The notes under the pieces: model-generated | What the model saw: only the letters and a program-made list of their open reading frames with translations | What the model was told of the DNA's origin: nothing | Database searches by the model: none | In this document: piece after piece, positions 1-54,793 of the stretch | Layout: every line of letters begins with the position of its first letter | Numbering within the stretch: position 1 is the stretch's first letter | Translations under genes and position numbers: made by a program | Source of the DNA: a virus | Length of the DNA stretch: 54,793 bases | IMG/VR virus record: IMGVR_UViG_3300012920_000001 | Span: 1 to 54,793 of that record | Strand: one strand, 5' to 3'

Positions 1-97
1 CTTTCCGCGCCTCAACTTGGTGCCGATAGACTGCTTGCTGTATCACTTCTACTCCACTTGGATAGAACCCGAAGTACGGCACAATGTTTTCGGACAC
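1..97 (-). CDS. Partial small gene, N-terminal part (continues across the circular join)
   Basis: This is the first 32 codons of a 62-residue protein that is complete at 54579-54767. It starts with GTG at position 97, overlapping the TAG stop of the preceding gene (TAGTG), with a GAGG ribosome-binding site just upstream. Start-stop overlap implies translational coupling. The product is not recognised. Confidence 0.6.
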   Translation of the reverse strand, partial: MSENIVPYFGFYPSGVEVIQQAVYRHQVEARK

Positions 98-123
98 TAA
101 TCCTCAAGTTCGTTCTTTGTCTC
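1..123. repeat. Terminal overlap, left copy
   Basis: These 123 bases are identical to 54671-54793, the end of the window. The repeat contains the first 32 codons of one small gene and the end of another rather than a noncoding end structure. The simplest reading is the overlap of a circular or circularly permuted genome, giving a unit length of 54,670 bases. A true short terminal repeat cannot be excluded from sequence alone. Confidence 0.95.
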
Positions 124-276
124 TCCGTTTGCATTCTCATCCAGTTCCTTTCGAAGATCTTCCCTCGCTCTTTTTCTGATTAGCTCACCAGGCGTAAGGT
201 TCTTATCCTTATCGTTCTCAATGATTGCTTCCCACTGTTTTCGTAATTGTTCTGTTATTGTTTCTCGTTCGTCCAT
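97..276 (-). CDS. Small charged protein, unknown
   Basis: The protein has 59 residues and is rich in Glu, Lys and Arg, predicted to be mostly helical. Residues near 30-45 (LTPGELIRKRAREDLRKEL) look like an amphipathic helix. The ATG at 276 is preferred over the upstream ATG at 309 because an ACGGAGA ribosome-binding site precedes it, the same sequence found before several other early genes here. It follows the prim-pol gene and is coupled to the next small gene by a TAGTG overlap. No function is recognised. Its place in the replication operon suggests an early accessory protein. Confidence 0.65.
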   Translation of the reverse strand: MDERETITEQLRKQWEAIIENDKDKNLTPGELIRKRAREDLRKELDENANGETKNELED

Positions 277-289
277 AATCTTTTCTCCG

Positions 290-2404
290 TTAGAACGGCA
301 GATCCTCATCGTCTAATCTATCGTTGGTAATTTTTTGTTCGTTGATAAACAATCCGTGAGTCTGTCTACCCTTCTGATCTGGCAGTGGCACGTTCTCTAC
401 AATCCCCTCACCGATCAGGTGATCTATGGCCTCTGTCTTTCGAGACTGCGATCCTGATACACCGCCTTTGGTTGATGACAGCCGTTCATAATAGGAGCGA
501 GACTGACCCGGTTCTTTTCTAATCAACCGGACCAATGCGTCACATAATTCTTGTAACTTCTCATTGGCCTTGTTCAGCTTTGCCCTATCCTTGCTCGACT
601 TGCGTTCACCATCTTTGAGTGGACGGGCATAGGCGTGAGTGAAGTACAATATATCATCGTAACCCAGAACGTCCTTATGGTGTTCGCTGTTGGACACCAG
701 TGTAAACGTTAGCTCTTGATAGTCTGTGGGGAAACGCACTTTAGTCGCTTGCAAAATACGATCTTCTGTCTCAGAATCCCGGAACATAGTGTAAACGCCC
801 TGCGCATCTCCGGTCCATGCACTGGCACCCCGTGGAGATAACATATCGGACTCACCAGAACCCAATGCTTTGGCAGTGTGGGCTATAATTATGATGGGGA
901 ACCCATCGAAGTTTTCCTTCAAAGATGCCATGACTTTGCCAACTTCGCTGTTGTCATTTTCTGATTCGATATCAAACACACTGTTAGCCGTATCAAACAT
1001 AACCAATGGCAATGCGTGATAAGTTCCTCCGTCAGCCATTTCGTTTGGATAGGTCCACTCTCGATATTCGTCTGCTACTTGTGCTACGATGTCAGCTTTA
1101 AGCCTACGGGCTGGGATCACCTTCACTGAATCAAAGTCTTCCTGTCGTGCTCCGGTGTTACCAAACGTGGCTACACTGTAAATGATGCGCTGTACCTGAA
1201 CCACTGACTCAGTGATGATTATTACATTGCGACGAATGCTCGGTATTAACTCGTAGTCCACCGGATAAATATGAGCAACGCTTAACGCAAGTGGTATCGC
1301 CAAGGTTGTTTTACCTACACCCGGAGCACCTGCTAAGACATTTATGCCAGTAGACATAAAGTCGTTAAAGATGTATTCAAAAGTTGTGACGGAATGACTT
1401 CCTGATCCTTGGTCATTCTGAAGCGATAGCGGGTGGACTTCTTCCACCACTCCACGGCCTGTTGCCGACGAAGTCCATCCGTTGTCGATTGCTGAACGAA
1501 ATATAGATTTGAACGTGATACTATGAGGATGGTCCAGTACATCCCATTTTTTACGCGACGAACTGGCATCAAATTTGGGGGAGCGTGAACTCCAATCCAT
1601 CCAGACTGAATATCCGTTTTCGCCATATGGTTTTAACGCCATACCGACTTGGACCCATGTGTCATAGGGGTCTGAATCAATATAAGTTAGAGCTTCTCGG
1701 AGATCATCAAAGGTTTGTGCGGTCGCTACAGGCACCCCAGACTTCTCGACCATTTCATATGCTTCAGTCTTGGCTCGTGCTCTGTCGGATATAAACTTTG
1801 GCAACTCCGATGGTGTAACCGGATTGACACTAGCTATCGGTGACTGATTGTCTTTCCACTTGTACGGACCCAACTCACCCATGCTTGGGGCAACGACAAT
1901 GTATCCGTGGTGCTTCAAGTCTAGGCCCGGTCCAATGCTACTCGGATACGATGTGTTTTCCTCAGCCCTAAACAAACGATGCTCACCGCCTGATTGGGTG
2001 ACTGCTACACAGGTTGAATATAAAACTCCGTGCTCTTGCTCAATCTTTTCGAGCGTTGTGTCTCCACCGTTTCTAGGATCAATGTCTAAAGCAATGAGAC
2101 CGGAGTCTGCCAAGCTAATTCCAATATTTGCCGTTGGGTCAGTGCTGAACCAATCTCTAATCATATCTGGATTAGTTGTTGCGTCGAGATGACCCCGTGG
2201 AGTTAAATTACTTTGCGGGTGTTTACCCGGTTTATGACCCGGAGCATCGTTTGGCAATCCACACCGACACGTTCCGTCCTCGTGATTAATTCCCCACACT
2301 GGTAGAACCGCCCAACCTAAGTCGGCATACTGCAAAGCACAATCAAGCGTTGTTACTGGTTTATCTACGATCTTAAAGATATGTTTCTTTGGCGGTCTAC
2401 TCAT
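290..2404 (-). CDS. Bifunctional primase-polymerase / RecA-fold helicase
   Basis: This 704-residue replication protein probably makes primers and unwinds the phage replication fork. Residues about 15-200 match the archaeo-eukaryotic prim-pol fold: LDIDPRNGG supplies the paired metal-binding aspartates (D107, D109), SGGEHRLFR a conserved His (H142), and GPGLDLKHHGYIVVAPS the third acidic residue. Residues about 230-310 resemble the PriCT-type linker domain. Residues about 340 onward form a RecA-like ATPase with Walker A GAPGVGKT (359-366) and Walker B LPLVMFD (D471), followed by IIIIAHT. The C-terminal tail looks like a winged helix for DNA binding. The gene overlaps the upstream helicase by 8 bases. 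Confidence 0.9.
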   Translation of the reverse strand: MSRPPKKHIFKIVDKPVTTLDCALQYADLGWAVLPVWGINHEDGTCRCGLPNDAPGHKPGKHPQSNLTPRGHLDATTNPDMIRDWFSTDPTANIGISLADSGLIALDIDPRNGGDTTLEKIEQEHGVLYSTCVAVTQSGGEHRLFRAEENTSYPSSIGPGLDLKHHGYIVVAPSMGELGPYKWKDNQSPIASVNPVTPSELPKFISDRARAKTEAYEMVEKSGVPVATAQTFDDLREALTYIDSDPYDTWVQVGMALKPYGENGYSVWMDWSSRSPKFDASSSRKKWDVLDHPHSITFKSIFRSAIDNGWTSSATGRGVVEEVHPLSLQNDQGSGSHSVTTFEYIFNDFMSTGINVLAGAPGVGKTTLAIPLALSVAHIYPVDYELIPSIRRNVIIITESVVQVQRIIYSVATFGNTGARQEDFDSVKVIPARRLKADIVAQVADEYREWTYPNEMADGGTYHALPLVMFDTANSVFDIESENDNSEVGKVMASLKENFDGFPIIIIAHTAKALGSGESDMLSPRGASAWTGDAQGVYTMFRDSETEDRILQATKVRFPTDYQELTFTLVSNSEHHKDVLGYDDILYFTHAYARPLKDGERKSSKDRAKLNKANEKLQELCDALVRLIRKEPGQSRSYYERLSSTKGGVSGSQSRKTEAIDHLIGEGIVENVPLPDQKGRQTHGLFINEQKITNDRLDDEDLPF

Positions 2405-4049
2405 CCCATATCTCCTTGATCACATTCCACCATGCTTTATTCCTCGGTGATCGTTTGAGTAAAACAAAATTAGGTCTTCGCGCATTCTTAATTTGGTAGG
2501 ATGCCGTGCGTGGGTTTGGCAACGGTAATCGAACTATCATTCTCCGTCTACGAAAAAATTCGTGCGCTCGATTATTTTGTCTAGAGTTACTCGTATCGAT
2601 AAATTGTGTAGCATCGATCCGAACTCCGTTTTCCGTCTCACACACATATTTCACTGTTATGTAGCTGACGTTTCCATTGACCCAACCTGAGCAGTCGTGA
2701 ACTTTGGCTTTGATGATTGACTCATCTGTAGCTAGTTCCCCCGTAAGGGGATCAATAATCTCCAACGTTTTGACACCGGGAAAAACTCGACGCTCTTTTT
2801 TGACGTGTGGCCTGACAGGAGTCTGAGCTTGCACAACATTTCCTGACTTTTCATCCTTATAGTTTGGCATCATCTGGACTCCACCCAGACGCATGAAATT
2901 CCCTACATAATCAAGCACCAGACAATCAGTCTTACCCTCAGCCAATCGTGTCCCACGGCCCATAATTTGAACCCAGAGACTTGAGGACAATGTCGGACGT
3001 AAACAAACGATGCAGTCGAGCCGTGGCAGATCAAACCCTGTAGTCAGCATATCCACCGACACGAGCGCATTTGATTTTCCTGATGTCACTCTTTCAAAAA
3101 TTTTATCGCGTTGGTCCTTTTTGTGATGACCGTAAACCTGACAACTCTTTCGGTTCGTATGTTCCCATAACAAATGTGCAAACCTCGTGGCTATCTTCAC
3201 CGAGGTGCAGTACACCGCAATAAACTTACGGTCCTCGAATTGATTGAGGGATTTTGCAACGGCAACCAACCAAGCATCATACTCTGCCCGATGCATGACC
3301 CTGTCTAATTCCATTTTATTGTAATCACCTTTTCCGGTGATAGTCACTTCATCGAGATTTAATTGAAGCTCCGAGTTGAGGCCCACCAGTGGTGCGAGGT
3401 AACCTTCCTCGACCCCTCGCTTTACATTATACTGAAAACTATTTCTATCAAACCAGTGACGATCACTGTTGCTGTCACTGCCAGTATCATCAGGGCTTCC
3501 ACTGCTACTATTTCCATCTGTTTTCTCCTTGCAAATTGGTCCGTTATCCATACGCCACGGAGTAGCTGTAAAGGCTACCCGTTGTGCTTCCGGATAAAGT
3601 TTAAAAATTTTTTCATATTGGCTTTTGCCTGACGGGGTCATCGGTACTCGATGGGCCTCATCAATAATGATAATGTCTGGTGAGGGGATGTCATATTGAT
3701 GGACGGTTTTGCGATAGGCATAATTCTCAACCGTCTGGATCGTCCCAAAAATAACTGATTCTTCGAAGTCCCAACGCCCTACTGGTCTCAACCCTGAGCA
3801 CACAACACCCGAACGGCACGCAAATTTGAAATGCTTTTCCCAAGTCGCGTGGTTTTGCTCTGTGAGTTTTAGATTGTGGGTCAGAACCCAAACTCTTTTC
3901 TTATATGTCGATACAAGTTTGGCAGCTAAATCACAAATGACAACTGACTTTCCAGTGCCAGTTGCCATCGTGATACACGGGTTATACCCTTGCTTGAGGT
4001 CTTCGATACAGGCTCGTGTCGCTTCAAGCTGATACTCTCGGAGCCTCAT
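2397..4049 (-). CDS. Superfamily 2 DEAD/DEAH-box helicase
   Basis: The 550-residue protein is a DNA or RNA helicase/translocase of the SSL2/type III restriction helicase kind. The Q-like RLREYQLEA start, Walker A MATGTGKS (28-35), DEAH box (130-133), TAT motif (AFTATPWR) and motif VI (QIMGRGTRL) are all present in the usual order. A Ser/Asp/Gly-rich insertion near residues 175-200 separates the two RecA lobes. The last 150 residues form an extra domain of unknown role. The ATG overlaps the TGA of the gene before it. The neighbouring prim-pol suggests replication or recombination. No nuclease partner is visible, so a restriction role is unlikely. Confidence 0.88.
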   Translation of the reverse strand: MRLREYQLEATRACIEDLKQGYNPCITMATGTGKSVVICDLAAKLVSTYKKRVWVLTHNLKLTEQNHATWEKHFKFACRSGVVCSGLRPVGRWDFEESVIFGTIQTVENYAYRKTVHQYDIPSPDIIIIDEAHRVPMTPSGKSQYEKIFKLYPEAQRVAFTATPWRMDNGPICKEKTDGNSSSGSPDDTGSDSNSDRHWFDRNSFQYNVKRGVEEGYLAPLVGLNSELQLNLDEVTITGKGDYNKMELDRVMHRAEYDAWLVAVAKSLNQFEDRKFIAVYCTSVKIATRFAHLLWEHTNRKSCQVYGHHKKDQRDKIFERVTSGKSNALVSVDMLTTGFDLPRLDCIVCLRPTLSSSLWVQIMGRGTRLAEGKTDCLVLDYVGNFMRLGGVQMMPNYKDEKSGNVVQAQTPVRPHVKKERRVFPGVKTLEIIDPLTGELATDESIIKAKVHDCSGWVNGNVSYITVKYVCETENGVRIDATQFIDTSNSRQNNRAHEFFRRRRMIVRLPLPNPRTASYQIKNARRPNFVLLKRSPRNKAWWNVIKEIWDE

Positions 4050-4240
4050 TCGGTTGAACCATCTCTAAGAGACGATATTGGTTTTACGGGTACTGGGTTT
4101 TTAAATTCCTCACGAAGTTGTCGGGCAAGCTCCAACACTTGCCCTCGTGAGCTAACAGGCACGACCACCTCTACCCTGACAAGACCCTTATCTTTTGAAG
4201 TAGCCCTATAATTTGAGTTGTAACCAGATTGCTTTTCCAT
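4046..4240 (-). CDS. Small unknown protein
   Basis: The 64-residue product is unrecognised. It has a Lys/Arg-rich first half and a middle that reads VVVPVSSRGQVLELARQLREEF, which suggests a beta strand followed by a helix. Its TGA overlaps the ATG of the helicase gene, so the two are probably translated together. A helper role for the helicase is possible but is only inferred from position. Confidence 0.55.
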   Translation of the reverse strand: MEKQSGYNSNYRATSKDKGLVRVEVVVPVSSRGQVLELARQLREEFKNPVPVKPISSLRDGSTE

Positions 4241-4241
4241 T

Positions 4242-4562
4242 TTAAAAATCCCTTTTTGCTAGTTGATACCAAAGTTCTCTACCGTAATCTTCACCCAATC
4301 GTCCTTCCAAAGCATCGTGAAAATTGTTGGAAGACTCATGCTTATTAAGTGCATGAAACGCACTCAATTCTTCAACGAGATTATAATCATCCTTGACAAA
4401 AAATCTCATGGCCTCAGTGATGAGCCAATCCATCACCTCGTGCCGAGGAATTTTATACGATGCACAAAAGTCATGGATGATTGGTAAAAGGTTGGGGCTG
4501 ATGTTGTTGAAAACATCAGCCTGAACAGTCACTGCCGAGGTAACTTTTGCAGACTTGCTCAT
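4242..4562 (-). CDS. Small helical protein, unknown
   Basis: The 106-residue product has no domain I recognise. Residues about 25-55 read as helical (IHDFCASYKIPRHEVMDWL) and could be a DNA-binding or dimerisation helix pair of the ribbon-helix-helix or HTH kind, but no clear motif is seen. The start ATG overlaps the previous stop by one base (TAATG), indicating coupling. It belongs to the operon driven by the spacer-operator promoter at 4914-4942. It is one of few candidates here for a small regulator. Confidence 0.55.
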   Translation of the reverse strand: MSKSAKVTSAVTVQADVFNNISPNLLPIIHDFCASYKIPRHEVMDWLITEAMRFFVKDDYNLVEELSAFHALNKHESSNNFHDALEGRLGEDYGRELWYQLAKRDF

Positions 4563-4876
4563 TACGCAACTCCCTTCAAGTAATGAGTTGCCAACGCTGA
4601 CTCAGGTCTTACGACAATCGTCGTGACAGGCTTTTCAGTTGTGTGAGCCTGAAGAAACTGACGCGATACCTTTGCCTTGAGAGCTGCAATGTCAACGTTC
4701 TTACGATTGTGTGTGCGAACCTGAATGGTGCAACCGTGACCTGCGATGTCAATGTTGTCACCGCGAGACTTGAACTCTGCATGGAGTTCTTTCTTGCGTG
4801 CGTTAAGAGCTTTGAGTTGACCTTCGATGGCAAGTAACTCATCGGCGGCTGTGTAAAGATCAAATAAAGTTTCCAT
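4562..4876 (-). CDS. Small coiled-coil protein, unknown
   Basis: This 104-residue protein opens with a heptad-like helix (residues about 5-35, ending in LNARKKELHAEFKSRG), followed by a short beta-rich section. It is the first gene after promoter 4914-4942 and has a strong ACGGAGA ribosome-binding site 7 bases before its ATG. It starts the operon of two more small genes, the helicase and the prim-pol. An alternative frame gives an 84-residue open frame on the same strand, but it lacks this start signal. Function unknown. Confidence 0.6.
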   Translation of the reverse strand: METLFDLYTAADELLAIEGQLKALNARKKELHAEFKSRGDNIDIAGHGCTIQVRTHNRKNVDIAALKAKVSRQFLQAHTTEKPVTTIVVRPESALATHYLKGVA

Positions 4877-4913
4877 GTCGTTATCTCCGTTTTAAGTTAT
4901 AAGTTATACAAGT

Positions 4914-4942
4914 GTTATAGCACCTACTCCGGAAGTAGTCAA
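4914..4942 (-). promoter_or_regulatory. Leftward promoter with operator in spacer (site 1)
   Basis: Read on the minus strand, TTGACT (4942-4937) and TATAAC (4919-4914) are separated by 17 bases. The spacer and its edge hold the near-palindrome CTACTTCCGGAGTAG (4938-4924). The transcript then carries an AACTTAAAACGGAGA leader before the ATG at 4876. Three other promoters share this arrangement, so a common regulator acting between the -35 and -10 boxes is inferred. Confidence 0.75.
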
Positions 4943-4946
4943 CACT

Positions 4947-4971
4947 AAAAAAGGGGCCGAAGCCCCTTTTT
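4947..4971 (-). terminator. Rho-independent terminator with UUCG loop
   Basis: On the minus strand the sequence reads GGGGC-TTCG-GCCCC followed by six T residues, and the A run before it extends the stem. It lies just after the gene ending at 4991 and directly upstream of promoter 4914-4942, so it separates two leftward operons. The flanking A and T runs could make it work in both directions. Confidence 0.85.
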
Positions 4972-4990
4972 GTTAAATTGTTTCTCTCCC

Positions 4991-5434
4991 TCAATATTCT
5001 TTTTTGTGACCGAGCTTTTCATTTGCCATGTAGCCTTGATGATACTCGTTCAATTCAAAGTTGCTCATATCTTTTGGCAACACTGTCTCACGCTTATCAT
5101 CAATCCACTTATGGTAATGTGGACTGAATGGTCTTTGGTAGTAACTGTCTGCACCACCACGATCATAGGGTGACCCATGACCCCGAACCCATTCTTCAAG
5201 CCCCTCTCTTCTCGCGTCGTTGAATTTTTTCATACCTCGTTTTCCTTTTTTCTCGTGCCATTTTACAAGTGCTTCGCGTCTTCCAGTAGAATACTCTAGG
5301 TCGCAAATTTTCGAAGCGAAACCATCTGCCATTTCTATACACTGTTTTCGTTTTTCTTCGGTTGGTGCTGAGGCGCTAAGTTCTAACGCAAGAACAAAAG
5401 CCTCGTAATCATTCGTTGGTGCTTTGAATGTCAT
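4991..5434 (-). CDS. Unknown protein
   Basis: The 147-residue product is charged and soluble, with a helical first half (residues about 10-60, rich in Ala/Glu/Lys) and a His/Tyr-rich second half (HGSPYDRGGADSYYQRP). No domain is recognised. Its ATG overlaps the TGA of the gene before it (ATGA), and it is followed by the UUCG-loop terminator, so it ends a two-gene operon begun by the promoter at 5690-5718. Confidence 0.6.
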   Translation of the reverse strand: MTFKAPTNDYEAFVLALELSASAPTEEKRKQCIEMADGFASKICDLEYSTGRREALVKWHEKKGKRGMKKFNDARREGLEEWVRGHGSPYDRGGADSYYQRPFSPHYHKWIDDKRETVLPKDMSNFELNEYHQGYMANEKLGHKKEY

Positions 5435-5661
5435 ATCGCAACCCTCTTAATTTGATTGAACTGTGTATTTAGCAACTTGTGTCTGTTACCCATTATGTCG
5501 CAAACGTGTGTCCACTTCCTTCCACTTTTGGCCCATATATTGCGATGCCCACAACCGATGCGTGGCAGTTCGTCTTTTAAATGCACCCCCATAAAAGTCG
5601 CGCCTTTTAAATTTTTGGGTGGTTTTTTTTCGAAAGGAAGTTTTGGCATTTTGAATTTCAT
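5431..5661 (-). CDS. Small basic protein, unknown
   Basis: The 76-residue basic protein begins MKFKMPKLPFEKKPPK and ends with a cluster of basic and hydrophobic residues. The frame is open up to 5718, but the ATG at 5661 is chosen because an ACGGAGA site stands 7 bases upstream and the region above it is a promoter. Residues about 40-50 (PRIGCGHRNIW) carry a lone Cys/His pair. No family is recognised. It is the first gene of the operon controlled by the perfect palindromic operator at 5697-5714. Confidence 0.6.
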   Translation of the reverse strand: MKFKMPKLPFEKKPPKNLKGATFMGVHLKDELPRIGCGHRNIWAKSGRKWTHVCDIMGNRHKLLNTQFNQIKRVAI

Positions 5662-5689
5662 ATTCGTTCTCCGTTTTAAGTTATCCCTA

Positions 5690-5718
5690 ATCGTACCACT
5701 ACTCCGGAGTAGTGTCAA
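5690..5718 (-). promoter_or_regulatory. Leftward promoter with perfect palindromic operator (site 2)
   Basis: On the minus strand TTGACA (5718-5713) and TACGAT (5695-5690) are 17 bases apart. The spacer is an almost entire perfect palindrome, CACTACTCCGGAGTAGTG (5697-5714), the best copy of the element shared by four promoters. The downstream leader AACTTAAAACGGAGAA matches the others. The palindrome overlaps the last codons (TTPE-stop) of the preceding gene, so coding and control are superimposed. Confidence 0.78.
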
Positions 5719-6001
5719 ACAAATTTACAACTTTTAATTCAGCGACCTGACGATTCGATCCCAAATTTCTAATTGTTCGGATGCAACCGTCGATGGTGTA
5801 ATCACCGTTAAGAAAATTTTTGACGGTCTGAATCAGATCACCCTTCGTGCCGATCATCAACTCTTGGACGATGGAGTCAAGGGGCATCCCCAACTCCAAC
5901 GCCTCAGCCCGTGCCTCAGCAACCGTATCAAACCAACGGGTGTCGTTTGCCATGTCAAACCCACTCCGCATTTTGTTCTCAATTACCCTGTACATTCTCA
6001 T
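5699..6001 (-). CDS. Unknown protein
   Basis: The 100-residue product is not recognised. It has alternating helices, with WFDTVAEARAEALELGMP near residues 23-40 resembling the small phage proteins that follow a substituted 'field' pattern. Its ATG overlaps the stop of the SprT-like gene by the ATGA arrangement, so the two are coupled. The final codons double as the operator of the next promoter. Confidence 0.6.
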   Translation of the reverse strand: MRMYRVIENKMRSGFDMANDTRWFDTVAEARAEALELGMPLDSIVQELMIGTKGDLIQTVKNFLNGDYTIDGCIRTIRNLGSNRQVAELKVVNLFDTTPE

Positions 6002-6495
6002 GCCGCTAACCTCGCTTTGTTTGTGTTGACCAATTCTCTTCGCAAAATCCGGTAGATCCTTTGCCAGTTCTGACCGTGAGGTGTGTTGTCACCATTACGC
6101 AACCACCGTGTAGTATCCCAATAGTTGTAGTGAATCATGTGAGCCACTTCATGCGCTACCGTCAGCATCAATGCATCCTCTGGCGTTGCAAACTCCATTT
6201 CTCCGATCACGGGATCATTTTTAATCCGAGCATACTCATGGACGAATGTGTCACCCTTGCGAAATCGAGCAACGTCGATGCATACATAATTTTCGCCGCC
6301 ATAAGATCGCTGACCTTTACATTTAATTTTGAGGTACAACTTATCCCAGACATCAGCCATTGTGAGACGCTTGGAATTTGGCCCCGTGATCTCCCACTTG
6401 GCTTTTACAATCTCCTTGATGCATTTTTTGGTAAGGCGTTTCACCAAGTCGCGTTCCGCAGTGGTGACGTTTTTAGACTTCTTGATCAATCCCAT
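5998..6495 (-). CDS. SprT-like zinc metalloprotease
   Basis: The 165-residue protein carries the zinc-protease motif HEVAH in VAHEVAHMIHYNYW (near residue 115), preceded by an N-terminal helical segment (ERDLVKRLTKKCIKEIVKA) and a beta strand, the SprT/Spartan layout. Family members cut proteins, including DNA-bound proteins, in the cytoplasm. A C-terminal zinc ribbon is not seen. It is the first gene after the promoter at about 6535-6565 and has ACGGAGA before its ATG. A role in clearing host proteins from DNA is inferred, not shown. Confidence 0.78.
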   Translation of the reverse strand: MGLIKKSKNVTTAERDLVKRLTKKCIKEIVKAKWEITGPNSKRLTMADVWDKLYLKIKCKGQRSYGGENYVCIDVARFRKGDTFVHEYARIKNDPVIGEMEFATPEDALMLTVAHEVAHMIHYNYWDTTRWLRNGDNTPHGQNWQRIYRILRRELVNTNKARLAA

Positions 6496-6534
6496 ATCGG
6501 GTCTCCGTTACAGTTATAAGTTCTCGTTATTCTT

Positions 6535-6565
6535 ATAGTATTACATTTTCCGGAGTAGATGTCAA
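6535..6565 (-). promoter_or_regulatory. Leftward promoter with operator half-site (site 3)
   Basis: On the minus strand TTGACA (6565-6560) is followed by TCTACTCCGGA, the same element as in sites 1, 2 and 4 but with the right arm degraded to AAAATG. The -10 is less clear: TACTAT at 6540-6535 gives a 19-base spacer, AATACT gives 17. The leader then includes AACTTATAACTGTAACGGAGA before the SprT-like start at 6495. Confidence 0.62.
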
Positions 6566-6619
6566 GTCCTGGGTTAACCTATTGATTTTAAACACTTTTT
6601 TTGGCCTAAAAAATAGGTG

Positions 6620-6649
6620 TTGACAAAAAATGCAAATTATTTCTATTTT
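6620..6649 (+). promoter_or_regulatory. Candidate rightward promoter for the replication block
   Basis: TTGACA (6620-6625) is followed after 18 bases by TATTTT (6644-6649) in a very AT-rich stretch. It is back to back with leftward promoter 6535-6565 and is the only clear sigma70-like signal before the rightward genes at 6777 and beyond. The -10 match is partial. Confidence 0.5.
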
Positions 6650-6663
6650 TAGTCTCCATCTCA

Positions 6664-6753
6664 GTATCCCAGAGCTTGGTCCGACGAGTTCTGGGGTACA
6701 AGATGGGCTCATATTACTTCCAAATACTCCCCAGAGGCTGCAACTTCTGGGGA
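6664..6753 (+). promoter_or_regulatory. Leader with two related hairpins (possible attenuator)
   Basis: Hairpin one pairs GTATCCCAGA (6664-6673) with TCTGGGGTAC (6690-6699), a 10-bp stem with one G-T wobble. Hairpin two pairs TCCCCAGA (6728-6735) with TCTGGGGA (6746-6753). Because the arms share CCCAGA/TCTGGG, arm 2 can also pair with arm 3, and arm 1 with arm 4. There is no T run after either hairpin. The element lies between the promoter and the first rightward gene, so control of transcription or translation is inferred. Confidence 0.6.
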
Positions 6754-6776
6754 ACCTTTATAACTGAGAACTAATA

Positions 6777-6962
6777 ATGAATAATATGTACGGAACAATT
6801 TTTCTAGCGTTGGTGTTGGTACTCTTTTACCTAGCCGTGCATTCCTATTTTTTTACCGAAGATTTAGCCTTTAACTTTCAGGAGTTCGAGCATTATTGCT
6901 ATATGGTTAATCAAGGGGCATGGCCTGACTACAAACGGCTAGGCGCGGAGTGTACGCCATGA
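6777..6962 (+). CDS. Small membrane protein
   Basis: The 61-residue protein has one strong transmembrane segment (residues about 7-25, TIFLALVLVLFYLAVHSYF) and a short acidic, aromatic tail that probably faces the cytoplasm or periplasm. It is the first rightward gene and its TGA overlaps the ATG of the DNA polymerase gene, so it is translated with it. No family is recognised. It could anchor replication at the membrane or act as a leader peptide for polymerase translation. Both are guesses from position. Confidence 0.6.
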   Translation: MNNMYGTIFLALVLVLFYLAVHSYFFTEDLAFNFQEFEHYCYMVNQGAWPDYKRLGAECTP

Positions 6963-8779
6963 GCACTTGGGTATTTGATGTTGAGGTCTATCCTAACTGC
7001 ACGTTATTTCTAGCTAAGTGTATTGAGACAAATGAACGGCAGTCGATCTGGCACAGTGAGTCTGGGTCAGCTACTCGGTTGCGTGTATTCGTCGGTGACA
7101 AAGATAAAACGTTTGTAGGTTTCAATAGCTATCATTATGACAGTGTTATTGTTTCTGCTTGGTGTAAAGGCTTAGACACCGAGACAATCAAACGAATAAG
7201 TGACGCAATTATCGTTGAAGGTATTTCCTCGTTCCAAATCAAAACCGAATATAAACTGAACGATGTCTTAAACGATCACATTGATTTGATTGAAGTTGCA
7301 CCAAGTTTTGTCGGGCTTAAAGCCTATGGAGCACGAATGAATATGCCGATGCTCCAAGATCTACCCTATGATCCCAATGCAGATTTAGACGATGACCAAC
7401 AAAATATTTTGGAGTCATATTGCCTTAATGACATAGCAACGACCGAGCAATTATTCAAACGACTGGAACCGGAGCTAGAACTTCGACTGCAAATGTCGAA
7501 GCAATATGGCATCGACCTCCGAAGCAAGTCAGATAGTCAAATGGCTGAACAAGCATTTAAAAAAACGTTGAAATTGAAATCTTATGAAGTGCCAATTCCA
7601 AACTCGATCACCTACGATCCACCGGAATATCTCAAAATGGACTTTGCAGGCACGCAATCTGTTTTAGAAGATATTGCTGACATGAAATTTTATGTCGATA
7701 AAAAGTCCGGTCATGTTAAAATGCCTGACAGTTTGGATAAATTAGAAGTCTATACACGGACGGGAAGTTATAAGCTTGGCATCGGGGGATTGCATTCGAC
7801 CCATGATAAACGGGTTACTCACCTCGCACGCGACGAATTAATCTACGAGATCGATGCGGCCAGTTTTTATCCAACGATTATTCTTAACGGAAATCTATCA
7901 CCATCGCACATCGGGGATCGTTTCATTAACGAGTATCGTCGTATCTATGATGAACGTATCCAAGCAAAAAGCAAAGGTGATAAGGTTACGGCAGACACTT
8001 TAAAAATTAGTTTGAATGGCACCTTTGGTAAGTTAGCTAGTCCTCATAGCATCCTGTATGCTCCAGACCTTATGTTAGCTGTCACAATGACAGGACAATT
8101 TACTTTGTTGATGCTCATTGAAATGTTAGAGCGCGAAGGTGTTACCGTGCTATCTGCAAACACTGATGGTATCGTAATTCGTGTTGCAGACTATAATGAA
8201 CAAAGCGTCCGGTGGTGCGTGCAAGAATTTGAAGAGTTGAGTGGTTTTACTTTTGAATATACACCATACGAAAAAATTGCGTTTAAAGATGTTAACAACT
8301 ACATCGCAGTCAAAAAAGACAAAACAGTTAAGGCCAAAGGCATTTACGCTCCGGTGTCATTGCGAAAAAATCCCACTGCCCCAGTGTGTGCTTATGCTGT
8401 AGGTCAGTGGCTTGCCCGTGGCACGAGCTTTGAGCGAACCATAGAAAAGGCTTCATTTGATATGTTCATCACTGCCAGAAACGTAGCTGGTGGTGGGGTA
8501 CAAGGTGGTAAATATTTGGGCAAGGTTGTCCGGTGGTATCAGTCAAACAAAACAACAGACCCGATTCTGTACGCAAAAAATAATAATAAAGTTCCAAAGT
8601 CAGACGGAGCACAAGCTTGTATGCACGTTGTTCCGAGTGATTGGTCAGAAAAGCCTGACGATTTGGATACACAGTGGTACATCAACGAATGCATCGACAT
8701 AGCACATAATATCGGTGCCGAGCACTTTCTTGATGTGACAGAAATTTTCATGGCAAATTTTGGAGTTAGAAATGGCTAA
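6959..8779 (+). CDS. Family B DNA polymerase
   Basis: This 606-residue protein is the replicative DNA polymerase. The 3'-5' exonuclease domain shows Exo I FDVEVY (D7, E9), Exo II GFNSYHYD (N56, D61) and Exo III YCLND (Y154, D158). The YxGG-like LGIGGL follows at 273-278. The polymerase domain has motif A EIDAASFYP (D299), motif B KISLNGTFG (K349 to G357) and motif C SANTDGI (D403). Motif C reads N-T-D-G rather than the usual D-T-D-S; the catalytic second Asp is kept. It is short for the family. The ATG at 6959 is chosen over 6950 because it has GGAG upstream and overlaps the preceding stop. Confidence 0.92.
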   Translation: MSTWVFDVEVYPNCTLFLAKCIETNERQSIWHSESGSATRLRVFVGDKDKTFVGFNSYHYDSVIVSAWCKGLDTETIKRISDAIIVEGISSFQIKTEYKLNDVLNDHIDLIEVAPSFVGLKAYGARMNMPMLQDLPYDPNADLDDDQQNILESYCLNDIATTEQLFKRLEPELELRLQMSKQYGIDLRSKSDSQMAEQAFKKTLKLKSYEVPIPNSITYDPPEYLKMDFAGTQSVLEDIADMKFYVDKKSGHVKMPDSLDKLEVYTRTGSYKLGIGGLHSTHDKRVTHLARDELIYEIDAASFYPTIILNGNLSPSHIGDRFINEYRRIYDERIQAKSKGDKVTADTLKISLNGTFGKLASPHSILYAPDLMLAVTMTGQFTLLMLIEMLEREGVTVLSANTDGIVIRVADYNEQSVRWCVQEFEELSGFTFEYTPYEKIAFKDVNNYIAVKKDKTVKAKGIYAPVSLRKNPTAPVCAYAVGQWLARGTSFERTIEKASFDMFITARNVAGGGVQGGKYLGKVVRWYQSNKTTDPILYAKNNNKVPKSDGAQACMHVVPSDWSEKPDDLDTQWYINECIDIAHNIGAEHFLDVTEIFMANFGVRNG

Positions 8780-9086
8780 AGTTTATATTGTCCAAGCTCA
8801 CAATAATAAGGATATGTCGGATGCCAAACGACACGGAGAACTACACGTTTTATACCCCAACCACATACATCGACCATACGACACTGATTACCTGACAGGC
8901 GTTGCTCATACTCAATTGAGGGATTTTTGTGAGGATGATTTTTTACTGCTACTCGGTGATCCCGCTATTTGTGGGATGGTAACCAAAGTGGCATCTGAGT
9001 ATTCCCCAGTGGTACGGATGCTAAGTTGGAACCGGATCAAACAAGAGTATCACGAGGTAGCATGGGATTTTGCAGATGCGGATTGA
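8772..9086 (+). CDS. Unknown protein
   Basis: The 104-residue product has no domain I recognise. It starts MAKVYIVQAHNNKDMSDAKRHGEL and has the alternating strands and helices of a small alpha/beta protein, with a central acidic stretch (CEDDFLLLLGDPAI). The ATG at 8772 is chosen because GGAG lies 6 bases upstream. It overlaps the end of the polymerase gene by 8 bases, which implies coupling. It lies between polymerase and recombination genes, so a replication role is likely. Confidence 0.6.
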   Translation: MAKVYIVQAHNNKDMSDAKRHGELHVLYPNHIHRPYDTDYLTGVAHTQLRDFCEDDFLLLLGDPAICGMVTKVASEYSPVVRMLSWNRIKQEYHEVAWDFADAD

Positions 9087-9115
9087 CAACCGCTTATTTC
9101 ATAAAGGAGAAAAAA

Positions 9116-9868
9116 ATGTCAAAAAAGAAGGCTGACTTTGAAAGTCAATTAAGAAGAGGTAAACAAAAAAAACCGCCTCGCATTTGTATCTATGGAGATC
9201 ACGGGATTGGAAAGTCAACATTGGCTAGTCACTTCCCAGATCCAATCTTCATAAGCACTGAGGACGGTCTAGACACACTGGACGTTGTTTCATTTGAACG
9301 TGCGGAGTCTGCAACAACGGTTGCTGAAAACATTCAGACTTTATTGTCTGGGGAGCATACTTTCAAAACGTGTGTGATCGACTCCGTTGATTGGCTTGTC
9401 GAGCCTTTGATCGTTAAATCCGTTGAAGATACTTATGACGCAAAGGAGTTGTCATACGGTAGGGATAAGGTCAAAGTATGTGAGGAATTTCGTGAGATCC
9501 TTCAGGGTCTTGATTATCTTCGGGAGCACCGTGGGATGAATGTTGTGTTAATAGCTCACAGTGCAGTCATAAAATTCGAAGATCCTCGCACGGAACCGTT
9601 CGATAAATATGAACCTAAGTTGCCAAAGTATTGTAACTCTCTGTTGCAAGAGTGGGTTGATGCTTTGTGCTTTGCAGCATTCGACGTTGTAATCCGCAAG
9701 TCGGATACTGGGTTCAACACAACGAAAAACCGTGGGGTATCGAGTGGTGATCGTTTCTTACACTTCCAACCCAACCCAGCTTTCGCCGCCAAAAATCGTT
9801 TTGATTGTCCTGATAAGATCGAAATGAATTTTGACAATTTATCTGAAGTCATCCCAGTATTTAGCTAA
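9116..9868 (+). CDS. Sak4-like RecA-fold ATPase (phage nucleotide-binding protein)
   Basis: The 250-residue protein has Walker A YGDHGIGKST (26-35) and Walker-B-like residues in CVIDSVDWLVE, with a later VVLIAHS strand. This is the pattern of phage AAA/RecA-core proteins of the Sak4 type, which promote annealing and recombination of single-stranded DNA with a partner SSB. The DUF669-type gene that follows is the usual partner. The start at 9116 has AAAGGAGA upstream and replaces an upstream ATG at 9026 that lies in the previous gene. Confidence 0.82.
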   Translation: MSKKKADFESQLRRGKQKKPPRICIYGDHGIGKSTLASHFPDPIFISTEDGLDTLDVVSFERAESATTVAENIQTLLSGEHTFKTCVIDSVDWLVEPLIVKSVEDTYDAKELSYGRDKVKVCEEFREILQGLDYLREHRGMNVVLIAHSAVIKFEDPRTEPFDKYEPKLPKYCNSLLQEWVDALCFAAFDVVIRKSDTGFNTTKNRGVSSGDRFLHFQPNPAFAAKNRFDCPDKIEMNFDNLSEVIPVFS

Positions 9869-9878
9869 GGAGATAGTT

Positions 9879-10355
9879 ATGCCTAAATTTGGATTTAACC
9901 CAAGTGAGGTTGCACCTCAAGAACCAATGAGCTTTGAATTGTTACCCAAAGGTGAATACACTCTTCGGGCTACAGATGCCGAAGAACGTCCAACTAAAAA
10001 CAATGGTGAATTGATTGCTGTTACGTTTGAGGTAGCATCCGGTTCGTATGAAGGACGCAAAATCTGGTTTCAATTTAATACTAAAAATGCATCAGAAACA
10101 GCCGAGCGCATTGGTCATCAACAATTAGTTGCGTGGGCTACAGCGTGCGGTAAACCGGAAGCAGATGACACAGATGATCTGTTAGAAAGACCGTTTCAAG
10201 CTAATATCGTTATTGAAAAAGGCACTAACGGTTATGCTGATAAAAACAAGATCGCCTCGTTTCTGTTTTCCAAATCTAAGGCCAAGGCTCCAGTAGCGAA
10301 GTCTGAACCACCAAAGAAAGAAACTAACGGTGGTAGTAAATGGAAAATTGATTAA
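9879..10355 (+). CDS. DUF669-type single-stranded DNA-binding protein
   Basis: The 158-residue protein matches the small phage family next to Sak4-like ATPases: PMSFELLPKGEYTLRATDAE, then EGRKIWFQFNTKNASETAERIGHQQL with a beta-rich core, and a disordered Lys/Pro-rich tail. These proteins are thought to act as SSB-like partners in recombination. The start at 9879 has AAGGAGA upstream. A strong hairpin follows the stop at 10355. Confidence 0.78.
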   Translation: MPKFGFNPSEVAPQEPMSFELLPKGEYTLRATDAEERPTKNNGELIAVTFEVASGSYEGRKIWFQFNTKNASETAERIGHQQLVAWATACGKPEADDTDDLLERPFQANIVIEKGTNGYADKNKIASFLFSKSKAKAPVAKSEPPKKETNGGSKWKID

Positions 10356-10361
10356 ACAAAC

Positions 10362-10390
10362 GCCCGTGGTGAAAGCCACGGGCATCTTTC
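10362..10390 (+). terminator. Hairpin, likely terminator
   Basis: GCCCGTGG (10362-10369) pairs perfectly with CCACGGGC (10376-10383) over a 6-base loop. It is followed by ATCTTTCT, a weak T tract, so termination is probably partial. It lies in the 46-base gap between the DUF669-type and Cas4-like genes and would lower expression of the two genes after it. Confidence 0.65.
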
Positions 10391-10401
10391 TGGATTGAGT
10401 T

Positions 10402-11229
10402 ATGGTTGCTATACCACCATCAGTTGAAAAACAAATTATCAAAAATATTTATCAGTCCTATCAAAAAAATCAGCCACTGTATTTTACTCGGTTAGGTGCA
10501 TCAAGCATTGGCACCGAATGTATCCGAAAGATATATTTTCAATGGCGTAACTTTGCCAAAAAACAATTGGACGGACGCATACTCCGTCTGTTTGAAACCG
10601 GATATATACAAGAAGATCGTATTATAAAAGATCTGCATAACTCTGGCTTAGAAGTCTGGGCAGTTGATGAATATGGCAGTCAGTTTGAATTTACAGACTC
10701 GACGGGTCATTTTGTCTGTCGGGCTGATGGCGTTGTGCGTAACGTGCCTCGTAACTCTGAGGCTCACTTGCTTGAAGTAAAAACTCATAACAAAAAAAGT
10801 TTCAGTGCTTTGCAACGTCACGGTGTAAAAGAATCAAAACCGGAGCACTATGCCCAAGTTCAAATCAGTATGGCGTTGGGAAATTTTCAACGTGGTCTTT
10901 ACGTTGCAGTGTGTAAAGATGACGAACAATTCTACGTGGAGCGTATTAAACCAAGTGCAAGAGATCAAAAGAACTTACAGAAACGCATTACATCGCTGTT
11001 AAACGCCCATATGAGGCCGACAGGCATCAGTGATGACGGAAGTGCATTTCAGTGTAAATGGTGTGATATGCGTAGCGTTTGTATCAAAGAAGAAAAACCA
11101 CTGGTGCATTGTAGAACTTGCCAAAATTCTATACCAAGTCATAATGGGGAATGGCATTGCACTTTGCATGATGCGACTTTGACCCCACAGAATCAACTCG
11201 TTGGTTGCGAGGATTATACAGCGTTATGA
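10402..11229 (+). CDS. Cas4-like PD-(D/E)XK nuclease with iron-sulfur cysteines
   Basis: The 275-residue protein is a RecB-family nuclease that probably trims DNA ends in recombination. D109 (in CRADGVV), E125 and K127 (in LLEVKTH) form the PD-(D/E)XK site, and YAQVQISMAL gives the motif IV Gln. Cys40 with C218-x2-C221-x5-C227 matches the 4Fe-4S cluster of Cas4 and AddB. A further C/H-rich segment after residue 235 may bind zinc. It has no CRISPR array or other Cas gene nearby, so a role in adaptation is not supported. Its stop overlaps the RuvC-like start. Confidence 0.82.
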   Translation: MVAIPPSVEKQIIKNIYQSYQKNQPLYFTRLGASSIGTECIRKIYFQWRNFAKKQLDGRILRLFETGYIQEDRIIKDLHNSGLEVWAVDEYGSQFEFTDSTGHFVCRADGVVRNVPRNSEAHLLEVKTHNKKSFSALQRHGVKESKPEHYAQVQISMALGNFQRGLYVAVCKDDEQFYVERIKPSARDQKNLQKRITSLLNAHMRPTGISDDGSAFQCKWCDMRSVCIKEEKPLVHCRTCQNSIPSHNGEWHCTLHDATLTPQNQLVGCEDYTAL

Positions 11230-11714
11230 TTACGATTGGCATAGATCCGGGTCTGAGAGGGGCCATTGGAATCCTAGATAATGGACAGTTTAAATCCGTA
11301 CACGACATGCCAGTGATGAATAAAGGTGGTGGTAAGGTCAAATGGGAAGTTGATGTGTCAGCTACGATCAACTTACTACGACAAAATAGTCGTAAGGAAG
11401 GTGAACCTGAAGATTTTATTTCGTGCGCTATTGAACGAGTTAACGCCCATCCGGGTCAGGGAGTTTCAAGCGTATTTAGCTTGGGTGATTCTTTCGGCAC
11501 TGCTCGTGCTTGCGTGGCTAGTTGCCGATTCGAGTTGCGTTATGTGATGCCCCAAGTGTGGAAAAAACATTTTGGATTATCGGCAGATAAAGAACAGGCC
11601 AGAGCAGTTGCCCTGACCTTGTTTCCCGATGCTCCAATTAATTTAAAAAAGCACGCAGACCGAGCCGAGTCCTTGTTGATGGCTAGGTGGTTGTGGGAGA
11701 CGGAGTTTGAATAG
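11226..11714 (+). CDS. RuvC-like Holliday junction resolvase
   Basis: The 162-residue protein has the RuvC/RNase H fold: first strand ITIGIDPGLRGAIGIL with catalytic D7, an acidic residue in AIERV (E70) and the C-terminal HADRAESLLMA with D145 and E148. These enzymes cut four-way DNA junctions before packaging. The ATG at 11226 overlaps the preceding TGA, and the earlier ATG at 11205 lies inside that gene. Its last 32 bases overlap the oppositely oriented Mom-like gene. Confidence 0.85.
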   Translation: MITIGIDPGLRGAIGILDNGQFKSVHDMPVMNKGGGKVKWEVDVSATINLLRQNSRKEGEPEDFISCAIERVNAHPGQGVSSVFSLGDSFGTARACVASCRFELRYVMPQVWKKHFGLSADKEQARAVALTLFPDAPINLKKHADRAESLLMARWLWETEFE

Positions 11715-12351
11715 GTTGCTTTGGATAGCTATCCAAAATTTTATACCTCAACGCTTTTCTTAAATCCTTTTTCTCGCGTTTGCTTCCTAGAAAGTAAATG
11801 TATCGATGTTTTTGAGATCGCTCTACAACCTCATATTTTTCTGGGTCAGCTATCCGTTCTTCTAACGTGCTCTGTGACACGATAGTCTTAGAGTGCAAAT
11901 TAGAGCCACGGACAACCCATTCAGTTCTTTTGGCACTTATACCAGTGTAAACAAAATTGAGTGCTTGATAGATCACTCCTGTATGGTCTTGAGCCGTATC
12001 AGCGTAGGAGACAACTACTTTTGGTCTTGGCAATAGTTTAAGAGCACGACTAACCAGAAAAGACGCTTCGTTTTTCAAATTGTCACGAAGCACAAGTCGG
12101 TTGAGTTCGATGACGTTTTCCTTGTGTTCCACGCCACAGACCCCCTCACACAACGAGGGTGATGGTGGTGTACCAAAAGAAACAATCCCCACAAGTGGCC
12201 CGATACGGAACAAGTCGTGAGGATTGTCACCCTTTTTAAATAACCCAAATGCCCAACTTATAGAGGGTACTCGCCTCGCATAGTGGATATCCAATATGAA
12301 AGGCAAGCAATCTCTATAGTTGATAGGCTCGACGTTATATTCGCTCTCCAT
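11683..12351 (-). CDS. Mom-like DNA modification protein
   Basis: The 222-residue protein resembles phage Mu Mom, the GNAT-fold enzyme that modifies adenine in phage DNA to resist restriction. Shared features include SLCEGVCG near residue 85, NVIELNRLVLRDNL, ASFLVSRALKLLP and VVSYADTAQDHTGVIYQALNFVY. It lies 2 bases after the zinc-motif gene in a two-gene operon run by the promoter at 13177-13205. It faces and overlaps the RuvC-like gene, with no terminator between. The exact modification and target site are not known. Confidence 0.8.
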   Translation of the reverse strand: MESEYNVEPINYRDCLPFILDIHYARRVPSISWAFGLFKKGDNPHDLFRIGPLVGIVSFGTPPSPSLCEGVCGVEHKENVIELNRLVLRDNLKNEASFLVSRALKLLPRPKVVVSYADTAQDHTGVIYQALNFVYTGISAKRTEWVVRGSNLHSKTIVSQSTLEERIADPEKYEVVERSQKHRYIYFLGSKREKKDLRKALRYKILDSYPKQPIQTPSPTTT

Positions 12352-12353
12352 TC

Positions 12354-13148
12354 TTAATTGCTCACTTGAGAAATGACAGCTTTTCTTGGTCTTTTAAAAA
12401 ACCCAAACTTAGCATCTTTTTCAGACGGTGTTACAGATGCTGTAAAAGTAATATGATCACCTTTACCAACGGTTAGAAGTTTACCCTCTTCATTGAAAAT
12501 GGTTGGCACAGAACCCCAAACTACAAAACCGTTTCGATGATCTTTTACTGTCATTTTTGCGACTTGACCAAATCGAGTATCTTTCAAAGCAACTTTAAGC
12601 ACTTCACCAGAAACATTAACTGTTCCCGTTGGTACATCTTGAGCTTTGGCTTTTTCCTTAGCCCATTGCGCTTCACGCTCTGCTTGCTTTTCTGCAAATG
12701 TCAAACCACCAGTAATTTCACGCTGTCTTGCTAACCTTTTTTCTACACGAAGAGCATCTCTTTCCTCTCTCTTTCTACGGGCTGTCTCGCGTCTTTTTGC
12801 ACGAGTTTCAGGAGAGGTTTTGAAAGCACGTTTTCCAACACCGCCACAGTCCCAACATTTTTTGTCTAATACACCCCATGCGACAAAACCTATACCATCA
12901 CATTTGCCACAATTCTCCCACCAAACTTTTTTGACTTTTTCACCAAGGCCAGTACCGTTACATGGCTCACAAATTTTGCCAACAATAGGTCCAGCTTTGT
13001 TAGCTCTAGAAAATTCAATAAGGTGTTCTGATCCAACCCTTGCAAAAAGATCAATTTTCGTAAAACCCTTACCCTCACACTTCAAGCATGATTTGATGTC
13101 GAGTCCGTCTTGATTGTTATCTGGAATGTTATGTTTCGTGCAAGTCAT
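12354..13148 (-). CDS. Protein with four DnaJ-type zinc motifs
   Basis: The 264-residue protein has four CxxCxGxG-like motifs: C21/C24, C60/C63, C80/C83 and C98/C101. This is the DnaJ cysteine-rich domain pattern, without a J domain. A long basic helix (about 115-165) and a beta-rich C-terminal domain (about 185-264, perhaps OB-like) follow. It may bind nucleic acid or partner proteins. The start at 13148 is chosen for the ACGGAGA site and promoter above it. It directly precedes the Mom-like gene, as zinc-binding Com precedes mom in Mu, though it does not resemble Com in sequence. Confidence 0.75.
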   Translation of the reverse strand: MTCTKHNIPDNNQDGLDIKSCLKCEGKGFTKIDLFARVGSEHLIEFSRANKAGPIVGKICEPCNGTGLGEKVKKVWWENCGKCDGIGFVAWGVLDKKCWDCGGVGKRAFKTSPETRAKRRETARRKREERDALRVEKRLARQREITGGLTFAEKQAEREAQWAKEKAKAQDVPTGTVNVSGEVLKVALKDTRFGQVAKMTVKDHRNGFVVWGSVPTIFNEEGKLLTVGKGDHITFTASVTPSEKDAKFGFFKRPRKAVISQVSN

Positions 13149-13176
13149 CTCAGTTCTCCGTTTCAAGTTATTCTTA

Positions 13177-13205
13177 TTTATAACAACTTCCGGAGTAGAT
13201 TGCAA
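13177..13205 (-). promoter_or_regulatory. Leftward promoter with operator in spacer (site 4)
   Basis: On the minus strand TTGCAA (13205-13200) and TATAAA (13182-13177) are 17 bases apart, with CTACTCCGGAAGT in the spacer (13198-13186). The leader AACTTGAAACGGAGAA matches sites 1 and 2. It drives the zinc-motif and Mom-like genes and lies directly after the lysozyme stop, about 6.7 kb from the other three copies. Confidence 0.75.
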
Positions 13206-13208
13206 GCA

Positions 13209-13673
13209 CTAACTAGACAAAAATAATTTTCTTTCTGCCATGCGTCTACGATGTAAACCACGGATAAATTTACCACTGGCATAAGACCACCGGGGAAATT
13301 CGTCAGGTGCCGTAGGGTCACCCCGTAGAACTTTTTTACGGAGTGTACTTGCACGGAGAGATCCGCTGCCAAGATTATATGCGAAACTAACCAGACTATC
13401 GAACTGGTTTTGCGTTAAATGACTACAAGGCACGAGCGTGAGCACTGCACGCTCATATGATACCAATTGTTGCCTTAATAGGCGTTCTGCTTCATCCTCG
13501 GACATCTCAGGGGTATTTTGAGTAACCCTACTACCATCAGCTAGGCGTGTACTACCCCAACCTATGGTCCACACTGCTGCGCTGCACTGGTATGGTTTCG
13601 AGCGAAAGCCCTCGAAAGCCTTTATGAGATCGATGCCACGGTCAGATGTCTTGGTTACTTTCTGGACATCCAT
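13209..13673 (-). CDS. Endolysin, GH24 lysozyme
   Basis: The 154-residue enzyme cuts peptidoglycan at lysis. The catalytic set E21-x8-C30-x5-T36 (AFEGFRSKPYQCSAAVWTIGWG) fits the E-8-D/C-5-T rule of T4-type phage lysozymes, with Cys in the middle position. No signal peptide or anchor is seen, so release depends on holin. The start at 13673 lies inside the holin gene's end; the frame stays open to 13790, but the extra part overlaps that gene. It is the last gene of the late block. Confidence 0.88.
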   Translation of the reverse strand: MDVQKVTKTSDRGIDLIKAFEGFRSKPYQCSAAVWTIGWGSTRLADGSRVTQNTPEMSEDEAERLLRQQLVSYERAVLTLVPCSHLTQNQFDSLVSFAYNLGSGSLRASTLRKKVLRGDPTAPDEFPRWSYASGKFIRGLHRRRMAERKLFLSS

Positions 13674-13939
13674 GCTTGCATACCGTAATAGGCACCAATA
13701 ATACCAGCCAGCGCCACAAACAGGGTTGATATCAACCCGGACAAGGCTGTAATGCGGCTGTCCGGAATTAACCCTGATAACAACACACAAGTTAGTAGAA
13801 CCATGACTACAAAACTAGCGATGGTAATCCTACTTTGTATCGTGTTTTTTTCGTGCAGGTCAGCAACCTGCACCTCTTCGGCAGTGATTATACCGTCACC
13901 ATCACGGTCCATTTCTTTTTCAAACTTGATAGCATTCAT
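13655..13939 (-). CDS. Holin-like membrane protein with EF-hand
   Basis: The 94-residue protein has two hydrophobic segments (about 41-58 and 64-84), the usual length and shape of a holin. Before them is a perfect EF-hand loop, DRDGDGIITAEE (D11, D13, D15, G16, I18, E22). It overlaps the lysozyme start by 19 bases. EF-hand loops bind calcium, so calcium-sensitive pore formation is a possible role. That is inferred. It overlaps the next gene by four bases, giving tight coupling. Confidence 0.7.
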   Translation of the reverse strand: MNAIKFEKEMDRDGDGIITAEEVQVADLHEKNTIQSRITIASFVVMVLLTCVLLSGLIPDSRITALSGLISTLFVALAGIIGAYYGMQAWMSRK

Positions 13940-14199
13940 GCTCTGGTCTTTCTATATTTTCTAGTTTTGCTTGCGATTTTAGTCGGTTGCTTAGAAAACT
14001 GTTTACCAGCTTTAGTTGCTTTACGTTTGGCAGCAGTCGTAGCCGCATATTCTTGGCTACTCAGACGCTTTATAGCTTTCTCCGGTAGGTAACGTTCACC
14101 AGTGGCCTTCGGCCCTTGTGTAGATGGTTTTCCTGATTTGGTTCGCCATTTTTGTTTACCCCAATCGGTTAGACTTTTTTGTCTAGGTGTTTTAGCCAT
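13936..14199 (-). CDS. Small highly basic protein
   Basis: The 87-residue product is extremely rich in Lys, Arg, Thr and Ala. It contains TGERYLPEKAIKRLSSQEYA, a segment seen in small basic proteins of other phages and large viruses but of unknown role. Such composition suits nucleic acid binding or packaging with the genome. Its start overlaps the stop of the next basic gene by one base. It sits within the lysis gene cluster, but nothing in it suggests a lysis role. Confidence 0.65.
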   Translation of the reverse strand: MAKTPRQKSLTDWGKQKWRTKSGKPSTQGPKATGERYLPEKAIKRLSSQEYAATTAAKRKATKAGKQFSKQPTKIASKTRKYRKTRA

Positions 14200-14384
14200 T
14201 AGGACTTATAACCCCCACCTGCTTCTTTATATTTCTTTGCAACCATTTGGGCTTTGCGTGCACTCCATTGACCGGGCCTACCACCTTTACCACTAGCCTT
14301 AACTGATTCAAATATCTTTTTTCTTAGTCCGGGTTTTGTGTAGTTGCCTGATTTATTTACGGTGCTTTTTTTTCTTGGAGCCAT
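14199..14384 (-). CDS. Small basic protein, PGQWSARKAQ-type
   Basis: The 61-residue protein begins with Lys-rich MAPRKKSTVNKSGNYTKP and contains GGRPGQWSARKAQMVAKKYK, a conserved-looking core that recurs with the neighbouring basic protein in phage genomes. No function is known. Its composition suggests binding to DNA or RNA. Both ends overlap neighbouring genes by one base, so it is translationally coupled. Confidence 0.65.
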   Translation of the reverse strand: MAPRKKSTVNKSGNYTKPGLRKKIFESVKASGKGGRPGQWSARKAQMVAKKYKEAGGGYKS

Positions 14385-14569
14385 TACTTATCCCTTCCAT
14401 TGTTAATACGATCTCGTAAAGAATTGACCAATTCGAACAACACCTCTATTTTTTTCTGAGCTTCCGCTAATAAGACATGATTCCTCACGAGGGCGTATAC
14501 GATCCCGCCAAGTACCGCAAATGCACCGAGGAAAACGTTTATCCATTCTGTTATGCTTATACCTTCCAT
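14384..14569 (-). CDS. Small membrane protein with coiled coil
   Basis: The 61-residue product has one transmembrane segment (residues about 9-29, WINVFLGAFAVLGGIVYALV) followed by a heptad-type helix (AEAQKKIEVLFELVNSLRDRI). This is like small phage membrane proteins of lysis cassettes, such as spanin-like or antiholin-like proteins. Which of these it is cannot be decided here. It stands two bases after the 3-TM holin gene. Confidence 0.6.
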   Translation of the reverse strand: MEGISITEWINVFLGAFAVLGGIVYALVRNHVLLAEAQKKIEVLFELVNSLRDRINNGRDK

Positions 14570-14571
14570 AA

Positions 14572-15036
14572 CTATTTCCTACTGAATGCTCTACTACCAA
14601 AATAGAAACTTATGATAGCAGCCAAGGTTGGGCTATCTACTTCATTTGACCAAATCAATGGTAATGCATCCTTAATCATCATTCCTTCAAACTGAATCAT
14701 GCCATAGAGAGCAAACATTTTGACCGATATGTAAAACAACAAAAAAATATAAGCAATGCTTGGTCTGACACTAGCTCGGTATGCAGATATCCACGATCCC
14801 TTTTCTAGTGACGCAGCCTCGGCCGCATCGGCTTGATATAGGGCCACTGTCTCAGCCGATAGAGCTTGCACCTGAGCCTTATCACGCTCAAACTCAGCCG
14901 TGATGCGTGTTAGTTCGGCTTGCTTTTCCATAAGCCGAATCTCTTGCTTATTCTGTTCCCGTGTTTCGATGAACGAGAGTATCTTGGGAAGAAAACTCGA
15001 TCCGAAACCAATTAGAGAACCGAGAAGTGTCAACAT
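14572..15036 (-). CDS. Holin, three-transmembrane (GTA-holin type)
   Basis: The 154-residue protein has hydrophobic segments near residues 2-22, 88-112 and 135-149, with a long charged helix (about 28-75) between the first two. The SYRAS-like W-x-SAYRASVRPSIAYI stretch before the second segment is typical of the three-TM holin family also found in gene transfer agents. It probably makes the inner-membrane hole that lets lysozyme out. It is the second holin candidate beside the EF-hand protein. Confidence 0.75.
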   Translation of the reverse strand: MLTLLGSLIGFGSSFLPKILSFIETREQNKQEIRLMEKQAELTRITAEFERDKAQVQALSAETVALYQADAAEAASLEKGSWISAYRASVRPSIAYIFLLFYISVKMFALYGMIQFEGMMIKDALPLIWSNEVDSPTLAAIISFYFGSRAFSRK

Positions 15037-15038
15037 TT

Positions 15039-15161
15039 TTAGCTTCCCAACGCCATAAGAATTGCTACGACAAAAAAAGTAACAAAAAGAATAATACCTA
15101 TTTGTGTGATTATATTTTGTTCTCCGAAAAATTTTTGTAATTTGTCAAAAAATTTACCCAT
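15039..15161 (-). CDS. Very small membrane protein (40 aa)
   Basis: A 40-codon frame begins MGKFFDKLQKFFGEQNIITQ and then has a single transmembrane helix (IGIILFVTFFVVAILMALG). The ribosome-binding site GAGGA stands 7 bases before the ATG, and the stop is 2 bases before the next gene. It is too short for usual gene lists but has the start signals and spacing of a real lysis-cassette member, perhaps a holin or antiholin. Confidence 0.62.
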   Translation of the reverse strand: MGKFFDKLQKFFGEQNIITQIGIILFVTFFVVAILMALGS

Positions 15162-15165
15162 CGCT

Positions 15166-17190
15166 TTATTCCTCATACTGTAGATATCTGTTTTGTGGGG
15201 CTTCACTCAGATTAGCAACTTCGGCCCCTACCCCAAACGGTTGAACTACATCTTGTATCATTTTTGCATCTGCTCTCTGGGAAGCCTTATCAACTAATTT
15301 AACTACCGTGCTGAGACTTTCTGGTGAACCGTCAGATAATAATTCTGAAATTTTCAACGATACTTGGTCTTGAAATTCGTCGCTCCCCTCATCGCCTGAA
15401 AAAAATCGGGCCATCTTTCTAACTAAACCATCATCGCCAAAAATAATTCCAGCCGCTTTTGGGTTAGACGAAGTCAACTTGTCGTAGGCTTTAACGGCTT
15501 CCCCTCTTCCTGCTGTTTGAGACCCCCCACCGATTGCATTCATTCTACGGTAAAGTTCCGTTTCAATCATCATGGCTTTCTCAAAATTGTCAGCCTTGAT
15601 AACATCGCCATCAAACAGTTGACGAATTTTTGCCCTGAGAGCTTCACCACCTTTTACATTTCCCCCTAACATTTGAGCAAAATTTCTACCACCTTTGACG
15701 TTTAAAACAGAATTTTGTAATACGTCTACAGCAGCCATAATTGCTGTTTCTTTTTCTGCTTTACTATTGAGGGAGTTTAGGAATTTTTCCAATTCTTCCG
15801 GAGTCATTTTATTGAATTGCTTTTTCATTTCTCGTCCGGCTTCTAGCATTGCTGATTTATCACTATAAACTTTTCTTGCGTTCGCATATTCAGGAAATAG
15901 TTCATCTAGCTTTTTCAAAAATCCATCTTTTGCTTCTAGAAGTGCTCCTGTAAGTTCTGTAGGTTCGAAATCTTTATAACTGTCTCTGATTTCGTCATCT
16001 ACACCCTGTTTGATTCTGTCAAAAAGTCTTAGGGATATGGGAGGACGTTCGCCTTTTTGTAATCTATTTAACAACGATGCCAAATCCCTAGCTTCATCAT
16101 CCAATCCACGTTCCTGCGCTAACCGGATAGACCTTTGTAAACCGTTGCGAAAAGCAGGTCTTTGTAAATAAGATGTAATGTCATCGAAACCTTCGTCTGC
16201 TTCCGTAATCATAATTTCTTTTTTACGGTTACCCACTATCATTGGGTTACCCTCTACATCCAGTTCGTAAAATGCTTTTTCATATAACGGACCAGCTTGT
16301 GCTTTGCGGGATTCAGCAATCGCGTCTATTGTTTGGACATAACTTTGTCCTGAATATGGTGACACACTATTGAGTCTCTGAGATATTCTACCTTGTGCAT
16401 CAGTTGTTATTTCGTCGGCTGTATCGCGGATTACTGTCTTGGGTTCGCCACCTTTTGTTACAATGGTATCAGCAAGAGTTTCTAACTCTCTGTTGACTCC
16501 CATCGGCACCATAGGAATATCCAATTCTTGCGCAGCTATAACATCATCCATTGTATTTCTTGCAGCTTGCGAACCACCTGTCGTAGAGAGTAAAACATCG
16601 CCAACTGCTTGATCCCTAGTTCTCCCTGATCCAAATTTACGTTTCAGAAATTTTCCTACTCCTTGGAGCGCGGGTTCAAGAATAGGAGTTGTCAGAGCAC
16701 CAAAAAATGCTCCACTTTCTCTCGCTTCTTCTCTATCTTTTTCATATTGTGGACTTCTATAAGGTGCTTCTGAATAGCCACCACCAGCAATATCGCCACC
16801 GATGTAACCACCTGTACCACCTAACGCCCCTCGTTTTGCGGTTCGCATTACCTTACCACCAACACCCCCCGGTCCTCGTAGTATTCGTTCTAGCGTACCC
16901 ATTTTTCGAATCAGTGGGTCTACACCTACTCTGCCACGACTTATTAGAGCCGCTGCAAGTAAAGGTGTTATAGCCCCAGTAAATTCCCCCACGGCAGCTG
17001 TACCCGGAAATTTTTTTTGATAATCAGCATACGATCTTCTTAAAGCGGCCAAATTTTCTTCATATGATTTATTGTTTACTTTTGACTTCAAATAAGCCTC
17101 GGCCTCATCACCCTGACCCATGAGAAGACCTTGACCGAGAACAGAATCCAAAAATCCCCTGTCAAGAAATTGTGAACGTTCTTCAGCCAT
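15166..17190 (-). CDS. Large virion/ejection-type protein, unknown
   Basis: The 674-residue protein begins with charged helices, then a Gly/Ala-rich hydrophobic stretch (about 65-150, with GGVGGKVMRTAKRGALGG), and ends in long helical segments. This resembles internal virion proteins that are ejected with DNA in podoviruses. No catalytic motif is seen. It is joined to the next gene by a one-base overlap. A DNA-ejection or tail-internal role is inferred from composition, length and place after fibre and hub genes. Confidence 0.6.
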   Translation of the reverse strand: MAEERSQFLDRGFLDSVLGQGLLMGQGDEAEAYLKSKVNNKSYEENLAALRRSYADYQKKFPGTAAVGEFTGAITPLLAAALISRGRVGVDPLIRKMGTLERILRGPGGVGGKVMRTAKRGALGGTGGYIGGDIAGGGYSEAPYRSPQYEKDREEARESGAFFGALTTPILEPALQGVGKFLKRKFGSGRTRDQAVGDVLLSTTGGSQAARNTMDDVIAAQELDIPMVPMGVNRELETLADTIVTKGGEPKTVIRDTADEITTDAQGRISQRLNSVSPYSGQSYVQTIDAIAESRKAQAGPLYEKAFYELDVEGNPMIVGNRKKEIMITEADEGFDDITSYLQRPAFRNGLQRSIRLAQERGLDDEARDLASLLNRLQKGERPPISLRLFDRIKQGVDDEIRDSYKDFEPTELTGALLEAKDGFLKKLDELFPEYANARKVYSDKSAMLEAGREMKKQFNKMTPEELEKFLNSLNSKAEKETAIMAAVDVLQNSVLNVKGGRNFAQMLGGNVKGGEALRAKIRQLFDGDVIKADNFEKAMMIETELYRRMNAIGGGSQTAGRGEAVKAYDKLTSSNPKAAGIIFGDDGLVRKMARFFSGDEGSDEFQDQVSLKISELLSDGSPESLSTVVKLVDKASQRADAKMIQDVVQPFGVGAEVANLSEAPQNRYLQYEE

Positions 17191-19316
17191 CAGTTTTCCC
17201 CTAACAGTGTTTTTTCTTCTTCAGTCAACTCAGCTTTCCGTCCCAGTGTTAGATCATCTGCCGTAGCTCTGTATTTTCCTTGATTTATTCTACTCAAACG
17301 ATCTCGCTTTTGATTGATGGTCTTGACCGTTTGGTTAATTAATTTTGCAATAATATCCCTTCGGAACCTAGCGTCTGGATACTCACCAGCACCCATCAAA
17401 TCAAAAAACGCTTGACGTTCACCATCCGACAATTGCGCTCCAAATGTATTTTTCAACTGTTTAACTGCAAATGATCCAATAATGTTCATGACCAATTTTG
17501 TATTTCTTTGTTCTTCGGTTAATCCTCTACCAGCTGCTTCTCTAGCCGCGATGGCAAACATAGCAGCTTTTGTTGACGGTCCAGCTGATTTGTTTACACT
17601 TAATGCTTTCCTTAATTGTTTAAGACCTTCTTGCAAATCTTTAATTCCGTCTTCGTCGGCCACCTTAATTTTCAAAATTTCTGGCGGTAAAGTTTGTTTA
17701 TCGAATTGAAATTTTGATTGTTTTAACAATAACTCTGCTGCTTTTTGATCTTTTTCTGAGATTGTTTTATACAATTCCAACATATAATTGCGGTAATCTT
17801 CCGCTTGTTTTGTCCTCTTATCTTGCAACGTGTCGTACTTATTTTTAGCTTGGGCTAATTTTGCCTTTGCTAACGTTATCTCCATATCTTGCGCTTTAGT
17901 TCTTGCCTCACGAGTATCTTTAGCAAAATCAGCTAGAACCGTTGGAACGTTTTCTAGAAATCCAAAACTTCTGGATTTGGTTGGCTGTGCAAATGCCGCA
18001 GCTAATTTAAAGTACAATTCAGCTTTATCTGGACCTGTTTGTCTTGCAGTAATAATGTCTTGAACCGTTTCGTTAAATTGCGTTTGTGCATCAGCAAAAC
18101 CACTTGCCGCTTGAACAGATTGATCGTATAAATTTTCTACCGTTGGAGCGGCTCGAACTAGCGTCTGTATCATTTCATCTGTGGTTGCTACTGGCGTTGG
18201 ATTTGAAACAGAAGTGGCATCGCCAACCATACCGACCCCTGATGTTTGTCCGAGTGCTTGCTCCGCAGTTAGAGGGCCACCCCCTTGTTGTTGCATTATG
18301 CTGTTTAAACCACCAAGTTGATAACCTTTAACTGGACCACCCGTTTTGTAGAATTGTCTTCCCTCTTGGAATCCGAAGTTTACAAAATGATCTTTGGCTG
18401 CTTGGGCAACGTAATCATCAACGGCTTGTGAACCGGGGCCAGAGGCACTTAAAACCGCTTGATATTCTGGTCTTGCCATGATGTTATCAAAAACATCCAG
18501 ATTTTTGGCAAGGTAAGCACCATATGCGGGTACATTAGCAATACTGCTTTCAGCAAATGGATCTACAGTTCTTGCCTGTTCTAAAGTATTTATACTGTCA
18601 TCTGGCAAGGGGTTTGCTATATTCGCGAGAACTTGCTCTTGTTGATTTGCAAAATCCTGAAAGGTTTGCGAAATATTACCTTGTGCGTCTACTGGATTAG
18701 TGTACGCATCTTCTGTCGTAGTTATAGGTCCAGTATACGGTGGATTAGGGTTAGGTCTATTTGGGAATCGCTCTGCAAAAGGTAAGGATCGATCAATGGG
18801 TGTGGGCGAGTAGTCTGGATTGCGTAAGATATTACCGTAGTAATTTCCTATTGTATCCATCACTGCCTGATTACCCGTATTTCTAATTCCTAAATTTTTA
18901 AACTCATCTTCAAATCGTCTGAGGAATTGTTGACGTTGAGCAAGGCTGAGTGGGTTATCCTCAGTAATCTTTGCATCAAGTCCGATGGCTTCAGTGCGTT
19001 CTTGGTCTGTCGGATCTCTGCCAAGGTATTGTTGATACATCTGCATATAACTCATTGGCTGAGGTGTCGTTTGTGTTTGAAATTGTGACCCAGCATACAT
19101 GGGTGCATTGCGTAGTCTTGATTGATATTGCGCTTGATATTGATCAAAGGCCCGTTGCTTTGCAGGGTCGAAAGTTATCTCTCCCGGTGTGGTTGTCACC
19201 TCTCCGGTTTCTTCGTCTATTACCTCAACATCTGGACCACGTTCACCCTCATAGGAAAGCATTGTAGGTGTAGCCAAACCATACTGTCTCATTAATTTGT
19301 TTAGTTCGAAGCCCAT
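17190..19316 (-). CDS. Large virion protein with NPDV/EGR-type module
   Basis: The 708-residue protein has a disordered Gln/Pro-rich first 250 residues, then a module ending AKDHFVNFGFQEGRQF (near 315-335). This is the tail of the YLxxNPDV...HYxxFGxxEGR repeat also found in the 50563-51705 protein. A Gly-Gly segment (YKTGGPVKGYQLGG) follows, then helices. These features suit a structural or ejection protein. No enzyme motif is seen. It ends one base into the following gene. Confidence 0.6.
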   Translation of the reverse strand: MGFELNKLMRQYGLATPTMLSYEGERGPDVEVIDEETGEVTTTPGEITFDPAKQRAFDQYQAQYQSRLRNAPMYAGSQFQTQTTPQPMSYMQMYQQYLGRDPTDQERTEAIGLDAKITEDNPLSLAQRQQFLRRFEDEFKNLGIRNTGNQAVMDTIGNYYGNILRNPDYSPTPIDRSLPFAERFPNRPNPNPPYTGPITTTEDAYTNPVDAQGNISQTFQDFANQQEQVLANIANPLPDDSINTLEQARTVDPFAESSIANVPAYGAYLAKNLDVFDNIMARPEYQAVLSASGPGSQAVDDYVAQAAKDHFVNFGFQEGRQFYKTGGPVKGYQLGGLNSIMQQQGGGPLTAEQALGQTSGVGMVGDATSVSNPTPVATTDEMIQTLVRAAPTVENLYDQSVQAASGFADAQTQFNETVQDIITARQTGPDKAELYFKLAAAFAQPTKSRSFGFLENVPTVLADFAKDTREARTKAQDMEITLAKAKLAQAKNKYDTLQDKRTKQAEDYRNYMLELYKTISEKDQKAAELLLKQSKFQFDKQTLPPEILKIKVADEDGIKDLQEGLKQLRKALSVNKSAGPSTKAAMFAIAAREAAGRGLTEEQRNTKLVMNIIGSFAVKQLKNTFGAQLSDGERQAFFDLMGAGEYPDARFRRDIIAKLINQTVKTINQKRDRLSRINQGKYRATADDLTLGRKAELTEEEKTLLGEN

Positions 19317-19332
19317 TATTTATTCCTTACGA

Positions 19333-20367
19333 TCAATTGCCTGCTAACTTTTGTAGACCTTTGTAAGTAGCCAAACCAGCCGCTATTTGTGACAATGGCG
19401 ATGGTGAGTAAGTCGCGCCCACTGATTGCCCTTGAGTTGTTGTTCGCTTCGGTGCAACCGGAGCTAATCCCCTGATTTGACTAGATAGAAAATCAGCTTG
19501 CTCTCGTGCGTAATTTTGTTGATCCAAAAATTGTTTTTCAGCTGCTGTAAGTTCTCGTTGTAATTGTTGTTGTTGACCAGCACCTGCTGCTTCAAGTGCT
19601 GCTGTGTCGGTGTATCCAAGTGCTTGCCTTTGTGCTCCAAGATTAGCCAAATCGGACAAGGCACCCATTTGCCGTGTTATGTCAGCTTGTTGTATGCCTG
19701 CTACCGTTTGACCGAGGTTAGCTTGTCTATTTAAATCTGCTGCTCGATTAGCCATTGCTTGAGCATATCCCGTGTTAGCTAATTCTGCTTGTTGAGCTAA
19801 AACTGCCTCTTGCGTGTCTCTTAACGCCCTAGCTCCAAAATCACCCATACGACTTGATCCAAATTGACCTGCTCTAATAAAAGCATCGCTTACTGCTGGC
19901 AATAAGTTTTCTTGTAAGTTACGAGCACCTTGTCTTGCAAGTTCGTCCATAACTTGTTGTTGATACGGATTATAATAATTGGAAACGTTTGTAGGTGTGT
20001 CTTCCGCTGCTTTCGTAAAATATGTTTGAGCGGCACCCAACCCAGTTTGGGTGTTAGTGGGTATAATCTCGCTTGGTGTTCCGGGTAATGGAGCTAAACC
20101 AGCTAGAGCACGGATACCCGCTGCCGATGCATCGAGGTCCGGTTGATACGCTCCTTGGGCTTCTTGTACTTGTCTGTAAGCTTGTTGTTGTAATGGTGAT
20201 AGTTCTGCTACCGTTGGTAAATCGTAACTCTCGAAAGGACGATTGGCTAAGTTTTGCGATATTTGTATTTGATTAAATATTGCATCTTGCATCCACCGTG
20301 GTGTTTCGGTAGTGGATGTTGTGTAAGACGTTGCGGTTTGTGGTGCTCCCTGAAATAAACTACCCAT
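19333..20367 (-). CDS. Virion protein, Ala/Gln-rich helical
   Basis: The 344-residue protein is dominated by Ala/Gln-rich helices (about residues 30-290) such as QEAVLAQQAELANTGYAQAM, ending in a Ser/Thr-rich tail. It is not recognised. The ATG at 20367 has AGGAG 8 bases upstream and is preferred to the GTG at 20376. It lies among the large proteins after the hub and is likely a virion core or ejection protein. Confidence 0.58.
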   Translation of the reverse strand: MGSLFQGAPQTATSYTTSTTETPRWMQDAIFNQIQISQNLANRPFESYDLPTVAELSPLQQQAYRQVQEAQGAYQPDLDASAAGIRALAGLAPLPGTPSEIIPTNTQTGLGAAQTYFTKAAEDTPTNVSNYYNPYQQQVMDELARQGARNLQENLLPAVSDAFIRAGQFGSSRMGDFGARALRDTQEAVLAQQAELANTGYAQAMANRAADLNRQANLGQTVAGIQQADITRQMGALSDLANLGAQRQALGYTDTAALEAAGAGQQQQLQRELTAAEKQFLDQQNYAREQADFLSSQIRGLAPVAPKRTTTQGQSVGATYSPSPLSQIAAGLATYKGLQKLAGN

Positions 20368-20368
20368 G

Positions 20369-22198
20369 TTAAGCACTCCTTCTCATGTACTCAAGAGGTG
20401 ATTTTGCGTCTGGGCTAAATCTACCTTTTGCTAAAACTTTACCTTTATGCATTCTAAGTTTTTTACGCATATCGTCTAACATTTTGGCCCCTGCGGCGTT
20501 ACTTCCGTCTCCTAACATTGATACTGACTCTGCATCTATAACATATTCTCCATCAGACAACCTAGCGTTTATGACATCATCCCTACCATTACCCGGACCA
20601 CTGACGTAACCGGGAGCGTCCATTATTCCACCTTCGGCAGCGTACATTGTGTCGTTATTCATATAATATTTACTTTGATCATTCATAAAAAATGGACTGC
20701 TTAAAAACTGCCCCAGTGTCATGCCACGTTGATTAGCCTCACCTCTGATTTTTACAAAATCATATTGATTTGTAGTTTTATCGAATATCCCATTTGTTTC
20801 TGCCATAGAAATATCCATTTGGTCTTGTTCACTCAGCCCACTAAGTGCAGCTAAACCTAACGCTCCTATCCCTAATTCCGTCATAGATAAATCATCTGGT
20901 AGTAAATTAGCTACTGGTTCAGGTAGCAAATTCCTTAATGCGGCAAATCCTTCCCCTTGTTGGGGTTGTGACACCTGACCTAATTCTTTTATATCCTCTG
21001 AGAAATCCATTCCACGACCATCGTCTGGAACAAAACGTTCTTCAGTTTGTAAAGAAGGTATATTAGCATACTCATCAGCAATTGTTCCTTCTGGAAATGT
21101 ATTCCTAGCTCCTAATGCTTGACTCAATGACCCTTCAACAAATCGGTTTGAAAAAATAGTTTCATCGTTAGCCAGTGGCATAGTTTCATATGCAAATACT
21201 GGCTCAGGAACGGCTGATACAAAAGGTGTTTCAGCCGAACTTAAATCGCTAGAAGCTACCGGACTTAAAGACGGTTTCATGTTACCACTCATCGCTGCAT
21301 TAGCTTGCATCTGATTGTTGACAAAGGTGCTGGCTCGTTGTGTCATATCTTGAACGAAAGGTTTCGCAAGCGACCCTATGGCCCCATATGCAGCACCACG
21401 GACAGGATCAGAACCCGTCAATGCTGACCCTAACGCTCCAGTGGCACCACCGCCTATCGCTCTTATAGCCGATTCGCTTAAATTCGGAAATTGTTGAGCT
21501 AAACTCTCGGAAATTCCCGGAGCAAATCCACCTAAACCACCAGATACAGCACCGACCAGAGGATCACCACCAGTGAGAAGAGATGTACCGCCACCTAGTA
21601 TTGCACCGCCAACTACACCTTGAGCTAACGCACTAGCACCACTCCCAAGAACGGCAGCACCGATAGTAGGTGCTAAGACGGGTGCCACAAAACTTAAAGC
21701 AATTGGAAGGGCAACTTTGAGAACATTTTTGAGACCTTTGTATTCTCGTAGTCCGGTGTTTGGGTTGACTGTTCCTTGACCACCCATCCTACGGAGCACC
21801 TCAGCCTCACGGTCATTGATGTGAGCTAATTGTCGGTCACCACCTTGGCCCATACGAGCCAACTGTTTACCGGATACTGCAAGTCCACCTCGTGCATAAC
21901 CTTGTTGTGCTAATCTTTCTTGCATTCCATACAAGACCACTAGAAGGCTTATAATGAGCACTTCATCAAATTGTGGGGGAAACATACCCTCATCTATTAA
22001 ACCGTCTTTTATAGCCGCCATACGGACTTCTGGGTACACTTCTGGGTTCTGCAATACATACTCAAGCATTTGTATAGCTTCAGTGAGATCCTCAGCCACC
22101 ATGTTGGTTCCGGATAATTGTTGTTCGATGACTGTAATCGTTTCTTGAAAACGTGGATCTTGCATTGCAATTGATAGGATTTGTTCTTTCATACTCAT
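20369..22198 (-). CDS. Large virion protein with Gly-Gly motifs
   Basis: The 609-residue protein has an N-terminal acidic helical part, a central Gly/Ala-rich hydrophobic stretch (about 165-290), then a C-terminal section with GPGNGRDDVINARLSDGEYV and VSMLGDGSNAAGAKML. This last pattern is common in phage virion proteins. GYARGGLA and AAEGGIMD are two of the repeated x-GG motifs discussed below. An internal or ejection role is inferred. It starts by an ATGA overlap with the GNAT gene. Confidence 0.65.
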   Translation of the reverse strand: MSMKEQILSIAMQDPRFQETITVIEQQLSGTNMVAEDLTEAIQMLEYVLQNPEVYPEVRMAAIKDGLIDEGMFPPQFDEVLIISLLVVLYGMQERLAQQGYARGGLAVSGKQLARMGQGGDRQLAHINDREAEVLRRMGGQGTVNPNTGLREYKGLKNVLKVALPIALSFVAPVLAPTIGAAVLGSGASALAQGVVGGAILGGGTSLLTGGDPLVGAVSGGLGGFAPGISESLAQQFPNLSESAIRAIGGGATGALGSALTGSDPVRGAAYGAIGSLAKPFVQDMTQRASTFVNNQMQANAAMSGNMKPSLSPVASSDLSSAETPFVSAVPEPVFAYETMPLANDETIFSNRFVEGSLSQALGARNTFPEGTIADEYANIPSLQTEERFVPDDGRGMDFSEDIKELGQVSQPQQGEGFAALRNLLPEPVANLLPDDLSMTELGIGALGLAALSGLSEQDQMDISMAETNGIFDKTTNQYDFVKIRGEANQRGMTLGQFLSSPFFMNDQSKYYMNNDTMYAAEGGIMDAPGYVSGPGNGRDDVINARLSDGEYVIDAESVSMLGDGSNAAGAKMLDDMRKKLRMHKGKVLAKGRFSPDAKSPLEYMRRSA

Positions 22199-22647
22199 CG
22201 CGCAGTCCTCACATTACACCATCTGTGCGTATTATATTCATTCCGCAAAAACCCAAAGACCTCTAAATCTTCGTTATCGTCGTAGGCTTGTCTCATTGTA
22301 CCTTCGTGTTTAAACCCTAACCGTTCAACAAATCGTATAGACTTTTCGTTGTTATGACCAATCAAAGCTGTAGCCCGTGAGGCTTCGTGTATCTTGAATA
22401 TGTAAGTAAAAATAGCGTTGAACATCCGTAAAGTTTCTTTTGGAGATGCCCAATTACCGCCACGAGATGCAAACGATACATCTATGTTTCGAGGTGTAAA
22501 GTTGTTGAAAATTGCAGTGCATACGAATTTATCATTGTCATCAACTGCCGACATCGCACGAAAAAACTCAGGCTCATTTTTTAAACCTAGTAACGGTCTA
22601 GCCCACTTTTCCGCTAGTATTTCTTTTTCAAAGCCAATAAATCTCAT
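22195..22647 (-). CDS. GNAT-family N-acetyltransferase
   Basis: The 150-residue protein matches RimJ/RimL-type acetyltransferases: SRATALIGHNNEKSIRFVERLGFKHEGTMR contains the typical N-x-x-S-x-x-x-x-x-x-LGF-x-x-EG acetyl-CoA region. Such enzymes acetylate protein N-termini or small molecules in the cytoplasm. The start at 22647 overlaps the preceding stop (ATGA) and replaces an ATG at 22686. Its place between hub and ejection genes, not with replication genes, suggests modification of a virion or host surface component, but the target is unknown. Confidence 0.8.
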   Translation of the reverse strand: MRFIGFEKEILAEKWARPLLGLKNEPEFFRAMSAVDDNDKFVCTAIFNNFTPRNIDVSFASRGGNWASPKETLRMFNAIFTYIFKIHEASRATALIGHNNEKSIRFVERLGFKHEGTMRQAYDDNEDLEVFGFLRNEYNTHRWCNVRTAR

Positions 22648-22877
22648 AGCGTTGTCTGGACAAATCGTTCTGCCCACTCTCTCCAATCGTCATACATATA
22701 CGGGTCTGGAAAATCTTCAATCAAATTGGTTGCGTTCAGAAACTGTGTAGCCCAATCTTGCCACTTTGTTTCATCATCTAATGGGTCAAATGCGCCAAAG
22801 GCAATGAAGTCTGTAATTAGACAGTTTGCCCAATCTTTTAGACCGATACCCACTGGCAATGTAACACTTAACGCCAT
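22644..22877 (-). CDS. Small aromatic protein, unknown
   Basis: The 77-residue product is rich in Trp, Asp and Phe (DDETKWQDWATQFLNATNL, DDWREWAERF). It probably is a small helical virion or chaperone protein placed between the hub and GNAT genes. Both ends overlap neighbours, by one base upstream and by ATGA downstream, so expression is coupled. No family is recognised. Confidence 0.6.
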   Translation of the reverse strand: MALSVTLPVGIGLKDWANCLITDFIAFGAFDPLDDETKWQDWATQFLNATNLIEDFPDPYMYDDWREWAERFVQTTL

Positions 22878-24721
22878 TATCCTAAATCCGTTCCGTCACC
22901 AACACCAAGGTGAGCTATTATCTGTCCCATTTGATAATCACCATATAAAGCGTTGGATTCAAATTTAACTCTCAATTCTCTACGTTGTTCTTTCAACATT
23001 ACTATTTGTTCAAAAGGTTGTGTGGCTTGATCAGGAAACGTGAACGTTGTACCCACAACTTCAGGTGCTCTCGCATTGGCTCTTCCGGTGACGGTTACTG
23101 TCATATCTCCTACTTGTACGAAGTCTGGTTCAATAGTCGTTATACGAAGATATCTGTCACCACCTTGTGTAAGTGTAGACAAATCTGCCGTTTCAAAGAA
23201 TGATCTTATCGGTGCAATGTCAGGACCGTCGATCTCATCCATACCAAACTCGTGTTGCCAAACTTTGTATCCAGTTCCAGATGCTGTCGTGGCTTGCACA
23301 ATACCTGTAAGTATTGGAGCTGCAAACGAGTTATTGAATTGACCCGCTGAACGTCCACCGTTCGGCAATTCTGTGTCGTACCATGTGTCTTCTCTAACGT
23401 TGTACACTACAGCGTGAGTGCATTCTGTAGCTGTACCCCGTGGATATGCCCACCAAATCTCACCGTACCGTGGCACCTTGTAGGCAAAACATTTACTTGC
23501 ATGGTCACGGTTCAAACCATCGAAAAAGTAATTGAGATTGAGGTTGTTTGGCACTTCTCGGACAACACCGTTGAACAAGTAAAAACGATCAGTTCCGATC
23601 CAGTAGAAAACTCCATCATAGTCAATTGGGCAAAATGGGCTGAGAATAGATGTTCCGGTAGCTACGATATCAAATTGAAATACGGCTGACCCACCAACAA
23701 ACGTGCTCCGTATAACAGCATCAAATGCCCAGAATATACCAGCTGGTGCCGTTCCAGAACCCGCACGTAACGGTAGACCTTTTATTATCTTCTGACCCCA
23801 TACTCTGGCGTTTCCGCTACCTGTTCCGGTCAAGTCTGTAGGCTCTCCGGGTACTGACCACCCAATAATACCGTCAGTGCCGTAGTAAAATAAATATGGA
23901 TGTAAACTAACAATCCCACCTGTAGCATTGGTATTTGCTGGCAGTGATATACTTTGCAGTGGGCCAGTACCAAGCACATCACCAAAAAATATTTGTCCGT
24001 CCTGATCGTTACAAATGCAATCCATATTTGGAGACACAGATGCTAGGATAAAATTTTGATTACTGCTTGATTCGAATTGAAAATCAAACATCCAAAAATT
24101 GTTTGCGTTTGCTATGACTGCATTTGATCCACCTTGCATATTTACAATTGTAGAAGTCAAAGTGGTGAGGGTAGTAGTAATTATAAATCCGTTAAACTCA
24201 TCGCCAGTTGTGGCTGACGTAATCGTAATTGTTGGTCCATTGGCACTGGCTGTATAATTTGGTGTGCTTGTAAACGCTGTAATGTTAGAAGCAACGTCTG
24301 TGGCTGTCTGATTTATATCAGTGTTGAAAGGTACAGAACCCGACATGATGTCCACACCATTTACAGCTATCATATCCACACTACCACCAGAACCAGCTAA
24401 GGTTACCGATCCTTGTGCTGCTACTGCTACGGGTGTTCTTGTGCTTACAATAGAGCTATTTCCGTTTTCATCTAGCGTGAATCTTTCAAGAGTATTAGCA
24501 CCGCCAGAATGACAATAGACGAGTAGTTGTTGACTAAAAGTAATAAATCCACGGCTAATCTCTGCTAATGTTTTGAGCGTTGTTTTGTATCCAGCAATCT
24601 TTCTAGGCAATCCACGCTGCCAACGAACCCACTGACCATCAACGTAGTTGTTACCTTCGAACTTTGTACCGTCACGTTTGATCCCCGGTTCAGAAACAAG
24701 TATCGTGGTTTGCTCTGCCAT
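22877..24721 (-). CDS. P22 gp10-like tail hub / DNA stabilisation protein
   Basis: The 614-residue protein looks like the plug-type tail hub proteins of podoviruses. It has a conserved start (GNNYVDGQWVRWQRGLPRKI), repeated beta-strand segments of propeller type (DGVFYWIGTDRFYLFNG, GEIWWAYPRGT) and a C-terminal beta domain. P22 gp10 closes the tail channel and keeps DNA in. An inserted Thr/Ser-rich stretch near residues 100-200 is a possible extra Ig-like domain. It lies beside the adaptor and fibre genes, as expected. The gp10 match is by pattern and is moderately sure. Confidence 0.62.
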   Translation of the reverse strand: MAEQTTILVSEPGIKRDGTKFEGNNYVDGQWVRWQRGLPRKIAGYKTTLKTLAEISRGFITFSQQLLVYCHSGGANTLERFTLDENGNSSIVSTRTPVAVAAQGSVTLAGSGGSVDMIAVNGVDIMSGSVPFNTDINQTATDVASNITAFTSTPNYTASANGPTITITSATTGDEFNGFIITTTLTTLTSTIVNMQGGSNAVIANANNFWMFDFQFESSSNQNFILASVSPNMDCICNDQDGQIFFGDVLGTGPLQSISLPANTNATGGIVSLHPYLFYYGTDGIIGWSVPGEPTDLTGTGSGNARVWGQKIIKGLPLRAGSGTAPAGIFWAFDAVIRSTFVGGSAVFQFDIVATGTSILSPFCPIDYDGVFYWIGTDRFYLFNGVVREVPNNLNLNYFFDGLNRDHASKCFAYKVPRYGEIWWAYPRGTATECTHAVVYNVREDTWYDTELPNGGRSAGQFNNSFAAPILTGIVQATTASGTGYKVWQHEFGMDEIDGPDIAPIRSFFETADLSTLTQGGDRYLRITTIEPDFVQVGDMTVTVTGRANARAPEVVGTTFTFPDQATQPFEQIVMLKEQRRELRVKFESNALYGDYQMGQIIAHLGVGDGTDLG

Positions 24722-24723
24722 TC

Positions 24724-25917
24724 CTAGAATGTTCCACCGTTAAATTGATTTGGATATCCGATTGCGGTCCACGCATCTGTTTGCGTGCTTGATTGAAAAA
24801 CACTGATTCCTGTAGACCCACCACCTAGATTAATTAAAGCACCGCCAGCCGTGTTGGCTCCCGTTCCACCTTGTGCTATTGAAATTGGGAACGAAACTGT
24901 ACTGGTATCTGCATCTACTAAATCGGTGCCGTCACAATAAAATATGCCTCTCGTATTTTGTCCAATGGTGACACCCGTTTGACCAGAAACTTTTACGGTT
25001 AAAACGTAAGATCCTGTCGTGCTGTTATCAATCCAGTATTGTTGCACTGTCGCAGGTATTATTACGTTTCGAGCACCCGTAAGTGCTCCGGTAAATTTAT
25101 AAGCAACTCGATTAAGTTCAGTACCACTAAGTGTAAAATCACCAGAACCAGCAATGTTTATTGTGGTGTAATCAAATGCAAAAGTAGCACTTTGTCCGAA
25201 ACCAATGGTGAAAAAGTTAGCTCCATCTGTTACGATGATAGCTGACTCACCCGGTTGAAACGGTAAGTTAGCTGCACCATCAATTGTAACTGCTCCCGGA
25301 GGTGTTGCCGTTATTGCACCTGATCCAGAGTTTCTGAGGTAAACAAACCAGTTATCACCACCCGTTATTGGATCAGGCAATGTGTAAGTACCACCAGCCC
25401 CCGTGTAGTTAAACATTTTGGCTCGATCATCCACGCCACTTGTAAAGTTAGTATTGAACGTGGTAACTGGTACGGACTGCGATAATACCGTTCCGATAGC
25501 GACTATACCTGTACCAGCTAATGACGCTGCGTTGGCAGTTGATGTAGTGGCTCCGTATTGCAGAAATACCCATGTTCCATTTGTGGTGCTATTATCAGTC
25601 AGATATAATTGATAAACCTCACCTGCCGCAATTGATCCGAGTTGAACACCGCCAGCATTTTTTACAAGAAACGTGTGTGAGCCTATATTGTTAAATAATA
25701 TTGTATTACCAGTTCCGCTTTTTTGGGCATCCGGAACAATAATGCTAAAACCTGCACCCGTTTGTGTTACATCAATTATTCGCGTAGCTAAATTGGTGTT
25801 CGTTGAAGTCTCTTCAGGCCAACTCAGCGTGACATCAGCCGATAAGTTTTGAGTGCTATAACTAATTTCACTAGGATAAATGTTAGCACCGCCAAAAACG
25901 TCTTGATAAATAGGCAT
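24724..25917 (-). CDS. Tail fibre or spike protein
   Basis: The 397-residue protein is rich in Thr, Gly, Ser and Asn and made of short beta repeats (GAGFSIIVPDAQ, GTGNTILFNNIG). Near the end is SIAQGGTGANTAGGALINLGG, the QGGTGANT motif typical of phage tail fibres. The Gly-Thr pattern suits a trimeric beta-structured fibre. It lies next to the gp10-like hub and adaptor, so it is probably attached near the tail tip. The receptor is not known. Confidence 0.72.
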   Translation of the reverse strand: MPIYQDVFGGANIYPSEISYSTQNLSADVTLSWPEETSTNTNLATRIIDVTQTGAGFSIIVPDAQKSGTGNTILFNNIGSHTFLVKNAGGVQLGSIAAGEVYQLYLTDNSTTNGTWVFLQYGATTSTANAASLAGTGIVAIGTVLSQSVPVTTFNTNFTSGVDDRAKMFNYTGAGGTYTLPDPITGGDNWFVYLRNSGSGAITATPPGAVTIDGAANLPFQPGESAIIVTDGANFFTIGFGQSATFAFDYTTINIAGSGDFTLSGTELNRVAYKFTGALTGARNVIIPATVQQYWIDNSTTGSYVLTVKVSGQTGVTIGQNTRGIFYCDGTDLVDADTSTVSFPISIAQGGTGANTAGGALINLGGGSTGISVFQSSTQTDAWTAIGYPNQFNGGTF

Positions 25918-26549
25918 TATGCTTCACTCCTTTGTGCCGCACGATCAAGTATTCTTCCTAAGTCTTGACCGCTAAATGCTTGAGCACATCGGTCATATAG
26001 ACTTTGCCATAGCTGTACTCTCTCATCGTTTTTCAAAAATGGGGTTGCCTCAAGTAACGAAGCGTACAACACCAACTCCGGTGCGTAGTCCGTCAGCCAA
26101 TTACTTTGCAAGTTTGGACCTAGCAATGCAGGTTGTTCATAGTAAAGAATTTCCAATGTACTAGCTGCATTTGGTGTTGGAGCAATCAACCAATTAGCGT
26201 AATCGTAATCAGCATAGAATTGAGGTGATGCTGTTTGAGCTTCATTAGGCCAGTAATTACGAAGGTATTCATATGATCTTGTTTGTATTGGCGTTCCGTC
26301 TACCGTCATAGAAATCGTGTCACGCCATCTGTCTGGCTTGAGATAAGTGCTAACACCGATAGACAGGGGCGTTGTTATCGCTCGGATGAAACCTTCAATT
26401 TTGAGTTCACGAGCTATACGTCTCTCTGCTAACGTCACTAAACGTGGCAATTGATCAAAAACAATTTGATCACTAGCTTGTGTAAACCCACGCTCAAGAT
26501 ACCTGCGTATGTCCACTAACAAGCTATCATATGTCATTGTATAGCTCAT
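25917..26549 (-). CDS. Phage head-tail adaptor protein
   Basis: The 210-residue protein matches the phage adaptor proteins that join portal and tail: TYDSLLVDIRRYLERGF at the start, LVTLAERRIARELK, then a beta section (GFIRAITTPLSIGVSTYLKP, ending LEILYYEQPALL) and a C-terminal helical part (DYAPELVLYASLLEATPFLK). It is likely to form a ring below the portal. The overlap of one base with the fibre gene supports co-translation. Confidence 0.68.
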   Translation of the reverse strand: MSYTMTYDSLLVDIRRYLERGFTQASDQIVFDQLPRLVTLAERRIARELKIEGFIRAITTPLSIGVSTYLKPDRWRDTISMTVDGTPIQTRSYEYLRNYWPNEAQTASPQFYADYDYANWLIAPTPNAASTLEILYYEQPALLGPNLQSNWLTDYAPELVLYASLLEATPFLKNDERVQLWQSLYDRCAQAFSGQDLGRILDRAAQRSEA

Positions 26550-26559
26550 GGCTTAGTCC

Positions 26560-26925
26560 TTACTCTGAACTCTCTTCCGAGCTTTCCTCAGAACTTTCTG
26601 CCGCCGCTGCATTAGCCGCTTCAATTTCAGCTAATTGTGCTTCTCTCTCTGCATCAAGTTCTGCTTGAAGTACAGCGGGATCTTTCCAATCTGGGTTAGC
26701 TGTCCAAGTTGTTCCGTCGAACATATATTTGTTACCAGCCCATGTTTCAGATGGCCCCTCGATATTTTCGTACAATGTACAGTCATGCTTGCTATGACAA
26801 CCGACATAAAGATCAGGGTTATTTACTGGACCTATTGTAATTCTATCTTCTTCCATAAGAATCTGTTTGTCATCTTCGTAAAGAAATTTACTTAATTTTG
26901 TAGAATTTTCCACGATGGTTTTCAT
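26560..26925 (-). CDS. Small protein with acidic repeat tail
   Basis: The 121-residue product has a beta-rich first half and a helical Ala/Glu-rich C-terminal half ending in the repeated SSEESSEESSE. No domain is recognised. The acidic tail may be disordered. It is between the adaptor and the first beta-propeller gene, with a one-base overlap. It may be a chaperone or cap for the fibres, a guess from place only. Confidence 0.55.
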   Translation of the reverse strand: MKTIVENSTKLSKFLYEDDKQILMEEDRITIGPVNNPDLYVGCHSKHDCTLYENIEGPSETWAGNKYMFDGTTWTANPDWKDPAVLQAELDAEREAQLAEIEAANAAAAESSEESSEESSE

Positions 26926-29555
26926 TATGGTGCTCCTTTTAATAATAATTGTGTTGTTGTTACAGCTTTTCCTATCTCTGTATTACCTGTAGCTGTTCTC
27001 GTTATATTGCCATTAAGTTGTAGGTAGTAAGTAGAATCTATTGTAAGTGGGCTTTGGGTTCCTGCGGTTACATAAACGGCACCGTAAGCTGCGCTTGCTG
27101 AATTGTCGTTGTAGCCTACCATCGTTTTATTTACATTTGAATCAAAGGCGATTGATACCGAAGATGGATTTACTGCTGTACTTGTTACTGCGATTGGCGT
27201 GTCAAAAGTGATAGAGGTACCTGATACCGTACCCGTGACAATTTTTAGATAAGAATCGCTTTGGTTGACATAAGTAATAATTACTTTGTTTAAATTAGAG
27301 TCAAATGTGGATTGTAGAGATTGACCATTTATTTCAACATCCGTGAATGCAACAGGCGTTCCCCCACTTAATGATGAACCACTTACAGTACAAACTACTA
27401 CGGTTCCAAATGTTGTTGCATTATCTTTGTAGGGGATTATTACCTTGTTGTTTTGGCTATCGAAACAAATTGTTCCCCCCTCTGACATAACAACGCCAAT
27501 GGCACCAATTGGATCAACTCTACTACCCCATGTGATAGAGGTGCCAGAAACTTGTCCAACCACACAAGCTAACCCTGATCCGGAACGTTGATATGCAACT
27601 ACTGTTCTATCCGCATTTGAATCATAAGTAGTGTTGACATAACTAATTGATGCACTCAGTTGTTGCCACTCCGTCATAGATCCAAAAGTAATTGCACCCC
27701 CTGATATAGTTCCTACAGCCGATTCTCCGTAAGTTGCTCTAGTCCAACAAATAACTACTTTTTGACTTGTAGAATCATAAGAAATGTCTTGACTTTGTAT
27801 TTGTGTTTGTCTGTATTCTACCCCACTAGCAAATGAAATACCCGTGCCACTTACAGTGCCTACATAGGCTACTCCATAATAGTTAGAAGAAGTTGGATCA
27901 GCCGTAACAGCTACTATTTTGTCGGCTGAGGCATCATAAGTGATACTGTTGTAACTGGAAGAGAGTGATTGGTAAGCTGCCGAAGCACCAAACGAAACAG
28001 TGTTGTTTGATGAGTTTATAGCTCCAACAATAGATGTTCCGTAACCTGTAGCTGGACTTTGAAATCCGAACACAACTTGATTGCTTCCACTGTCAAATAC
28101 AGCTTTCATATCAGCCGATCTAAGTCCACCTGTAAATGCCGTGGGTGTTCCTGTTTCGCCCGCACTTGGTTCCGTTGTCGTTGCTACTCCACCTTGTGGA
28201 TTGTATTTACCACTGTTACCGCTGGTGATTGACTCAGACGTTATGCCAATAAAATTATCTCTGTTATTAGTCGTTCCATCCATTGTATATGTACGGGCAT
28301 CGTAGGTTGTTCCTGAAGCACCAGATTTAAATGCAATGAACATATTAGTAGAGACGGAATCGTATAAAACGGGTCTTGGTTGAATGCTTGCAATATATGT
28401 ATTTTGTAGTTGTAAGTTTGTTCCGGTACTATAAGTAGATCCACTTGTATCTAGACTGACTATGTATTGGACACCTAAATTATCTGAATATATTAAACCT
28501 GTTTTTTTAACTGATGCGTTATATCCAATACCATTAGGATCTCTAACATTATTATTGCCGATTGTTGGCCCAAAATTTCCTGATGAAACAGTAGGTGTGG
28601 TGAAAGAGCTTTGAGAGTTTGATGGTAATGTAATAGGCACAACATCCATACCGGAAGACACTCGGTAAGCTAAAACGTGTTTGGCATCGTTTACATTGTA
28701 TGCGGCAAATGGAACATCACTATAGTAATTGTTTATCGGATTTTGGGCTAACGTGGCTGTAGCCGATCCACTACTTGGAACAGTTACAACCATATAACTC
28801 ATGTAATAAGGGCTATATCGATAAGTTTGACATATCAATACACACGCATTAACCGGATCATAAGTTAACGAAGCCCCCCAACCACCGTCATAAGCGTTGA
28901 AATTAGAACCGTTGAAGCTATTATAAACTCCAGTCCACGAAGTGCTTGTTCCACTTATCTGTCCAATGTTGTGTTGGAGTGTTCCTTGTGAGGAACTGTT
29001 CCAAACCACAAGAAATCTATTGACATCTGAACAAAAAGCTACGGCTATTGGCCTAGCACTGCTATGGGTACTGAAAGTTACAGATGTGCTTTCAAAACTT
29101 AAAGTGGTGCCACTAACATTTACTTGTTTTGCAATCCAATTTCCCGTGTTACCACTATCTTTGAAAAGCACTACGCCTTTGTTATTAGTGGTATCGTAAG
29201 ATGCGGCGTATCCTTCTGTAGAAAAAGTATACCCAGTGGTTACAGCACCGAATGTAATTGTCGAACCGCTTACCGTTCCTGCGACCCCTACCAGATAATC
29301 ATTAGTTCCTGAAAAAAATATAACACAAGCATTTTGGGCTTCATCGTAATAACCTGCTATTTGGATTCTTGTTCCGTAAGTGCCGAGAGACTGTACATTT
29401 CCTAAAGAGGCAGTCGCTGTCGTTTCACTCACCGCCTCTATCTGTCCGTTTGATAAAAGTGCTACTGTTTGCCCAGTGGATAGCGTTCCAGACGCTATGG
29501 CTGTAGCTTCTTTCGCACCGCCACCTGAAGGAAGAAGATCAGATAAATTTGTCAC
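26925..29555 (-). CDS. Tail fibre with two tandem seven-bladed propellers
   Basis: The 876-residue protein begins TNLSDLLPSGGGAKEATAIA, the shared start of three tandem paralogues. It has about 14 repeats of about 50 residues with the form YDxxxxKVVVxYxD...GTVSGTxITFG, which is a beta-propeller blade. About seven lie in each half, split by the FIGITSESITSGNSGKYN module near residue 440. The first half resembles the next paralogue and the second half the third one, so it may be a fusion. It is likely a receptor-binding fibre. The blade count is by eye. Confidence 0.72.
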   Translation of the reverse strand: MTNLSDLLPSGGGAKEATAIASGTLSTGQTVALLSNGQIEAVSETTATASLGNVQSLGTYGTRIQIAGYYDEAQNACVIFFSGTNDYLVGVAGTVSGSTITFGAVTTGYTFSTEGYAASYDTTNNKGVVLFKDSGNTGNWIAKQVNVSGTTLSFESTSVTFSTHSSARPIAVAFCSDVNRFLVVWNSSSQGTLQHNIGQISGTSTSWTGVYNSFNGSNFNAYDGGWGASLTYDPVNACVLICQTYRYSPYYMSYMVVTVPSSGSATATLAQNPINNYYSDVPFAAYNVNDAKHVLAYRVSSGMDVVPITLPSNSQSSFTTPTVSSGNFGPTIGNNNVRDPNGIGYNASVKKTGLIYSDNLGVQYIVSLDTSGSTYSTGTNLQLQNTYIASIQPRPVLYDSVSTNMFIAFKSGASGTTYDARTYTMDGTTNNRDNFIGITSESITSGNSGKYNPQGGVATTTEPSAGETGTPTAFTGGLRSADMKAVFDSGSNQVVFGFQSPATGYGTSIVGAINSSNNTVSFGASAAYQSLSSSYNSITYDASADKIVAVTADPTSSNYYGVAYVGTVSGTGISFASGVEYRQTQIQSQDISYDSTSQKVVICWTRATYGESAVGTISGGAITFGSMTEWQQLSASISYVNTTYDSNADRTVVAYQRSGSGLACVVGQVSGTSITWGSRVDPIGAIGVVMSEGGTICFDSQNNKVIIPYKDNATTFGTVVVCTVSGSSLSGGTPVAFTDVEINGQSLQSTFDSNLNKVIITYVNQSDSYLKIVTGTVSGTSITFDTPIAVTSTAVNPSSVSIAFDSNVNKTMVGYNDNSASAAYGAVYVTAGTQSPLTIDSTYYLQLNGNITRTATGNTEIGKAVTTTQLLLKGAP

Positions 29556-31081
29556 GTTTGAAACTCCAAGTTAATACTGGACGTACTCAATGCCTTACCA
29601 ATTCTCAACCCTGTCGAAGTTGTTGAGATAGTTCCATCGTCTGCAACGTAATACACACTGTTTGGTGTTAACCCCGAAAGTCCGTTACTTGCTATGCCAC
29701 CCTTAAGAGTAATATTTCCAGTGTTGCCGCTAGTGATTGCCTGCGAAGTTATTCCAATGAAATTAGCTACATTAGTGGTTGTTCCATCCATCGTGTAGAC
29801 AACCCCTTTACCATCTCCACCGGGATATTCTCTCCAACCAATAGCCATATTTTGTGAACTTGAATCGTAAATTATAGGTCTCGTTACAACGTATTGATTA
29901 GTGTTTTCAACATTCAAAATAGTTCCAGCTGTCCAATTACTTGATGTAGCGTTGCTTGTATCAACACTTACTACCTTTAAATAATTACTACCGTCCGCCC
30001 AAAGCACACCAACTTTTTTTAATTCTGGGTGATATGCAATCCCGTTGGGATATTGCGTGTTCACACTTAGCAAGGTTGTCATATTAACAGTGGTTGCCAC
30101 TGTAGCTGCGTTTGAACCCGTAATTTTTATAGTTGTCAAATTTGCATCTGTATTTGAAGCATCCCAAAGTAATAGATTGTGTTGTTTATTCTCGCTATCA
30201 TATGCCATGTGTGGGTCATAGCCTGTGTAACTGTTAGTGCCAGAGCCATTAGATATTACTTGTAAATTCCAAAATACTGTTGCACCACCTGAAGATGGAA
30301 CAGTTACCGCAAAAGCCTGCATGGGCTGTGAACCTGAATTTTGAGTTACTGCTACCACCATACACTCATGGACGGGATCATAAGAAAGAGCTGGAGGTGC
30401 TTGATAGTTATAACCATAATAGGTTGTACCACCAAAGGTGTAATATATTCCTGTCCACGATGTACTGGAGCCACTTATTTGTCCGATATTATGATAGAGT
30501 TGACCGGGGCTATTATTAAGAGGCCAAACTGTTAAAAAACGATCCGATGAAGGATCGTATTCTATACCCATCGCATAACCACCATGATTGCTTACAACTA
30601 CACCGCTTCCGGTTTCCCAAGTGACTGTTGTACCACTGACAGTTAACTGTCTGGCTAACCAACTACCCGTAACAGTATTGTCTTGGTATACTACAACCGC
30701 TTTATTATCGGTGGTGCTATACGCACCGTTTATATACGTTGCGTTAACACTAGATCCAACCGTCTCGGACCCAAATGTAATTGTGCTGCCGCTTATTGTG
30801 CCCGCGACTGCCGCAAGATAATTATTTGCATCTTGGTAAATAAAGACAACCGCATTTTGATCGGCATAATAGAATCCACTTATGTTGTAGTTTCCAGAAA
30901 TATCGGGTGAAAATTGTACCTCGCTACCTAATGAAGCAGTTGTTGTCGTCTCGCTCACCGCTTCTACCTGTCCGTTTGACAGGAGTGCTACCGTTTGACC
31001 ATTAGATAACGTTCCGGATGCTATAGCTGTAGCTTCCTTAGCAGCGGCACCAGCAGGAAGTAAATCAGATAAATTACTCAT
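29552..31081 (-). CDS. Tail fibre with one seven-bladed propeller
   Basis: The 509-residue paralogue begins SNLSDLLPAGAAAKEATAIA and has about seven blade repeats (for example YYADQNAVVFIYQD, YDPSSDRFLTVW). It ends with NFIGITSQAITSGNTGNITL and a short beta module (TPNSVYYVADDG). This matches the shape of a receptor-binding fibre: anchoring start, propeller, closing module. It overlaps the 876-residue gene by four bases. The target is not known. Confidence 0.7.
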   Translation of the reverse strand: MSNLSDLLPAGAAAKEATAIASGTLSNGQTVALLSNGQVEAVSETTTTASLGSEVQFSPDISGNYNISGFYYADQNAVVFIYQDANNYLAAVAGTISGSTITFGSETVGSSVNATYINGAYSTTDNKAVVVYQDNTVTGSWLARQLTVSGTTVTWETGSGVVVSNHGGYAMGIEYDPSSDRFLTVWPLNNSPGQLYHNIGQISGSSTSWTGIYYTFGGTTYYGYNYQAPPALSYDPVHECMVVAVTQNSGSQPMQAFAVTVPSSGGATVFWNLQVISNGSGTNSYTGYDPHMAYDSENKQHNLLLWDASNTDANLTTIKITGSNAATVATTVNMTTLLSVNTQYPNGIAYHPELKKVGVLWADGSNYLKVVSVDTSNATSSNWTAGTILNVENTNQYVVTRPIIYDSSSQNMAIGWREYPGGDGKGVVYTMDGTTTNVANFIGITSQAITSGNTGNITLKGGIASNGLSGLTPNSVYYVADDGTISTTSTGLRIGKALSTSSINLEFQT

Positions 31082-32565
31082 TACAGATCCTTAATGTTTA
31101 AAGTAGTAGCTGATATTGCCGTGCCAATAAATGTGGCATTAGTAGATGATGACGTTATTGTTCCGTTGTCTGTAACATACATGGTTGCACCCGGCGTCAT
31201 ACCACTTTGAGATTCATTTATTCCACCTAATAAACTGACATTACCACTAGCTCCGGATGAAATTGCCTGAGATGTAATACCAATTAGATTAGTCACATTA
31301 CTAGATACTGGTGCAAATACTACTGAAGCAGCTGTTGATGTATTCGTTTCAATATAACTAATTACAACCCTGTCGTTACTATCATCGTAAACGTTCGTTA
31401 GATAATTAGTCGAGAGAAATCTCCATGTGTTCGGTGATCCAAACGTTAGAGTAGTACCTACAAAGCTCGCTGCTACGACAGTTGCGTTGTTGTTGCTTAC
31501 ATAAGAAACAACTAGTTTACGAGCACCTTTATCAAATACTGCCGATACTGTAGTAGGAACCGTATTTCCCGCGAAAAAATTTTCTGTTCCAAAAGTAATT
31601 GTATTTCCAGAACTAGGAATAGTAAAGGCAGTGGCTGAAATATAACTGTTGTTTTGTGTATTTGCAGTAACAACAAAGGCTGTATTACTAGCGTTGTCAG
31701 ATACCAAATTAGTAAAATTTGATTGTGCTGTATTGGAACCATTCAATGGCACATAAGCAACTACACCCCCAAAAGTTACAGTTGTTCCACTCGTAGTGGG
31801 CAGTTGAACAGCAACATTTGTAGAGTTGTTATCATTGTAGATAAAAATATAACGATTTGTCGTGGTATTATAAGTAAGGGCCAAATAACTTGCAGTTGCA
31901 CTATCCGCTTGTGCCGCAGATCCGAAAGAAATAGTTGTTCCAGAAACCGTGCCTACTATCCCCGTTGGTCTACCACTATTGCCATTATTCTTATATACAA
32001 CTAAAAACCTACCTTGATCAGGGTTAAAAACAGCCGTTATATCTTCAGTGCTACTTCCGTTAAAAGTTGTCGGACTTGAGGGAAAACTTATCGAACTTCC
32101 ACTGACGGTTCCCACCCTAGCTTTACCATTAGATCCACTTGAGACATCTTGATAAAAAACAACTATTTTATCATTTGTAGTGTCATAATCGATCGAATGC
32201 GTAATAGCAAAAACAGAAGCAAATACTGATTCCGTTCCAAAAGTAATCGTATTATTTGATGGGTCTACTTCCCCAACGATACAATATCCATAGTTATTAT
32301 TATTGAGATCACGATAAGCAACAACAACTCTTTGTTGGTCAGGGTCATAAACTGATCCATATGGCCCTGTCGAAAGCGATGGGTTTGAACCTGCCGGTGA
32401 CCAACTGTTAGGAGTGCCTATTGCTTGGCTTGTTTGAGCGATTGCCTCTACTTTGCCATCGGATCTAAGAGCTACCGTTTGTCCGTTACTGAGCGTGCCT
32501 TGAGCTATAAATTCTACATTATTTTGTCCACCGCCAGAGGGCAGTAGCTCTGACAGATTGCTCAT
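31081..32565 (-). CDS. Tail fibre with one seven-bladed propeller
   Basis: The 494-residue paralogue begins SNLSELLPSGGGQNNVEFIA and has seven blade repeats (YDPDQQRVVVAYRD, YDTTNDKIVVFYQD and five more, with VGTVSGTTISFG turns). It ends NLIGITSQAISSGASGNVSL and a module TPGATMYVTDNG. It is the first of the three in transcription order and may represent the ancestral form. It overlaps the next gene by one base. Function as receptor-binding protein is inferred. Confidence 0.7.
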   Translation of the reverse strand: MSNLSELLPSGGGQNNVEFIAQGTLSNGQTVALRSDGKVEAIAQTSQAIGTPNSWSPAGSNPSLSTGPYGSVYDPDQQRVVVAYRDLNNNNYGYCIVGEVDPSNNTITFGTESVFASVFAITHSIDYDTTNDKIVVFYQDVSSGSNGKARVGTVSGSSISFPSSPTTFNGSSTEDITAVFNPDQGRFLVVYKNNGNSGRPTGIVGTVSGTTISFGSAAQADSATASYLALTYNTTTNRYIFIYNDNNSTNVAVQLPTTSGTTVTFGGVVAYVPLNGSNTAQSNFTNLVSDNASNTAFVVTANTQNNSYISATAFTIPSSGNTITFGTENFFAGNTVPTTVSAVFDKGARKLVVSYVSNNNATVVAASFVGTTLTFGSPNTWRFLSTNYLTNVYDDSNDRVVISYIETNTSTAASVVFAPVSSNVTNLIGITSQAISSGASGNVSLLGGINESQSGMTPGATMYVTDNGTITSSSTNATFIGTAISATTLNIKDL

Positions 32566-32566
32566 T

Positions 32567-33235
32567 TTATACGCTCCATCCTATGGTTGCGTCGATGTAA
32601 GTCATCGTTATTTCGGCAAAGTTTTTATCAAAAACTAAATCACTTGCAGAACTTGCAATGTTACTTCCATTTCTTGCCACGGTAAAAGTCGTGGTTGCCG
32701 CTGCCCCTGTACCATCTTTGACAACAACAAAATCGCCCGCTGATGGACCCGCTGGTAATGTTATAGTGATAGACCCCGCACTAGCTACAAGAAACTGTCC
32801 AGATGTTGCATTTGTGTTACCACTTACAATCGTGGGTGCCTCTATACCAGCCGCCTCCGCAGCAGATGTCCACGTCGTGCCATTTGACTTTAAGACATTA
32901 CCACTTGTTCCCGGAGCAACGAAGTTAGGAGCACCCGTTCCGTTGCCAATTACGACATTATTTGCTGTAAGTGGTGCGCTTTTTACAAGTTTTCCGCTAG
33001 TTCCATCAAAGGCTACAATGGCACCGTCCGTTGCTGATGCTGGCCCCGCAACATCACCAGTATTTCCCGCAGATGATGCTATCTCTTTGACTACCCCTGA
33101 CGAGTTTTTAAAAAACAGTTTCTCATCGGCAGTGTTGATAGCTAATTCACCGTCTACTAAGTCACTAGCACTTGGTGTATTCGAAGATGTCGAACTTCGA
33201 TATAGCTGAATAGGTGTAAAACCAGATTGTGGCAT
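32567..33235 (-). CDS. Tail fibre-type protein
   Basis: The 222-residue protein has the Thr/Ser/Gly-rich start of many tail fibres (PIQLYRSSTSSNTPSASDLV, ELAINTADEKLFFK), the DGELAIN-x-x-D-x-x-x-F-x-K fibre-anchor pattern. It ends in a beta section (FDKNFAEITMTYIDATIGW). It probably links fibres to the tail. It lies 2 bases from the first propeller gene. Confidence 0.68.
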   Translation of the reverse strand: MPQSGFTPIQLYRSSTSSNTPSASDLVDGELAINTADEKLFFKNSSGVVKEIASSAGNTGDVAGPASATDGAIVAFDGTSGKLVKSAPLTANNVVIGNGTGAPNFVAPGTSGNVLKSNGTTWTSAAEAAGIEAPTIVSGNTNATSGQFLVASAGSITITLPAGPSAGDFVVVKDGTGAAATTTFTVARNGSNIASSASDLVFDKNFAEITMTYIDATIGWSV

Positions 33236-33263
33236 TATAGTCTCCTATTAATTGTATTATACA

Positions 33264-33482
33264 TTAAAATGTTCCCCCTGAAATACCAGAAGTTGCAGTT
33301 AATGATGTGAACGTTCCAGCTGCTGGCGTAGATCCACCAATTACAGCATTGTCTATTGTTCCACCGGATATCGTAGGAGCAATGGGTGATGCCAACTTAG
33401 CAGTCGTTACTATGCCATCTGCTAGTTGTTGGGTTGTTAAAGGTATGTCGGTTGGTGCATTACCAATATAAGGGTTAGCCAT
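33264..33482 (-). CDS. Small fibre-associated protein
   Basis: The 72-residue product starts ANPYIGNAPTDIPLTTQQLA, a segment frequently seen at the start of phage fibre proteins, with GIVTTAKLASPI next. It may be a small part of a fibre, or a fibre start that has separated from its shaft. It overlaps the preceding gene by one base. Confidence 0.6.
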   Translation of the reverse strand: MANPYIGNAPTDIPLTTQQLADGIVTTAKLASPIAPTISGGTIDNAVIGGSTPAAGTFTSLTATSGISGGTF

Positions 33483-33814
33483 TAAGTTATCTCCAAGATT
33501 GATAAAACAGCATCTATGGATGTAGCTGTATCTGATTTAACTTTGATCGAGTCATTGGGTTCCATGACAATTTTTTGATTACCACCGATTGGTACGATTG
33601 CACCACCCGTAGGCACTGGAGCACTTTTTACAATGTAGGTATCGTTTGATCCATCGTTTAAAGTAACGTCAATGTTGACTGTCGCTCCAGTTGTATTGGC
33701 AACTGTCAAACCGATTACAGTTGTTTGTGTCGCTGCTGGAACGGTATACGACCCAACTGCCGTTAAAGACGTTCCTATATCCCTTGATAATTTTCTTTCA
33801 AAAGCATTTGCCAT
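33482..33814 (-). CDS. Small beta-rich virion protein
   Basis: The 110-residue product appears to be a single beta sandwich: a short helix, then repeated strands (TQTTVIGLTVANTTGATVNI, IVPIGGNQKIVMEPNDSIKV). Similar small beta proteins occur in marine phage virions. It lies between two fibre genes. A neck or decoration role is possible. Confidence 0.58.
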   Translation of the reverse strand: MANAFERKLSRDIGTSLTAVGSYTVPAATQTTVIGLTVANTTGATVNIDVTLNDGSNDTYIVKSAPVPTGGAIVPIGGNQKIVMEPNDSIKVKSDTATSIDAVLSILEIT

Positions 33815-33823
33815 GTTTTCTCC

Positions 33824-35485
33824 TTACCCCAATGCAATTGCTAATGCAATAACATCGTCAGTTGTAACGCCTGCACCCGGTGCTGATGAAACCCAATTGG
33901 TTCCGTCAGATGTAAGCACATTTCCATTCGCTCCGGGTGATGTAAGTCCCGTACCGCCATGTGCTGGAACGAGTGTACCTGATAGCGTAATATCACCAGT
34001 GCTTAAACTGTTGGGTGTGAGTCCTGTCGTTCCTGCACTGAATGCACTTACAGCCGTTGTAATTGCACCTGCCCACGCGAAGGCACTCCCATCCCATTTT
34101 AAAAATCTGTTTGCAGTCGATGGAGCGGCTATAAAATCGGTTGTGTCAGCAGATGTGTTGTAGACAATTCTATTAGCTGAACCGCCTGCCACATTAGTTG
34201 CTTTGGTTGCTGTAGCTGCGTTACCAGTTATACTTATGGCCCATGTACCCGTGGCACCCGTTCCATTGAGTGGCACTGCCCCAACATCACTAGCAGTAAG
34301 TGTGACAACACCAACTTGTCCGTTTACGGAAGTAACAGTGTTGCTTTGGTCAATTTTTTGCCAAACCCCAGTGCTTGCGAATACGGCCCAATCGCCTACT
34401 TCCCAATCGGTAATTCCGTCAAGGTTTGTGTTACCCGCAACGCTGACGATGTAGTAATAACCGTTAACCCCTGAGCTTGATGTAAGTGTAGGCGTGTTAG
34501 TCGAGGCGTTCCATGTTCCTTGGAAATTTAAACCCGTTTGAAAAGATGCAGTTGATACTGAGGTAATTACACCCTTGTCGTTTATTGCAACGACAGGGAT
34601 AGCACTAGATGATCCATACGTTCCGGGTGTAACTCCAGAGGTAGGTAAGTCTCCATCGACCAATGCTCTAAATGCTGTTGGGGCTGCTGCACCGGAAGTT
34701 GGCCCTGCAAAGACTACGTTGGCTGGTTGATCAGATTGTAAGAGAGCCGATCCCCAAGTATACGATCCGGTTCCACCAGAAACGAGAACTTGTCCGTTGG
34801 CTCCCGCTGGACCAATAGCAAGATCACCGCTACCACCGTAAACTATACCTCCGGGCGTTGATGTTATACTCCGTCCTGTACCACCTTGATCAATTGGTAA
34901 AACACCGTCAATTTCGTCTGAATTAGATAAATCTACTGGTGGGTGTTGATGGTCACCTCTTGCTAACTCATTAGACGTTCCAGCTGAACCACCAGTTGTT
35001 CCTTTAAGTGGAACGTTATCTTCAAAGTCTGCCGTAAGTGTTACATTCGAACTTAAATTACCACCACCCTCTAATCCATTACCTGCAATGATCTGTGTAG
35101 ACGTTGGTACTCCACCTGTAGAGGCAGTCACCGTGCTCACGGCTGTAATACGACCAGTGGAATCAACGGTGACTACTGGAATTTGGGTTGTGCTTCCGTA
35201 TGTTCCGGGAGTTGCTCCACTAGCTGCAAGTTGCACCGTTCCAATACCGCCACTTGCAACGCTTAATGTTATGTCTTGATTGAGTTGTCCACCACCTGTC
35301 AAACCAGTTCCAGCTATGACTTGTCGTGAGGTTGGAACTCCTGCAACTTGTAGTAAGTCTCCCGCTCTGACTTGATAACTTACACCTTGGTAATTAAACA
35401 GTAACATACCATCGGCAGATGCTACTGGAGCCGTAGGCAATTGCGATATTCTGGTGGGTATTAAATTACTTGGAACGTTAGTCAT
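33824..35485 (-). CDS. Tail fibre protein, Thr/Gly-rich repeats
   Basis: The 553-residue protein begins with an anchor-like part (PTRISQLPTAPVASADGMLL) followed by many short repeats of tail-fibre type (GTGLTGGGQLNQDITLSV, GNGLEGGGNLSSNVTLTA, IDQGGTGRSIT, GGTGLTSPGANGNVLTSDGT). Several collagen-free but Gly-Thr-rich repeats form the shaft. It is probably the main fibre on the tail. It follows the zinc-ribbon gene by one base. Confidence 0.75.
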   Translation of the reverse strand: MTNVPSNLIPTRISQLPTAPVASADGMLLFNYQGVSYQVRAGDLLQVAGVPTSRQVIAGTGLTGGGQLNQDITLSVASGGIGTVQLAASGATPGTYGSTTQIPVVTVDSTGRITAVSTVTASTGGVPTSTQIIAGNGLEGGGNLSSNVTLTADFEDNVPLKGTTGGSAGTSNELARGDHQHPPVDLSNSDEIDGVLPIDQGGTGRSITSTPGGIVYGGSGDLAIGPAGANGQVLVSGGTGSYTWGSALLQSDQPANVVFAGPTSGAAAPTAFRALVDGDLPTSGVTPGTYGSSSAIPVVAINDKGVITSVSTASFQTGLNFQGTWNASTNTPTLTSSSGVNGYYYIVSVAGNTNLDGITDWEVGDWAVFASTGVWQKIDQSNTVTSVNGQVGVVTLTASDVGAVPLNGTGATGTWAISITGNAATATKATNVAGGSANRIVYNTSADTTDFIAAPSTANRFLKWDGSAFAWAGAITTAVSAFSAGTTGLTPNSLSTGDITLSGTLVPAHGGTGLTSPGANGNVLTSDGTNWVSSAPGAGVTTDDVIALAIALG

Positions 35486-35791
35486 CTAATTTATCTCCAG
35501 ATAATTATCACCGTCTTCCGTGACGATAAATTCATCCCCAGCTTCTTGAATTAGACCAGCGGGATGCGTGTCTATATTTCTATCTGGTCTAACAAATGGC
35601 AACACGATTTGATCTGGTCTTCGTGGTGGTAATCGGTAGGGATCAAATTGATCTCTATCTTCCTTACAAACTCGTAGACCCGGATCGTTAGGATCAGGAT
35701 ATAAGTCAGCCAGAAAAAATTTACGCGAACATCTAGCACATATTCCGATACCAAATGTAGGTTGTCCTGTCGGGTCTAAATACTTACTCAT
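35486..35791 (-). CDS. Small zinc-ribbon-like protein
   Basis: The 101-residue product has CARCSRKFFLADLYPDPNDPG then C in LRVCKED, so three cysteines (C18, C21, C42 approx.) that may hold a metal with one more ligand. The rest is charged. It lies between the fibre and connector genes and overlaps the connector stop by four bases. No family is recognised. Confidence 0.55.
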   Translation of the reverse strand: MSKYLDPTGQPTFGIGICARCSRKFFLADLYPDPNDPGLRVCKEDRDQFDPYRLPPRRPDQIVLPFVRPDRNIDTHPAGLIQEAGDEFIVTEDGDNYLEIN

Positions 35792-36798
35792 CTTGTATAG
35801 GGTCCAATACCCGGATTGATTTGTGTTGGAGATCCATCACCGTCACCATCCCACGCACGTTGCATTGAAATAGCAGCTCGTTGTTCTAGTAGAGGTATTA
35901 TATTCGCATCGACGCTTGGTGTTTCCATCGCAACTTTAGATGCTAATCCGTTTACAATAGCCTCTAGCCATCGATTAGGGATCTCAACTTCTTGTTGTAG
36001 AGTATCGGTATCCATGACCGAGCGATGTCTCCATACGACCAACTGTGTTTTTTCTGTATCTTCATCAGGAGCAGGCCAGACATTCAGAACAGGTTGTGCA
36101 ACGTTTCGTTGAAAATAGTAAGTGCTAGGTTGACCCGCAAACACACTATTACTTTGATTTACATATTGATCACGATTTAACGTTCCTAGTGGTATAACAT
36201 ATGGCTCGTTACCCAACGTTATAGATGTATAATTGATTGTAGAAACACCATCCGTTGGAATTATCTTAAAGTATTGATATGACAGTGCTGGAACTATGTC
36301 TGTCCATACTATCTTTCCAGCTTGAGCCAATGCCCCAGTTGAAAGATCGAAGCTGTTTGTTGTTGCTACCGTAGTAAAGTTTACACCGTCAGAACTTACT
36401 TGAAATGTTAATGGTATAGCAGTTGCTGACCATTTCACACCTACTGTGTTGACGATTGTCGCGCTAGAAAAATTTACGAGATAACTGGTGTTGGTAGATG
36501 TGACGGTCCCAGTTGGAAACATAGGCTGACGGAAATTCACATTAAGAACGTCAACTGTACCCAGTGGCAATGTCACCACTGGTTGATTTTGATAAAATGG
36601 AAGGATTATCTTTTCGATGCACCAACTGGGAACTCGGATATTGGATAAATCATCCAACATAAAAGCCAGAGAGTCTAATGCATAATCTTGCATTTCAGAG
36701 GTGATCGCTTGTGCAGGCAATCTACAACGCCTAAAAGCGTGATCAACCACTTTCAATGAATTAAAGGTTTTTACACCAATATTATTAGAGTATGCCAT
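35788..36798 (-). CDS. P22 gp4-like connector with inserted beta domain
   Basis: The 336-residue protein has the gp4 tail-accessory shape: an N-terminal helical part (VVDHAFRRCRLPAQAITSEM, DYALDSLAFMLDDLSNI at 18-54) and a C-terminal part with YVNQSNSVFAGQPSTYYF and NVWPAPDEDTEKTQLVV. Between them (about 95-198) is a beta domain resembling discoidin-type modules (LTFQVSSDGVNFTTVATTN). Such an insertion may bind sugars or serve a structural purpose. The gp4 match is moderate. Confidence 0.65.
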   Translation of the reverse strand: MAYSNNIGVKTFNSLKVVDHAFRRCRLPAQAITSEMQDYALDSLAFMLDDLSNIRVPSWCIEKIILPFYQNQPVVTLPLGTVDVLNVNFRQPMFPTGTVTSTNTSYLVNFSSATIVNTVGVKWSATAIPLTFQVSSDGVNFTTVATTNSFDLSTGALAQAGKIVWTDIVPALSYQYFKIIPTDGVSTINYTSITLGNEPYVIPLGTLNRDQYVNQSNSVFAGQPSTYYFQRNVAQPVLNVWPAPDEDTEKTQLVVWRHRSVMDTDTLQQEVEIPNRWLEAIVNGLASKVAMETPSVDANIIPLLEQRAAISMQRAWDGDGDGSPTQINPGIGPYTR

Positions 36799-36854
36799 AT
36801 CAATCCTAAATTAAATTACGGATGCTGATACAGCAAACCCCGTTCAGTTTTGAG

Positions 36855-37265
36855 TTACCAAGACTTTCTTTTAAATTGGGCATCACCGGGCATTGCCTTG
36901 AAACCACCTTTTGATTTCATGGAACCGCCTTTCATCATGCCTTTACTCTTCATGGAACCACCACGCATCATGCCTTTGGTTTTCATAGAACCACCACGCA
37001 TCATGCCTTTGGTTTTCATAGAACCACCACGTTTCATATCCATCGTTCCGACAGACTGATAAGCTCTACGGCCCATAGCTTTTTCCATACCCTTGCTTTC
37101 ATCTCTACGAGACTTCATGCTCTGGGATTTGGAAGACTCTTTGCCTCTTCTCATACCGAGAGATTCGTCAAGCCTTGCGTTGTAGCCTTGTTTCTTACCG
37201 CCCTTGGCATAGCCTTTGGACTTCATCATTCTTTTGCCGCCTTTGGCATAACCTTTAGATTTCAT
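36855..37265 (-). CDS. Highly basic repeat protein
   Basis: The 136-residue protein is made of Lys, Gly and Met. It has two copies of MKSKGYAKGGK at its start (residues 1-24) and an 11-residue repeat four times near the end. It has an ACGGAGA site before its start. Basic composition suggests binding to packaged DNA. Similar proteins are seen in marine phages. The role is not known. Confidence 0.65.
   Translation of the reverse strand: MKSKGYAKGGKRMMKSKGYAKGGKKQGYNARLDESLGMRRGKESSKSQSMKSRRDESKGMEKAMGRRAYQSVGTMDMKRGGSMKTKGMMRGGSMKTKGMMRGGSMKSKGMMKGGSMKSKGGFKAMPGDAQFKRKSW
36900..37028 (-). repeat. 33-nt tandem repeats inside basic-protein gene
   Basis: Four repeats of 33 bases (11 residues, GGSMKTKGMMR type) fill residues 80-122 of the basic protein. 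Two copies are identical and two have small changes (MKSKGMMK). The repeats keep the reading frame. Confidence 0.85.
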
Positions 37266-37819
37266 CGTTTTCTCCGTTTAATATCATATTCAGCTTCGCC
37301 CCGAAGTCTACGCATTTCGTCACGAGCATTTCTTTCCCTAGATGCAACTCTTTTCAGTTGTTGACGCTTGTCGCGTCTTTCCTGAGCATCTTTGGGTCTT
37401 CGTGCTCTAACTCTACGCATTTCATCAGCGGCATCGTCCTGAACACCAATGACACGAGCTTCCTCATCACGAATATTACGGTTGACTCTACCGCCATCAG
37501 CTTTATTCATTTTTGAAAAAGTCTTGGCTAGGTTGGCTCTTTTCTGAGTGGTTGCAGATGGTTTACCAGCACCTTTTTTAGCTGGCTTCCCTTCGGCTAA
37601 TTTGTTGATTACGCCCTTGGGAATTTTTCCATCCTTCATTTTGACCCCTTCACTTTTAACGTAAGAAGTCAACGCACCCGGCTTTTTTACAGCCCCCTGA
37701 ATCCAATTTTTGTCAGATGTTGATCCACCTTTTTTCATCCCACGAGAACTTGATTTTGTGAAACCAAACGAAGAATCAAAATGCCAACCGTCTCGGAAGG
37801 GATAGCTCGATTTCATCAT
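37262..37819 (-). CDS. Basic virion-type protein
   Basis: The 185-residue protein is rich in Arg and Lys, with a helical C-terminal tail (DAQERRDKRQQLKRVASRER). It contains NKADGGRVNR, one of the x-GG motifs found in other virion proteins here. The start at 37819 gives an ATGA overlap with the cupredoxin gene and is chosen over 37849. It and the repeat protein next to it are likely nucleic acid-binding virion components. The role is unknown. Confidence 0.6.
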   Translation of the reverse strand: MMKSSYPFRDGWHFDSSFGFTKSSSRGMKKGGSTSDKNWIQGAVKKPGALTSYVKSEGVKMKDGKIPKGVINKLAEGKPAKKGAGKPSATTQKRANLAKTFSKMNKADGGRVNRNIRDEEARVIGVQDDAADEMRRVRARRPKDAQERRDKRQQLKRVASRERNARDEMRRLRGEAEYDIKRRKR

Positions 37820-38589
37820 GCATCTCCCATACCGGAATGGTTTGAACAATAGTAATACAGTTCTGGTGTTGAGTCGGTGGTATCTATTTGAGTAAATGCA
37901 CCTGCCGTACCCGCTGTATTATTTATAGTCACCCCATCGGTGTATTCGACACCACCTGCGTGTGTTCCATTTGGCGTTGTGCTGAATCGCAATGGATGGT
38001 TGTTGTTGGTATTATCACTCTGTAAAAAGCGATAACTTCTGTTTGCTTCGAATGTGAAGTGTGGGCTTACCGCATCATCAACATAAAAAACATTACCAGT
38101 TCCATAGGAGTTTGTACCCGCTGCGACTCTTACGTTGTAAGACACTAGACCACTAACGTCCGCTGGTCTGTGATACTCCTTGATTGCATGAATTATTATT
38201 GTATAAGTATCACCGTTTGAAGCATTTCTAGTGCTCAAAGCGATATCACCAGCAGCATCGACACCTTTAATGCCACTTGCATTATAGGGTAGATACGGAA
38301 CGTATGGGATATCATATAGTTCACCTTGTGGGAAACTTGCTATGAGAGCATCACCAGCTGGACTTGGATCACCAACCCAAAAAAGATCAACACCCATGTC
38401 ATAAGTCTGACATACGACCTTTGTAATTTTTAGACCATTGCAAGCTAAACCGAACGAGTTTGGAGCAAGTGTAGAAACATCTATCTTGGTAACTTTACTT
38501 TCGCCAGTACCATCCGAGAGATTAGTAAACTTTGCAATGTACTGTCGCTCTCCATCTTGGAGAACTTGAGTTGTGACTGCATCAGCCAT
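37816..38589 (-). CDS. Virion protein with C-terminal cupredoxin-type domain
   Basis: The 257-residue protein has an N-terminal beta domain (to about 150) and a C-terminal domain of about 90 residues with the type 1 copper ligand set: H198 (NNNHPLRF), C248, H251 and M254 (YYYCSNHSGM). Cys-x2-His-x2-Met has the same spacing as amicyanin. Related virion proteins occur in marine phages. Copper binding is not shown. A role in head or tail decoration is inferred from its place near the capsid gene. Confidence 0.72.
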   Translation of the reverse strand: MADAVTTQVLQDGERQYIAKFTNLSDGTGESKVTKIDVSTLAPNSFGLACNGLKITKVVCQTYDMGVDLFWVGDPSPAGDALIASFPQGELYDIPYVPYLPYNASGIKGVDAAGDIALSTRNASNGDTYTIIIHAIKEYHRPADVSGLVSYNVRVAAGTNSYGTGNVFYVDDAVSPHFTFEANRSYRFLQSDNTNNNHPLRFSTTPNGTHAGGVEYTDGVTINNTAGTAGAFTQIDTTDSTPELYYYCSNHSGMGDA

Positions 38590-38602
38590 AGTTCACCTCC
38601 CT

Positions 38603-39058
38603 TTAAGAGAGATTATTGTTTTGGATATACATCACTGTCAGTGAAGCAACACCCGATGTACCGTCACCAGTAGCACCCGTAAAATCTGCAAGAACTTCCC
38701 TATCGGCTCCAGAAACATTCGTGGCCTCAGTATCTAGCGTTCCACGAGTTGTACCGACAGATTTAGTATCTACCGCATTCAAAAACGCATTTGGATCTGC
38801 CGCAGTTCCTACGGAAATAGTAGCCGCACCGCTATCGTCACCAGCCGTTGTAACGTTTAATATTACGTCAACAATCTGAGAGTTTGCGGGGAGCACTGCA
38901 ACTCTTTGATTGAGTTGGCTTGCACCAGTAATGTTTGGCATCATTGACTGTGCCATTACGACAGAACCAACATTGGCTACGTTAACGCCAAGGTCCGTTC
39001 CTGTAGTGGCTTGGATGGTTCCGGCTTTAATCGGACCAGAAAAAGTAGTTGTACCCAT
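38603..39058 (-). CDS. Small beta-rich virion protein
   Basis: The 151-residue product begins GTTTFSGPIKAGTIQATTGT, a start found in virion proteins of marine phages, and is mainly Thr/Ala-rich beta strands. A decoration or fibre-associated role is inferred. It is the first gene after the capsid terminator, and a candidate promoter lies in the 122-base gap upstream. Confidence 0.6.
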   Translation of the reverse strand: MGTTTFSGPIKAGTIQATTGTDLGVNVANVGSVVMAQSMMPNITGASQLNQRVAVLPANSQIVDVILNVTTAGDDSGAATISVGTAADPNAFLNAVDTKSVGTTRGTLDTEATNVSGADREVLADFTGATGDGTSGVASLTVMYIQNNNLS

Positions 39059-39079
39059 TTTTCCTCACATACGAGTTGC

Positions 39080-39123
39080 GTGTATTTGTCGGTATGTCGT
39101 CAGTCGGGAACTGTCAAATACAC
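39080..39123 (-). promoter_or_regulatory. Candidate leftward promoter with flanking inverted repeat
   Basis: On the minus strand TTGACA (39117-39112) is followed after 17 bases by TACCGA (39094-39089). The -10 is a weak match. The inverted repeat GTGTATTTG (39080-39088) / CAAATACAC (39115-39123) is perfect, with one arm over the -35 box and the other just past the -10. It would restart transcription after the capsid terminator. Confidence 0.5.
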
Positions 39124-39137
39124 AAGGTTAAATCCCG

Positions 39138-39174
39138 AAAAACCCCTACCGCCACAGGGATAGGACGGTAGGGG
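39138..39174 (-). terminator. Rho-independent terminator after capsid gene
   Basis: On the minus strand CCCCTACCG (39174-39166) pairs perfectly with CGGTAGGGG (39151-39143) over a 14-base loop, and five T residues follow. It lies 7 bases after the capsid stop codon. It should stop most late transcripts and give the capsid operon its own 3' end. Confidence 0.85.
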
Positions 39175-39180
39175 ATTTCA

Positions 39181-40095
39181 TTAAACTCCGGGTGTTCCGA
39201 AGATTGCTCTCGGATCTGTCCAACCGAAGTTGTAGCGTTCAGTAGCTTTATAACGCATTGAGTCAGTTTCGAAATCGCCTTCCATTGATTTCTCAAGTCC
39301 TCTTCGCATCATCAGCTTCAGACCTTCAGGAGCATCTGTTTGTACCCACCAAGCAGTGCTTGAAGTGATACGCGAGATGTTTGCCTGACCGTCACCCAAT
39401 AGCCCCATTGACTTAACAGGGTTGATGTCGTTATCAGCCGTTCCCGGTCTCAAAGCAGACTTTAGTAGAGTTTCTGCTTGGAAAACGTTTGCTGGTCCGG
39501 TAACGATTTGGGTTGGTGTAAGTCTGATTCTCTTACCATTGTTGTCAACCGCATTACGGATTTGAATTAGCATTTGTTCCAGAGATGTCTGAGACAGTGC
39601 TGCCGCATTCGTTAGTATGTTGCTAAACGTGCCGTTAACAATTGGGTGGGAAGCACTGTTCAGTGCAACGCCATCACCGCCCGGAAAGGCCGCATTGAAT
39701 GCTCTGTTAAGAATATTCGCACCAAGAGTTTCTTTGGTTTCCACCAAAGATTGAGCGAGATGTTTAGCATACGTTGAACCAATACGAATATGGTCACCGT
39801 CCTCTACAAGCACTTTGGTAAGGGCAAATGCCAAACCGTATACTTTGTAGAGATATCTCTGAATGAACAACACACCACCGGATTGATATGTTACTGCCAT
39901 ACCGTCTGGTAATTCTGGTGCCGCACCAAAACCATAAAGAACTGGTTCTTCATGGTACTGTCGAGGAATGCCTTGATACTCTTCGAATACCTCGGCCCAC
40001 TCATCGGCACGTTGCTCATATATTCCATCGAAGACTTCGTTTAAGATAGGTTCAACTATCGAGCGAAAGTCGGTACTACGCATAGGAGTAGCCAT
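39181..40095 (-). CDS. Major capsid protein, HK97 fold
   Basis: The 304-residue protein is the main head subunit. The first part has the helical PILNEVFDGIYEQRADEWAE and EVFEEYQGIPRQ. The middle carries the beta-hinge and long helix (SLVETKETLGANILNRAF) and the end contains WWVQTDAPEGLKLM and ERYNFGWTDPRAIFG, which fit HK97-fold phage capsids. Its location after scaffold and decoration genes and before a strong terminator supports this. No N-terminal delta domain or cleavage site is clear. Alternative naming as a gpT-like head subunit is possible. Confidence 0.82.
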   Translation of the reverse strand: MATPMRSTDFRSIVEPILNEVFDGIYEQRADEWAEVFEEYQGIPRQYHEEPVLYGFGAAPELPDGMAVTYQSGGVLFIQRYLYKVYGLAFALTKVLVEDGDHIRIGSTYAKHLAQSLVETKETLGANILNRAFNAAFPGGDGVALNSASHPIVNGTFSNILTNAAALSQTSLEQMLIQIRNAVDNNGKRIRLTPTQIVTGPANVFQAETLLKSALRPGTADNDINPVKSMGLLGDGQANISRITSSTAWWVQTDAPEGLKLMMRRGLEKSMEGDFETDSMRYKATERYNFGWTDPRAIFGTPGV

Positions 40096-40110
40096 AGTTC
40101 AATACCCCCC

Positions 40111-40713
40111 TTAAACCGAGTTAACAGCTGCTTTGTATTGATGTTCGTTTATACGAACAGTAGCAACTACAAAGGCATCAGTTAGTGTACTATCAACGCC
40201 ACCTGTCGTTCCTTCAAATCCAGTGATTTGAAATTGTGCAGATGTTGTTTGAATAGCAGTAAGTTTGCAATCAGATAGACCAGTTCTTGTTGATCCACCC
40301 GGTGAAGCGACAGTCCAATCACATTGCTCACCAACGGCTGTTTGTACCGTTGTTCCGGGTGATGGATTGTCATATTGTACTGCAAACAGAATTTCTGGAT
40401 CATCATAGACCCAAGCTGTAATTTCTGTCGCCGCAATTCCACTAGGCCAGTATGGTGACACAGTTGGAACTCCAAGAGCATCAATATATTGGCAACCGGC
40501 GAAAATGCCTAAAAGTAAAATACCGTCAGTTGTACCGCTACGAGTGCCATCGCTTGTACCTAATTGTACGACACCTGTATCGACCAATTTAACGGGATCG
40601 CCTTGGAATACATTTTGAGCGTATCCCGAAGCAATAGTATAGGCTTTCGCTATGATCTGCCCACTGTTGTGATAAGACGCACGAAAGCCAAAAGGTGCAG
40701 AGACTGAAGACAT
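40111..40713 (-). CDS. Head decoration protein
   Basis: The 200-residue protein begins SSVSAPFGFRASYHNSGQII, then has a beta section typical of capsid-decorating proteins (NVFQGDPVKLVDTGVVQL, AWVYDDPEILFAVQYD). The pattern of a small beta-rich protein just before the capsid gene is common in this type of phage. A stabilising role on the head surface is inferred. No enzyme motif is seen. Confidence 0.68.
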   Translation of the reverse strand: MSSVSAPFGFRASYHNSGQIIAKAYTIASGYAQNVFQGDPVKLVDTGVVQLGTSDGTRSGTTDGILLLGIFAGCQYIDALGVPTVSPYWPSGIAATEITAWVYDDPEILFAVQYDNPSPGTTVQTAVGEQCDWTVASPGGSTRTGLSDCKLTAIQTTSAQFQITGFEGTTGGVDSTLTDAFVVATVRINEHQYKAAVNSV

Positions 40714-40746
40714 TCTGCATTCTCCCTATTGGTTGAAAGTTGAGGA

Positions 40747-41277
40747 TCACGAGAGGTCAAATTGTGCCTCCCGATACTGACCAATCTCAGCCGTGCCATC
40801 ACCCTTCTCAACTTTACCGCCAGATGCTTGTGCTTGTTCTTCAATCAACGCAGCTGTTTCCGCAAGTTTTAATTCTTCTCGCATGGGAGCATCGTGATGA
40901 GCTTCCATCATGTATTTTTCATACAGAGACATCGGAAGTTTGAATGCTAACATCTCATTGACACCTATGAAGCCATCCCACTCACCCCCTTTGATTGTTG
41001 CATACTCCCAACCAGCTATTTCTTCTGGTTTGACAGGCTCGTAGCCTAGTCGAATGCGATGCTGTACAGTGTCTCTGGGGTTTGTTGTAGTGATCCAACA
41101 AAGATGCCAACCCGGAATATCGGGAAGGTCTGGTAGACTAGATTGGAAAAATTGTTGCCTGAACATTTCTAACCTCTCATCTTCAGTAACTTCACGATTT
41201 TCTGTTACCGGACGATCTTGCATCGCCTTGCTTGTGCGGTTACTACCAGAGGTTTTCTTAATTCGTTCGTCTGACAT
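40747..41277 (-). CDS. Unknown protein near head genes
   Basis: The 176-residue product is acidic, with Trp-rich LPDIPGWHLCWITTTNPRDT at about 50-70 and a helical C-terminal half (SLYEKYMMEAHHDAPMREEL). This resembles small phage proteins found before the capsid gene whose role is unknown. It might be a chaperone or internal head protein. It lies between scaffold and decoration genes. Confidence 0.6.
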   Translation of the reverse strand: MSDERIKKTSGSNRTSKAMQDRPVTENREVTEDERLEMFRQQFFQSSLPDLPDIPGWHLCWITTTNPRDTVQHRIRLGYEPVKPEEIAGWEYATIKGGEWDGFIGVNEMLAFKLPMSLYEKYMMEAHHDAPMREELKLAETAALIEEQAQASGGKVEKGDGTAEIGQYREAQFDLS

Positions 41278-41343
41278 TTAATGTCGCTCCTTTTTCAGCG
41301 ATTTTTGAAATATAAGTTGGATTTTTGAAAAACGCAAGCCTGT

Positions 41344-42330
41344 TTAAGCCTTGTTCTCTCGATCCCACTCCATATACCGTTTGACATACTTCTGTCGAAG
41401 CACCGGATCATCCCAAACACCGTGGTCCATCATAGCTTGTTTACGCTCAGGACTGATGTAAACTTCCTTACGAGTAGACGCAGGTGCGTGCTCTTTTCCA
41501 GACCCGACAGCAGGGCCACCACGAGCAACCCGTTTCTTTTTAACTGGCGTTGGCTCTTCTTGTTCTCCAACTTCTTCAACGAAATCTTCAAACTTTTCAG
41601 GCAGTCTTCGCGCTGCTCGTTCCGTTAGCTCATCCCAGTATTCATCCGTTGCTGGATCAAAACCCTCTTTAGTTAACGAAGCGTCTATTGCATTCACAAT
41701 GCTTGATTCTTCGTTTCCACCGTTGATGTCATACCAAGGATTGTCATCCATAAACTCCTGAGCGTGAGCTAAAACTCTATCGTCTACTGGAGTTTGTGGT
41801 TGTTGTTGCTGCATTTGAACGTTTGCTTGTTGTTTTTGACGTTCAAGTTGAGCTATTTTTTTCTGAGCTTGGTCACGATACGCTAAAGCCTTTTGTACAT
41901 CCTCACCACTTTGGGTTTCTACGCCTTTAGCAATAACTTGATCAGCCAAATTTAATTCTTTTTGAGCCACTGCAAGATGTTGATCAAGATTACCCATTTC
42001 CAAATTTTGGGATTTCTGTTCTTGGGCTGAAATTCTACGCTCAAGATCTTCGTTTCTTTTCCTGAGAAAATTCAATTCGACCTTGTCTCGCTTAATCGCA
42101 GTATCTCGACGTTGCTTACGCTCCTGTTTTTCTTTGCGTCTTCGCTCACGAATGCTTTCTCGCTCATCCGGTTGTTCTGAAGCAGTTTCAACTTTTTTTG
42201 GTTCTTCGGGAGCCGTTTCTGTGATTTTTATGTCCTCGGTATTTTCTTCTTGTGGTGCTTCGTCTTCAACGATAACAACTTTGTTGTCATCCGGCATTTC
42301 GTCACCGTCTTCTTTTCCTAACTCTGCCAT
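41344..42330 (-). CDS. Scaffolding protein
   Basis: The 328-residue protein has an acidic disordered start (GDEMPDDNKVVIVEDEAPQE), a long charged coiled coil (about 60-170, RRRKEKQERKQRRDTAIKRD) and a C-terminal basic part (VKKKRVARGG) that could bind the capsid protein. This is the normal make-up of a phage head scaffold, which guides prohead assembly then leaves. Location before the capsid gene agrees. No protease domain is visible. Confidence 0.72.
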   Translation of the reverse strand: MAELGKEDGDEMPDDNKVVIVEDEAPQEENTEDIKITETAPEEPKKVETASEQPDERESIRERRRKEKQERKQRRDTAIKRDKVELNFLRKRNEDLERRISAQEQKSQNLEMGNLDQHLAVAQKELNLADQVIAKGVETQSGEDVQKALAYRDQAQKKIAQLERQKQQANVQMQQQQPQTPVDDRVLAHAQEFMDDNPWYDINGGNEESSIVNAIDASLTKEGFDPATDEYWDELTERAARRLPEKFEDFVEEVGEQEEPTPVKKKRVARGGPAVGSGKEHAPASTRKEVYISPERKQAMMDHGVWDDPVLRQKYVKRYMEWDRENKA

Positions 42331-42344
42331 TTTCTATCTCCTTG

Positions 42345-42776
42345 TCAGATAAATGCTTTTATTTGAAGTGGGTCACCTGTCACTTTTCCAATGATGTCGA
42401 GATCATTAAAAATTACGAACAGTGCTTTTTCGCCATTGGGATCTTTATCCAAAGGCACTTCCCATCGGTCACCACCGTATTTTGGAACCCTTACAAAATC
42501 GCCATCGGTACACCAACTACCTTCAGGCCATAATTCCATTGTGTTTCTATTTTTGAAAGCCAAAGGTCCAACGTGCATAACTTTACCGATTTGTGTATTC
42601 CACTTTTCGGTATCTTTGGTATCTGTCGTTAAAATAATACCACCCGCTGTTTTCTTTTTAGCTGTTCTAATTTGAACCAGAACACGGCTACCAAAAGGCT
42701 GTATACCTGCGTCAATATCAGGGAATGCCTCTTTCAATGCGTTCTCATAAGTTTTTGTCACCGAATTTTTCCTCAT
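42345..42776 (-). CDS. GroES-like cochaperonin (Cpn10)
   Basis: The 143-residue protein has the GroES fold: IQPFGSRVLVQI at the start of the domain, KKTAGGIILTTDTKD in place of the mobile loop, QIGKVMHVGPLAF, and GDFVRVPKYGGDRWEV. GroES co-operates with GroEL; phage T4 gp31 replaces it to fold capsid protein. It is longer than GroES (about 95) because of a 25-residue N-terminal extension. A GTG at 42761 with GAGG upstream is an alternative start. It lies immediately upstream of scaffold and capsid genes, suggesting that role. Confidence 0.8.
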   Translation of the reverse strand: MRKNSVTKTYENALKEAFPDIDAGIQPFGSRVLVQIRTAKKKTAGGIILTTDTKDTEKWNTQIGKVMHVGPLAFKNRNTMELWPEGSWCTDGDFVRVPKYGGDRWEVPLDKDPNGEKALFVIFNDLDIIGKVTGDPLQIKAFI

Positions 42777-42942
42777 CTAAAAGTTGCAATAGTACGTTTA
42801 TTGATGACTCGTAACCTGCCATCATTCCGCAACGATGCCCGTACTCGAAAACATCGCGCTCTTGTGGATGTCTCAAAGCCTGTTCAGCAAACTCAAACTG
42901 TTTGGCTTTGAGAGCATTCAACAATTTTGTTTCTATGTTCAC
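42745..42942 (-). CDS. Small helical protein, unknown
   Basis: The 65-residue product is mostly helical (LLNALKAKQFEFAEQALRHP, YESSINVLLQLLDEEKFGD). It starts with GTG overlapping the previous stop (GTGA). It overlaps the cochaperonin by 32 bases if that gene uses its ATG. No family is recognised. Location suggests a head-assembly role. Confidence 0.55.
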   Translation of the reverse strand: MNIETKLLNALKAKQFEFAEQALRHPQERDVFEYGHRCGMMAGYESSINVLLQLLDEEKFGDKNL

Positions 42943-43100
42943 GCTTTCATATAACCTTTTGCGTTACCTGATAGCTTGTACTCGTAACGGGCTGGCATAA
43001 TGCCATCAACTTTTCCCGTCGATTCTTTTCTTGGACCTTCGGATAGCTTTCTTGGATTTTGTGCTTCCTTCATGTTGTCCATGTTCCGTTTGTAACCCAT
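42939..43100 (-). CDS. Very small basic protein (53 aa)
   Basis: The 53-residue product is Lys-rich and ends SGNAKGYMKA. The start at 43100 has a strong AAGGAGA site upstream, and the frame then overlaps the end of the neighbouring 256-residue gene by 95 bases. The next gene's GTG overlaps its stop, so it has a normal place in the operon. The role is unknown. The overlap makes it likely to be missed by routine gene calling. Confidence 0.55.
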   Translation of the reverse strand: MGYKRNMDNMKEAQNPRKLSEGPRKESTGKVDGIMPARYEYKLSGNAKGYMKA

Positions 43101-43776
43101 CTGGATTCTCCTTATAAAGATTGTCAAAGACACGATTAACATCCAAAGTGTAGTCCAAATCAGATTTGCTGTAGTGTACCCACTGAGAAGGACGAAACTC
43201 CGGTGCTCCTTCCCCTGCCTCAAACCACGCAGGGTGCGTAACTCTCACACGATTATTTGGTAGAGCCACAATATTTCCTGTCCATTCGCCTGCATCCAGA
43301 AGTTCTAGAACATGAGACTGCTTGTGTTGAGCAGGGTCATCTCCTATTTCTGAATCTGTATAATCGACAGTGAAATAATATTTTGCAGGGAAAAACTCCC
43401 CATCAATTTTTGCTAACCACGGACACGGTGTACACCGATCCAAAACGTAAACACTATGAGTTCTAGAAGAACAATCCCACGGTTGGGCATCGTGGGTTGC
43501 CATTGGCTCAGGCCAATCGTCCAACGGTGTATCACCGACCAAAGCTGTAATCGGCATCCTCGCCCACATAGCACCACCATGAACGTTTGGTTCATCGGTA
43601 TCGTAGGTTTCTGCACCTGTAAAAATTAACTGAAAACTGAGGCTACGGCATGGAATTGTCGTTACTGCAATCGCCATAGCATGGATAAATTCACCGTGAA
43701 ATTGTTGATGGTTGTAAGTGTACTCTCTTCGCACCCAACATTTGAAGTGCGGAATATTACTCTGCAAAAATGCCAT
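43006..43776 (-). CDS. Unknown protein, conserved type near portal
   Basis: The 256-residue product begins AFLQSNIPHFKCWVRREYTY and has Trp/Cys-rich beta segments (RCTPCPWLAKIDGEFFPAKY, VLPN-like IVALPNNRVRVTHPAWF). It ends in a basic tail. Similar proteins with this start occur near portal genes of marine phages. No enzyme motif is seen. A structural or assembly role is likely. It follows the portal gene by 24 bases, and its last 95 bases overlap the 53-residue gene. Confidence 0.62.
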   Translation of the reverse strand: MAFLQSNIPHFKCWVRREYTYNHQQFHGEFIHAMAIAVTTIPCRSLSFQLIFTGAETYDTDEPNVHGGAMWARMPITALVGDTPLDDWPEPMATHDAQPWDCSSRTHSVYVLDRCTPCPWLAKIDGEFFPAKYYFTVDYTDSEIGDDPAQHKQSHVLELLDAGEWTGNIVALPNNRVRVTHPAWFEAGEGAPEFRPSQWVHYSKSDLDYTLDVNRVFDNLYKENPDGLQTEHGQHEGSTKSKKAIRRSKKRIDGKS

Positions 43777-43800
43777 GTTTTAAGTTCTACTCTTTGTCAG

Positions 43801-46338
43801 TTATGGTTGCGGGTCTGGGTCAATTCCTGTTCCAGTTGATACTTGTACCTTCTCACCCGTAGCCATTTCAGCAGCTGCGAGTAATTTAGCTGTCTCGTTG
43901 TCTGACTCATTCATTCGTTCTCTAGCGGCTAGATCCTCAGCCTTTCTTCTGTTTTCGTTCTCTTGTTTGATAGCTTCAAGGTCAAATTTAGCCTGACGAT
44001 CTGCAATGTCATTCTCTATTTTAGCCGCTTCAAGCTGGTCTTCATTCATCATTTCAGTGGCTTTTAGCTCCATTTTATCCTTTTCAAGCTGCATTTTCGC
44101 CTGAAGTTCCATCTGATCTTGTTGAATCTTAGCTCGATCTGACTCAGCACGTTGTTGAAGCGTCATTTGTGCAATTTCGAGCGATTTATCCTGTGGCATA
44201 GGCGGTTGTGGGGCATATTTCTGCGCTTCGGCAGTCATTTGCGCTAAATCTTTGCCAAAATTGCCTAATTGTTGCTCAATAAATTGTTGAACTTGCATAA
44301 TTACGGTGACTTCGTCCGATGCTTCTTTTTGAACCAAATTTTGAGCTTGTGCTTGTTGCACTGCCGTGTGTGCTTCCACCAAATAGTAGTTCAAAAGATG
44401 ATCCCGCAAGTGAATAGCCATAGGATAGAGAAAATTTGGCATAATTGCAGGGTTTGCACCGAACAGTGGAGATTTCAGGAATGGCAAATGAGTCATCATA
44501 TGTGCCAAATGGTCCTGTTCTGGGAGAACGTATACGGGTCTGCCCAGTGCAGCCGCCACATTTTCACTCACGGGGTCAAGGTTTTCTGTTCCCGGTGGGT
44601 CAACTAACACCTCTGAGTCGGGAACTTTCATAACTCTCAGGAACATTTCCTCGACTTTGCGTGCATCATACATCTGAGGCATCAATCGAGCACGTTCCAT
44701 GATAGCTTGGATCTGCGCGAAACGCTGTGTTTCACTGAAAATGGCTGGATCACTCACAGGTATAACGTCCATTGGACCGTCAAAGTCTGCTGGTTCGATC
44801 TCAAGACCAGCTTCATTGCCCTGTAGATCTTCATCTACCATGTAAGCACTATTGATTCTGTGTAGAATCTTAAAACATCGCTCCATAGATGAATGTAAAC
44901 GTGAGTGAATAGAACTGAATACCACCATACCCTGTTCAATTAGGGCCATTGTAGTACCAACTGGCATATTTGGATTTGTATCACTTAGCTTTTCAAATGA
45001 TGTTTGAACAACACCACGGCCCGCGTCTACTAAAAATCCAAGTAATTGAAACAATGTTGGGCTTGGTCCACTGAACGGAAGAGGCATTGCAATCTTGCGA
45101 ATGTCATCCACCATTGCACCACCTTCAATTTCTGCTATTTCGGTAGGTTGCAAGCTAATTGTTTGTCCACTTGGACCACCTTTGAGCTTCAACATCGTTG
45201 GTATGTTTTGAATGTGAGCACTATCCATCAATGCCCTCAATGCTCCGGTTGCAGCACCACTCAAACCACCAATCATCTGGGTCAAACCGATAGGATAAGC
45301 ACCACGCCACGGCACAAATGGAAACTCTACGATCCAATCCAACTCGTTTTTCATTTCATCGTCTGCTTCCCAGTTACGATACAATGACAATGCTTTGTTG
45401 GTGGTTTTGTCTATAGTCAGGATATATGGCTCTAGGCCATCATCGAAATCCATGAACGTATAAATTTCAAAGATGGTTCTCAAACCGTCTTCGTTGTAAC
45501 TACTTTCTTGCTTACCTTCGATCTTATCGTTCGCAGTTGTTGCCTTGCTATACTCTGGCTCGTTTGGATAACCAAGATCGACATCGATATACATACCGGA
45601 TTTTACCCGTCTTTCGTATTCCATCTTGGTGATATACTGAACGTGAGTCTTACGTTCTGCCGTATAAAAGTTTGTTGCAGCAAACGGTAAATACACATCG
45701 TCAATCGGGATAAACTCTGACTGAGGTTTACGATGCAAACTATCCCACATAAATTTCATGTACTGACCACCACCCAATGGGAGTTGGGTACTAAGTTGTT
45801 CAAGTTCAGCACGGAACTCAGGCATCTGTTCCGTAGTTTGCCAGTTCATAAAGTCTGTCTTCCGTCTGGCTTTTTCTAGCTTGTCTGGTGTTTGCTCACC
45901 TTGAACTTTACTTTTGACAGGTCCGTTTGACGGGAACGCTTCCTTCATAAATCGTGCGGAAAAGTCAACGCACGCTTGAATTAACATGGGATGTACGACA
46001 CGGTTAGCACCTTCAAATTGTGCTCCACCCGGTGCGTCATCACCAAGTCCAGTACGCTGCAAACCTAATTCGTATTGTTTGTCGCGTTTCTCTCTGGACT
46101 CTTTGTCTTTTGATATCTTGTCTACTAGATCAATGATTGCCGTGTTGAGTTTATTCTGGTCTACCTCTTCGACAATATTAGCAAAATGTGCAAGCCTTTG
46201 TTCTTGGCTCAACTCCATTTCTTCAAGACGAACAAAAGCACCACCGTCTTCTGTTTCTTCAACCTCTGCTAACTCATTTGGGATAGCGACAGTTTCGCCT
46301 TGCTGTTCTTCTTCCATCATTGTTTCGTCAGACATCAT
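43801..46338 (-). CDS. Portal protein
   Basis: The 845-residue protein is the large portal of podovirus type. It has the GANRVVHPMLIQACVDFSAR helix near residue 107, FVPWRGAYPIGLTQMIGGLS, and a long C-terminal coiled coil (about 690-820, rich in Gln/Lys/Glu, such as QAKMQLEKDKMELKATEM). It forms the ring through which DNA enters the head. The size is large, like P22 gp1 rather than HK97. It sits between the 1410-residue gene and the scaffold group, as expected in a late operon. Confidence 0.82.
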   Translation of the reverse strand: MMSDETMMEEEQQGETVAIPNELAEVEETEDGGAFVRLEEMELSQEQRLAHFANIVEEVDQNKLNTAIIDLVDKISKDKESREKRDKQYELGLQRTGLGDDAPGGAQFEGANRVVHPMLIQACVDFSARFMKEAFPSNGPVKSKVQGEQTPDKLEKARRKTDFMNWQTTEQMPEFRAELEQLSTQLPLGGGQYMKFMWDSLHRKPQSEFIPIDDVYLPFAATNFYTAERKTHVQYITKMEYERRVKSGMYIDVDLGYPNEPEYSKATTANDKIEGKQESSYNEDGLRTIFEIYTFMDFDDGLEPYILTIDKTTNKALSLYRNWEADDEMKNELDWIVEFPFVPWRGAYPIGLTQMIGGLSGAATGALRALMDSAHIQNIPTMLKLKGGPSGQTISLQPTEIAEIEGGAMVDDIRKIAMPLPFSGPSPTLFQLLGFLVDAGRGVVQTSFEKLSDTNPNMPVGTTMALIEQGMVVFSSIHSRLHSSMERCFKILHRINSAYMVDEDLQGNEAGLEIEPADFDGPMDVIPVSDPAIFSETQRFAQIQAIMERARLMPQMYDARKVEEMFLRVMKVPDSEVLVDPPGTENLDPVSENVAAALGRPVYVLPEQDHLAHMMTHLPFLKSPLFGANPAIMPNFLYPMAIHLRDHLLNYYLVEAHTAVQQAQAQNLVQKEASDEVTVIMQVQQFIEQQLGNFGKDLAQMTAEAQKYAPQPPMPQDKSLEIAQMTLQQRAESDRAKIQQDQMELQAKMQLEKDKMELKATEMMNEDQLEAAKIENDIADRQAKFDLEAIKQENENRRKAEDLAARERMNESDNETAKLLAAAEMATGEKVQVSTGTGIDPDPQP

Positions 46339-49300
46339 ATGCCTCCAGTATCTGATCAGCCATCATGTCAACTTTTTTGGCGTTGTAAACCCCACCCTTG
46401 GCAAATCGTAACTTTCCTTGAACCCCAATGAACTTTTCATCCGTCTGTGGATCATATCTTCCACCAAGTCTAATACTTCCGTCATCGGTCTGATAAGTTA
46501 TGCCACCCTGAGCTGGACCTGCTTGTAATTGTCCATAACTAAACAAATCTTGCAAGTTTTCCATTCCACCTTGGACACTCGCTGATGCATCTATCACTAA
46601 ATTATCGTTAATGTTTTTGACAATACCCAACTCGGCAAATCCTTGAATTTGGTCAAGTGGTAAAGTTTTCTGTGAAACTTTTTCACCGTCGAAAAACAAA
46701 ATGTCCCGATAGCTACGACCACCACTGACATCAATTCCACCCGTGGCTTGTGCTCCGAGAAAATGTTCGAACAAGTTATCAAAAAAACTTTGACCAACTG
46801 ATCCACCCTCTTGATAGCCACGTTTTTTCATCTCTTCTATCGAGGCTGAAATTGTATCTACGATTTCCGGTGTTATTTCTTGTCCCGGTACTTTGGTGCG
46901 TATCGTTTGAGATTTAGCTGATTCTGATTCAGGTTTGCCTCTAACCATTTTTCCTTCACGCTCTTTGTACAAATCCTGAAATAATTGACTTTGTGGCACA
47001 TCACGCTCAAGAGCACCCAAATATTTCCCAGCCATTTGTGTGTCGTATGTAGAGTGTGGTATTAGAGGATCGGTAATAATATCAGCTTCTAAATCTATTT
47101 CACCAATTGCTCCACCAAACATTCCGGGTGGTGAATCAAGTTGAGATCTGTCCGTTGTAGCAACCCTAGCTTTACCCGGAGACGGAAATCCGGCCTTCTG
47201 TGCTGGTTGTTTCTCCATCATTCTCATAAATTTTTTCCGCACTCTAGACGGTGCCTTAGCAATATAATCACGAAGATCCGGTGAATCTATTCCGGGCCAA
47301 TCCTTTACAGGTCTGAAATCTTTATCTTCACCAACTTGTTTTTTCATTAGAGCGTCAAAGGCTTTCATATCTTTTTTCTTCATGCCACCGCGAGTAATAG
47401 TCACGGCTGTCATTTCTGCAAGCAGCTCCGGTGTAAAATTGTTAAAGTCTAAAGCTCGGGGTGCCATTGTTCCCGTAATACCCACAACTTCTTTACCTGT
47501 TTCTCTCGCTTCTTCTAGAGCACGGTTTTTTAAACGAGCGATTATACTTTGACCCGATGCCCAAATGTTTGTTTCGGGATTATTTGGAAGACGCTTATTC
47601 TCCCCTATTTTTCCTGCATCGCCACGCATATAGTCTCTGCCGCCTTCTGTGAGAACAGGTGTTTCTAATTTGATGTTGTCTACGGCAGTAATTTTTTCAC
47701 CAAGGCTTGAACGATCTCCGTAAAAAGGGATTGCTATTTTCCCTTCCAAATCTTCTATACTGATTGTTTTCTTCGGTGCTAACTCAACTACTGATTCTGA
47801 TTCGACCTCAACCTCAGATGGTGGCTTGTCCATTTTGGTTGCCTGATATTTCAAAGGATCTAACTCTTCTTTGGTCAATCGAGAGTAATCGTCTTTGCCA
47901 GTGTCACCTACATCCCTTGGACCTTTACCGCCTCTACTCTCTGCACCCCTAACAATTTCTTCGGCACGGCTTTCGACAATGTTTGGATCGTATTGTTTCA
48001 GGGCTTTGCGTAAAGGTCTCGTTACACCTTTCAACACTTGACCCGCAACGGGTGCATACTCGGATGTTCCTAGAAGTGCAGCAGTTCCTGCCGCAAGGGC
48101 TGGCATATATTGACCAGCTTGAATATTCTTCAAAGCATCTATTGCGTCACTTCCAATATCTCGTGGATCAGTAGGAACAACAATGTCATATCCCAACAAC
48201 AAGGCATCTAAACTATCAATACGACCATCGTTATTATAGTCAGCAAGATTAGATCTCTGTTTGGTTACTTCTCTTTGGAAATCTCTTTCGTCCATGCCCA
48301 AGTCAAGCTCGACTGAACCACCCTCGGCATAAGTTACATCGGTCAGAAAGTCTTTACGCATCTTGTCCGTAATGTCCATTCGCCAATCACCGTTCGGTGT
48401 CTGGTATGGTTCTACGCCATACTTCTTACCGATCTTCTTGGCTTCCTTGACCATCACAGTGTCGTATAACTGTCTCGCACCTTTCGTTAGATTTCTTCCT
48501 TGATCGTCTATCGAATCTTTAACGACAGGTTTATCAAATGCAAAACCGAACTCTGCATCCGTGCCATAATTTGGATTATTATTGTAAGCGTCAGCTACTT
48601 CATCTCCATAATTCTCACGCAACCATTTGACTTCCCCGTGTTGCAAAGCAAATGCATCCACATAATCTTCTATTTCTTCTTCTTTTACCGGATCATAATA
48701 TTCAATTTTTCCCTCAGCAGGAGAATATCTGAACGACTCAATGTGCTTCACTTGATCACGGACACTTGCCGATTGATTGCCACTTATCCAACCAATGGCA
48801 TCGTCGGCATTATCAACACCCTCGTTGATTAATCGTTGCATTGCTAACTTGGGCCACTCTTTCAAAAATGGGAAGTCTTTAGGCACACCCGGTGGGGTAA
48901 CTATTCGGGCTAACAGCCTTCGTTTTGCTATCAGCCGATCTTTCTCAAATCGCAATTTTCCAACTTTGTTCTGGGCATCTCTGAGGGCAGGAAAATTTCC
49001 TTCCATTCGGTATTTAGGTGTAAACTGATTAGCTAGGTCTATAAGTTCTGTGACTTCTTGTATCTCTTCCCGTATTTCTTCTTCTACTTTTGCTTTATTT
49101 GCGAGGGTTATTTTTTGTTCGCCTAATTCATCGAAGGCACGCTGAATGTTTTCGGCTATCTCAGATGCATTACCCTTATAGGCTTCGTTTCTAGCAGGAT
49201 CACGGACGATTTCATTGTGCAAAACTATTTTAAGATTGTTTCTGTCTTCCAAAAGTCTTCGCGCATTTGTATCTATCGGAGTGTTGAGATCAAACTCGCC

Positions 49301-50560
49301 ATATTGAGCTTTTGCTATTGCAGTATCCGATTGCATCTCTTCCGCAAACGTCACGTTCTTCGGCTCTTCCATCCCTTTCTGGCCCGGAATAGCATTGTCT
49401 TGAAATCTATCGCTCCGTATATGAAATATTGTGTTTTCATACCCCCTGTAGTGTGGATTAGGCAAACTAAAGTAATTGCCACCTTGTGTGCGTATATTTT
49501 CTTTTTGATATTGGACTGCCATCTCCGGAGTTAGTCCCACGAGTAACTCTTGATACTCATCTGAGTCGATAGGATCATAATCAGGAGAAATCGACCTTGG
49601 TCTTCTCATGACTGTCGCATACTCTGGAACAACACCCGTGTCATCAAATTTTAATAGTTCTTCTCGGATAGCACCTGACTTTGGCGTTCTTCTCTGCAAC
49701 GCTTTTTGTAGGTACTCTGTCGTCACAGTATCGTCAGGTTTCTCGCCAGCCATCTCCTGTAACTTCGCTTGGTATCTTACATCTTCAAGTTCCGGTTCGA
49801 TAAATTGCTTCTCAGTTGGGCTGATGTCCTCAGTAAGTTTTCTTACTTGACCCACCGTCATTTTTTGTTGTGGACTGCTACCGAGTCTTTCTCCAAGTCG
49901 GCCCTTATAACTCGCAGCTTCTAACACGGAAGTATCCGGTAGTTTCTGTCCAACTTCCTGTAAGAAACTCTTGATCGGTCTGCCTATCGTGCTCGTAGCA
50001 AACTTCGCCCCCGGAATGTAATCCGCAGCCATCAACGTACCCAAGCCAGCCATTGCCATGCCCTTTGCAATGTCACCCTGTTTGATGTTACTGCCAGCTT
50101 GCTTTAATGCCCCAGCAATCTCGGTTGGGTAAGACGGACGTAAAAACTCATAGGCATCAATGATATCAATTCGTCCATCGTCGTTTAAATCAGCTAAGGC
50201 TCCACGTTGTTGTGTTACTAAACGATCACCCATTGCCTCGGATAGTGGGTCATCTCCGGTGACACCCAACACACGACCACCCTCGTTCCACTTTACCTTG
50301 TTAGCCCAGTACGCTGCCGAAGTCTTACCCTTAGCAATATTCTTTGCGTGTCTAGCCTTGAATGACTTACGTCTGGCCTTTTGTTTTTTGGATTCGCCCT
50401 TCTTAGGCTTGCCCGCCGTGCTCACACCTTGTTGACCAAACCGGATTAGTCTCTCGGTGCCATTGTCGTTGATCTTGACAACGTGAGATTTGGTTGGGTG
50501 GTTAGGCGTGCGTCTCGGTTTGTTTAATTGCAAACTATCTTTGAGAGACTTCTTGCTCAT
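46328..50560 (-). CDS. Giant modular virion protein with dockerin-like Ca loops
   Basis: The 1410-residue protein starts with a basic domain (GESKKQKARRKSFKARHAKN then AAYWANKVKW). Two near-identical segments follow far apart: TQQRGALADLNDDGRID (about 116-132) and TKQRSNLADYNNDGRID (about 770-785), each a D-x-N-x-D-G-x-I-D-x-x-D calcium loop of dockerin/EF-hand type. Between them is a module with EEMQSDTAIAKAQYG and WPKLAMQRLINEGVDNADDA, like those of large polyvalent phage proteins. Four x-GG motifs (NEGGRV, AEGGSV, QEGGSV, AKGGVY) separate the parts. It may be an ejected or internal protein. The role is not known. Confidence 0.65.
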   Translation of the reverse strand: MSKKSLKDSLQLNKPRRTPNHPTKSHVVKINDNGTERLIRFGQQGVSTAGKPKKGESKKQKARRKSFKARHAKNIAKGKTSAAYWANKVKWNEGGRVLGVTGDDPLSEAMGDRLVTQQRGALADLNDDGRIDIIDAYEFLRPSYPTEIAGALKQAGSNIKQGDIAKGMAMAGLGTLMAADYIPGAKFATSTIGRPIKSFLQEVGQKLPDTSVLEAASYKGRLGERLGSSPQQKMTVGQVRKLTEDISPTEKQFIEPELEDVRYQAKLQEMAGEKPDDTVTTEYLQKALQRRTPKSGAIREELLKFDDTGVVPEYATVMRRPRSISPDYDPIDSDEYQELLVGLTPEMAVQYQKENIRTQGGNYFSLPNPHYRGYENTIFHIRSDRFQDNAIPGQKGMEEPKNVTFAEEMQSDTAIAKAQYGEFDLNTPIDTNARRLLEDRNNLKIVLHNEIVRDPARNEAYKGNASEIAENIQRAFDELGEQKITLANKAKVEEEIREEIQEVTELIDLANQFTPKYRMEGNFPALRDAQNKVGKLRFEKDRLIAKRRLLARIVTPPGVPKDFPFLKEWPKLAMQRLINEGVDNADDAIGWISGNQSASVRDQVKHIESFRYSPAEGKIEYYDPVKEEEIEDYVDAFALQHGEVKWLRENYGDEVADAYNNNPNYGTDAEFGFAFDKPVVKDSIDDQGRNLTKGARQLYDTVMVKEAKKIGKKYGVEPYQTPNGDWRMDITDKMRKDFLTDVTYAEGGSVELDLGMDERDFQREVTKQRSNLADYNNDGRIDSLDALLLGYDIVVPTDPRDIGSDAIDALKNIQAGQYMPALAAGTAALLGTSEYAPVAGQVLKGVTRPLRKALKQYDPNIVESRAEEIVRGAESRGGKGPRDVGDTGKDDYSRLTKEELDPLKYQATKMDKPPSEVEVESESVVELAPKKTISIEDLEGKIAIPFYGDRSSLGEKITAVDNIKLETPVLTEGGRDYMRGDAGKIGENKRLPNNPETNIWASGQSIIARLKNRALEEARETGKEVVGITGTMAPRALDFNNFTPELLAEMTAVTITRGGMKKKDMKAFDALMKKQVGEDKDFRPVKDWPGIDSPDLRDYIAKAPSRVRKKFMRMMEKQPAQKAGFPSPGKARVATTDRSQLDSPPGMFGGAIGEIDLEADIITDPLIPHSTYDTQMAGKYLGALERDVPQSQLFQDLYKEREGKMVRGKPESESAKSQTIRTKVPGQEITPEIVDTISASIEEMKKRGYQEGGSVGQSFFDNLFEHFLGAQATGGIDVSGGRSYRDILFFDGEKVSQKTLPLDQIQGFAELGIVKNINDNLVIDASASVQGGMENLQDLFSYGQLQAGPAQGGITYQTDDGSIRLGGRYDPQTDEKFIGVQGKLRFAKGGVYNAKKVDMMADQILEAYDV

Positions 50561-50562
50561 AA

Positions 50563-51705
50563 TTATTCGCCACCACCGCCACTGCCAATTCCACCAAAAG
50601 GACCGTCATCGTCATTTCCACTGGTCAACCCCGGATAGCCGGGGGAATTGAACTGCAATTTATCCATTTGTTGAAAGAGTTGTTCTTGGGTGGGAGCGTT
50701 AAACTCCATTGGAGACGGTACACTTCTGTCTTTGCGAGTGCCAGTTTGATCGCTTGTATCATAGGGGTTTCTGTTAATGTCTCCTGTATACATGGCTCGA
50801 AATGTATTTAGAAGAGCGAGGGGATTGACTGTGGGAACAGCGGCAGCTTGCTGAAAGGCGTTTGGCATATCGGCAATCATCTGTTGAACACTGTCATAAC
50901 CTGTTCCAGTGGGTCCACCTAAACTGATTTCCTCTGAACCACCCGTACCATCGACGTTGATATCAGGTGACAAAGTCTCGATGTTGTACTTCTTGGCAAG
51001 TTCCAACAAATCTCTAGCTTGTTTGTCGGCATACGATTCACCCTCACCCGTAATACCCATCTGATCATACGCCTCAAACAACGCCTCGTTACCGCCAAAA
51101 ATTTCGAACCCAGTAACGCCTACCCTATTTGGAGTAAACATAAAGCGCATAACCTCATCCACCCGACCCGGAGCTTTATCTTCATTAGTGCTACCACCAT
51201 CAAAACGATCAATCAACCTATCGTAAAGATTCTGATTGATACCTGATGTATACTTTGCAAAATCTTCAATCGTGTTTACACCAGTATTGAACTCTGGCCT
51301 CATGTCACCTTCCGTTCCCGGATCATCCATATCGTAAGTGTTTGCCATAATGTTTGCAAAGTTCTTCATGCGAGGATCGATTATCCCAAACCCCTCACGC
51401 CCTTCTTGCTTACCAAAGTTCAGGTAATGTTGTCGGGCTACATTCTCAATAAACGATGTCGCGCCTATCGGGTTGGTCCGTAGTCGCTCGTTGTCTCGCG
51501 ATGCAATAGCTAGTTGTTCTTTAGCGTTTTGCATAACGTCAGGGTTAGCCGCAAGGTATTGCATCTCTCTACTAGCTGGTGGCTTGTTAGCTAGTATCTG
51601 TTCTTGTTGCGCCGCAAACTGTCGGAACTTTTCCATGTCGATTTCGCCCGTGACCGGATCTTGTCCGTAGGCATCTTCGACTGATATGAGGTCAGCTACC
51701 ACCAT
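50563..51705 (-). CDS. Virion protein with NPDV/EGR module
   Basis: The 380-residue protein has the module YLAANPDVMQNAKEQLAIAS...RQHYLNFGKQEGRE (about 49-105), shared with the 708-residue protein at 17190-19316. The rest is acidic and disordered, ending in a Gly-rich tail (GGIGSGGGGE). A structural role next to terminase and the giant protein is inferred. The ATG at 51705 has AGGAGA before it. Confidence 0.62.
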   Translation of the reverse strand: MVVADLISVEDAYGQDPVTGEIDMEKFRQFAAQQEQILANKPPASREMQYLAANPDVMQNAKEQLAIASRDNERLRTNPIGATSFIENVARQHYLNFGKQEGREGFGIIDPRMKNFANIMANTYDMDDPGTEGDMRPEFNTGVNTIEDFAKYTSGINQNLYDRLIDRFDGGSTNEDKAPGRVDEVMRFMFTPNRVGVTGFEIFGGNEALFEAYDQMGITGEGESYADKQARDLLELAKKYNIETLSPDINVDGTGGSEEISLGGPTGTGYDSVQQMIADMPNAFQQAAAVPTVNPLALLNTFRAMYTGDINRNPYDTSDQTGTRKDRSVPSPMEFNAPTQEQLFQQMDKLQFNSPGYPGLTSGNDDDGPFGGIGSGGGGE

Positions 51706-51714
51706 GTCGTTCTC

Positions 51715-53301
51715 CTAGACCGCATAAGGATTGATCCTCGGCTTGTCGGGCTTAATAGGCTCATCGATATCCATAGCCTGCGGTAGCTCAAACCAGTGAT
51801 CATTTTTGAGATATATCATAGCTTGAGTAAATGTGTCTACATAATCATCATGTGCGGCCACTGGGAATTTAGTCAACTCGTTGTAAAAGTCGTTGGCCCA
51901 ACTAACCCGATGGCCCGGATTTTTTTTACTCTCCGGTATCCACACCATGCCCAGTTCCAAGATCGGTGCGGCCTGATGTGCTCGACTGACTTTGTCTGCG
52001 TTGTGTGGGTTGTACCCCACGGCAGGTACCTTAGCCAATCGCAAATCCTGTAGGAGTGATTGCCCACTGGCCTTGGCCTCGACCAATATCCGATCCGGTC
52101 TTCGTGCTCGGCTGTATGGGCTATCCTTACTCATCCCCCCATACTCCGTGTTCCAATCCTTGATCGCTCTGGCCCGAAGGTCTGGATAGGTCAGGTGCTC
52201 GGACCATGCGTCGATCAACATCACGCCCCTCTCGCCCTCGTGGGTAAACATTGCCCAGACCGTGCAGGCTGTCGGGTCACCCGTTGTCTTTTCCGTAAAG
52301 GCACAGTCATAACTTTGTAGGATATACTCAAACGGTGGTAGCCCCTGATCGTGAGGCCACAACTCAAAAAACTGGGTTCGTAGGATACCGCCCTCGCTCG
52401 GTGTCGGGTCTTGTTGCAACTGGCCTGCCGTGCCATACGTTCCCAACAACTGCTTGAGTTCGGTGATCTCCTTCTCGCCAAACCGTTCCGGACAAATCAG
52501 TTCACCCTCGACTTGCCGTGGGTCATATACTCCGAGGACCGACCGCCTCGGTACACCATCCCACTCGGCTGGGATCATCAAATGTTCCCAACCTCCGATG
52601 TCATCCAAGATGTGGCCTGAGATATCTCGGTCATGCAGTCGTTGCATGATGGTGACCATTGCGTCATTGCGCGGATCGTTCAGTCGGGTGGACCACACCA
52701 TGTCGAACCAATCCAGTGCGCTCTCTCGGATTGTATCTGACTGCGCTTCTTGTGCGGAGTGCGGATCGTCAAGGATCAGTCTCGATCCCCCTTCACCCGT
52801 TGCCGTACCACCAACCGATGTGGCGAGTCGGTATCCGGTCTTGTCGTTCTCGAATCTTTGCTTGGCGTTCTGATCGCCTGACAGCTTGAACATATGGCCC
52901 CAACGTTCCTGATACCACGGGGATTGGACAAGTCTCCGCGCCTTGAGGTTGTCTCGTATGCTGAGATTGCCTGAGTAACTCGCGCATAGGAACTTCTGGT
53001 CCGGTTGAGTCAGCCACTCCCACATGGGCCACATCACACTAACTATCGTGCTCTTACTATGTCGAGGTGGTATGTTGATAAGCAACTTTTGTATCTCGCC
53101 ATCACTGACTGCTTCCAAGTGTTCGCATATCTCTTCGATGTGCCACGACTCGATAAACTTTACGCCCGGTTCTACAACGTGCCAGCTTTGTTTGACGAAC
53201 TCGTAAAGCGAAGCACTCGCCGCCCGTCTCTCTTTCTCTATCCGGATGAGATCGCGCAGTACAGCAGGACTTGTTGTGTTTACATTCTCAGCTAGACTCA
53301 T
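51715..53301 (-). CDS. terL: Terminase large subunit
   Basis: The 528-residue packaging motor has ATPase Walker A IPPRHSKS (77-84), Walker B LILDDP (175-180, D178/D179) and a nuclease domain with YDCAFTEKTTGDPTA, RILVEAKASGQSLLQDL and HDDYVDTFTQA, which carry the acidic metal residues. It pumps DNA into the head and cuts it. The ATG at 53301 overlaps the stop of the small subunit; a GTG at 53304 is one codon earlier. It is a T4/P22-like headful type by motif order. Type of end-cutting is not proven. Confidence 0.93.
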   Translation of the reverse strand: MSLAENVNTTSPAVLRDLIRIEKERRAASASLYEFVKQSWHVVEPGVKFIESWHIEEICEHLEAVSDGEIQKLLINIPPRHSKSTIVSVMWPMWEWLTQPDQKFLCASYSGNLSIRDNLKARRLVQSPWYQERWGHMFKLSGDQNAKQRFENDKTGYRLATSVGGTATGEGGSRLILDDPHSAQEAQSDTIRESALDWFDMVWSTRLNDPRNDAMVTIMQRLHDRDISGHILDDIGGWEHLMIPAEWDGVPRRSVLGVYDPRQVEGELICPERFGEKEITELKQLLGTYGTAGQLQQDPTPSEGGILRTQFFELWPHDQGLPPFEYILQSYDCAFTEKTTGDPTACTVWAMFTHEGERGVMLIDAWSEHLTYPDLRARAIKDWNTEYGGMSKDSPYSRARRPDRILVEAKASGQSLLQDLRLAKVPAVGYNPHNADKVSRAHQAAPILELGMVWIPESKKNPGHRVSWANDFYNELTKFPVAAHDDYVDTFTQAMIYLKNDHWFELPQAMDIDEPIKPDKPRINPYAV

Positions 53302-53920
53302 CACCCCCTACCTTGTCGAGCAGTCGTTGCATATCATCAAGCTCGGAGTCTGACAAGTTCCGCAAGTCTACCGCTTGCAATTGGATCGGCCCCCCGTCCT
53401 TGCCTGTATGTTCCGTTTGGATTTTATCTCCATACACTTTGGGAAGCATCTTACTTAGCATCCACTTCCTTGTGTCAACACGGAGTCGGTTGCGTTGGAT
53501 CGCCTCGGAGCTTAGACGTTCCCTCACACCATGCTCATCGGTGGTGTAGTTCTCATCTGCTATCGCTACGATCTCATCAGCTAATAGCTCGTAGGCCATC
53601 TGCCTCGCGTGCGCGTATTGTTCCGCTAAAAAAGAGTCGGCCCCAATCCAATCGAGGAAAGTTGAAGCTGACGGAAGTTTGTCATCGGCATCAAGAATTG
53701 AGCGTAGAGATTTACCGAGAGCAAGTTCCGAGCATACTAATTTAGTGATAGCTTCCCTGTCATACTGTCTCGCATTAGGACGTTGTGAGTTCTTCTTATA
53801 TGTTCGGATTTTTTTGTCTGACATTTCAGATTCCGAACATATAGGAGTTTTAACCAATTTTAAGTCAGGTTTTTTTGATGACTTTTTGCTCTTGTTTTTA
53901 TCGTTATTTTTGTCTGCCAT
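53288..53920 (-). CDS. terS: Terminase small subunit
   Basis: The 210-residue protein has a Lys/Ser-rich start, a probable helix-turn-helix DNA-binding part (residues about 57-95, AITKLVCSELALGKSLRSIL, LPSASTFLDWIG) and a C-terminal helical domain (RVDTRKWMLSKMLPKVYGDK) typical of phage small terminases. It finds the packaging start site and hands DNA to the large subunit. It is the first gene of the late operon. Repeat elements in its 5' coding part may be its target. Confidence 0.85.
   Translation of the reverse strand: MADKNNDKNKSKKSSKKPDLKLVKTPICSESEMSDKKIRTYKKNSQRPNARQYDREAITKLVCSELALGKSLRSILDADDKLPSASTFLDWIGADSFLAEQYAHARQMAYELLADEIVAIADENYTTDEHGVRERLSSEAIQRNRLRVDTRKWMLSKMLPKVYGDKIQTEHTGKDGGPIQLQAVDLRNLSDSELDDMQRLLDKVGGDESS
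53797..53843. repeat. Inverted repeat in terminase small subunit gene
   Basis: TATATGTTCGGA (53797-53808) and TCCGAACATATA (53832-53843) form a perfect 12-bp inverted repeat inside the 5' part of terS. They match the CCGAACAT(A/T)TA elements at 54066-54122. A packaging site or operator is inferred. Confidence 0.6.
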
Positions 53921-53945
53921 TTTTATGCTCCAAATAGCCGTTTGA

Positions 53946-53983
53946 TCGTTCTGTTTTGACTATAGTAAAAACGAACAGAACGA
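53946..53983 (-). promoter_or_regulatory. Candidate late promoter with inverted repeat
   Basis: The perfect 10-bp inverted repeat TCGTTCTGTT (53946-53955) / AACAGAACGA (53974-53983) encloses TATAGT on the minus strand (53964-53959), a possible -10. No good -35 is seen. Instead GTTC repeats (GTTCGTTCTGTTC) lie at that place, so an activator may be needed. It is 39 bases or less from the terS start at 53920. Confidence 0.5.
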
Positions 53984-54003
53984 ACGTATCTAATCATCGA
54001 CGT

Positions 54004-54029
54004 GAGAGGGCTACAAAATAGCCCCTCTC
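54004..54029. terminator. Imperfect hairpin between cell-wall hydrolase and terminase genes
   Basis: GAGAGGGCTA pairs with TAGCCCCTCTC around a CAAAA loop, with one bulged C. There is no T run on either side, so it may only be a weak terminator or an RNA structure. It lies downstream of the cell-wall hydrolase gene on the minus strand. Confidence 0.4.
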
Positions 54030-54065
54030 TCTGACGATTGATGACTTCAGAATTACCACCATTTA

Positions 54066-54122
54066 TATATGTTCCAAAAAAACCGAACATTTAGAAAAAA
54101 AACCGAACATTTAGAACATTTA
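54066..54122. repeat. Repeated CCGAACATTTA elements, 20-bp tandem
   Basis: Two perfect 20-base tandem copies (54076-54095 and 54096-54115) contain CCGAACATTTA at 54083-54093 and 54103-54113. TATATGTTCC (54066-54075) is an inverted match and GAACATTTA (54114-54122) is a partial third copy. They lie in the noncoding gap before the late operon and match the inverted pair in terS. Confidence 0.7.
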
Positions 54123-54125
54123 CCA

Positions 54126-54572
54126 TTATTTATAGAACTTATGGTTGTTGATAGTCAGTATATATTTATAGGGCCATTTGGGGTCAATAGACGTAGCGTG
54201 GTAATACAGTGCCCCCTCGGTGATATCAACACTTAGGCCGTAGCTATACCACGCCTCCTCAGCAATTTTCATCGCTTGAGAAAATGCCCTCTGGTTCTTT
54301 GGTACATCACTTTTTCCGTCGCAATAATATGAAAACTGACATTTGTTTCTCAGTGGAGCGTTAGCGTCCCACTTTAAGGTTGGCCCTTGCGTCACGACCT
54401 CGCAGATGGTGTTAGGCCATCGCGGGTCATGTAGCCGATTAATCACAGTTAGTGCAACACCTAGCATTCCTGCGTGACCTTCACCTCTGGCCTCATGGTA
54501 CACTGTTACTGCCAAACAAGTCAGTTGCATCCCAATACTTAATACTGTTGCCTCTAACATTTCATTCTCCAT
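54126..54572 (-). CDS. SleB-like cell-wall hydrolase
   Basis: The 148-residue protein matches the SleB/hydrolase_2 family of peptidoglycan-cutting enzymes: LAVTVYHEARGEGHAGMLG (catalytic Glu in YHEARGE), ALTVINRLHDPRWPNTICEV, CQFSYYCDG and a C-terminal YYHATSIDPKWPYKY. The start may be the ATG at 54560, which has GGAGA upstream, rather than 54572. A short hydrophobic start (ATVLSIGMQLTCLAV) may be a secretion signal. It is the second wall hydrolase of this phage and lies far from the lysozyme. It may be used for entry or for lysis. Confidence 0.82.
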   Translation of the reverse strand: MENEMLEATVLSIGMQLTCLAVTVYHEARGEGHAGMLGVALTVINRLHDPRWPNTICEVVTQGPTLKWDANAPLRNKCQFSYYCDGKSDVPKNQRAFSQAMKIAEEAWYSYGLSVDITEGALYYHATSIDPKWPYKYILTINNHKFYK

Positions 54573-54578
54573 TCTCAG

Positions 54579-54767
54579 TTATACAATTATATCTACTATT
54601 AAACCCCTTCTGGATGCAATAGGTGGTGGTGGGAGCTTTAGGTTTAGCTCCGGTGCTGTTGTGGCTTGACCTTTCCGCGCCTCAACTTGGTGCCGATAGA
54701 CTGCTTGCTGTATCACTTCTACTCCACTTGGATAGAACCCGAAGTACGGCACAATGTTTTCGGACAC
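54579..54767 (-). CDS. Small unknown protein (across the circular join)
   Basis: The 62-residue product starts with GTG at 54767 (equal to position 97), coupled to the previous stop (TAGTG). It contains a Pro-rich part (ELNLKLPPPPIASRRG) and Tyr/Phe-rich start (PYFGFYPSGVEVIQQAVYRH). No family is recognised. It lies just before the SleB-like gene in the same operon and may help it. Confidence 0.6.
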   Translation of the reverse strand: MSENIVPYFGFYPSGVEVIQQAVYRHQVEARKGQATTAPELNLKLPPPPIASRRGLIVDIIV

Positions 54768-54793
54768 TAATCCTCAAGTTCGTTCTTTGTCTC
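54671..54793. repeat. Terminal overlap, right copy
   Basis: This is the exact copy of 1-123. It ends the window inside the terminal codons of the 59-residue gene at 97-276. It shows that the contig is circular when the overlap is removed. Confidence 0.95.

What the first reader, a model, noticed from the sequence alone, without database searches (positions are those of the whole stretch)
4914..13205. Four leftward promoters with a shared palindrome inside the -35/-10 spacer
At 4914-4942, 5690-5718, 6535-6565 and 13177-13205 the minus strand has a TTGACA-like box, then (T)CTACTCCGGA(AGT) in the spacer, then a -10 box at 17 bases (19 or 17 at the third). The second copy is a perfect 18-bp palindrome, CACTACTCCGGAGTAGTG. 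Each leads to a gene with an ACGGAGA ribosome-binding site. They would control the SprT-like gene, two small-gene operons, the helicase/prim-pol group and the Mom-like pair. I know of no named operator of this kind. The regulator could be one of the small genes here or a host protein. Blocking or bending within the spacer is the obvious mechanism, as in MerR-type sites, though the spacing is not theirs.
Basis: seen in the sequence. Interest (0 to 1): 0.78.

Follow-up and report, generated by a model that had tools for sequence, protein, structure and literature searches.

The report
Phage operator inside promoter spacers
An uncultivated, probably marine, phage places the same short palindrome between the two RNA-polymerase boxes of four early promoters, and a sister phage group has swapped it everywhere for a different palindrome, which points to a phage-made switch protein controlling these genes and evolving together with its binding sites.

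Summary
All four sites are there, each inside a 17-bp spacer. The 9-mer TACTCCGGA occurs nowhere else in the window, and a matrix scan separates the four sites (23-28 bits) from everything else (13.5 or less). Corrections: at site A the motif is inverted (canonical strand is +), and site C has a 17-bp spacer. In about 16 related IMG/VR contigs, 25 distinct promoter versions keep the motif, the 17-bp spacer and nearly always a TGn extended -10. A sister group (PrimPol 63%, terminase 89% identical) lacks the motif. The homologous promoters and other small-gene promoters there carry a different spacer palindrome (CCCTA..TAGGG, 8 sites in 47 kb), and neither group has the other's operator at a promoter. 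One small gene with its RBS is 98% identical between groups, yet each copy sits behind its own group's operator. The motif is not enriched in cellular genomes. Best reading: a phage-encoded repressor binds in the spacer and blocks initiation, much as Arc does at P22 Pant. The candidate is the orphan 106-aa gene 4242-4562, which sits in an operator-controlled operon in both groups and is only 33-39% conserved. Ribbon-helix-helix membership was tested and not established. The regulator's identity and the direction of regulation are inferred.

The parts
4914..4942 (-). Promoter/operator A: -35 TTGACT, 17-bp spacer with CTACTTCCGGAGTAG (inverted copy; + strand CTACTCCGGAAGTAG 4924-4938), TGC, -10 TATAAC; leads the p104/p106/p64/helicase/PrimPol operon
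   Evidence: conserved in L122, L123, L124, L127, L157, L020, L162-L164
4947..4967 (-). Intrinsic-terminator-like GGGGC-TTC-GGCCCC-TTTTTT just upstream of promoter A, marking A as the start of a separate transcription unit
   Evidence: read from sequence
5690..5718 (-). Promoter/operator B: TTGACA, perfect 18-bp palindrome CACTACTCCGGAGTAGTG (5697-5714), -10 TACGAT; leads genes 5431-5661 and 4991-5434
6537..6565 (-). Promoter/operator C: TTGACA, CTACTCCGGA in a 17-bp spacer, TGT, -10 AATACT; leads SprT-like gene and 5699-6001
13177..13205 (-). Promoter/operator D: TTGCAA, CTACTCCGGA in a 17-bp spacer, TGT, -10 TATAAA; leads DnaJ-zinc-domain-like gene and Mom homologue
4242..4562 (-). p106, candidate regulator: orphan 106-aa protein, invariant basic N-terminus plus two-helix core; inside operon A
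4562..4876 (-). p104, first gene of operon A, conserved orphan
4046..4240 (-). p64, small conserved orphan next to the helicase; second-choice regulator candidate
290..4049 (-). Helicase (2397-4049) and PrimPol (290-2404), distal genes of operon A
5998..6495 (-). SprT-like protein (HEVAH), first gene of operon C
11683..13148 (-). DnaJ-central-domain-like gene (12354-13148) and Mom homologue (11683-12351), operon D

Best explanation
The four sites are operators of one phage regulon. Shown: a strongly conserved palindromic element sits inside the 17-bp spacer of sigma-70-type promoters (TTGAC, TGn extended -10) that head the replication, SprT, Mom and small-gene units; in a sister clade the same promoters, and others there, all carry a different palindrome in the same place. 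Inferred: a phage-encoded dimeric DNA-binding protein binds there and stops host RNA polymerase from using these promoters once the protein has accumulated, shutting off early genes and its own operon (negative autoregulation). Most likely protein: p106 (4242-4562), inside operon A here and downstream of an operator-bearing promoter in the sister clade. It works like Arc at P22 Pant, but p106 is not shown to be a ribbon-helix-helix protein.
For: Only four sites in 54.8 kb and no other place above 13.5 bits; 25 distinct versions in relatives, all with a 17-bp spacer. In the 50-kb relative G005 the 9-mer occurs only at these promoters. Sister clade: 8 promoters in G011 and 6 in L212 with CCCTA..TAGGG in the same slot, none with TACTCCGGA; the one CCTA..TAGG hit in a clade-1 record (G005 7197) does not follow a TTGAC box. 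Both operators share half-site CTA[CA]T, so an orthologous regulator with shifted specificity fits. An 81-aa cassette gene plus RBS is 97.7% identical between L162 and L184 (sprT DNA 84%) but each lies behind its own clade's operator. The motif is not enriched in cells: 2 hits in the GTDB collection for TTGAC-N0-3-14-mer; 1 of 398 Pseudomonadota genomes has the 14-mer, with the reversed control at least as frequent. p106 is in every clade-1/2 record that spans its locus; it is 33-39% identical across clades against 63-89% for PrimPol, polymerase, SprT and TerL. Clade 3 lacks p106 and lacks such promoter sets. The modelled N-domain (pLDDT 77) is an extended N-terminus plus two helices; RHH repressors recur in its PDB hit list, though all with E > 1.
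Against: No binding or transcript data. p106 matches no Pfam DNA-binding family; hhalign against Arc/Mnt/CopG/NikR gives 1.3% probability; no Foldseek hit is significant. p104 and p64 diverge as much as p106 and co-occur with it, so the correlation does not single out p106. Activation instead of repression is not excluded. The host is unknown.
Confidence: 0.6

Rival explanations
1. The operators are read by a host regulator that the phage exploits, and the two phage clades infect hosts with different versions of it.
For: Phages do borrow host operators (general knowledge); the promoters are host sigma-70 type; the host is unknown and may be absent from the genome sets.
Against: Operator-in-promoter: 2 hits in the GTDB collection, at or below the roughly 7 that uniform chance would give. 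Among 398 Pseudomonadota genomes no genome has more than one TTGAC-N0-3-TACTCCGGA match and the reversed control is at least as frequent. The two clades share a 98% identical cassette, so they meet in the same cells or through intermediates.
Confidence: 0.17
2. A different small phage protein (p64 or p104, or a protein outside the early region) is the regulator, by the same spacer-blocking mechanism.
For: p64 and p104 are also in every complete record, in operon A, and diverge similarly between clades (35-37%).
Against: p64 is predicted by eye as one strand and one helix; p104 resembles the C-terminal region of a RecE-like family (E 0.001); neither looks like a sequence-specific DNA-binding dimer.
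Confidence: 0.2
3. Activator model: the bound protein reshapes the spacer and turns the promoters on, MerR-like, making these middle genes.
For: Palindrome between the boxes, as in MerR sites; sites A, B and D have imperfect -35 or -10 boxes.
Against: The spacer is always 17 bp, not the 19-20 bp that MerR activators correct; the operator centre varies by up to 2 bp relative to the boxes; TGn extended -10 present; no MerR-family gene found among the early small proteins.
Confidence: 0.12
4. The motif is simply part of a repeated promoter cassette copied around the genome, with no regulator.
For: The leader ATAACT(T)NNAACGGAGA is repeated at cassette starts, including some without a promoter.
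Against: The 10-mer core is kept in 25 versions while neighbouring spacer bases vary; site A carries it inverted; the sister clade holds a different palindrome in exactly the same slot.
Confidence: 0.04

Closest known systems
P22 Arc repressor at the Pant promoter (recalled; Arc-operator structures 1par/1bdv appear)
   Same: Small phage-encoded repressor with an operator between -35 and -10 of a phage promoter (location from memory, not retrieved here).
   Different: Here one operator is shared by four to eight promoters across the early region; the sequence is unrelated; p106 is not demonstrably RHH.
RelB/relO and other RHH autorepressors (PMC2812701)
   Same: Small N-terminal DNA-binding domain, palindromic operator with repeated short half-sites, autoregulation.
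   Different: No toxin partner seen; half-site CTACT versus [A/T]TGT[A/C]A hexads; regulon spread over several operons.
MerR-family activator promoters
   Same: Palindrome lies in the -35/-10 spacer.
   Different: 17-bp instead of 19-20-bp spacer, variable phase, no MerR gene found.
CRP-901/CRP-902 roseophages (PMC10149686)
   Same: Nearest cultured phages by terminase (47%), PrimPol and a helicase present, Mom homologue in CRP-902 (42%).
   Different: No TACTCCGGA or other shared spacer palindrome found; they carry an annotated HTH gene beside PrimPol instead.

Membership tests
Ribbon-helix-helix (Arc/MetJ/CopG) repressors, for p106 | Match to RHH sequence profiles | tested here: not met
   Pfam scans of p106 and sister-clade homologues show no RHH family; hhalign with Arc/Mnt/CopG/NikR 1.3%
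Ribbon-helix-helix (Arc/MetJ/CopG) repressors, for p106 | Strand plus two helices, dimeric | tested here: inconclusive
   AF2 N-domain: extended 1-14, helices 15-19, 22-32, 37-52, pLDDT 77, pTM 0.45; Arc, CopG, AmrZ, TacA1 among top PDB hits but E > 1; dimer not modelled
Ribbon-helix-helix (Arc/MetJ/CopG) repressors, for p106 | Binds its operator | not testable with these tools
   needs protein
Spacer-blocking operator (works like Arc at Pant) | Operator lies between -35 and -10 of sigma-70 promoters at several operons | tested here: met
Spacer-blocking operator (works like Arc at Pant) | Binding lowers transcription | not testable with these tools
   no expression data
MerR-type activator site | 19-20-bp spacer with fixed operator phase | tested here: not met
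   17 bp in every version; centre shifts by up to 2 bp
MerR-type activator site | MerR-family protein encoded nearby | tested here: not met
   no hit among early small genes
Host regulator operator (LexA or other) | Same operator recurs at promoters in cellular genomes | tested here: not met
   the true host may be missing from the sets
LuxR-type box | CT-N2-C-N6-G-N2-AG spacing (from memory) | tested here: not met
   CTACTCCGGAGTAG is two bases shorter than that spacing (sequence)

The most novel reading that the evidence does not exclude
A plug-in early-gene system in lytic phages: a clade-specific operator in the spacer plus a common leader/RBS lets accessory small genes be exchanged between phages at the leader while the resident operator, and so the resident repressor, keeps control. 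Different operator codes would define regulatory incompatibility groups, and the regulator would be a new DNA-binding family.
Probability: 0.3. Interest if true: 0.72.

Novelty: new variant of a known kind. Interest (0 to 1): 0.55.

Why it matters
It predicts, from sequence alone, a regulon, its operator code and a candidate regulator in an uncultivated, probably marine, phage group whose nearest cultured relatives infect an abundant Roseobacter lineage. It also supplies a natural specificity-switch pair (CTACTCCGGAGTAG against CCCTACT..AGTAGGG with 33-39% identical p106 versions) that makes regulator-operator co-evolution and cassette exchange directly testable.

Tried and rejected
No near-identical phage in INPHARED. 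p106, p64 and p104 have no homologue in INPHARED even at E 1. A loose pattern scan of viral contigs mostly returned chance hits. First AF2 model of full-length p106 was poor (pLDDT 62.5, pTM 0.34). PDB sequence searches with p106 gave only spurious hits. Literature search for the 14-mer: none. L170, the one non-clade hit of the strict viral scan, has no -10 box, no clade homologues and looks like chance. MerR, LuxR-box and host-operator readings rejected (see membership tests). RHH by eye was tempting ('GISRSELIREAL'-like stretch) but failed the profile test. RHH_1 examples sought in two bacterial genomes for a larger profile: none found. No tRNA genes to hint at the host.

Full report
OBSERVATION. 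In promoter orientation they read: A TTGACT-ACTTCCGGAGTAGGTGC-TATAAC; B TTGACA-CTACTCCGGAGTAGTGG-TACGAT; C TTGACA-TCTACTCCGGAAAATGT-AATACT; D TTGCAA-TCTACTCCGGAAGTTGT-TATAAA. Every spacer is 17 bp and every one ends in TGn, an extended -10. Site A carries the shared 10-mer on the other strand. TACTCCGGA occurs nowhere else in the window; a matrix from all known sites scores the four at 23-28 bits and nothing else above 13.5. An intrinsic-terminator-like hairpin stands directly upstream of promoter A.

CONSERVATION. The SprT protein, p106 and DNA patterns brought in relatives: L020, L045, L075, L122-L124, L126/L157-L159 (G005), L127, L162-L164, L171-L174, L176. In them TACTCCGGA occurs at the homologous promoters, and a fifth promoter appears in L122 and L123. 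There are 25 distinct promoter versions, all with CTACTCCGGA (or, on one strand of two B sites, TTACTCCGGA) in a 17-bp spacer. Downstream genes change while the promoter stays: site D leads to at least three unrelated first genes and site B to three.

NOT A CELLULAR OPERATOR. TTGAC-N0-3-CTACTCCGGAGTAG has 2 hits in the GTDB genome collection; by my arithmetic uniform chance would give about 7. The same kind of scan of IMG/VR gives 8 hits, 7 in this phage clade. In 398 Pseudomonadota genomes the 14-mer occurs in one, and the half-site pattern once each in 11; the reversed controls are at least as frequent.

THE SISTER CLADE. A PrimPol alignment reached relatives at 54-66% identity. One group (L184, L185, L186, L212, L216; G011 is 47 kb) shares TerL at 89%, SprT at 77% and PrimPol at 63% with the window but has no TACTCCGGA. 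Its sprT, p104 and dnaJ-like promoters and further small-gene promoters have CCCTA[AC]..TAGGG in the same 17-bp spacer: eight in G011, six in L212. The one CCTA..TAGG hit in a clade-1 record (G005 7197) does not follow a TTGAC box. Both operator types share half-site CTA[CA]T, for example CTACT-CCGG-AGTAG against CTACT-ACAT-AGTAG. An 81-aa gene (MANKYKVIK...) with its RBS is 97.7% identical between L162 (clade 1) and L184 (clade 2), while sprT DNA is 84% identical; each copy lies behind its own clade's operator. So the cassette moved and the operator did not. More distant relatives (clade 3) lack p106 and show no set of shared spacer palindromes.

THE REGULATOR. Inference. p106 (4242-4562) has a near-invariant basic N-terminus (MSK..KV.S.V.V) followed by two helices; it lies in operon A here and downstream of an operator-bearing promoter in clade 2; it is 33-39% identical across clades. 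An N-domain model (pLDDT 77, pTM 0.45) has an extended N-terminus and two helices. Foldseek lists Arc, CopG, AmrZ, TacA1, YiiF and SvtR among its PDB hits, none significant. Profile tests do not support RHH membership. p64 and p104 cannot be excluded by co-occurrence.

MECHANISM. Inference: a dimer on the palindrome covers the face between the hexamers and prevents open-complex formation. The spacer is already optimal and the operator centre moves by up to 2 bp relative to the boxes, which suits steric block better than MerR-style realignment. Because operon A includes p106, the circuit would be self-limiting: host polymerase reads the early units first, p106 accumulates, and all units shut down together.

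CONTEXT. Nearest cultured phages by terminase are the roseophages CRP-901/902 (47%; PMC10149686). They lack TACTCCGGA. The host of the window phage is unknown.

LIMITS. The IMG/VR contigs are mostly partial; sites in related contigs are not independent; no expression or binding data exist. The location of the Arc operator within Pant is from memory; searches of the open library did not retrieve a text for it.

Noticed in passing
window 6620-6776 (+): The rightward DNA-polymerase operon has a TTGACA promoter (6620) without the operator, followed by a leader with a CCCCAGA..TCTGGGG hairpin; a similar hairpin lies in G005 (L157 near 3350).
   Followed up: partly
L184 4205-4242: In the sister clade two other palindromes (AACCGTATTCGGTA and AACCGATTTCGGTT) lie between the sprT and polymerase promoters, possibly a second operator type.
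   Followed up: no
window 4877-4912, 5662-5690, 6496-6536, 13149-13180; L184 5635-5656: Leader ATAACT(T)NNAACGGAGA precedes each cassette gene, even ones without their own promoter in clade 2; it could be the joint at which cassettes recombine.
   Followed up: partly
window 26925-32565: Three consecutive large ORFs begin with nearly the same N-terminus (M/VxNLSDLLPSGGG...), probably duplicated tail-fibre-type proteins.
   Followed up: no
window 36855-37265: Low-complexity Lys/Gly/Met/Ser-rich repeat protein (MKSKGYAKGGK...) in the structural region.
   Followed up: no
window 290-2404 and 6950-8779: The phage carries both a PrimPol and a full-length phage DNA polymerase (phrog_1252), unlike the CRP-901 group, which is described as lacking a DNA polymerase gene.
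   Followed up: partly
window 11683-12351; L155 11527-12132: Mom-type modification homologue, also in Roseobacter phage CRP-902 (42% identity) where it is annotated only as hypothetical protein.
   Followed up: partly
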